From the IMG/VR virus record IMGVR_UViG_3300028800_000262, positions 1-29,329 of that record: 29,329 nt of DNA; one strand, given 5' to 3'. The notes beneath the pieces are model-generated. The model was not told the DNA's origin and did not search any database. It saw only the letters and a list, made by a program, of their open reading frames with translations. Shown one piece after another: positions 1 through 29,329 of this stretch. Source of the stretch: a virus. How positions within the stretch are numbered: the first letter of the stretch is position 1; each line of letters starts with the position of its first letter. Both the position numbers and the translations under genes were made by a program.

Positions 1-1
1 C

Positions 2-166
2 GGGACGATCGCCGTGCCGCCCTTGGTCTGGGACTTCGGCACCGAGCAACGCGAATCGCTCACTCTTCGTGGCGTCGCCCAACAGTTCGCCCTGAACGGC
101 AACGGCGCATCCTTCCCGACTGGCGCGGCCCTCAGCTGCTCGGTCGAGTGGGACGAGATCGGCTGA
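2..166 (+). CDS. 3' end of an unidentified phage gene (partial)
   Basis: The reading frame is open from the window edge to a TGA at 164-166, giving the last 54 residues of a protein whose start lies outside. The visible part is rich in small and beta-prone residues (segments such as ESLTLRGVAQQFALNG and a final SVEWDEIG), which looks like the end of a beta-structured virion domain. It directly precedes the head protease/scaffold gene, a position usually held by portal or head-morphogenesis genes or small head proteins. I do not recognise the family. An extracellular or virion structural role is inferred from position only. Confidence 0.6.
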   Translation, partial: GTIAVPPLVWDFGTEQRESLTLRGVAQQFALNGNGASFPTGAALSCSVEWDEIG

Positions 167-169
167 TAG

Positions 170-280
170 ATGAAGAACAGCCCCCTCACGGCGGCTGACT
201 ACATCCTGGCGGCGGTGGCGATTCTCGTCATCGTCGCCCTTGGTGCATTGGGCGATGGGCAATGGCTGCAGTTTCGGTAA
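170..280 (+). CDS. small single-span membrane protein
   Basis: An ATG three bases after the preceding stop opens a 36-residue frame ending at TAA 278-280. Residues about 11-28 (YILAAVAILVIVALGALG) form one hydrophobic helix with a short polar tail, so the product, if made, is a tiny inner-membrane protein. Its end overlaps the first possible start of the next gene by 19 bases. No clear Shine-Dalgarno sequence precedes it. The function is unknown. It could be a non-coding spacer, but the GC-rich third positions and the tight spacing favour a real gene. Confidence 0.45.
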   Translation: MKNSPLTAADYILAAVAILVIVALGALGDGQWLQFR

Positions 281-1788
281 GGGATCGCCGACGCGTCCGT
301 GATTTCGACGGATCGCCCGTCACCATGTTCTTCGCGCCCGAGAAGATCGGGGCGACGCGCTTCAAGACGCCCGAAGGCTTTATGGTCTGCGTCGGCGTGC
401 CGATCGCGCGCTGCGGCGTGCAGATTTACGGTCCCGACGAGACCCCGATCGAAGCCGGCCCGGACGGAATCGTGCGGATCATGCGCGAGCCGGACCAAGT
501 CTTCCGACCTGAAACTATTGCGTCGGCTCAAGGCAAGTCTTTGATCGATGAGCATCCGGAAGACGGCAGCGATGTGACGCCGGAAAACTGGAAGACGCTC
601 GAACTCGGCCAAGCGATCAATCCCAGGCGGGCGGAGGTCGACGGCGAGGAGTGCCTCGTCGCCGATATTCTCGTAAAAGATCAACGCGCTATGGACCTGA
701 TCGCGCAGGGCAAGTGCGAGCTGTCGTGCGGCTACGCGGCCGATTACGAAGAGACGGGCCCCGGCGAGGGCCGACAGTTGAATATTTGGATCAACCACGT
801 CGCACTTGTCGAAGAGGGCCGTTGTGGTCCACTATGTGCGATACGAGATGCCAAGGGGGCAGTTGTGGCCAAGAAGATGACCTTCGCTGACGCCATTCGC
901 CGCGCCTTCCGCGCGAAGGACGAGGCCGAACTGAAGAAGATCGAGGACGAGGCCGAGGAAGCTGGCCTTGAAGGCGGCGTCGGCACGAATGTCGGCCCTG
1001 GCGTCGAAAACCACGTCCACGTCCATCTGCCCAGCGACGGCCCGGATGTCCAGGACGAAGAGCCGGCCCCGGGCTGGTTCGCGCCCTACGCCAAGAAGGT
1101 CGATGACATGGGAGCCCGCATGGACTCCATGGACAAGGCCATTCGCGACATGAAGCCCCGCGATGACGAGGGCGAGACCCCGGAAGAGCGGAAACTCCGC
1201 GAGGAGGGGGCAATCGATCGTGCTCGCGACGAGGACGAAACCGAGGAAGAAAAGAAGAAGCGCGAGGAGCGCGAAGAGAGGGCCGAGGATCGCCGCGGCC
1301 GAGACGCCGACGAGGAAGAGATCAAGAAGGAAGTCGGCGAGGACCGCGCCAAGGATGCGCGCCGGGCCCGTGACTCCGTCTTCATGGAGGACTCCTGGCA
1401 GAATACCGTCTCCCTGGCCGAGATCATCGTGCCGGGCATCCACATCCCGACTTTCGACCGCGCCGCCAAGCCGAAGGAAAGCCTAGACCGCATCTGCCGC
1501 TTCCGCCGCAAGGTGCTGGACATGGCCTATCTGGACAGCGACTCGCGCCTGCTGATCGACGACTTGCTGGAAGGCAAGGAGCTGGTCACCGAGCGCATGA
1601 CCTGCGACGGCGCCCGCGCCCTGTTCAAGAACCTCGCCACGATGAAGCGCCGGTCCAACAGCATGGCGCGCGATCATGGCGGCGGTCGCGACTTCACGGC
1701 CGCGTCCGGTCCGGTGCGCAGTCTGGCCGACTGGCAGGATCGCAACGCGGCCTATTGGGAAAAGCAGGGCTTCCGGGCTCCGAACTGA
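262..1788 (+). CDS. DUF2213-type prohead protease/scaffold protein
   Basis: The 508-residue product has the layout of the DUF2213 phage family. An N-terminal protease-like domain (residues about 23-200) contains the family-type segments DEHPEDG (97-103), ELSCGYAADYE (153-163) and NHVALVEEGRCG (178-189). A strongly charged Glu/Lys/Arg coiled coil follows (about 290-370), and then a helical C-terminal region. Protease-like domain followed by an acidic coiled coil is the usual arrangement of a capsid maturation protease fused to internal scaffold. The His in DEHP and Ser in LSCGY are candidate catalytic residues by analogy only. The next genes encode the cement and major capsid proteins, which fits. 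The first ATG at 262 overlaps the preceding ORF; an ATG at 325 (residue 22) better matches where the domain begins and may be the true start. Confidence 0.85.
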   Translation: MAAVSVRDRRRVRDFDGSPVTMFFAPEKIGATRFKTPEGFMVCVGVPIARCGVQIYGPDETPIEAGPDGIVRIMREPDQVFRPETIASAQGKSLIDEHPEDGSDVTPENWKTLELGQAINPRRAEVDGEECLVADILVKDQRAMDLIAQGKCELSCGYAADYEETGPGEGRQLNIWINHVALVEEGRCGPLCAIRDAKGAVVAKKMTFADAIRRAFRAKDEAELKKIEDEAEEAGLEGGVGTNVGPGVENHVHVHLPSDGPDVQDEEPAPGWFAPYAKKVDDMGARMDSMDKAIRDMKPRDDEGETPEERKLREEGAIDRARDEDETEEEKKKREEREERAEDRRGRDADEEEIKKEVGEDRAKDARRARDSVFMEDSWQNTVSLAEIIVPGIHIPTFDRAAKPKESLDRICRFRRKVLDMAYLDSDSRLLIDDLLEGKELVTERMTCDGARALFKNLATMKRRSNSMARDHGGGRDFTAASGPVRSLADWQDRNAAYWEKQGFRAPN

Positions 1789-1824
1789 GGCGGGCGTCGG
1801 CCCAGAGAATAGGGAACCACATCG

Positions 1825-2340
1825 ATGGTCGCATTTCCGTTCCGCATGGGCGCCGGCTTTCCCGGCGACGTGAACCGGACTCACCCCGTTTCGATCGAAC
1901 CGGGCCTGATCGACGCCAGCGCGCCGCCGCAGAATTACGGCGTGCCGGTGATCCTCGACGCCACGACCCAGGGCTTCCGTCCGTTCACCACGGGCGACAC
2001 GGCGGTCACCACGGCCTACGGCATCACCGTCCGGCCCTTCCCGACCCAGCAATCGACGGGCGGCGCGCAATCCCTGATCGGCGGCGCCACGCCTCCGCAG
2101 TCGGGTATCCAGGACGTGATGCGGCTCGGCTACATCATGGTCCAGATTCCCGCTGGGCAGTCCGTCAAGAAGGGCGGCGCGGTCTTCGTCTGGTGCGCGG
2201 CCTCGAGCGGGGCTCACGTGCAGGGCAATTTCGAGGGCGCATCTTCGGGCGGCAATACCGCTTCGCTGGGCGCGCTGTTCCAGTTCAACGGCCCGGCCGA
2301 CGCCAACGGCGTCACCGAAGTCATCATGAGCCCGCAGTAA
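1825..2340 (+). CDS. capsid cement/decoration protein (Gp24-like)
   Basis: The product has 171 residues and no hydrophobic segments, and is rich in Gly, Thr and Ala. It resembles phage structural cement proteins of the Gp24 type that sit between the protease/scaffold gene and a DUF2184 capsid gene. The pattern is an N-terminal GDVNRTHP-like segment, a central stretch describing a small beta barrel (GVPVILDATTQGFRPFTTGD), and a glycine-rich C-terminal half. Such proteins bind the outside of the head lattice and stabilise it after expansion. The assignment rests on gene order as much as on sequence. The Shine-Dalgarno sequence is weak (GAGAATAGGG, 1803-1812). Confidence 0.7.
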   Translation: MVAFPFRMGAGFPGDVNRTHPVSIEPGLIDASAPPQNYGVPVILDATTQGFRPFTTGDTAVTTAYGITVRPFPTQQSTGGAQSLIGGATPPQSGIQDVMRLGYIMVQIPAGQSVKKGGAVFVWCAASSGAHVQGNFEGASSGGNTASLGALFQFNGPADANGVTEVIMSPQ

Positions 2341-2385
2341 GGCCGCAGGGCGCCAGCTGCACAACAATCCGGGGGATTTCCTGAC

Positions 2386-3507
2386 ATGCTCACCTTCGAC
2401 AATGCCCTGACCACGGATGCGGCAGGCAACCAGCGCGGCAAGCGTTTCGAGACGCCCGTGCGCGTGCCCTATCGCGTCCGCGACTCGGCCGGCAACTTCA
2501 CCGAAGGCTTCCGCACCTACGACTCCACCGGCGCTTTCCTGGTGGGCGAGCTGGAGCGGCTGGATCAGGAGCTGCACGAGCCCCTGGCCGACGTGACGTG
2601 GTCACGCGATATGCCGCTGCGCGAGGATGTGACCATCGCCGACGAAGTGTCCAGCTTCACGCTGTCGACCTATGCGTCCGCTGGCGGCCTGGGCATCGGT
2701 AACGGCATCGGCAACGGCAAGGCCTGGATCGGCAAGACGTCCGACCAGATCACCGGCGTCGGCGTCGATATCGGCAAGATCCCGCACCCGCTGAACCCGT
2801 GGGCCATGGAGGTGAAGTTCACCATCTTGGAACTGGAGAGCGCCGCAAAGGCTGGACGGCCGATCGATCAGCAGAAGTTCGATGGCCTGCAGCTCAAGCA
2901 TCAGATGGACATCGACGAGCAGGTCTACTACGGCGACACGCCCACCGGCGCCTATGGCCTGCTCGAGCTGAACAACGCCGCAGCCAACACGGGCCAGGTC
3001 ACCAATGTGACCAACGTGGCGACCGGAGCGGCCGGCTACACGACCTGGGCGCAGAAGTCGCCTGACGAGCAGCTCGCCGACGTGAACGAGATCCTGACCT
3101 CGGTCTGGGCAACCTCGGCCTGGGCCGTCATGCCCAGCCGCCTCGGCATCCCGCCCGCGCAGTATGGCCTGATCTCCACCGAGAAGGTGTCCCAGGCCGG
3201 CTCGATCTCCGTCTTGAAGTACCTGATGGAGAACAACGTCGTGAACGCCTCGGGCCGCGGCAAGCTCGAAATCGTCCCGATGAAGTGGTGCATTGGCGCC
3301 GGCGTCGGCGGGACCATCGGCACCGTCGGCACGGATCGGATGATCGCCTACACGCCCGACAAGAAGCGCGTCCGCTTCCCCATGACCCTCCTGAACCGCA
3401 CTCCGGTGCAGTTCGAGGGCATGTACCACAAGACGACGTATTACTGCCGGCTCGGCCAGGTCGAGTGCGTCTATCCGGAAACGGTCGGCTACCGCGACGG
3501 CATCTGA
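2386..3507 (+). CDS. major capsid protein (DUF2184 family)
   Basis: This 373-residue protein matches the DUF2184 family of phage capsid proteins. Features include an N-terminal helical arm (GAFLVGELERLDQELHEPL), a domain beginning near REDVTIADEVSS, the segment DEQVYYGDTPTGAYGLLE, and a C-terminal part with PDKKRVRFPMTLLNRTPVQF and a final receptor-fold-like strand containing YYCRLGQVECVYPETVGY. The family has an HK97 fold and forms the head shell. The gene follows the cement gene after 45 bases and is followed by a strong hairpin (3542-3573), which fits a highly expressed message. ATG at 2386 is the natural start, preceded by a GGGGG run at 2370-2374. Confidence 0.88.
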   Translation: MLTFDNALTTDAAGNQRGKRFETPVRVPYRVRDSAGNFTEGFRTYDSTGAFLVGELERLDQELHEPLADVTWSRDMPLREDVTIADEVSSFTLSTYASAGGLGIGNGIGNGKAWIGKTSDQITGVGVDIGKIPHPLNPWAMEVKFTILELESAAKAGRPIDQQKFDGLQLKHQMDIDEQVYYGDTPTGAYGLLELNNAAANTGQVTNVTNVATGAAGYTTWAQKSPDEQLADVNEILTSVWATSAWAVMPSRLGIPPAQYGLISTEKVSQAGSISVLKYLMENNVVNASGRGKLEIVPMKWCIGAGVGGTIGTVGTDRMIAYTPDKKRVRFPMTLLNRTPVQFEGMYHKTTYYCRLGQVECVYPETVGYRDGI

Positions 3508-3541
3508 TCGTTTGTTCGCGCTGCTGAAGGGCGTGAGCACT

Positions 3542-3573
3542 GGTGCGGCCCTGTTGGGGGACGGGGCCGCACC
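3542..3573 (+). terminator. strong hairpin after the major capsid gene
   Basis: GGTGCGGCCC (3542-3551) is perfectly complementary to GGGCCGCACC (3564-3573), a 10-bp GC-rich stem with a 12-base loop. It lies in the 88-base gap between the capsid gene and the next gene. No T-run follows, so it may stabilise the capsid mRNA 3' end or attenuate transcription rather than act as a classic intrinsic terminator. Confidence 0.6.
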
Positions 3574-3595
3574 GCTTCAAAGAGGGAACTGAGTC

Positions 3596-4066
3596 ATGAC
3601 CGACGAGACGCAAATCGAGCAAGGCTCCGCCGCCGACGAAGCCGCCGCTGCGGCTGCCGCGGCTGTCGCTGAGGCCTCGGGTGGCCCTGCCGATCCCGAT
3701 CCAAGCGCCCCAGACGATCCGGCCCCTGACGCCCCGGTGAAGGCCAGGGCGAAGAAGGGCGCGGCCCCCGTCCTGTCCGATCCGGTCGCCATCCCCGGCA
3801 ACCTGCCGGCCCCCGAAGATCGTCCCGTCCCTACCGGCACGGCGGCCGGCAAGTTCGATCCGAACGAGCCGACCGTGACCATGATCTTCCCGAACAGTGT
3901 CAAGCTGCTCCTGCCGGGTGGCCGCACCTTGGAATGGCCTGAGGGCCCTGGCGAGGTGCCGCAGACCTTGGTCGACTACGCCGGCACGGGAGAGCCCCAC
4001 TGGTGGCTCACCAGCCACGGCGTCACCACCTACGACGCCAAGGGCAAGTCGAAGTCCAAGGGCTGA
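3596..4066 (+). CDS. unidentified head-module protein with low-complexity N-terminus
   Basis: The product has 156 residues. The first 75 or so are low complexity (long Ala run, then Pro/Asp-rich), followed by a basic patch KARAKKG. The rest is a compact domain of about 60 residues (VTMIFPNSVKLLLPGGRTLEW and PHWWLTSHGV) and a lysine-rich end. The start is an ATG with GAGGGAAC upstream. It occupies the slot between the capsid and DUF4054 head-completion genes, so a head-associated role is likely but unproven. Directly after its TGA stop the same frame stays open for 64 more codons with strongly coding composition (see the next entry), so this may be the short form of a longer readthrough protein or the 5' half of a gene broken by a nonsense mutation. 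Confidence 0.7.
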   Translation: MTDETQIEQGSAADEAAAAAAAAVAEASGGPADPDPSAPDDPAPDAPVKARAKKGAAPVLSDPVAIPGNLPAPEDRPVPTGTAAGKFDPNEPTVTMIFPNSVKLLLPGGRTLEWPEGPGEVPQTLVDYAGTGEPHWWLTSHGVTTYDAKGKSKSKG

Positions 4067-4261
4067 TTCGCGAAGGCGCTCGTCGAGGAGCACGGGAGCA
4101 ATGCCAAGATCGCGAAGCATCTCGAAGGAGTGCCGAAGGAGAAGCTTAATCTGGCGCTTGCCCTGCTCAATAAGCACAGCGATTTAAGCTATCCCCATGA
4201 TGGGGCCGTCAAGAAACTCATCGAGCGCGAGCTTGATGGCCGGGGCAATCGCGGCCTGTGA
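4067..4261 (+). CDS. in-frame open extension after the stop of the previous gene
   Basis: From 4067 to the TGA at 4259-4261 the frame of the preceding gene continues without interruption. It would encode 64 residues that look like genuine helical protein (KALVEEHGSNAKIAKHLEG, EKLNLALALLNKHSDLS, VKKLIERELDG). Third codon positions are overwhelmingly G or C, as in real genes of this phage. There is no ATG in this frame. The only usual start codon is a GTG at 4130, with GAAGGA directly abutting it and so poorly spaced. Possible explanations are readthrough of TGA 4064-4066, a nonsense mutation splitting one gene, or initiation at the GTG. No family is recognised. Confidence 0.5.
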   Translation, partial: FAKALVEEHGSNAKIAKHLEGVPKEKLNLALALLNKHSDLSYPHDGAVKKLIERELDGRGNRGL

Positions 4262-4291
4262 TATCGTCCTCGCGCTGAATGGGAGTAGGCC

Positions 4292-4783
4292 ATGGCGATC
4301 GAGGCGGCAGCGTTCCGCACCAACTTCCCTGAGTTCGCGAATACGGCCTATCCGACAGACGGCCTGATCACCTTCTGGCTCACTGTGGCCTACCAGCTGA
4401 TCAATCCGGACCGCTGGGGAGCGATGATCGACCTCGGTGCGCAGTTGTTCGCGGCCCACAACATCTCGCTCGAGCTATCCGCACAGGATGAGGCCGCTGT
4501 GGGCCAGGGTGCGCCAGGATCGGCCCCAGGCGTCGTCACAGGCCCCATCAGCAGCTCATCGGTGGATAAGGTCAGCATCACCTACGCGACCGCCGAATCG
4601 CTTGAGGACGGCGCTGGGCATTGGAATACGACCGTCTATGGCACGCGCTTCTGGCGGCTCCTGCGGATGATGGGCATGGGCCCAGTCTATGTCGGCGGCG
4701 GCTGGGGCTGCGGCGGGGCGTTCCTGAGCTTCGGAGCGTGGCCTGGGCCGTTCTGGTACGGCGGCTCGGGGCTGCAGTCGTGA
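4292..4783 (+). CDS. DUF4054-type head completion/adaptor protein
   Basis: The 163-residue protein is a typical DUF4054 member. It starts with FRTNFPEFANTAYP, has the central VAYQLINPDRWGAMIDLGAQLFAAH helix pair, a GVVTGPISSSSVDKVSITY segment and a C-terminal AGHWNTTVYGTRFWRLLRMM. Family members act at the portal vertex as head-completion or adaptor proteins that join the head to the neck. The C-terminus is extended by a Gly/Trp-rich stretch (about residues 130-163) beyond the conserved part. GGGAGTAGG lies just upstream of the ATG. The stop overlaps the GTG start of the next gene. Confidence 0.85.
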   Translation: MAIEAAAFRTNFPEFANTAYPTDGLITFWLTVAYQLINPDRWGAMIDLGAQLFAAHNISLELSAQDEAAVGQGAPGSAPGVVTGPISSSSVDKVSITYATAESLEDGAGHWNTTVYGTRFWRLLRMMGMGPVYVGGGWGCGGAFLSFGAWPGPFWYGGSGLQS

Positions 4784-4986
4784 CCGATCAGGCGCTCCAA
4801 CTGAGGCTGGAGCTGTCGAAAACCTGCGAGGATCTGGCCGTCGAATGCTGCGCGCTCGTTCGCGATTCCATCGAGCTTAGGGAACGTGGCGAAGAGCTGG
4901 GGGCGGAAAGGGCCGAGGCCGAGGCGAGGGGCATTATGGTAGCGATGAAGGCCTATACCGCCGCGCGTGAACGGGTTTGGCCCTAA
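4780..4986 (+). CDS. small helical hypothetical protein
   Basis: A GTG start overlapping the preceding TGA (GTGA) gives a 68-residue protein. It is almost entirely charged helix (LRLELSKTCEDLAVEC, ELGAERAEAEARG) and is likely a coiled coil. It overlaps the next gene by 10 bases, so the three genes are translationally coupled. No domain is recognised. Its place among neck genes suggests a small assembly or connector-related factor, which is inference only. A longer frame reaching upstream to 4621 lies inside the DUF4054 gene and is rejected. Confidence 0.6.
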   Translation: MTDQALQLRLELSKTCEDLAVECCALVRDSIELRERGEELGAERAEAEARGIMVAMKAYTAARERVWP

Positions 4987-5507
4987 AGCCCATCGTCACC
5001 ATCAAGAACAACATGGGCAAGCTCTTAGCTGGGCTTGAAGCCGTGACTCAGAAACGCGTCCTGATCGGAGTGCCGGCGGAGAAGGCCGGGCGCCAAGACG
5101 ACGACGAGAAGGGCGAAATCAACAACGCCGCGCTGATGTACATCCATGACAAGGGCGCGACAGAGGCCAACATTCCCGCCCGTCCAGGTCTGACCGAGGG
5201 CGTGAAGGACGCGCTCCCTGATATCGAAAAGGAGCTAGTCGCGCTCGCCAAGGAGGGCTTGAGCGGCGATCCCGCGGCCGTCGACAAGCGCCTGCATCGC
5301 GCGGGGATCATCGGCCAGAACGCCGTGCGCAAGCGAATCGTCGACGGGCCGTGGGCGCCGCTCGCGCCGTCGACCATCGCCGCGCGGAAGCGGAAGGCGA
5401 AGAAGTCTGGAGTCGTGCTGGAGGACTCGGATATCAGGCCACTTAGAGAGTCGGGCCAGATGTATCGTGCCGTGACTTATTCGGTTCGCGACAAGGGCGA
5501 GAAGTGA
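4977..5507 (+). CDS. neck/tail completion protein, Mu gpG or HK97 gp10-like
   Basis: The start is a TTG overlapping the previous gene by 10 bases; the product has 176 residues. The segments KRVLIGVPAEKAG, AALMYIHDKGATEANIPARP and GPWAPLAPSTIAARK followed by a C-terminal RESGQMYRAVTYSV are the pattern of phage virion-morphogenesis proteins related to Mu gpG, P2 gpS and HK97 gp10. These proteins complete the neck or tail end and join it to the head. Position after DUF4054 and before the head-closure/terminator genes supports this. The gene order is interrupted right after its stop by the accessory island. Confidence 0.75.
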   Translation: MALKPIVTIKNNMGKLLAGLEAVTQKRVLIGVPAEKAGRQDDDEKGEINNAALMYIHDKGATEANIPARPGLTEGVKDALPDIEKELVALAKEGLSGDPAAVDKRLHRAGIIGQNAVRKRIVDGPWAPLAPSTIAARKRKAKKSGVVLEDSDIRPLRESGQMYRAVTYSVRDKGEK

Positions 5508-5522
5508 CCGGGCTAATCCTCT
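5507..5522 (+). repeat. 16-bp direct repeat, copy 1
   Basis: ACCGGGCTAATCCTCT begins on the last base of the neck gene's stop codon. An identical 16-mer lies at 5963-5978. The two copies bracket exactly one minus-strand gene (5521-5964). On the minus strand the sequence reads AGAGGATTAGCCCGGT and so contains a Shine-Dalgarno-like AGAGGA. Confidence 0.85.
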
Positions 5523-5964
5523 ATTCCATCCACGAGACGCAATCGGCCGTCTCGCAAGAGCCGTGAACGTGGCCGTTGTAGCTCGATATCGAGAGATGCA
5601 GCCGGCCGGCACAGACCGGGCAATCGACAACCTCAGCGGCCGAGCGCCCCTTGTGGGCATCTCGCCAAGGCCGGATCGCGACCATCACGGTGCGCATCCG
5701 ATCCATGCGACCGGACACCCACTTCTCGTGGTCCGCCATCTCCTCTTCGGTAGGGCGTCGAAGATGGTCGCACGTCTCCGCGCCAGGGTTGCTCTGCCCG
5801 ACCTTGTCGAGGAAACAGGGGCGCGCGGCGAAAGCCGTTCCGTGGAACTTGTCGAGATTTACCCCCGCCTCGCAGGTGTTCTCGCCCGGCTTCGGAGCGC
5901 GATTGTAGCGATAGTGGATGCACCAGCCCGGCGCATGCCCTGGATCTCCTGGCCGCTTCGCCAC
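5521..5964 (-). CDS. cysteine-rich putative zinc-binding hypothetical protein
   Basis: On the minus strand a GTG at 5964, preceded by AGAGGATTAGCCC, opens a 147-residue frame. The C-terminal 45 residues form a probable zinc ribbon: VDCPVCAGRLHLSISSYNGH followed by CETADC. The N-terminal half contains WCIHYRYNRAPKPGENTC and further Cys residues (AARPCFLD, AETCDHL), possibly a second metal site. The middle (EEEMADHEKWVSGRMDRMRT) is helical. Proteins with this C-terminal ribbon are, as I recall, common in phages and prophages, but the function is unknown. A longer upstream frame to 6387 overlaps the next two minus-strand genes and reads unnaturally, so the GTG start is preferred. The gene is bracketed by 16-bp direct repeats. 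Confidence 0.7.
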   Translation of the reverse strand: MAKRPGDPGHAPGWCIHYRYNRAPKPGENTCEAGVNLDKFHGTAFAARPCFLDKVGQSNPGAETCDHLRRPTEEEMADHEKWVSGRMDRMRTVMVAIRPWRDAHKGRSAAEVVDCPVCAGRLHLSISSYNGHVHGSCETADCVSWME

Positions 5965-5978
5965 CGGGCTAATCCTCT
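5963..5978 (+). repeat. 16-bp direct repeat, copy 2
   Basis: ACCGGGCTAATCCTCT is identical to 5507-5522. Here, on the minus strand, it supplies the ribosome-binding site for the gene starting at 5964 and contains the stop codon of the gene at 5969-6139. Confidence 0.85.
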
Positions 5979-6139
5979 GTGAGAAACCACGCCTCGACCG
6001 CATCTTGAATCTGCTGGGCGAGGCTGTGAGCTTGTTTGCGAAAGAGCGCTGGCTCGGCGGCGCACGGCTCGTCCCGCAGGAAGTGCTCGGCGAGGTCTTT
6101 GCAGGCCGGATCGTAGCCCTTGGCCACTGGGTCATCCAT
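5969..6139 (-). CDS. small acidic helical hypothetical protein
   Basis: The minus-strand ATG at 6139 gives 56 residues ending in LTED, with AAGGA upstream. The sequence (CKDLAEHFLRDEP, then FRKQAHSLAQQIQDAVEAW) is amphipathic helix throughout. Third positions are GC-rich in this frame. Its stop lies inside direct repeat copy 2, four bases before the start of the next minus-strand gene. It forms an operon with its neighbours. No function is recognised; it resembles small phage helper proteins in length and character only. Confidence 0.6.
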   Translation of the reverse strand: MDDPVAKGYDPACKDLAEHFLRDEPCAAEPALFRKQAHSLAQQIQDAVEAWFLTED

Positions 6140-6154
6140 CCGGGCGTTTTCCTT

Positions 6155-6358
6155 CTAGGCCGCCGCCGGCATCGAGCCGGGGGGCAGTTTTTCCGAGCAC
6201 GATTCGCAGACCCATAGGCCCCGGCGCGTGTGCCAGCCGTATCGACGAAGCTCCTCGGCAGCGTCCGGAACAGAGCCGCCCCAGGCAAGCCCAAGCTGTG
6301 GACGCTCGCAGTTGGCGCAGTGGACTTCCCAGGTCTTGACCAGCACTCCGTTCGCCAT
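6155..6358 (-). CDS. small treble-clef/zinc-ribbon-like hypothetical protein
   Basis: The 67-residue protein has two cysteine pairs, HCANC (about residues 13-17) and VCESC (about 50-54), separated by a helix-turn region (AAEELRRYGWHTRRGLW). That spacing fits a four-cysteine zinc ribbon. Such mini-proteins are frequent in phage accessory regions and may bind nucleic acid or protein partners. It is the middle gene of a four-gene minus-strand operon. A run of seven G (plus strand, 6361-6367) lies just upstream of the start. The precise role is unknown. Confidence 0.65.
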   Translation of the reverse strand: MANGVLVKTWEVHCANCERPQLGLAWGGSVPDAAEELRRYGWHTRRGLWVCESCSEKLPPGSMPAAA

Positions 6359-6377
6359 CCGGGGGGGCGTATCCTTC

Positions 6378-6632
6378 TCAGCGCCACGCCTTGCGGCGGG
6401 ACGTGCTATGTTCAGTGTCGATCAGCGCGCCGGTGGGCTTCGGGCCCAGGCCGACCGCGTACAGGTTCCAGTCATCGCCGAACTTGATCAGGCGCTCGTG
6501 GGTCGCGCGCTTCTCGGGCGTGAGCGTGGGAAGAACCTGCGCGGCCTCTGCGTCCGTCAGCCCCATAGCTTGAGCAAATTCGGCGTCGTCCATGGCCGGA
6601 ATGTATGCCTTTCGTTCTTGCTTGTCCAGCAT
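6378..6632 (-). CDS. small hypothetical protein, first gene of minus-strand operon
   Basis: The frame runs from ATG 6632 (84 residues) or, more likely, from ATG 6593 (71 residues, beginning MDDAEFAQAMGLTDAEAA). It contains a helical segment AAQVLPTLTPEKRATHERLI and a short compact tail LYAVGLGPKPTGALID. No ideal Shine-Dalgarno sequence precedes either start. It is divergent from the recombinase-like gene at 6653, with only 20-59 bases between starts. The function is unknown. Confidence 0.6.
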   Translation of the reverse strand: MLDKQERKAYIPAMDDAEFAQAMGLTDAEAAQVLPTLTPEKRATHERLIKFGDDWNLYAVGLGPKPTGALIDTEHSTSRRKAWR

Positions 6633-6652
6633 TCTGCGTGTAGTTTCTGGAC
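6618..6652 (+). promoter_or_regulatory. divergent promoter/operator candidate
   Basis: Between the divergent genes lies an inverted repeat GTCCAG (6624-6629) / CTGGAC (6647-6652) with a 17-base centre. TTGCTT (6618-6623) and TAGTTT (6641-6646), 17 bases apart, could be weak -35 and -10 elements for the plus-strand gene. The predicted transcript would then start almost at the ATG at 6653 (leaderless). The matches to consensus are modest. Confidence 0.3.
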
Positions 6653-7234
6653 ATGGCCAAAAAGAAGCCCCCGCCGCCGGACCTGAGGCTCTACGTGAAC
6701 CCGCAACCCAAGAGGGGGCGGTTCTCGGCCGAGTGGCAGCGCGCCCACCTGCCGGCCGGCGAGGAGTACGTCGAGGACACCAAGGGCAAGCAGTTCGACG
6801 CCATGCTGCGCGCCCTTCGCCCCGGGAGCGTCGTGGTCGTGCGCCGGCTGTTCTGCCTGGCGCCGTGGACCGGGTCGCCTACGGTCCGAAAGCGGGCGAT
6901 GGCCAAGCGCGTCGACGCCATCAAGGCGGCCCGTGGCGTGGTCATGGAAGGCGAGACAGGGCGGCGCACCGATCAGGACGGGTTGTGCGCGCAGATGATC
7001 GTCGACGGCGTTGCTGACATCGCCAGCGCCGGCCGAGCTGGCCCGAAGCGCAAGCGCGGCAACCCCCTCGATCTGACGCCCGAACAGCTTGAGAAGGCCC
7101 GGCTGATCTGGTTCAGCCGGGAGCACAAGAAGAAGGACACGCGGCTCGCCGCTATTGAGGCGGCTATCGGCCGGAAGCTGTCTAACAGCTGGTGTTATCA
7201 AACCTTCGGGGCGCTCGACGCCCCTCGGAAATAG
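6653..7234 (+). CDS. degenerate serine-recombinase-like protein
   Basis: The 193-residue product follows the outline of a resolvase catalytic domain: an opening strand LRLYVNPQP, then FSAEWQRAHLPAGEEYVED, GKQFDAMLRALRPGSVVVVRRL, and DAIKAARGVVMEGETGRRTD. It ends with a helix-turn-helix-like tail (EKARLIWFSREHKKKDTRLA, then IGRKLSNSWCYQTFG). In active resolvases the first strand ends in a catalytic Ser (YARVS type) and the later motif reads WRLDRLAR. Here the Ser position is replaced (YVNPQ) and the second motif is RRLFCLAP, keeping only part of the arginine set. It may therefore bind DNA without cutting it. The family assignment is tentative. Confidence 0.5.
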   Translation: MAKKKPPPPDLRLYVNPQPKRGRFSAEWQRAHLPAGEEYVEDTKGKQFDAMLRALRPGSVVVVRRLFCLAPWTGSPTVRKRAMAKRVDAIKAARGVVMEGETGRRTDQDGLCAQMIVDGVADIASAGRAGPKRKRGNPLDLTPEQLEKARLIWFSREHKKKDTRLAAIEAAIGRKLSNSWCYQTFGALDAPRK

Positions 7235-7242
7235 GAGCGCCC

Positions 7243-8073
7243 GTGGCCGTCCCCCATCCAGCGTACCGGATCGAAGGCCCGGCCCTGATCAGCTTCAGCG
7301 GCGGCCGGACATCCGCCTACATGCTCCACGAAATCCTGCGGGCGCATGACGGCAAGCTTCCGGACGACGCGGTCGTGGCCTTCGCCAACACGGGCAAGGA
7401 GCGCGAGGAGACGCTGCGGTTCGTCCACGAGTGCGGGAGCCGGTGGGGTGTCGATATTCACTGGCTGGAGTGGCGCCCCATGCCGCAGCGCTACGAGGAA
7501 GTAGGGCTCAACAGCGCGGCTCGGCTCGGCGAGCCGTTCGAGGGACTGATCACTCTTCGGGGACGGCTTCCGAATCCATTGCAGCGGTTTTGTAGCCGAG
7601 AACTGAAGGTCGAGCCGATCAAGGCGTTCTGTCGCGCGCTAGGCTGGGAGCACTGGTCCAACATCGTCGGCCTACGCCACGACGAAGGCTTTCGCATCCT
7701 CAAAAAGTTGGCGGAGAACGACAACGGCGGACATCGCTGGAAGTCGGTCATGCCGCTCGCAAACGCTAAGATCACGCGCCGAGATGTCATGGCCTTCTGG
7801 GGGCAACAGCCGTTTGATCTCGACCTGCGCCCATACGAGGGCAATTGTGACCTCTGCTTCCTGAAATCCGAAGGCAAGCTCAAGGCGATCATTCGAGAGC
7901 AGCCGGGCGTGGCGGACTGGTGGGTAGCTCAGGAGGCCAATGGGAACCGCTTCGAGCGTGCCCGATCCTATGCCGAGCTGGCGCGAACTGTCTACGCGCA
8001 GCCCCATATGTTCGACGACTTAGCCGATGACGAACACGACGCCGAGTGCGGCCTCTTGTGTGCAGCAGAGTAG
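7243..8073 (+). CDS. PAPS reductase-like PP-loop ATPase
   Basis: The GTG at 7243 is preceded by AGGAGCG with ideal spacing; 276 residues follow. A PP-loop SFSGGRTSAYM lies at residues 17-27, as in the phosphoadenosine phosphosulfate reductase / adenine nucleotide alpha hydrolase family. RFCSRELKVEP (about 115-125) and the downstream NCDLCFLKSEGKL with CxxC (about 200-212) are typical of phage members of this family. These enzymes activate a substrate with ATP, often for sulfur transfer. In phages they have been suggested to act in nucleic-acid modification or sulfur metabolism, but the substrate here cannot be told. It sits in the accessory island, not among virion genes. A longer frame from 7192 overlaps the previous gene and is rejected. 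Confidence 0.8.
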   Translation: MAVPHPAYRIEGPALISFSGGRTSAYMLHEILRAHDGKLPDDAVVAFANTGKEREETLRFVHECGSRWGVDIHWLEWRPMPQRYEEVGLNSAARLGEPFEGLITLRGRLPNPLQRFCSRELKVEPIKAFCRALGWEHWSNIVGLRHDEGFRILKKLAENDNGGHRWKSVMPLANAKITRRDVMAFWGQQPFDLDLRPYEGNCDLCFLKSEGKLKAIIREQPGVADWWVAQEANGNRFERARSYAELARTVYAQPHMFDDLADDEHDAECGLLCAAE

Positions 8074-8166
8074 AATTAGGAGCGGCAGGCACGCTGCTTA
8101 GGCGAATCGCACCCGGCATTGTCGGGCCTCGACCATTCGCCCATACTCAGGCGTGGGAATTGATCC

Positions 8167-8559
8167 ATGCCGTCGCTAAGCGTCATCAAGGCCGTCACGA
8201 ACCTGAGATTTCAGGACAAGTTCACCGTCTACCGGCGCGTGGAGACTGTGACCAATCAGGGCCTCTCGACCACGGTGTCGACTGCGATCCCGAACATCTA
8301 TGGCGTGGTGACCCAGGAGCCCGGCAATGCGCTGACCCAGGGCGCCGATTCGGAATACCAAGAAGACATCATCGGCATCATTTCGCGGTTCCAGTTCCAG
8401 GGCCCGACCGACCTCAACCCTGAGACAAAGCCGGATCAGATCCTTCTGGCGGACGGCAACACCTACGAAGTGACGAATATCCAGGCGTTCAGCCGATTCG
8501 GTCCAGGCTTCTGTGAGATCACCGCCGGCTCGATCGCCAATCTGGACAAGCCTGGATGA
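8167..8559 (+). CDS. head closure/neck protein
   Basis: The 130-residue protein resumes the virion block after the island. Its sequence is beta-rich (DKFTVYRRVETVTNQGLSTT, then EDIIGIISRFQFQG and DQILLADGNTYEVTNIQAFS), the pattern of small barrel-like head-closure or tail-attachment proteins. It sits directly before the tail terminator gene, with which it overlaps (ATGA). In related gene orders this slot follows the gp10-like neck gene, so the island has separated two normally adjacent genes. The assignment comes mainly from position and fold character. Confidence 0.65.
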   Translation: MPSLSVIKAVTNLRFQDKFTVYRRVETVTNQGLSTTVSTAIPNIYGVVTQEPGNALTQGADSEYQEDIIGIISRFQFQGPTDLNPETKPDQILLADGNTYEVTNIQAFSRFGPGFCEITAGSIANLDKPG

Positions 8560-9197
8560 CGAACCCAAACACCAGCGCCTCGGGCGGATTTCTCGCGCCC
8601 ATCGCGTCTCCACCCGGCCCCGCCGCGCCCCTCGAAGGCGAAGCGCTGCTCGTCTTCCTCCAGAGCGTCGTGGTGGGTATCACCGGCCTGCCTGGCAACA
8701 TGGTTCGTCCGCGCTGGCAACCGGAGGCGCCCAACATTCCTCAGACCGGCACGGCCTGGGCTGCGATCGGCGTCAACTTGAAGCCGTCCGACACTTTCGC
8801 GGCGACGATCCATCAACCGGATGCGAACGGCGGCCAAGGCCAGGACCTGCTGGTCAGGACCGAAGAGCTGGAACTCGACTGCTCATTCTATGACACCGGC
8901 TCGACCGGATTGGCGGATATGTACGTCGCCTTGCTCCGCGACGGGCTGTCGATCGCGCAGAACCGAGAGACGTTGCAGCTCAACAATATGGGACTCATCT
9001 CAGTGAGTACCCCTACGCCTGTCCCTGTGGTACTTAAGAGGCGCTGGCTGTATAGGGTCGATTGCAGCGTGGGAATACGGCAACTCGTGACCAGAGCGTA
9101 CCCGGTTCTGAATCTGACGCAGGCGGCCATCGACGTAGTGGCCGAAACGCCTTCGGGTTCGGATATCGAGTTCTCAATCTTGACGCCTGTGCCATAG
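8556..9197 (+). CDS. phage neck/tail terminator protein (gp12-like)
   Basis: The 213-residue protein fits the gp12-like neck terminator family that precedes DUF3383 sheath genes. It has an N-terminal helix pair (EGEALLVFLQSVVVGITGLP), the segment GNMVRPRWQPEAPNIPQTGT, and the central LELDCSFYDTGSTGLADMYVALLRDGLSIAQNRETL. It ends in beta strands with VLKRRWLYRVDCSVGIRQ. Such proteins cap the finished tail tube and sheath and dock it to the neck. The start codon overlaps the previous stop. A CATAGT that may serve as -10 for the sheath gene overlaps its stop. Confidence 0.75.
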   Translation: MTNPNTSASGGFLAPIASPPGPAAPLEGEALLVFLQSVVVGITGLPGNMVRPRWQPEAPNIPQTGTAWAAIGVNLKPSDTFAATIHQPDANGGQGQDLLVRTEELELDCSFYDTGSTGLADMYVALLRDGLSIAQNRETLQLNNMGLISVSTPTPVPVVLKRRWLYRVDCSVGIRQLVTRAYPVLNLTQAAIDVVAETPSGSDIEFSILTPVP

Positions 9198-9226
9198 TGG
9201 CCGGCACTGAGCCTTGGGGGGCTAAA
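9193..9226 (+). promoter_or_regulatory. leader of the sheath gene (shared motif)
   Basis: CATAGT (9193-9198) lies 30 bases before GGGGGGCTAA (9216-9225), just ahead of the sheath ATG at 9229. The GGGGCTAA-type ribosome-binding element recurs before the genes at 27319 and 28904, each time with a TATA-type hexamer upstream. The promoter role is tentative; the ribosome-binding role is likely. Confidence 0.35.
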
Positions 9227-9228
9227 TA

Positions 9229-11205
9229 ATGGGCGCAGTAGCGGGACTTTCGGTGTCGCGGTTGATCCGCGTCTCAGTGACCCTATCGCCCACCGGCGCG
9301 GCGTTCGCCAACCTGAACAGCGTCCTGTTCCTCGGCGACTCCCCCGTCATCAACGTCGTCGAGCGCATCCGCAGTTACGGATCGATCGAGGACGTGGGCG
9401 CTGATTTCTCCGGAACCGATCCGGAATATCTGGCCGCGCTCCTGTTCTTCGCCCAGAATCCCCAGCCGACGCAACTCTTCATCGGGCGCTGGGCGTCGTC
9501 GGCGACGAGCGGGTTCAACATCGGCGGTCCGCTCACGGCGGCTCAGCAAGCCATCGGCCTCTGGACGGCGATCACGAACGGCTCGTTCGACATCTCGATC
9601 GACGGCGCGGTTCACAAGATTCTGTCCCTGAACTTCAGCGCGCAGACGAACCTGAACGGCGTCGCTGCGGTCATCAGCGCCAACCTGCCCGACACGGCCG
9701 CGAGTGCCGCAGTGCAGGCCCCGGGCGGTTCCTCGACTCACAACTATGTCCCGGCCGACACGATCACCCTGGCCGGCGGTACGTCGAGCGTCGCGGCCAT
9801 CCTGACCGTGGTATCGACCCAGGTCGTGAGCGCGACCGTTGTGGCGGGCGGCACGGGCGGGACGAACGGCGTTCAGACCGTCACCGGCACGACCGGGACC
9901 GGAACGAAGTTCCAGGCGCTGGTGACCATTGCCGGCGGCATCGTGACCGCAGTCAATTCGATCAGCGTTGCAGGCGCTTACACGGCGAATCCTGCGGTCC
10001 TGACCGCCGAGCCCGTCACTGGCGCGAGCCTCACCGGCTGCACCCTGAACGTCAAGATGGGCGTCCTGACGGCTTCAGTGTCGACGGCGGGCACCTATAC
10101 CGTCCTGCCGGCCAATCCCGTGGCCCAAGCCTCGAGCTCCGGCGCCGGCACGGGCGCCACGTTCAATATGACGTGGGATGGCCTGGGGGGCGCGGTCTGC
10201 ACCTGGACCGGCTCTCAGTTCGTCATCACCTCGAACACGACTGGCGTGAATTCGGCCGTGGGCTATGCGACCACCGATGGTTCGGGAACGGACATCTCGG
10301 CGCAGCTCGGCCTCACCGCAGCGACCGGATCGAGCATCATCGGCGGCATCGCGGCGGAGACCTTCGCCCACGCCATCTCGGTCTTGGATGCAGGGACCAC
10401 CTATTGGTACGGCCTCCTGCCCGCCACGCCTACTGTGGTCGACGCAGACCTCATCGCCGCCGCCGCCTATATCCAGGCCGCGAGCAAGCCTCACCTGTTC
10501 GGCTTCACCACCAACGAAGCCTCGGCCCTTGTCGCCAATCTCTCCACCGATATCGGATCGGTGCTGAAGGCGGCGGGCTACACCCGCACCTTCGCGCAAT
10601 GGTCTAACACCGCCTATGCCGCCGCCTCCATGTTCGGTCGGATTCTGACCACGAACTTGCAGGCCAACAACACTATGATCACCCTGGCTTACAAGAACGA
10701 GCCGGGGATCACGCCGGACGGCCTCACCGACGCCAATGCGAACGTGCTGGACACCAAGCGCTACAACTACTTTGCCCAGTTCCAGAACAACACGGCGATC
10801 ATCGTCAACGGCTGGTGCTGCGCGACGAACTTCATCGACGAAATCTTTGGCGCCGATGCCTTCGCGAACGATCTGCAGACCACGGCTTGGAATGCGCTCT
10901 ATACGACCCCGACCAAGGTTCCGCAGACCGACGCCGGAAACCAGATCATCGCCAACGCGCTGGCGGGCTCGTGCAATCGCTATGTCAACAACGGCTTCAT
11001 CGCGCCAGGCACGTGGAACTCGGCCGGGTTCGGGCAGCTCGTGACGGGTCAGTATCTGCCGAAGGGGTGGTACATCTTCACCCCCCCTATCGCATCGCAG
11101 CCGGAGAACATCCGCGGCCAGCGCATCTCCGTCCCCTTCCAGATCGCGGCGAAGCTCGCCGGCGCCATACAATCCGTGGATATCAGCGTCGTCATTGAGC
11201 GTTGA
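9229..11205 (+). CDS. tail sheath protein (DUF3383) with inserted domain
   Basis: The 658-residue protein matches the DUF3383 contractile sheath family. The N-terminal part (VSVTLSPTGAAFANLNSVLF, then LFFAQNPQPTQLFIGRW) is typical. So is the second half: TYWYGLLPATPTVVDADLIA, AGYTRTFAQWSNTAYAAASM, TLAYKNEPGITPDGLT, TTPTKVPQTDAGNQIIANAL and the end PIASQPENIRGQRISVPFQI. Usual members are several hundred residues shorter than 658. Here residues about 150-320 form an extra Gly/Thr/Val-rich beta domain, placed between NLNGVAAVISANL and VCTWTGSQFVITS, which are nearly adjacent in ordinary members. The insertion probably decorates the outer sheath surface. The sheath surrounds the tube and contracts during injection. 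Confidence 0.88.
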   Translation: MGAVAGLSVSRLIRVSVTLSPTGAAFANLNSVLFLGDSPVINVVERIRSYGSIEDVGADFSGTDPEYLAALLFFAQNPQPTQLFIGRWASSATSGFNIGGPLTAAQQAIGLWTAITNGSFDISIDGAVHKILSLNFSAQTNLNGVAAVISANLPDTAASAAVQAPGGSSTHNYVPADTITLAGGTSSVAAILTVVSTQVVSATVVAGGTGGTNGVQTVTGTTGTGTKFQALVTIAGGIVTAVNSISVAGAYTANPAVLTAEPVTGASLTGCTLNVKMGVLTASVSTAGTYTVLPANPVAQASSSGAGTGATFNMTWDGLGGAVCTWTGSQFVITSNTTGVNSAVGYATTDGSGTDISAQLGLTAATGSSIIGGIAAETFAHAISVLDAGTTYWYGLLPATPTVVDADLIAAAAYIQAASKPHLFGFTTNEASALVANLSTDIGSVLKAAGYTRTFAQWSNTAYAAASMFGRILTTNLQANNTMITLAYKNEPGITPDGLTDANANVLDTKRYNYFAQFQNNTAIIVNGWCCATNFIDEIFGADAFANDLQTTAWNALYTTPTKVPQTDAGNQIIANALAGSCNRYVNNGFIAPGTWNSAGFGQLVTGQYLPKGWYIFTPPIASQPENIRGQRISVPFQIAAKLAGAIQSVDISVVIER

Positions 11206-11222
11206 TGTCGGAGCACATAGAC

Positions 11223-11261
11223 ATGCGGCCTGATCTCGGCGCGCAGAGAAAGGTGGGTTAG
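11223..11261 (+). other. 12-codon leader ORF before the tail tube gene
   Basis: An ATG at 11223 with GGAG nearby (11210-11213) opens a 12-codon frame ending at TAG 11259-11261. This is four bases before the apparent ATT start of the tail tube gene, and the frame overlaps that gene's Shine-Dalgarno sequence. Its placement would allow translational coupling. There is no proof that it is expressed. Confidence 0.3.
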
Positions 11262-11265
11262 GGCC

Positions 11266-11721
11266 ATTTCGGCGTATAGCTTCCTGGATGGGAACTGCAT
11301 CATCAACGGCCCCGGCGGAACGCTGACCCTGAGCCAGGGCGGCGCGGCCGAAGAAGGCATTTCCTTCGAGTATGTTGACGACAAGGACACGATGACGATC
11401 GGCGCGGACGGCTCGGGCATGCACAGCCTGCACGCCAGCAAGGCCGGGCGCTGCACGGTGCGCCTGCTGAAGACGTCGCCACTGAACGCTGGCCTGCGCC
11501 AGATGTACGACTTCCAGACCAACAACTCCTCGCTGCATGGTCGGAACGTCATCACGTTCCAAGATGCCCAGCGCGGCGATGATATCACCGCCACCGAGGC
11601 TGCCTTCCAGAAGGGCGCCGGGATCACTTACGCCAAGGACGGCGGCATGAACGAGTGGACGTTCAACATCGTCACGCTCGAAATGGTCCTCGGCACGGGC
11701 ATCCCGGACGTCAATATCTAG
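11266..11721 (+). CDS. tail tube protein (DUF3277 family), apparent ATT start
   Basis: The frame encodes a clear DUF3277-type tail tube subunit. It begins SAYSFLDGNCIINGPGG and continues with GGAAEEGISFEYVDDKDTMT, GADGSGMHSLHASKAGRCTV, LLKTSPLNAGLRQMYDFQT and the final TYAKDGGMNEWTFNIVTLE. The family starts a few residues before YSF. No ATG, GTG or TTG exists between the in-frame stop at 11218-11220 and the internal ATG at 11392. At the expected start position there is an ATT (11266), preceded by AGGTGG (11251-11256) with 9-base spacing. Initiation at ATT, or a base error in an ATG, is the best explanation. The length is then 151 residues. It follows the sheath, as usual. Confidence 0.82.
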   Translation: MSAYSFLDGNCIINGPGGTLTLSQGGAAEEGISFEYVDDKDTMTIGADGSGMHSLHASKAGRCTVRLLKTSPLNAGLRQMYDFQTNNSSLHGRNVITFQDAQRGDDITATEAAFQKGAGITYAKDGGMNEWTFNIVTLEMVLGTGIPDVNI

Positions 11722-11749
11722 GGCTGAGGCGGGGCAACCTAACTCAGCC
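11722..11749 (+). terminator. hairpin after the tail tube gene
   Basis: GGCTGAG (11722-11728) pairs with CTCAGCC (11743-11749), a 7-bp stem with a 14-base loop directly after the tube gene stop. No T-run follows. It may protect the 3' end of the sheath-tube message. Confidence 0.4.
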
Positions 11750-11766
11750 TCGGCCGTTGATCCGTC

Positions 11767-11922
11767 ATGCTGATGATGATCCTCGTAGTGGTGGTGGTCT
11801 TGGCGCTCCTGGGTTCCGCCCCCGTCTGGCCTCACGCCCGTAGTTGGGGCTATTATCCCAGCGGCGGCTTTGGCCTCATCCTCGTGATTCTTCTCGTGCT
11901 CTTCCTGATGCATCGCATCTGA
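11767..11922 (+). CDS. DUF3309-type small membrane protein
   Basis: The ATG at 11767 gives 51 residues with two hydrophobic segments (about 1-18, MLMMILVVVVVLALLGSA, and 35-48, FGLILVILLVLFLM) separated by WPHARSWGYYPSGG. That central motif and overall layout match the DUF3309 family of tiny membrane proteins common in Proteobacteria and their phages. No function is established. It sits between tail tube and chaperone genes, an odd place for a membrane protein, and was probably acquired as a small cargo gene. It is too short for many gene finders. Confidence 0.7.
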   Translation: MLMMILVVVVVLALLGSAPVWPHARSWGYYPSGGFGLILVILLVLFLMHRI

Positions 11923-12025
11923 GTCAGCCATGGAACACCGCCGTCCGAAACGTCGCCGGGGCCACACGGCCAGCCCGGCGAACCCACAACGCCAACTGGC
12001 CGAGATTTCCAAGGAGCTAAGACGC

Positions 12026-12220
12026 ATGTCCCTTTCCCCTCAAGCCCAAGCCCTCGCCGACCGCCTCGATGCCGCCGCGGCCGAAGCCAAGACCGAACTC
12101 GCCGATGCCCTGGCTCAGGACAACGCCGATCTGACCGCCCTGGCCGATCACGTCACCGGCCTCGAAACCGCCCTGGCCGTCTCGCCGCCCGCTCCGACTC
12201 CGGCTCCTGCCGCCGCCTAA
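12026..12220 (+). CDS. small helical Ala-rich hypothetical protein
   Basis: The ATG at 12026 has AAGGAG (12011-12016) at 9-base spacing and is preferred over an in-frame ATG at 11930, which lacks such a site and would add a basic, unnatural N-terminus. The 64 residues form one long helix (LADRLDAAAAEAKTELADAL, then LADHVTGLETAL) with a Pro/Ala tail. It is likely a coiled-coil oligomer. It is followed by a good intrinsic terminator. The function is unknown; the place between tube and chaperone genes suggests a tail-related or cargo role. Confidence 0.6.
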   Translation: MSLSPQAQALADRLDAAAAEAKTELADALAQDNADLTALADHVTGLETALAVSPPAPTPAPAAA

Positions 12221-12249
12221 GCTGAGCTGATCGTCGCCGCAGCTCTGCT

Positions 12250-12286
12250 CCGCCCCCGGCCTCACCGCTGGGGGCGGTTTGCGTTT
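12250..12286 (+). terminator. intrinsic terminator
   Basis: CCGCCCCC (12250-12257) pairs with GGGGGCGG (12270-12277), an 8-bp GC stem with a 12-base loop, followed by TTTGCGTTT (12278-12286). This is the best Rho-independent terminator in the window. It separates the tube transcript from the chaperone/tape measure genes, implying a promoter shortly downstream. Confidence 0.75.
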
Positions 12287-12329
12287 GGGGCCTGTTGCCC
12301 GCCCGCAATAGGGCTGATATCACTCCCCC

Positions 12330-12797
12330 ATGCACGAGATCGAGATCGCCGGTCACAGCTACCGCTTCTTGCGGATGGACCTGAAGATGCAGAGCCATCT
12401 GAGCCGTCGGCTTTTTGCTCTGGTCGACAAGGTCGCGCCGGACCAGTTCAAGGCCGCGCTATCGGAAGGCGGCGTCGGGAACGAGGAAGTTCTGCTTCCC
12501 CTCCTGAAGGCCATCAGCGGCATGGAAGACGCGCAGTTCGACGCGATCATCGACCCCTGCATGAAGCACATTCAGCGGCGAGCCCCGGGCGGAGCGGCGT
12601 GGTCCCCCGTGATGATCTCCAACGGCAAGGTCATGTTCGAGGACATCACCGTACCGATCATGATCCGGCTTACCCTGGAGGCGGTCAGGACCAACCTGGG
12701 CCCTTCTTTAGCTACTGTTGGGGACGCCCTGAGCGGCTTGTTCGGTTCCTCTCAGGAAGAGGCGCAGCCGAACCCGGATCAAGCTCTGACGAACTGA
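12330..12797 (+). CDS. tail assembly chaperone (G-like)
   Basis: The 155-residue protein begins MHEIEIAGHSYRFLRMDLKM and contains DQFKAALSEGG, LPLLKAISGMEDAQFDAI and NGKVMFEDITVPIMIRLTLE. This is the pattern of phage tail assembly chaperones placed between tube and tape measure genes. They coat the tape measure during tail tube polymerisation and are not in the virion. The next ORF overlaps it in the -1 frame. A GGGCCCT heptamer at 12698-12704 sits exactly in the G-GGC-CCT phase needed for -1 slippage, so a longer G-T fusion may be made as in phage lambda. Confidence 0.78.
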   Translation: MHEIEIAGHSYRFLRMDLKMQSHLSRRLFALVDKVAPDQFKAALSEGGVGNEEVLLPLLKAISGMEDAQFDAIIDPCMKHIQRRAPGGAAWSPVMISNGKVMFEDITVPIMIRLTLEAVRTNLGPSLATVGDALSGLFGSSQEEAQPNPDQALTN

Positions 12798-12964
12798 TCG
12801 AACTCGGCGACGGGCTCGACTGGCTCATGCGGCCTGTGCTGGCCGGCTGCATCTCCTACAGCGCGCTGATCGACGGCTCGATCGACCTTGCGGACATCGC
12901 TCTGATGAACGACGCTCTGGACGTCGCCCAATTCAATGGCGAGCACGCGACACCGAGCGAATAG
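12698..12964 (+). CDS. tail assembly chaperone frameshift extension (T-like, DUF6889-like)
   Basis: The -1 frame is open through the end of the chaperone gene to TAG 12962-12964. Its last 58 residues (DELIELGDGLDWLMRPVLAG, then ALIDGSIDLADIALMNDALD) look like the small DUF6889-type proteins that follow tail chaperones in similar phages. There is no ATG with a ribosome-binding site: the only ATG near the conserved part is at 12827, without a Shine-Dalgarno sequence. Expression by -1 frameshift at GGGCCCT (12698-12704) would give a fusion of about 211 residues. The segment just after the heptamer reads less naturally in the -1 frame, so a later slip or separate initiation at 12827 remains possible. 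Confidence 0.6.
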   Translation, partial: GPFFSYCWGRPERLVRFLSGRGAAEPGSSSDELIELGDGLDWLMRPVLAGCISYSALIDGSIDLADIALMNDALDVAQFNGEHATPSE

Positions 12965-12973
12965 GGGACTGCC

Positions 12974-14941
12974 GTGGCCGGCTCTGTGATTTCGGAGTAT
13001 CTTTTAAGTATCGGATGGGTCGTAGACCAGAACAGTCTCAAGAAGTTCAACGACGCCGTAGAGAAGACTGAGAAGACGGTCATGAAACTCGGCGTTGCGG
13101 TTGCTGCTGCTGCCGCTGCGGTTAGTGCGGCCGTCGTCAAAATCTCCGACGAGTTCGAAGACCTCTACTACGCCAGCCAGCGGCTGAACTCATCGGTCGA
13201 GAACATCACCGCGTTCGACTTCGCCGTCTCGCAAATGGGGGGCGACGCCAAGCAGGCCAGATCGGCTCTAGAGGCTGTGGCCAACTTCATGCGGAGCTAC
13301 CCGGCCGGCGAAAGCGTCATCGCCAAGCTAGGCGTGCAGACACGCGACGCCAATGGTGAACTGCGCCAGACCACGGACATCGTCAGCGACCTCGGCAAGC
13401 GCTTCGGCCAGATGCCCTACTACCTCGCCAAGGTCTATGCGCAGCTGCTCGGCATCAACGAGCAGACCCTCCAGGCCCTGATCCGCGACCCCGACCAGCT
13501 GAAGAAATTCGAGGAGCAGTCCAAGGCGATCTTCCGCAGCTTCGGCATCGACCAGCAGCAGGCGGCGAAGGCGTCGCACGACTTCATGGTGCAACTGCGA
13601 ACGCTGCTCGTCGTGTTCCTGGCCCTGGCCGACAAGGTCCTGCTGCGCTTCCAGCCGATCGGCGAGGTGATCATGGGAATCGTCACTGTCGTGGCCGATG
13701 CCATAGGCGCGGCGGATAAGGCGACGGGCGGCTGGTCGAGTTCGCTCGCCCTACTGTTCGGCATCCTGCTCCCGATAGGCGCGCTGTTCGGACCTATGGG
13801 GATCGCCATCGCGGCCGTCGTCGGGCTCGTCAGTGCGTTGATCGCGGGCGTCGTCACGCTGTTCCAGAACGTGGGGCCGCTCAAATCGGCACTCTCACAG
13901 CTGGTCGACGGCTTTGCCGATATCGTGAGCGCGTTGAAGCCTGTCATGGATGCCTTGGCTCCGCTGGTAAAGATTCTCGGGCCCATCCTTGTCGGCGTTC
14001 TCCAGGGGCTTGGATCGGCAATCGCGATCCTTGTCGGCGGCGCGATCACCACCCTGGCTAACATGCTCCATACTGTGGCGGACGCCATCCGCCTGATCAT
14101 CGACCTGCTGACGCTGAATTGGAAAAAGGCGTGGACCGACGCCAAGACGTTCGCGAGCGACACACTCAAGGATATCACCGGCCTATTCACTACGCTGGGG
14201 AAGGCCATCAGCGATGCCTTCTATCGGCTCACGCACCATGGACAGGCCCCTCCGTCGCCCGCCGGGGCCGCTGCGCCCAAAAGCGGTTCCAGAGCGCCCG
14301 TCGACACGACATTGCCGCCCACGCGCCCCCCTGGCGGCTATCAGGGCGTTCCTGGCCAAGGAGGCATTGGCGGACTTCCTGGCGCCCCGAACGCTCCTCG
14401 CTCGGTTCGCAACAACAACCCGGGCAACCTCATCGATCCACGAACCGGGGAGTTCCGGGTCTTCTCAAGTCCAGCCGCCGGTTCCGCCGCTATGGCCAAC
14501 CAGCTTCTTCGGGATTTCACGGTCCATGGCCTGCGCACCGTCAACGATCTGATCAATGATCCGCGCTGGGGATGGAGTCCTGAACGCGGGCGTGGAAACA
14601 CCCACGCCGGCACGATGAACTACATCGCCGCGGTCTCGCGCGCTTTGGGCGTCAGCGCCAACCAGCAGATCAACCTCAGCGACCCGCGCGTGCTGCAGAC
14701 GGTCATGGCCGCGATGGCGAGATTTGAAAGCGGCGGTCGCTGGACCTCTCCACTCGGCGCCGGGCTTGGATATGCCGGCTCTGGAGGCGGCGGCGGCGGC
14801 AATCGGACCGTGAATTTCAACGCCAAGACGGATATCCAGATCCATGGCGGGGATGCGCGCGCCACAGCGACGGCGGTCAAGACGGAAGAGGAGCGGGTTT
14901 ATGGTAATCTGCTCCGAAACCTGAAGCCGGCCGTCGTCTAG
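12974..14941 (+). CDS. tail tape measure protein with peptidoglycan-hydrolase-like domain
   Basis: GTG start; 655 residues. The N-terminus (SEYLLSIGWVVDQNSLKKFN, then an Ala-rich helix) and the long central helical/hydrophobic part (residues about 200-410, with several membrane-like segments) are typical of a tape measure protein. This protein sets tail length and enters the cell envelope at infection. Residues about 400-470 are a Pro/Gly-rich linker. Residues about 475-590 begin RSVRNNNPGNLIDPRTGEFR and contain MANQLLRDFTVHGLRTVNDL and MNYIAAVSRALGV, the layout of P5/structural-lysozyme-like muralytic domains. The end (TDIQIHGGDARATATAVKTE) resembles other tape measure C-termini. The length is modest for a tape measure and predicts a short contractile tail. 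Confidence 0.85.
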   Translation: MAGSVISEYLLSIGWVVDQNSLKKFNDAVEKTEKTVMKLGVAVAAAAAAVSAAVVKISDEFEDLYYASQRLNSSVENITAFDFAVSQMGGDAKQARSALEAVANFMRSYPAGESVIAKLGVQTRDANGELRQTTDIVSDLGKRFGQMPYYLAKVYAQLLGINEQTLQALIRDPDQLKKFEEQSKAIFRSFGIDQQQAAKASHDFMVQLRTLLVVFLALADKVLLRFQPIGEVIMGIVTVVADAIGAADKATGGWSSSLALLFGILLPIGALFGPMGIAIAAVVGLVSALIAGVVTLFQNVGPLKSALSQLVDGFADIVSALKPVMDALAPLVKILGPILVGVLQGLGSAIAILVGGAITTLANMLHTVADAIRLIIDLLTLNWKKAWTDAKTFASDTLKDITGLFTTLGKAISDAFYRLTHHGQAPPSPAGAAAPKSGSRAPVDTTLPPTRPPGGYQGVPGQGGIGGLPGAPNAPRSVRNNNPGNLIDPRTGEFRVFSSPAAGSAAMANQLLRDFTVHGLRTVNDLINDPRWGWSPERGRGNTHAGTMNYIAAVSRALGVSANQQINLSDPRVLQTVMAAMARFESGGRWTSPLGAGLGYAGSGGGGGGNRTVNFNAKTDIQIHGGDARATATAVKTEEERVYGNLLRNLKPAVV

Positions 14942-14953
14942 AGGGGGGCGCAC

Positions 14954-15541
14954 ATGGGAGTGGTTCCTGCCGGCCCTGCGGATCAAACGCAGAGCGGGCC
15001 CGTCTATTTCAAGCCGCAGCGCAACATCGGCGGCATCGTCATGGACGTGACGATCGAGGAAGTCGGCACCGACGACAACGTGATCACTGAGCACCCTGTC
15101 GAACAAGGGGCTCCGATCAGCGACCACGCCTACAACAAGCCCGTGCGCTTGGTGATCCGCGCCGGGGCTTCGAACTCCTCTGCGGCAGCCGATGGCGATC
15201 CATTCTATGCACAGGAGGTCTACGACAAGCTGCTGTCGCTGAAGCAATCGCTCGGCCTCTTCAACATCGTCACGGGCAAACGCAGCTATTCCAACATGCT
15301 GTTCGAATCGCTGGTCCAGACCACCGATCAGACCAGCGAATATGCCCTCGCGATCACGGCCAACTTCCGCGAGCTGATCCTTGTCCAGACCGAAGCGACA
15401 GCCGTTCCGCCAGTGGCTCAGCAGGCCCAGCCGCAATCCACCAATCCGCCGAGCGATCAGGGCAACCGTCAACTCACCCCGGCGCCCAATGCGAATCAGG
15501 GCGCCATCGCCTCGGCCCTTCCGGCAGGGACGGTCGTATGA
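14954..15541 (+). CDS. Dit-like distal tail/baseplate protein
   Basis: The product has 195 residues. The segments GIVMDVTIEEVGTDDNVITE, HPVEQGAPISDHAYNKPVRL and YDKLLSLKQSLGLFNIVTGK match the Dit-like proteins that follow tape measure genes in small contractile phages. They form the ring at the tail tip on which the baseplate assembles. The last 50 residues are Pro/Gln/Asn-rich and probably flexible. The ATG is preceded by GAGGGGGG. The stop overlaps the next start (ATGA), so the baseplate genes are translationally coupled from here to 17930. Confidence 0.8.
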   Translation: MGVVPAGPADQTQSGPVYFKPQRNIGGIVMDVTIEEVGTDDNVITEHPVEQGAPISDHAYNKPVRLVIRAGASNSSAAADGDPFYAQEVYDKLLSLKQSLGLFNIVTGKRSYSNMLFESLVQTTDQTSEYALAITANFRELILVQTEATAVPPVAQQAQPQSTNPPSDQGNRQLTPAPNANQGAIASALPAGTVV

Positions 15542-15876
15542 GCGGCTATCAGGTCTTCGAAATCCCGACCTCGCCTCAGGCGCAGACGCTCCGCATCAAC
15601 CTCGGTGGCACGTTCTATCGCCTGACGCTGAAATGGGCGGACGTGATCGAGGGAGGCTGGGTCCTCGACATCGATGATGATTCGAACGCTCCGATCATCA
15701 ATGGGATTCCGCTGGTGACTGGAGCCGACCTCCTGGCTCAATACAAGCACCTTGGCATCCTGGGATCGCTGATCGTCCAGACCGACCACGCGCCGGACGC
15801 CACGCCGACTTATGGCAATCTCGGCGTGACCTCGCACCTCTACTATCTGCCTCCGCAAGCCGCGCCGGTGAGCTGA
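15538..15876 (+). CDS. baseplate plug protein (Pam3 gp18-like)
   Basis: The 112-residue protein is beta-rich (QVFEIPTSPQAQTLRINLGG, TFYRLTLKWADVIEGGWVLD) with SNAPIINGIPLVTGADLLAQ. This is the signature of the small plug proteins that close the tail tube in Pam3-type phages. It sits between the Dit-like and hub genes, as expected, with 4-base and 1-base overlaps on its two sides. No catalytic features are seen. Confidence 0.75.
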   Translation: MSGYQVFEIPTSPQAQTLRINLGGTFYRLTLKWADVIEGGWVLDIDDDSNAPIINGIPLVTGADLLAQYKHLGILGSLIVQTDHAPDATPTYGNLGVTSHLYYLPPQAAPVS

Positions 15877-16802
15877 TGGGCCAGCCGCTCTATCTGCGGA
15901 AGATTTCACTGATCACCTCCAACGCACAAGAGGCGATCGACTTCACCGAGTTCAAGATCGTGTTCAAGGTGAAGCAGTGGGATTTGCAGACGCCCAACAA
16001 CCTGTTCGCCCGGGTCTATAACGTGGCGCCTCAGACGATCCAGCGGGTCAATGCAGAGTTCACCCGCGTCACCCTCTCTGCCGGCTACCAAAAGGCGCAG
16101 TTCGGCACGATCTTTGACGGCACGATCGTTCAGACCAAGAGCGGACGCGAGAACGCCACCGACACCTATCTCGACATCATCGCCGCGGATGGCGACATGG
16201 CCGCCAACTTCGCTACCATCAACCAGACCCTCGCGGCCGGTTCGAAGCCCAATGATCGGATTGGCGCGGCGGCCCAAGCCATGCAGGGATCAGGCGTCAC
16301 CGCCGGACAGATATCGGATCTCGGCGGCAATCCCCTGCCGCGAGGCCGGGTCATGTTCGGCCTGGCTCGCGATCCGCTCAGGACCATCGCTCAGGATCAG
16401 CAAGTCAACTGGACGGTTCAGAATCAGCAACTCAACGTCTTCCCGATCACAGGTTTCCTACCGAGCGATGCGATCGTGCTCACCTCATCCACTGGCCTGA
16501 TCGGCATTCCAGAACAGACCCAAGAGGGAATCAAGATCAGGAGCCTACTCAACGCTCAAATCAGGGCTGGGCAGAGGGTTCAGGTCGACAACGCTTCGAT
16601 CAACCGCTTCCAGCTCGCGGTCGATATCTACGGCCAGGTCAACAATGCGATCTTGCCTCGCGTGGCCGAGGACGGCTTCTATCGCGTCGTGGTGGCGGAG
16701 CACTCCGGCGACAGCAGGGGCAATGACTGGTACACCGACATGATCTGCATCGCCATGGACGACGCTGTCACGCCAGGGCTGGCAACCAGGGCCTACAGTT
16801 AG
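15876..16802 (+). CDS. baseplate hub protein (gpD/gp27-like)
   Basis: The 308-residue protein follows the plug gene (TGATG overlap). It starts with LYLRKISLITSNAQEAIDFT and FKIVFKVKQWDLQTPNNLFA, typical of hub subunits whose first tube-like domain continues the tail tube. Further segments include VTLSAGYQKAQFGTIFDGTI, TYLDIIAADGD and a final DGFYRVVVAEHSGDSRGNDW. This pattern is common to P2 gpD/T4 gp27-like hubs. It forms the trimeric hub that carries the spike encoded by the next gene. Confidence 0.8.
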   Translation: MGQPLYLRKISLITSNAQEAIDFTEFKIVFKVKQWDLQTPNNLFARVYNVAPQTIQRVNAEFTRVTLSAGYQKAQFGTIFDGTIVQTKSGRENATDTYLDIIAADGDMAANFATINQTLAAGSKPNDRIGAAAQAMQGSGVTAGQISDLGGNPLPRGRVMFGLARDPLRTIAQDQQVNWTVQNQQLNVFPITGFLPSDAIVLTSSTGLIGIPEQTQEGIKIRSLLNAQIRAGQRVQVDNASINRFQLAVDIYGQVNNAILPRVAEDGFYRVVVAEHSGDSRGNDWYTDMICIAMDDAVTPGLATRAYS

Positions 16803-16827
16803 GGCCTGAGGCTTTCGGGGGCGAGTT

Positions 16828-17514
16828 TTGGATCAGCGCGAACGGAGTAACGATCTCGAGGAAGTTCTCCGCGTGGTGCAGGACTCCACGCGCGCTCAGA
16901 TTTGGTGCGGCGGTCCCGGTATCATCCAAAGCTTCGACCGGGCTAAGATGACGGCCACGGTCCAGCCAGCGATTATGGCTAAGGTGCTGAACCCAGCCGG
17001 TGTCTGGACCGATACGGCCCTTCCTCTTCTGGTCGACTGTCCAGTTCAATTTCCCAGCGGGGGCGGCTGCATTCTGACCTTTGACGTGGCCAAGGACGAT
17101 GAGTGTTGGATCAACATCGCTGACCGCTGCATCGACGCATGGTGGCAGTCGGGCGGAGTCCAGCCTCAGGCCGAGATGCGGATGCATGACCTCAGCGATG
17201 GCTGCGTCTTCGTGGGTCAGCGAAGCCAGCCGAACGTGTTGCCAAGCGGTGTGACTGCGGGCGCCGCAGTCCTGCAAAGCAACGACGGCTCGACCTTCCT
17301 CGCCCTCAACCCGACCGCCCAAACGGTTGATATCACCGCCCCCGGCGGGTCGACGATCACTGCCGACGTGTCGATCGTCGGAACGCTGCACGTCACCGGC
17401 CAGATCACGTCCGATACCGATGTGGTCGCGGGGTCGGATAGCATCTCGCTGGTCAACCACGTCCACACTGACGTGCAGGTCGGCCTCAGCGACACTGGAC
17501 CGGCGACAGGCTGA
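16828..17514 (+). CDS. membrane-puncturing spike protein (Gp138-type)
   Basis: A TTG start (16828) gives 228 residues. The N-terminal OB-like domain (PGIIQSFDRAKMTATVQPAI, LLVDCPVQFPSGGGCILTFD) matches the Gp138 N-terminal domain. The C-terminal half is a repeated beta-helix with short turns (TVDITAPGGSTITADVSIVG). It ends near residue 210 in NHVHTDVQVG followed by TGPATG, the His-x-His apex known in phage spikes to bind an iron ion at the tip. The trimer pierces the outer membrane. The start choice rests on family length, as no ATG is available before the domain. Confidence 0.85.
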   Translation: MDQRERSNDLEEVLRVVQDSTRAQIWCGGPGIIQSFDRAKMTATVQPAIMAKVLNPAGVWTDTALPLLVDCPVQFPSGGGCILTFDVAKDDECWINIADRCIDAWWQSGGVQPQAEMRMHDLSDGCVFVGQRSQPNVLPSGVTAGAAVLQSNDGSTFLALNPTAQTVDITAPGGSTITADVSIVGTLHVTGQITSDTDVVAGSDSISLVNHVHTDVQVGLSDTGPATG

Positions 17515-17930
17515 TGAGAGTTCTCAAGCAGGATCCAATTACCGGCGACATGATCTTCGGTAGTGGGAATGACTTTTATGTCAATTCCCCCGAGGGCGTG
17601 GCGCAATGCGTCCTGACCGCCTTGAGGCTGCTTCAGGGCGAGTGGTTCCTGAACCTCCTCGCCGGCCTGCCGCTCTCGACCGAAATCCTGGGCTACGGAA
17701 CCGCCTCGACCTATGACCCGGCGATCAAGGCCGTGATCCTCGGCGTCGAGGGCGTGACGGAGATCGTGTCCTATTCCAGTGTGGTCGAGAATCGCAAGCT
17801 GATCGTGTCCGGCGTGCAGGTCATGACCCTCTACAGCGAGCAACCCGTCGCCATCGGTGGTATAGGGTTCGATCTGGCTCAGACTGCGGTCTGGGGCGGC
17901 TTCAATTGGGGGGAGGCCGAGCTTGGCTAA
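17514..17930 (+). CDS. baseplate wedge/sheath initiator protein (gp25/gpW-like)
   Basis: The 138-residue protein carries the gp25-like pattern: ITGDMIFGSGNDFYVNSPEG, AQCVLTALRLLQGEWFLNLL, AGLPLSTEILGYG and AVILGVEGVTEIVSYSSVVE. The ExR-type motif seen in gp25 proteins is probably represented by VVENRKL. It starts sheath polymerisation and links the wedge to the tube. Its end overlaps the next gene by 8 bases, and that next gene is a fibre-like one rather than the gpJ-like wedge gene normally found here. Confidence 0.85.
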   Translation: MRVLKQDPITGDMIFGSGNDFYVNSPEGVAQCVLTALRLLQGEWFLNLLAGLPLSTEILGYGTASTYDPAIKAVILGVEGVTEIVSYSSVVENRKLIVSGVQVMTLYSEQPVAIGGIGFDLAQTAVWGGFNWGEAELG

Positions 17931-19458
17931 GCTACTTCGCATTGCCCTGGCGGCGCTGGTCCTGGCGGCGTTCTCCCTCCCGTTGTCCATGATGGGAGTA
18001 CGCCCCGCCGCGGCGCAGACCTCGTGCGGCTTCCAGACCGGCCAAGTCGCGACCGCTTACGGCATCAACATTTGCTCCGTGGGGAAACTGGACTACGGAG
18101 CCTGGGGCGGCGCGCTGTCCGGCATTGGCCTCTCTCCGCAGCTTGCGACCGGACTCACCATCAATTCGCCGATTCTGAACACGCCGTCGATCTCAACCCC
18201 GACGATCAGCGGCGGCACGCTGACCAACCCGTCCCTGGTCAACCCAACGCTAACGGGCGCGTCCATCTCCGGCGGCACGCTCAACAATAGCACGATCGGC
18301 GGCGTCACCCCCGCAGCGGGTTCATTCACCGCGCTCACCGATACCGGGATTACGGGCTCGACTCAGTGCCTGCATGCAAACTCAGCCGGCGTTATCACAG
18401 GAACCGGGGCTGACTGCCCAGTCACTGGCTCAGTGGTGACGAGCTTCAATTCGCGCGGTGGCGTCGTTGTACCCGCCTCGGGCGACTATACCGCAGCACA
18501 AGTCACCAATGCGGCGGACAAGACGTCGGCGAACACGTTCACGACCGGCGCACAGAGCATGCTGGCCGAAGTCATCAATGGCGCGGCTGGCAGCGGCTAT
18601 GTCGAGTTCGACAATCAGTCGGTCGCCCCGGCTTCGCCAGCGAGCACCAACTTCCGGGTGTTTTCCAGTTCGGGTCACTTTGCATGGGTCGGCGCCAGCG
18701 GCTACGTGAAGACGTTCGACGGTTCGGCGCTCACTGCGAGTCGTACCTACAGCCTGCCCGATTTGGCTGGCACGCTGACTGTGCTTGGCAACACCACAAC
18801 CGGATCAGGCTCAACCCTGGTGCTCGGAACTGGCGCGGCCATCGGAACGCCAGCGATTTCCGGCGGGACGATCAACAATGCGGTCATCGGCGGCGTCACT
18901 CCGGCAGCAGCCACCTTTAGCTCGATCACCGATACGGGCATCACCGGCTCGACTCAGTGCCTTGAGGTCAATTCCTCGGGAGCTCTTGTGGGCTTCGGGG
19001 CCGGGTGTGCAGGCGGCGCGAGCGGCGGCAAGCAGGGAACGTGGACGCCTACGTTCAGCTTCACGACGCCGGGAAATCTCTCCGTCAGCTACAACGCCGG
19101 CCGATTCGGAACCTACACCTGCGTCAACGTCACGGGCGGCGCCTTGGTCGAGGTCGAGGCGCACATAACGGCCAGCACCTTCACCTTCACGACGGCCTCC
19201 GGAACGTTCATCATGGGCTCCCTGCCCTATGCGATGACCAACACGAGCCTTGGCCCGGGCGGAACGATCACGAACACCAACGGAAACGTGACGTGGACGG
19301 GCGCTCCACGCCTGCAAGTCAACGACAGCACTCACTTCACGATCAACAATCTCGCGAGCGGATCGTCCGGCGCCAACTGGACAACAGCCAACTTCACTAC
19401 CGGCAGTCCGCCCACGATCGACTTCACTGCGACCTATCAGACCGCGTCGAGCTGCTGA
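17923..19458 (+). CDS. fibre-like protein with Sec signal peptide, between wedge genes
   Basis: A TTG start with GGGGGAGG at 6-base spacing gives 511 residues. Residues 1-31 are a textbook signal peptide: basic AKLLR, a hydrophobic core IALAALVLAAFSLPLSMMGV, and a cleavage motif PAAA before QTS. The mature part has fibre character: a TPSISTPTISGGTLTNPSL repeat region and two copies of a 41-residue module (18295-18417 and 18886-19008). A variable C-terminal beta domain begins near GGKQGTWTPTFSFTTPG. It has eight cysteines, an even number, and none in the signal. Its N-terminal mature part resembles that of the gene at 21368. It probably encodes a receptor-binding or decoration protein, but why it carries an export signal is unclear. 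Confidence 0.78.
   Translation: MAKLLRIALAALVLAAFSLPLSMMGVRPAAAQTSCGFQTGQVATAYGINICSVGKLDYGAWGGALSGIGLSPQLATGLTINSPILNTPSISTPTISGGTLTNPSLVNPTLTGASISGGTLNNSTIGGVTPAAGSFTALTDTGITGSTQCLHANSAGVITGTGADCPVTGSVVTSFNSRGGVVVPASGDYTAAQVTNAADKTSANTFTTGAQSMLAEVINGAAGSGYVEFDNQSVAPASPASTNFRVFSSSGHFAWVGASGYVKTFDGSALTASRTYSLPDLAGTLTVLGNTTTGSGSTLVLGTGAAIGTPAISGGTINNAVIGGVTPAAATFSSITDTGITGSTQCLEVNSSGALVGFGAGCAGGASGGKQGTWTPTFSFTTPGNLSVSYNAGRFGTYTCVNVTGGALVEVEAHITASTFTFTTASGTFIMGSLPYAMTNTSLGPGGTITNTNGNVTWTGAPRLQVNDSTHFTINNLASGSSGANWTTANFTTGSPPTIDFTATYQTASSC
18295..18417 (+). repeat. 41-codon fibre module, copy 1
   Basis: A 123-base module encodes IGGVTPAAGSFTALTDTGIT, then GSTQCLHANSAG, and ends in ADC. Two other copies of exactly the same length lie at 18886-19008 and 21647-21769. 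The strongest DNA conservation is around GGCTCGACTCAGTGCCT. Each copy carries two cysteines, one near the middle and one as the last residue. Confidence 0.8.
18886..19008 (+). repeat. 41-codon fibre module, copy 2
   Basis: Second copy of the 123-base module in the same gene, encoding IGGVTPAAATFSSITDTGIT, then GSTQCLEVNSSG and ending in AGC. It shares GGCTCGACTCAGTGCCT exactly with copy 1. The invariant length without insertions implies a folded unit. Confidence 0.8.
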
Positions 19459-20643
19459 ATGGCCGTTATCCCACTTGCCTCGATCGCATGCACGATTGAC
19501 GCCAGCGGCATCTCTGCGCCGCCATATGCCGATATCTTGGATACGCTCACAGCGCAGTTCCAGGCCATCTTCGGCTCCGATGCGGTGCTGACCCCGGACA
19601 CGCAGCCGGGCCAATGGCTCGCGATCCTGGCCAAGGCGCAGGACTCGTCCAACGCTGCGATGATCCTCGCCTTCAACAATCAGTCGCCCTCGACGGCGGT
19701 CGGTAATGGCCTGTCGTCGGTCGTGAAGATCAACGGGATCAAGCGCGAGAGCCCGTCCAACTCCACGTCCGAGCAACTGATCGTGGGCGAGGCCTTCACC
19801 CCGATTGTCAACGGCATGGTGGGTGATGGCGCGAACACATGGGCGCTGCCGGCCAGCGTCATCATTCCGTTCGGTGGATCGATCACCGTCACCGCGACCT
19901 GCATGACCACAGGCGCGATCCAGGCCGCAGCGGATACGATCACGCGCATCCTGACGCCTACGCGAGGATGGCAGAGCACGAACAATGCATCTGCGGCTAC
20001 AGTAGGCGCGCCGGTCGAGGCCGACCCCCAACTGCGCCAGCGGCAGACGACATCGACTGCACTCCCGTCCAAATCGATTTTCGACGGGACTGTCGGGGCA
20101 GTCGAGAATCTGCCGGGCGTGACCAAGGTCCAGCCCTACGAAAACGACACGGGAACGACTGACGGAAACGGTATCCCGGCTCACTCGATCGCCTTCGTGG
20201 TCGAGGGCGGCGACGATACCCAGATCGCCCAGACCATCCTCCTGAAGAAGGGTCCCGGCTGCCGCACCTATGGCTCGACGGCCGTCGTCGTGTTGGATGT
20301 GAACGGGATCGAGAAAACGATCTATTTCTCGCGGCCCGTGATCCAGACCATCGGCGTGCAGGTCAACATGACCGCCCTGGCCAACTTCGTCTCCACCAGC
20401 GAAGCGAATGTGCAGGCGGATGTCTCGGCATTCATCAATGCCCTGATGATCGGCCAAGAGGTCTATCTGACGCAACTCTATGCGCCAGCTCTTCGCACCG
20501 GACAGCTTGACTACGGCACGTTCAACGTCACCGACATACAGATCAAGCTGAACAGCGGCTCATTCGGCCACGCCAATATCCCGGTGGGTTACAACGGCCA
20601 GGCGACCTGCACGCCCGCCGGTGTGACGATCATCCTGTCGTGA
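19459..20643 (+). CDS. baseplate wedge protein, gpJ-like
   Basis: The product has 394 residues and begins directly after the previous stop. The segments ADILDTLTAQFQAIFGSDAV, TPDTQPGQWLAILAKAQDSS, KINGIKRESPSNSTSEQLIV, TPTRGWQSTNNASAATVGAP and GAVENLPGVTKVQPYENDTG are the standard baseplate J pattern. DGNGIPAHSIAFVVEGGDD, also typical, follows. The protein forms the wedge arms around the hub and triggers contraction. The stop overlaps the next start (GTGA). Confidence 0.9.
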   Translation: MAVIPLASIACTIDASGISAPPYADILDTLTAQFQAIFGSDAVLTPDTQPGQWLAILAKAQDSSNAAMILAFNNQSPSTAVGNGLSSVVKINGIKRESPSNSTSEQLIVGEAFTPIVNGMVGDGANTWALPASVIIPFGGSITVTATCMTTGAIQAAADTITRILTPTRGWQSTNNASAATVGAPVEADPQLRQRQTTSTALPSKSIFDGTVGAVENLPGVTKVQPYENDTGTTDGNGIPAHSIAFVVEGGDDTQIAQTILLKKGPGCRTYGSTAVVVLDVNGIEKTIYFSRPVIQTIGVQVNMTALANFVSTSEANVQADVSAFINALMIGQEVYLTQLYAPALRTGQLDYGTFNVTDIQIKLNSGSFGHANIPVGYNGQATCTPAGVTIILS

Positions 20644-21368
20644 GCGCCGATCTGACGCCGTGGCTGTCGCTGGTCACGTCAGAACATGCCGGGGCGACGC
20701 GCTTCATCGCTGCGCTCTCCGCATCGATCCAGGGCCTCGCGGACCAGCGCATCAACTGTCTGGCGCTGCCGGGATATTTCGACCTCGATCTAGCCGAGGG
20801 GCAACAGCTCGACGTGATCGGCGAGTGGGTCGGCGTGAACCGCGAGCTCGAGCAGCCGCTTCCGAATGTCTACTTCTCCTTCGACACCCCCGGCCTGGGC
20901 TTCGATGTCGGCGTTTGGTTCAGCCCATACGATCCGACCGAAGGTCTCGTGAACCTTCCGGACGCGTTCTATAAGCCGGCCATCAGGTCCAAGATCCAGG
21001 CCAACCATTGGGACGGCTTGATCGATTCCGCAGTCTCAGCGCTCGAGTTGGTCCTAAGGCCCTACGGCCTGGGCTGCTTCATCAACGACCACATGGATAT
21101 GAGCATGACGGTCGGAGTCTATGGCGGCCTGGTGCCGAACTGGATTTCCGGCCTCTTGGTCCAGAATAAGCTCTCGTTCAAGCCGGAGGGCGTCCACGTC
21201 AACTACGTGACGCCGAGCGTTCCTGGCGCCCCCCTTTTCGGCTTCGACATGGAGACGGCAGTGATCTCCGGCTTTGACCGGGGTAGTTGGCCCATCGATC
21301 TTGGCGTAGTTTACGCGGGCTCCGGCTCGGGCTTTGGCATTTTTTCCTTCGGGGGATCGTCGTTCTAA
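20640..21368 (+). CDS. DUF2612 baseplate protein (gpI-like position)
   Basis: GTG start; 242 residues. It matches the DUF2612 family: an N-terminal helical part with ASIQGLADQRINCLALPGYF and DLDLAEGQQLDVIGEWVGVN, then GVWFSPYDPTEGLVNLPDAF, YKPAIRSKIQANHWDGLIDS, and a beta-rich end (LVQNKLSFKPEGVHVNYVTP). It occupies the gpI-like slot after gpJ and probably links the wedge to the fibres. The C-terminal 40 residues, rich in Gly and Phe (SGSGFGIFSFGGSSF), may be the fibre-docking tail. Its TAA overlaps the following ATG (TAATG). Confidence 0.83.
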   Translation: MSADLTPWLSLVTSEHAGATRFIAALSASIQGLADQRINCLALPGYFDLDLAEGQQLDVIGEWVGVNRELEQPLPNVYFSFDTPGLGFDVGVWFSPYDPTEGLVNLPDAFYKPAIRSKIQANHWDGLIDSAVSALELVLRPYGLGCFINDHMDMSMTVGVYGGLVPNWISGLLVQNKLSFKPEGVHVNYVTPSVPGAPLFGFDMETAVISGFDRGSWPIDLGVVYAGSGSGFGIFSFGGSSF

Positions 21369-23137
21369 TGCGCAAGCTGCTCCTGGCTATCGCCGGCGCC
21401 GCCATGCTGATGGCGCCTCTGGGCGCCTTGGCGCAATCCGTACCCAACGGCGGCACGATCAGCTTTGGGCAGGTCTGGACCCCTGCGCAATGGACCACGG
21501 CGTGGCAGTCAAAACAGGATTATGGCGCATGGGGCGGCTGCCTCAGCGGCATGGGCCTATCGCCGACGATCGCATCGGGATGCACCCTCAGCGGCGATAC
21601 GTTCACCTCCGGCGCGATCACCGCCAGCACGATCGATAGTTCGGTCATTGGGGGCACGACCCCCGCGGCAGGCAAGTTCAGCACCCTGACCGACACTGGC
21701 GTCACGGGCTCGACGCAATGCCTGCAGGTCAATTCGGCCGGTCTCATTTCGGGTTTCGGAGCCAGCTGCGGCGTGGCGGCCGGCGGGACTAGCGGTCAGA
21801 TCCTCTACAACAATTCGGGCGCGTCGGCCGGCTTCACGATGAACACCGATGTGACCGTGGTTCCCTCGACTGGAGTGGCGACCATCCACTCGGTGGGCGG
21901 CGTCACCATCGGCACGGCTTTCGTCAAGAATATCGGCACTTCGGGCGGCACGCTTTGCCTGCTCAACACGACCTGCGTCTTTGGAAGCGCCATGGTCGCC
22001 GATGTGAGCGCAACCCTGACGGGGCTTCCGGCGGCCTATCGTAGCGGCTCCAGCATCGTCGCTACTGGCGGGACCGGAGCGAGCTCTGGCCTGCAGTCGC
22101 TCAGTTACGGCCACTCCAGCTATTTCGGAGCTGATCGCGCCAACGGAACCGTCGGGTCGCCCTCCGCGGTGACATCGGGAAACATCGTCGGGCACTACGA
22201 TTTTGGAGCATGGGGCTCCGATAGCACCCTGCACACGATCGCCACCATCACTTCCACGGCGGCGGCCGGGACCATCGGCACTTCCGACGCCTCGGCCAAC
22301 CTCTGCATCAACAACATCCAGTCTGGAACGGCGAGCCTTCCCGCCACTCCGGTGTTCTGTCTGAATCAGGCCGGCTACCTCGCGCTGGCCTACAATGTTC
22401 AGGGATCACCGTCGCCGAAGTATGGAACGGCGCTGGAGATCACGGGCCCCGATGGTGTGGGCACGACCCTCGATATGTTCGCGTTTGACAATGCGGCCGG
22501 GGCCTATCCCGGCCTGCAGTTGGAACTCTTCGGCTGCACGAAGGCCAGCATCTGCGCTGTCCCGAATAACAAGTACGTGGGGACTGTCGCCTTCGCCGCG
22601 TGGAACGGCACTGGAGATACTGACGACGCGGCAGTGTTGGCGAAGACCACCGAAGCCCAGACGCCAAGCCACAACGGCATGGACATGGAGTTCTGGTACA
22701 CGCCCAACGGCTCTACGTCGTTCACCCTTGGGGCCGCGTTGAGCCCAGGCGGCAATGGCGGCTTCGTCATCGGATCCACCACGGACCTTGGAGCCGGCAC
22801 CCTCGATACGGCAGGGCAGATCGCGACTGCAGGCCTTCAAGTGGTCGAGCCGAGCTTCCATCTGCGCGGGATGTGGGGCGGCGGCGCTCCGACAGTGTCC
22901 AACGGAAGCCTGACGAGCGGTTCTGGGGATAACGCAGGGGAGCTGACGGGCGGATCAGCGGTCACGAGCGTGACGGTGACCTTCAACCGCGGCTGGAGCC
23001 ATCGGCCGTTCTGCACGGTGATACCGGAGGGTAACGTCGCGGGCACGGTCTATATCTCTCCGGCGCCCACAACGTCGTCGTTCACCATCAACAGCACTTC
23101 GGCATACAATGGCGGCTATATGTACACCTGCCTCTAG
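21368..23137 (+). CDS. large fibre-like protein with Sec signal peptide
   Basis: The ATG at 21368 overlaps the previous TAA; 589 residues follow. Residues 1-22 form a clear signal peptide (MRKLLLAIAGAAMLMAPLGA, then LA before QSV). The mature protein has a QVWTPAQWTTAWQSKQDYGA segment typical of tail-fibre N-termini, a 41-residue module (21647-21769) shared with the gene at 17923, then Gly/Ser/Thr-rich beta repeats. It ends with a compact C-terminal domain (about the last 90 residues, including TFNRGWSHRPFCTVIPEGN). Twelve cysteines occur, all in the mature part, some as close pairs (LCLLNTTC, CTKASIC), which suggests disulfides. A start at 21287 would overlap the DUF2612 gene and hide the signal peptide, so it is rejected. 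Confidence 0.8.
   Translation: MRKLLLAIAGAAMLMAPLGALAQSVPNGGTISFGQVWTPAQWTTAWQSKQDYGAWGGCLSGMGLSPTIASGCTLSGDTFTSGAITASTIDSSVIGGTTPAAGKFSTLTDTGVTGSTQCLQVNSAGLISGFGASCGVAAGGTSGQILYNNSGASAGFTMNTDVTVVPSTGVATIHSVGGVTIGTAFVKNIGTSGGTLCLLNTTCVFGSAMVADVSATLTGLPAAYRSGSSIVATGGTGASSGLQSLSYGHSSYFGADRANGTVGSPSAVTSGNIVGHYDFGAWGSDSTLHTIATITSTAAAGTIGTSDASANLCINNIQSGTASLPATPVFCLNQAGYLALAYNVQGSPSPKYGTALEITGPDGVGTTLDMFAFDNAAGAYPGLQLELFGCTKASICAVPNNKYVGTVAFAAWNGTGDTDDAAVLAKTTEAQTPSHNGMDMEFWYTPNGSTSFTLGAALSPGGNGGFVIGSTTDLGAGTLDTAGQIATAGLQVVEPSFHLRGMWGGGAPTVSNGSLTSGSGDNAGELTGGSAVTSVTVTFNRGWSHRPFCTVIPEGNVAGTVYISPAPTTSSFTINSTSAYNGGYMYTCL
21647..21769 (+). repeat. 41-codon fibre module, copy 3
   Basis: Third 123-base copy, in the neighbouring fibre gene, encoding IGGTTPAAGKFSTLTDTGVT, then GSTQCLQVNSAG and ending in ASC. 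It is more diverged at DNA level than copies 1 and 2 but identical in length and cysteine placement, so the two fibre genes are paralogous or have exchanged segments. Confidence 0.75.
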
Positions 23138-23216
23138 GGACTATGCGCTCTGGCGATTGGTCAAGGTGGGGCCGAAGTGATATCTCAGACGCAGACGAAC
23201 TAGCGGAGAGGCCGGG

Positions 23217-24191
23217 GTGGCAGAGAACGACTTCACCGCATTCGCGATCGGGGCCGGCGCCAATGTGCTGTCGCCCTCGGCATGGGCTGCAGACGGCAGT
23301 ATCGCCCAAGGCTTTCTCGCCGGGGAGGCCTATTCCCAGAAGTGCAACACGGCTTGGCGTCAAGCCTCGTTCGTCGCCGCCGCCCTGGGTCAGCTCATCA
23401 ACGACTCGACGGGGCTCAATGCCCTGGATGATGGCGTTATCGCCCATCTTGAAGCGAGCATGCAGGCTCTCCTGCTGGGTCAGCCGGAATATGCCGGCGT
23501 CGATACGGGCGCGGCAAACGTCTACGTTGGGGCCCTGGCGCCCGCCTACATCGCAGCATCCTATCCAGACGGGATGACGGTCCGCTTCCAGGTCGGCGCC
23601 GGCCACACGAACACCGGCAACTCGACGTTCAACTGCGGTACTCCCGGCGCGAAGCCGATTCTCTATCAGGACGGGACCCAGATCGGCAAAGGCACGCTCA
23701 ATGCCGGCGGCACATTCACCCTGACCTATAGCGCCGCAGCCTCCGCATGGCTCATGCAAGCCCTGTCGCGAAGCCCTGTGGCCAACATCTGGTATGCATC
23801 CACTCAGGTTCGGGTCACTACCAATTCGAGCGGCTGGACCAATCTCGCCAACTCGATCGCCGTCACCAAGAAGCGGGCGACCAACATCATCTATTGGGAA
23901 GCGTTCGCGTCGTTCCTCAACGACACCACGAGCTCTCCCGGCGGCACCAAGGCTGGCCTCCAGTTGACCTATAACACCGGAGGCGGCCCGACCGTGCTTG
24001 ATCAGGAGGTGGACGTCGGCCTGACGGGCGTCCTATCCACAATCTCCGTCTTGGACGTGGCATCGATCATGACGCTCGACAATGGCAGCTTGCCGCAGAG
24101 CTATACGCTGCAGCCGCAGTTCAGCTCGCCGTCCAGCACGCTCACGGGCATGGCCACGTCCGCCGTGCGGGGGATTGAAGTATGGAACTGA
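23217..24191 (+). CDS. tail fibre protein without signal peptide
   Basis: A GTG start with GGAGAGG upstream gives 324 residues. The N-terminus (FAIGAGANVLSPSAWAADGS, then FLAGEAYSQKCNTAWRQASF and AALGQLINDST) is the pattern of phage tail fibre attachment domains in which fibre residues contact the baseplate. The middle (YPDGMTVRFQVGAGHTNTGN, STFNCGTPGAKPIL) is a common fibre shaft repeat. The C-terminal 130 residues are a beta-rich candidate receptor-binding domain. It has no signal peptide, unlike the fibre-like genes around it. It overlaps the next gene by 10 bases. Confidence 0.8.
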   Translation: MAENDFTAFAIGAGANVLSPSAWAADGSIAQGFLAGEAYSQKCNTAWRQASFVAAALGQLINDSTGLNALDDGVIAHLEASMQALLLGQPEYAGVDTGAANVYVGALAPAYIAASYPDGMTVRFQVGAGHTNTGNSTFNCGTPGAKPILYQDGTQIGKGTLNAGGTFTLTYSAAASAWLMQALSRSPVANIWYASTQVRVTTNSSGWTNLANSIAVTKKRATNIIYWEAFASFLNDTTSSPGGTKAGLQLTYNTGGGPTVLDQEVDVGLTGVLSTISVLDVASIMTLDNGSLPQSYTLQPQFSSPSSTLTGMATSAVRGIEVWN

Positions 24192-24727
24192 AAACTGATC
24201 TCTCCCATGGAGATGTCGCGCGGGCTGTCGCATCGGCGTTTCCGAATCGGACGTTCACGATCATCGATCCGATCGAGGATAACTCAGGATTCAGCGTGGT
24301 TTTCGACGGTCCATCCGTCACCGGAGCGCAACTCAACGCGGCGATCGCGGCCTATTCAAGCGCCTCCGCTGTGCTTGACCGGAGCCGGGCCGTGCTGTTT
24401 GGCCAGGTCGATTCGGCGCTGGCGTCGAAGCTCGCCGCATGGACCTATCAGGGCCACGCGTGCCCGATCACTGACAGCCTGAAAATCGGGGCGCGCGAGG
24501 CAGTTACCGTGGTCGGCAGCGCGCCGATCAGTTGGAACTTCGGGAATGGCGTCGTGATGCAGATGGCGGCGGCTGATTTGGCGACGTTCATCATGACCCG
24601 CGAAGCCTATGAGCAGGCGTGCCGGACCTTCGCAGCGGGCCTCATTGCCGAGATCACCGCGGCCTCGAGCGCGAAGTCCCTGGCGGCGCTCGACCTCACG
24701 TCCGGATGGCCAACGCCGCAGGGTTGA
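24182..24727 (+). CDS. fibre-associated protein, DUF4376-like C-terminus (assembly role possible)
   Basis: The 181-residue protein follows the fibre gene with a 10-base overlap. The N-terminal part (LSHGDVARAVASAFPNRTFT) and the C-terminal helical domain (YQGHACPITDSLKIGAREAV, then DLATFIMTREAYEQACRTFA and KSLAALDLTSGWP) resemble the DUF4376-type modules found in phage fibre-associated and fibre-assembly proteins. It may act as a chaperone for the preceding fibre or as a small structural part. Nothing indicates export or a membrane. The assignment rests on position and partial pattern. Confidence 0.6.
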   Translation: MELKTDLSHGDVARAVASAFPNRTFTIIDPIEDNSGFSVVFDGPSVTGAQLNAAIAAYSSASAVLDRSRAVLFGQVDSALASKLAAWTYQGHACPITDSLKIGAREAVTVVGSAPISWNFGNGVVMQMAAADLATFIMTREAYEQACRTFAAGLIAEITAASSAKSLAALDLTSGWPTPQG

Positions 24728-24730
24728 CCC

Positions 24731-24766
24731 GAAGGCCCCCGCGCCTGATCATGGCGCCTCGCCTTC
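24731..24766 (+). terminator. two-step hairpin between fibre genes
   Basis: GAAGGC (24731-24736) pairs with GCCTTC (24761-24766), and inside it GCGCC (24741-24745) pairs with GGCGC (24753-24757) around a 7-base loop. It lies in the 51-base gap before the next gene. There is no T-run, so it is a structured mRNA boundary or weak terminator. Confidence 0.45.
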
Positions 24767-24778
24767 TGGGGGAACGGC

Positions 24779-25189
24779 ATGCGCTATAAGCTCTCTCTGA
24801 TCTCTGCGCTTGCCGCTCTCGCCTCGCTGGCTTGCGCTCCAGCAATGGCCGCAGCGCCCACTGTCGGAATCTATCAATATCCCGGCGGCCAGATCCAACA
24901 AGGCCAGGGCGTCGCACTGATCCCGGCCAGCTCGCCGTCGCTCGGCTACCAGCAGACCTCGTCGGTCTCGACTGCGGTCGGCCTTCCTTCGATCCCCGCG
25001 GGCGCGAAGATCGCGGTGATCGTGCCGGAGACGCAGTCGATCCGCTGGCGGGATGACGGGACCAGCCCCACGGCCAGCGTTGGCATGCCGATCTCAGCGC
25101 TCCAGCCCTTCGTCTACACGGGCGTCCTGTCGGCGTTCAAGATGATCCAGACCAGCGCGACGGCGACCGTCAACGTCACCTACTACTAA
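24779..25189 (+). CDS. small exported protein with fibre-tip-like fold
   Basis: The ATG is preceded by GGGGGAAC; 136 residues. Residues 1-24 form a signal peptide (MRYKLSLISALAALASLACA, ending PAMA before AAP). The mature part has a Gln/Gly/Ser-rich N-terminus followed by a compact beta domain (IPAGAKIAVIVPETQSIRWR, DDGTSPTASVGMPISA, then FKMIQTSATATVNVTYY). This beta domain is a form I recognise from many phage genomes, normally without a signal peptide, as a small virion-associated protein. The mature part has no cysteine. The gene sits between two fibre genes. Its role is unknown: surface decoration or an exported host-modifying factor are both possible. Confidence 0.68.
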   Translation: MRYKLSLISALAALASLACAPAMAAAPTVGIYQYPGGQIQQGQGVALIPASSPSLGYQQTSSVSTAVGLPSIPAGAKIAVIVPETQSIRWRDDGTSPTASVGMPISALQPFVYTGVLSAFKMIQTSATATVNVTYY

Positions 25190-25199
25190 GGGCCATGCG

Positions 25200-26903
25200 A
25201 TGAAGCGCCTGTCTGCACTCCTCGCGGCGATTGCGCTTCTCGGCGCGACGCCATCGCTCGCCCAGATTTCGACGGCAGGCCCGGCTCAATACGGCGCGCC
25301 TCCAGGGGGCGGAGGAGGTGGCGGATCCGGCACGGTCACGTCGGTTGCTATCACGGTCCCATCGATCTTGGCGGTCTCCGGTTCGCCGATCACCACGGCC
25401 GGCACGTTCGGGATCACGCTGAACACGCAGTCCGCGAATGGCGTGTTCGCGGGCCCCACGACCGGCGCCGCAGCCGCCCCGACGTTCCGCGCGCTGGTGG
25501 GGGCCGACCTGCCCGCGCCAGGCGCCAGCTCGGCTGGGGGTGTCTATTCCAAGGCCGCCGCCAGCCATAACTTCCTGACGCAGATCGGGACGGACGGCAG
25601 CGTGTCGGCGGCCCAGCCGGCGTGCGCGGACCTGTCGAACGCGGGCGTGTTCTGCCCCGCCAGCGCGGGCACGGGCGTGATCACGGCGCTGGGGGTCAAT
25701 GTGGGTTCGGCAGGGGCTCCCGTGGTTAATGGCGGAGCGCTCGGAACGCCTTCCTCAGGGACCGGAACCAACATCACCGGCATTCCGAATGCCGCCGTGA
25801 TTGGCCTCGGTAGCGCGGCGCTGGTGAACACCGGGACTTCGGGCGCGACGATCCCACTGCTCAACGCCGCTAATACGTTCTCGGGCAACACCACCGTATC
25901 GAGCGCATCATTCGGCCTTTCCGGCAACATCTCCGCTCCAGCGTGGACCACTGCCGGCATCCGCTACGCCAATGCCGCCGCGACCCTAACCGACACGACC
26001 TCGTCTGGCACCGTCGCCAGCGCCACCAGCGACCTCTGGAGCGGCAGCACCATCGCGGCCTCTAGCGCGACGACGTTCACGAACTATGACACCGCGACGT
26101 TCAAGGTTCCCACGGCGGGGACGAACGTCACGATGACGAACAAGGCGGCCATCGCGGCGGACAGCATCCGCATCGGTGGCGCGACCATCGGCTCTAACGC
26201 GCTGGCGGTGACGGGGACGGCGCTGTTTAACAACAATGTAACTCTGGCTTCAAGTATCCAAATATTCGGGTCTACAGGAACAACGAACCCTACAATTTCC
26301 TTATCTGGCAGCACAGATAGAGGATTTGGTTTTTCACAAAGTCGTCCTTGTATGATATATGGTGGAGCTTGCCAAGCCGCCAGCGGTGCTGCAAGCGGCG
26401 CCTCCTTATCCCTTTTGGCGACGCTTTCTTGGGGGGCTGGCGACCCAACTACTTCTGCGCAAGACCTTTTTATCGGACGCGCTGCTGCTGCTGCCGCCCA
26501 ACTCGGCGCGGCTGCTTCCGCCTCTCCCGTAGCCCAAATCCTCCAATCCCAAGGCTCACGCGGCGGCACCGACACCAACACCGCTGGTGGCAGCCTCACC
26601 ATCACCTCTGGAAATGGCACCGGCAACGCTACGCCCTCTGACCTGATCCTCAAGTCTCCAGTCGCCACCACGTCCGGCACGAGCGCGCAGACGCAGACAA
26701 CCGGCCTGACCATTGACCAAGGAACGGCGGTCCTGAGTGGTTACACGGTGGCGACGCTTCCGGTCGCGCCGAAGACCGGCGCTATGGCCTACGTGACCGA
26801 CGCCGACGCTTGCGTGAATGGTGCAACGCCAACCCACACCTCCGGCACCGCATTTTGCTCCGTCATCTGGAATGGCGCGGCGTGGCACGGGATCACAGGA
26901 TAA
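25200..26903 (+). CDS. large fibre-like protein with Sec signal peptide and variable tip
   Basis: The product has 567 residues. Residues 1-21 form a signal peptide (MKRLSALLAAIALLGATPSL, then A before QIST), followed by a Gly-rich linker. Next comes the widespread phage fibre shaft pattern (GTVTSVAITVPSILAVSGSP, QSANGVFAGPTTGAAAAPTF, PSSGTGTNITGIPNAAVIGL). The last third (about residues 345-567) differs in base composition, with an AT-richer patch at 26225-26480, and ends in AYVTDADACVNGATPTHTSG and a SVIWNGAAWHGITG tip. Six cysteines, all in the mature part, lie in three close pairs. It is probably a receptor-binding fibre whose tip has been exchanged with another phage. The export signal is unexplained. 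Confidence 0.78.
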   Translation: MKRLSALLAAIALLGATPSLAQISTAGPAQYGAPPGGGGGGGSGTVTSVAITVPSILAVSGSPITTAGTFGITLNTQSANGVFAGPTTGAAAAPTFRALVGADLPAPGASSAGGVYSKAAASHNFLTQIGTDGSVSAAQPACADLSNAGVFCPASAGTGVITALGVNVGSAGAPVVNGGALGTPSSGTGTNITGIPNAAVIGLGSAALVNTGTSGATIPLLNAANTFSGNTTVSSASFGLSGNISAPAWTTAGIRYANAAATLTDTTSSGTVASATSDLWSGSTIAASSATTFTNYDTATFKVPTAGTNVTMTNKAAIAADSIRIGGATIGSNALAVTGTALFNNNVTLASSIQIFGSTGTTNPTISLSGSTDRGFGFSQSRPCMIYGGACQAASGAASGASLSLLATLSWGAGDPTTSAQDLFIGRAAAAAAQLGAAASASPVAQILQSQGSRGGTDTNTAGGSLTITSGNGTGNATPSDLILKSPVATTSGTSAQTQTTGLTIDQGTAVLSGYTVATLPVAPKTGAMAYVTDADACVNGATPTHTSGTAFCSVIWNGAAWHGITG

Positions 26904-26907
26904 TCCA

Positions 26908-27204
26908 ATGGCAAAACAAGTTGTTACAGTGACGATGGACGATGGTTCATGGTCGTTCAGTCACTCCGCGTCCATCAGCGACGCCGACATGACGCGGGTC
27001 ATCGCCGGGCTTCAGGCGCAATATGGTCCTGTCGGAATCGGGGGTGGTGCGACACGACTGCTCACGCCGCAAGAGTGCTTCGGAAAGCTCCTTGCCGGCA
27101 TGCGGGACTCGATAACCGCTGCCGTTACCCAGCACGAGAGCGCAGCGGCGCAGTCGACTGAAGTCGCTGCTGTGTCGGCCATTGTTCCCCCGGCGTGGTC
27201 CTGA
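26908..27204 (+). CDS. small hypothetical protein after the fibre genes
   Basis: The ATG at 26908, four bases after the fibre stop, gives 98 residues. The product is acidic to neutral with an N-terminal beta part (VVTVTMDDGSWSFSHSASIS) and helices (DADMTRVIAGLQAQYGPVG, then LLTPQECFGKLLAGMRDSIT). It probably belongs to the fibre transcript, which ends at the hairpin just downstream. No family is recognised. An upstream in-frame start at 26818 lies inside the fibre gene and is rejected. Confidence 0.6.
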   Translation: MAKQVVTVTMDDGSWSFSHSASISDADMTRVIAGLQAQYGPVGIGGGATRLLTPQECFGKLLAGMRDSITAAVTQHESAAAQSTEVAAVSAIVPPAWS

Positions 27205-27211
27205 ACCTGAT

Positions 27212-27248
27212 GGAGGCCCAAAAGCACGCCATTCGCCGCTGGGCCTCC
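27212..27248 (+). terminator. hairpin closing the fibre transcript
   Basis: GGAGGCCCA (27212-27220) is perfectly complementary to TGGGCCTCC (27240-27248), a 9-bp stem with a 19-base loop. It lies between the fibre block and the lysis block, directly after the stop at 27202-27204. No long T-run follows, only CTTCTTTCC about 12 bases later. Confidence 0.5.
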
Positions 27249-27288
27249 TATGCGGCCCTCCTTCTTTCCAGCATCGCTCGTTTCTGAC

Positions 27289-27316
27289 TATACTCGCGGT
27301 GATACAGGGGGCTAAG
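27289..27316 (+). promoter_or_regulatory. promoter candidate and ribosome-binding site for the lysis block
   Basis: TATACT (27289-27294) is a five-of-six match to a -10 box, with only a poor -35 (TTCCAG, 27266-27271). It is followed by TGATAC and by GGGGGCTAAG (27307-27316) before the ATG at 27319. The same order, CTATACT, TGATA, GGGGCTWAGC, ATG, recurs before the holin candidate at 28904. Confidence 0.4.
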
Positions 27317-27318
27317 CC

Positions 27319-27444
27319 ATGAGCGATCCGAAGTCCGTTCCCGAACACGTACCGCCGCAACCTACGGCCCCTCCGCGGCCAACCCCAGGCCCGACCCCGA
27401 CGCCTGACGATGCAGGCGAAGGCGACCCGCCGCATCCCAAATAG
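27319..27444 (+). CDS. proline-rich small protein
   Basis: The ATG is preceded by a GGGGG run with suitable spacing. The frame gives 41 residues, of which about a third are proline (VPPQPTAPPRPTPGPTPTPD). It is too short for ordinary gene finding but has a good ribosome-binding site. It is the first gene after the candidate promoter, 14 bases before the next gene. It is probably disordered. The function is unknown; it might be a leader for the lysis operon. Confidence 0.5.
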   Translation: MSDPKSVPEHVPPQPTAPPRPTPGPTPTPDDAGEGDPPHPK

Positions 27445-27458
27445 GCGGTCCACGCGTT

Positions 27459-28007
27459 ATGGATAGCGTGGCCATCTATTTTCTACTCGCGGACGTGGGA
27501 GTCCTTGCATTGAACGCCATGGCGGATCGACCGCTTGGGCGTAACTCCGGCGCCTTGTGGCTATCGGGGGGGCTGATGTTCGGCCAGGTCTTGGCCGTAC
27601 TCCTGGGCACGATAGACAGGCCGTGGCGCTGGGGAGCGGCAAGCGTGGTCGATCTGGCGCTGCTCTTGGGGGCCTGCGTCGCCGTTCGACAATCCGCTCC
27701 CATGGCCCATCTGGGGCGCCTCACGATCAGGCGGGCGCTCTGGGCCTATGCGATGATCGGATGTCTCCTAGTGGGCATTTCGCTCCAGGTAACGCTGTGG
27801 GCGAGCTGGCTGCCTCACTACGGCGAGCCCTACAATTGGCCGATATTCGGCATCTTCTTTGCATACGTGCGAGTGTCGCGCATTCTATCAGTGCTAGAAT
27901 TGTGCTGCGTAGGCTCGGCGGGGATATGGGGCGTTGTCGCTACTTGGGGGACTAGTTCTCTTTGTGGTCTCTATCGGGTGCCTCGGCCTCGGCATTCAAG
28001 CCGTTAG
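27459..28007 (+). CDS. multi-spanning membrane protein
   Basis: The ATG at 27459 has AGGCGG upstream; 182 residues. Hydrophobic segments lie near residues 3-22, 33-50, 58-76, 90-113 and 143-165, suggesting about five membrane helices. No signal peptide or catalytic motif is seen, and the C-terminus is short and basic (YRVPRPRHSSR). It sits at the head of the lysis block, so a role as holin partner, pinholin-like protein or superinfection-exclusion protein is possible. No family is recognised. Confidence 0.6.
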   Translation: MDSVAIYFLLADVGVLALNAMADRPLGRNSGALWLSGGLMFGQVLAVLLGTIDRPWRWGAASVVDLALLLGACVAVRQSAPMAHLGRLTIRRALWAYAMIGCLLVGISLQVTLWASWLPHYGEPYNWPIFGIFFAYVRVSRILSVLELCCVGSAGIWGVVATWGTSSLCGLYRVPRPRHSSR

Positions 28008-28015
28008 CCACGCCC

Positions 28016-28207
28016 ATGACCGTGGAACGCGACCTCGGAAAACTCGTCGCGAAGGTGGACGAGCTGGAGCGGAGAGGGGAGAGCTGGGACGAGGCGATTA
28101 AGGGCTTGACCCAGGACCGCTGGTGGCTTCGCGGATTTCTCTTCGCGGGGGGCGCTCTCCTGGGGGTGTTCGGCAAGACCCTTCTTTCGCACTTGGCGGC
28201 CGGATGA
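28016..28207 (+). CDS. XhlA-like single-span membrane protein
   Basis: The ATG at 28016 gives 63 residues. Residues 1-35 are a charged helix likely to form a coiled coil (RDLGKLVAKVDELERRGESW). Residues about 40-60 form one hydrophobic helix (WWLRGFLFAGGALLGVFGKT), and the chain ends shortly after. A coiled coil followed by a C-terminal membrane anchor resembles XhlA-type holin-associated proteins. It is followed by an ATGA overlap with the next gene, so the lysis genes are translationally coupled. A TTG at 27962 upstream would add an unnatural N-terminus. Confidence 0.6.
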   Translation: MTVERDLGKLVAKVDELERRGESWDEAIKGLTQDRWWLRGFLFAGGALLGVFGKTLLSHLAAG

Positions 28208-28578
28208 AGATCGACTGGCCAGATAATCCGACAGAGCTTGAAGGGGTCAAATACCTCAAGGCCTTGCATAGCTGCGTGGAAGACAATTCCGCCAAGTTGG
28301 GCCGGAAGATCACCATCACGAGCATTAGCGCCTTCGTTGCGGTCATTATCGCTATGTCGACCGCCACCCTCACAATGGCGAGATGGTTTGCCGCAGTTGA
28401 CGCCAGTCTGAAGACGATGGGCCAGATTGTGGACGATCAAAAGGCCCAGTCAGCTAAAATGGACGCCTTCAACACCAAGATTGAGGTGCTGATGGCGACT
28501 TCCCAAGACAACAATACCGCACTCCTCGGGCCGAACAGCGCATCGAATCGCCGGGCGGCTTTGCGAAATCATCAATGA
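28204..28578 (+). CDS. membrane-anchored coiled-coil protein (possible inner-membrane spanin)
   Basis: An ATG overlapping the previous stop gives 124 residues. A polar N-terminus is followed by one hydrophobic helix at about 37-58 (ITITSISAFVAVIIAMSTAT) and then a long helical part (ASLKTMGQIVDDQKAQSAKM), predicted to be periplasmic and coiled coil. The next gene, overlapping it, encodes a lipoprotein. An inner-membrane coiled-coil protein plus an overlapping lipoprotein is the usual layout of a two-component spanin that fuses inner and outer membranes at lysis. The N-terminal extension before the membrane helix is longer than in lambda Rz, so this is tentative. Confidence 0.55.
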   Translation: MKIDWPDNPTELEGVKYLKALHSCVEDNSAKLGRKITITSISAFVAVIIAMSTATLTMARWFAAVDASLKTMGQIVDDQKAQSAKMDAFNTKIEVLMATSQDNNTALLGPNSASNRRAALRNHQ

Positions 28579-28847
28579 AACGGCTTTGCCTCTTTCTGGC
28601 GCTGGCCGGCTGTGCGCATCAGGCCAAACTGACTCCTGTGCATCGCGTCGGTTTTCCGGCCATGCCCGGCCACGTTCTAGCGCCGCAGGCATGCGCCATT
28701 CCATCGCCGCCGTCCTATCCAGATACGCCAGCCGCTTTGGCCGCCGCTCCGGGTCTTATCGGCCGGGACCTGTTGATAGCGAAGGGAAAGGCCGCTCGAG
28801 ATGCCTATGAAGCCAGGGTGGCCACGGCGAAGCATGCCTGTGGCTGA
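28575..28847 (+). CDS. lipoprotein (possible outer-membrane spanin)
   Basis: The ATG overlaps the preceding stop; 90 residues. Residues 1-13 are a short lipoprotein signal (MKRLCLFLALAGC) with an LAGC lipobox; Cys13 would be acylated and the following Ala would not favour inner-membrane retention. The mature part is Pro-rich (PSPPSYPDTPAALAAAPG) with a C-terminal helix and a final Cys. Overlap with the membrane-anchored coiled-coil gene and the lysis context suggest an Rz1-like outer-membrane spanin, though it is longer than Rz1. Confidence 0.6.
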   Translation: MKRLCLFLALAGCAHQAKLTPVHRVGFPAMPGHVLAPQACAIPSPPSYPDTPAALAAAPGLIGRDLLIAKGKAARDAYEARVATAKHACG

Positions 28848-28868
28848 GATTTTTCCGGCGGCTGGGCC

Positions 28869-28902
28869 TATACTTCGCAGCGCTGATATCTGAGGGGCTT
28901 AG
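28869..28902 (+). promoter_or_regulatory. leader of the holin candidate (shared motif)
   Basis: TATACT (28869-28874), TGATATC (28884-28890) and GAGGGGCTTAG (28892-28902) precede the ATG at 28904 in the same order as before 27319. No convincing -35 is seen. Confidence 0.35.
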
Positions 28903-28903
28903 C

Positions 28904-29194
28904 ATGACCGATCCCACGACCGACACGCCGGTCCACCAGCCGCCGAGCACGAGTGACGCGGTCAAGGCCTTTCTTGGGGACCTTGCGCGGCCGTTCGCGA
29001 TCATCGTGACATCAGCCTCAACCGCCTATGCCGTGTGCGTCATCGCCTATGAGGGCAAGAATTTCAGCGAAGGCGCCATCTTCATCGGCGCCGTTTTCGC
29101 GGGCGTGAGCGCGCTCTATTGGGGAAAATCTGTCGAGAACATCAAACAGGCCCAGGCCAATGCCGATGTTGCGAAATCTAGCGGCGGATCATGA
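28904..29194 (+). CDS. holin candidate with two membrane helices
   Basis: The 96-residue protein has a polar N-terminus (about 30 residues), two hydrophobic helices (about 31-48, FAIIVTSASTAYAVCVIA, and 56-73, GAIFIGAVFAGVSALYWG) and a charged C-terminal tail (VENIKQAQANADVAKSS). That size and topology fit a class II-like holin. It lies directly before the endolysin gene, with an ATGA overlap, which is the classic holin-endolysin order. Holins open the inner membrane and release endolysin. Confidence 0.7.
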   Translation: MTDPTTDTPVHQPPSTSDAVKAFLGDLARPFAIIVTSASTAYAVCVIAYEGKNFSEGAIFIGAVFAGVSALYWGKSVENIKQAQANADVAKSSGGS

Positions 29195-29329
29195 TGCCTG
29201 ACGCGGAGATCACCGCCGAGCGCCTGACCGACTTCGTGGGCTGCCCGAATGCTGGACCGGTCGCCGCAGCTATGGATGCTGCTGCCCAACGGTTTGACAT
29301 CTCGACGCCGCTCCGTGTGGCCCACTTCA
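29191..29329 (+). CDS. endolysin N-terminus, GH19-like (partial)
   Basis: The ATG at 29191 overlaps the previous TGA, and the frame runs off the window after 46 complete codons. The visible part (ITAERLTDFVGCPNAGPVAA, then MDAAAQRFDISTPLRVAHF) matches the N-terminal helical segment of GH19 chitinase-like phage lysozymes. In these the TPLR-A-F stretch is followed by the catalytic Glu in a GHES-type motif, which here would lie outside the window. The enzyme would cleave the glycan strands of peptidoglycan. The position after the holin supports this. Confidence 0.65.
   Translation, partial: MMPDAEITAERLTDFVGCPNAGPVAAAMDAAAQRFDISTPLRVAHF

Follow-up and report, generated by a model that had tools for sequence, protein, structure and literature searches.

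The folding and assembly of tail fibres are regarded as cytoplasmic processes, and ordinary tail fibres and tailspikes are long, repeat-rich, Gly/Ser/Thr/Asn-rich proteins encoded in the baseplate/fibre region. In vitro, fibres or spikes of T4 and P22 are able to attach to particles extracellularly. Exported phage proteins are also known, such as lom and bor of lambda and llp of T5, which are anchored in the host envelope as membrane proteins or lipoproteins and are not repeat-rich fibres; in lambda, the lysogenic-conversion genes also sit in the fibre region. Exported, disulfide-bonded fibre proteins would run counter to this view, in which tail fibres acquire their fold and are put together intracellularly, and no report of Sec-exported tail fibres or of their assembly onto tailed virions was found in the literature searched, the scope of which left aside subscription journals and preprints.

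The DNA analysed here, an IMG/VR virus record of 29,329 bases (hereafter the window), carries genes for a major capsid protein, tail sheath, tape measure, baseplate hub, wedge, baseplate J protein and a DUF2612 protein. The phage belongs to the same type as Burkholderia phage Magia and Edwardsiella phage vB_EpM_ZHS, which share with it the head, the baseplate type and the gene order (53-60% identity for the major capsid protein, 39-48% for DUF2612). In Magia and ZHS, however, the wedge gene is directly followed by J and there are no exported fibre genes, unlike in the window, where four genes encode proteins with predicted signal peptides. The relevant features are listed below, and proteins are designated by the position of their first base.

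17514..17930, + strand: baseplate wedge subunit (phrog_120, 7.8e-21), upstream neighbour of 17923
17923..19458, + strand: predicted exported fibre-like protein 1 (511 aa, TTG start, signal 1-31), between wedge and J
17923..18015, + strand: predicted Sec signal peptide of 17923 (31 aa), MAKLLRIALAALVLAAFSLPLSMMGVRPAAA^QT, cleavage PAAA^QT
19459..20643, + strand: baseplate J protein, its first base directly after the 17923 stop
20640..21368, + strand: DUF2612 baseplate/tail protein, its stop overlapping the 21368 start
21368..23137, + strand: predicted exported fibre-like protein 2 (589 aa, signal 1-22), with a GQVWTPAQWTTAWQSKQDY module after the cleavage site
21368..21433, + strand: predicted Sec signal peptide of 21368 (22 aa), MRKLLLAIAGAAMLMAPLGALA^QS, cleavage GALA^QS
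23217..24191, + strand: canonical fibre with a phrog_11303 N-terminal domain, no signal, 2 Cys
24182..24727, + strand: DUF4376-like protein (weak match, E 0.015), encoded after the canonical fibre
24779..25189, + strand: predicted exported small beta-domain protein (136 aa, signal 1-24, mature domain 51-136)
25200..26903, + strand: predicted exported fibre-like protein 3 (567 aa, signal 1-21)
28575..28847, + strand: likely lysis-cassette lipoprotein, from its LALAGC lipobox and position, with single-pass membrane ORFs around it

The exported genes lie within the baseplate/fibre operon and show translational coupling to baseplate genes: 17923 overlaps the wedge gene by 8 bases and ends one base before J, and the start codon of 21368 is placed inside the DUF2612 stop (TAATG overlap). 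Promoter-like sites in the region of the exported genes are at chance level (4 found, 2.4 expected). Downstream, the small membrane ORFs and the lipobox protein 28575 likely form a lysis cassette, although neither this protein nor the neighbouring membrane ORFs gave a family match. Because the genes are inserted in the operon, overlap their neighbours, have promoter-like sites at chance level only and are followed by lysis-like genes, their position in the genome indicates that their translation most likely goes with that of the baseplate genes, just before lysis. The same region encodes the canonical fibre 23217, the only protein of the window with the phrog_11303 N-terminus, which is absent from the four exported proteins. 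Since its first 84 residues or so are common to the fibres of relatives found via the DUF2612 baseplate gene, 23217 most likely serves this phage as its ordinary virion fibre, and the DUF4376-like protein is possibly its assembly protein. The initial annotation had already set this fibre apart as being devoid of a signal and of cysteine richness, which is indeed the case.

Signal peptides were evaluated with an explicit rule rather than with SignalP, requiring a basic n-region, an uncharged hydrophobic core of at least 8 residues and small residues at -3/-1. Shuffled N-termini pass this rule at a rate of 0.55%, and internal segments at 0.2%; the search ran over alternative starts, which gains sensitivity at some loss of specificity. 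The N-termini of 17923, 21368, 24779 and 25200 all pass as the Sec/SPase I type, in agreement with the four complete signal peptides noticed in the initial annotation, and the chance of such passes in four of nine genes is ~1e-7. For 24779 and 25200 the predicted cleavages are PAMA^AA (signal of 24 aa) and SLA^QI (21 aa), respectively. The start codon of 17923 is a TTG preceded by GGGGGAGG. In-frame ATGs are found in 17923 and 24779 within the signal or close to its end, and the first 50 codons of 25200 contain no other start codon. The cleavage sites of the four proteins show neither a lipobox nor a +1 Cys, and the proteins contain no second membrane segment (the maximum 19-residue hydropathy of the mature parts being 1.27-1.55) and no obvious anchor for the outer membrane.

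The three long proteins are repeat-rich and Gly/Ser/Thr/Asn-rich, like ordinary fibres, and their mature parts contain 1.63 Cys per 100 aa, vs 0.82 for the window's remaining genes. All their cysteines (8, 12 and 6) are in the mature part, in agreement with the counts given in the initial annotation. Assigned by their order along the sequence, and not by measurement, the pairs would be 35/51, 149/165, 346/362 and 400/511 in 17923; 58/72, 118/134, 197/203, 313/331, 390/396 and 549/588, all consecutive, in 21368; and 142/152, 384/391 and 538/553 in 25200. A relation that had gone unnoticed is the paralogy of 17923 and 21368, which covers their N-terminal halves. Between them, cysteines have been gained or lost as whole pairs: 35/51 exists only in 17923 and 58/72 only in 21368, and the pair of the motif GSTQCLxANSSGxxSGTGSDC, which occurs twice in 17923 and once in 21368, is common to both. 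Database comparisons gave little for these three proteins: the Pfam and PHROG scans yielded neither a convincing match nor a recognised virion-attachment domain, and a PDB sequence search returned nothing of use. Against 50,697 phage records, tblastn returned no match for 17923 and 21368 and only short repeat-type matches for 25200. An AlphaFold model of the C-terminal domain of 17923 (pLDDT 32) was discarded.

The cysteine motif was found in 40 viral loci, where most of the complete carriers have a signal peptide. Outside the viruses, it sits within large chromosomal proteins in Patescibacteria. Acidobacteriota were considered as the host, and the presence of the motif in 2/297 of their genomes led to no host assignment. 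Proteins that are exported and disulfide-bonded are known to be marked by an even number of cysteines (PMC7678975). Genes were called in all viral loci fetched to that point, and the same signal rule was applied to them. Signal-bearing genes were retained at a score of at least 4.5 and a length of at least 120 aa and, after removal of redundancy, gave a set of 108 from the window and related viral contigs, which are metagenomic. Among the 100/108 that have mature cysteines, even and odd numbers stand at 92:8. The bias is present in the motif-selected loci, at 65:7 in signal-bearing vs 116:123 in signal-less genes, and also in loci from other queries, fetched mainly via DUF2612 and the 24779 family and thus not chosen by the cysteine motif, at 21:2 vs 86:110. 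Successive cysteines also pair locally, with a median gap of 16 within pairs and 60 between them, and such pairing is seen in 64/76 signal-bearing vs 32/68 signal-less proteins. In 25 proteins, 24779 included, the signal itself has an odd number of cysteines, and 23 of these have an even number in the mature part. The parity therefore exists only for the cleaved product, which supports indirectly, at the level of the group, that the signal is actually cleaved. False signal calls would weaken this parity rather than produce it. From these independent sequence statistics, the signal-bearing proteins are very probably exported, cleaved and disulfide-bonded, and the periplasmic disulfide formation first suggested for the window proteins is strengthened by the parity, by the local pairing and by the dependence of the parity on signal removal. 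The combination of a signal and even cysteines is also that of periplasmic DsbA substrates under the criterion of PMC7678975, with the difference that these are host proteins, whereas the window proteins are encoded in a phage tail operon.

A connection with virions comes from related loci. In one of them (L101), tape-measure-like and baseplate-like genes, recognised by eye, are followed by three signal-bearing genes. The product of the second, L101:10644, is homologous over its full length (29% identity, E 2e-23) to a protein from the tail module of Brevundimonas phage vB_BpoS-Strzyga that is encoded after the tape measure gene. The signal-less Strzyga protein begins (MAVLFAGGE) where cleavage of L101:10644 is predicted (TFA^TILFAGGE). 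This protein (USN16792.1, L133:7995-8981) and LOKG_00041 of Loktanella phage pCB2051-A, both tail-module homologues of the mature L101:10644, have no signal and 2 and 0 Cys, respectively, vs 6 in the exported protein. A comparable situation is observed for the LTGTE N-terminal fibre domain, which occurs in a signal-less form (MADVTITGLP..LTGTE) and in a signal-bearing form (AFA^QTSTITALP..LTGTE..VGCATPATCK); this domain was sampled by a DNA pattern requiring neither signal nor Cys, the LTGxE sampling giving 5 loci. A baseplate relative (L020) has two signal-bearing genes between J and DUF2612, with 4 mature Cys each, one of them with a Gly_rich_2 domain. Other proteins of such exported clusters match Gly_rich_2, the Mtd second domain, a pectate-lyase-like beta-helix, tail fibre or tail spike, and members elsewhere also carry esterase, GDSL lipase or apiosidase domains. 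The LTGTE, tail-spike, Mtd-second-domain and Gly_rich_2 domains of ordinary fibres are thus shared with related exported proteins, but ordinary fibres are assembled in the cytoplasm and have neither the cleavable Sec signal nor the fully paired cysteines of the latter. These alignments support the proposition that signal peptides have been spliced onto ordinary virion domains in relatives.

The small protein 24779 represents a particular case, its sole cysteine lying within the signal and its mature part having none. Its structure prediction gave a confident beta domain (residues 51-136), with weak PDB structure matches (the best, cupin-like, at E 0.012) and viral structure matches mostly to phage proteins, uncharacterised and about 90-110 aa long. 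In the family of this mature domain (about 90 aa), the signal is absent from 23/24 homologues. Homologues lacking the N-terminal segment had been expected by the initial annotation to speak against export, yet because they are mostly signal-less, we read the signal of 24779 as an added module and not as a false signal. The exception, L053, has a signal and 4 mature Cys, and its gene precedes another signal-bearing gene with a tail-spike match.

We propose that the four proteins are accessory adhesins which undergo maturation in the periplasm and are added to virions at lysis or later, a reading to which we give a probability of roughly 0.55 and in which we infer both the attachment and its timing. 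The late baseplate operon would produce accessory adhesin or fibre proteins that are sent through Sec to the periplasm, where signal peptidase I would cut off the signal and, as judged from the cysteine statistics, the periplasmic oxidation system would close the local disulfides. The soluble mature proteins would remain in the periplasm up to lysis, then be freed with the virions and may bind at the baseplate or to other fibres. Export would supply an oxidising folding compartment that is absent from the cytoplasm, and hence an adhesin resistant to proteases and to the environment. Joining at or after lysis is favoured because signals directly precede virion domains and because the genes are inside the baseplate operon, and joining outside the cell is chemically plausible since T4 and P22 do so in vitro. 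Among the roles initially suggested for the set, late joining is therefore the one we retain, while coating of the host surface found no support, as no anchor was found. Counted against late joining are the canonical fibre already present, the lack of an attachment domain in the long proteins, the mostly signal-less homologues of 24779, and Magia and ZHS, which have no equivalent.

The main rival, which we consider unlikely, is that the exported proteins act free of the virion, as released or secreted decoys, adsorption modulators or depolymerases binding receptors, polysaccharide or debris. The esterase, GDSL lipase and apiosidase domains of cluster members elsewhere are consistent with it, as are the absence of a recognised virion-attachment domain from 17923, 21368 and 25200 and the existence of a separate, signal-less canonical fibre. 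Free action is, however, at odds with mature ends that match the N-termini of signal-less phage tail-module proteins, and with a position in the baseplate operon with start/stop overlaps. It is less probable still that these proteins are displayed on the host envelope and serve lysogenic conversion or superinfection exclusion, like lom and bor of lambda. The signal peptides and the location in the fibre region, as in lambda, would fit such a role, but no anchor was found, neither a lipobox at the cleavage site nor a second membrane segment in any of the four, and the chance-level promoter-like sites and the coupling to baseplate genes also argue against it. Finally, it is very improbable that the hydrophobic N-termini are virion- or membrane-interaction segments of proteins folded and assembled in the cytoplasm as usual, for although most 24779 homologues are signal-less and the in-frame ATGs of 17923 and 24779 could yield cytoplasmic forms, parity and local pairing are limited to signal-bearing proteins, parity appears only after signal removal, and 25200 has no alternative start within its first 50 codons.

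With accessory adhesins added late as the preferred reading for this phage, it can be hypothesised, at about even odds, that many tailed phages combine a particle made in the cytoplasm with Sec-exported, periplasm-oxidised adhesins added at or after lysis, the signals having spread as modules onto fibre domains. A signal together with even, locally paired cysteines provides a simple sequence test for such proteins. An exported-adhesin class, if true, would help to explain why such genes have been missed in fibre annotation, and host Sec and Dsb systems would then be possible determinants of phage infectivity. If widespread, exported and oxidised adhesins would change the predictions of virion composition, host range and adhesin stability.

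The small protein encoded at 24779-25189 (+ strand), which carries a predicted Sec signal peptide, belongs to a phage beta-domain family of ~90 aa in which WRDDGTSP is invariant (comparison loci L031-L054 and the window), and this member gave no match in Pfam or PHROG. Its gene is placed among fibre genes in the window, and its counterparts in L036, L043 and L049 are surrounded by genes that appear, on inspection by eye, to be head genes; the family is possibly a decoration or fibre-tip domain. An in-frame ATG at 24845 (Met23) adjoins the predicted cleavage site, and initiation there could give a cytoplasmic form nearly identical to the mature one. The signal of the fibre-like protein starting at 17923 likewise contains ATGs, at 17989 and 17992.

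In the baseplate operon of a related phage, the phage Gly_rich_2 domain occurs in a predicted exported, Cys-containing version (L020:2747-3625). Unbroken rows of at least three signal-bearing genes are present in viral contigs L064, L029, L068, L081, L100, L037 and L078, with up to seven in L064, and matches to known families are very rare among them.

Within the structural region of the window, otherwise on the + strand, short minus-strand ORFs with zinc-ribbon-like CxxC pairs lie at 5521-6632 (e.g. 6155-6358), and an ORF resembling PAPS reductase or adenine nucleotide alpha-hydrolase, recognised by eye only, sits amid head and tail genes (7192-8073). The tail sheath (9229-11205) is predicted to contain a large insertion of ~200 aa, since this 658-aa protein is matched across almost its full length by a 455-position profile.

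The paired-Cys motif of the fibre-like proteins at 17923 and 21368, STQCLxxNSSG, is also found in very large Patescibacteria proteins (L055-L062; Nomurabacteria, Adlerbacteria and Parcubacteria), part of which have signal peptides; this distribution suggests that phage adhesins and surface proteins have exchanged domains.
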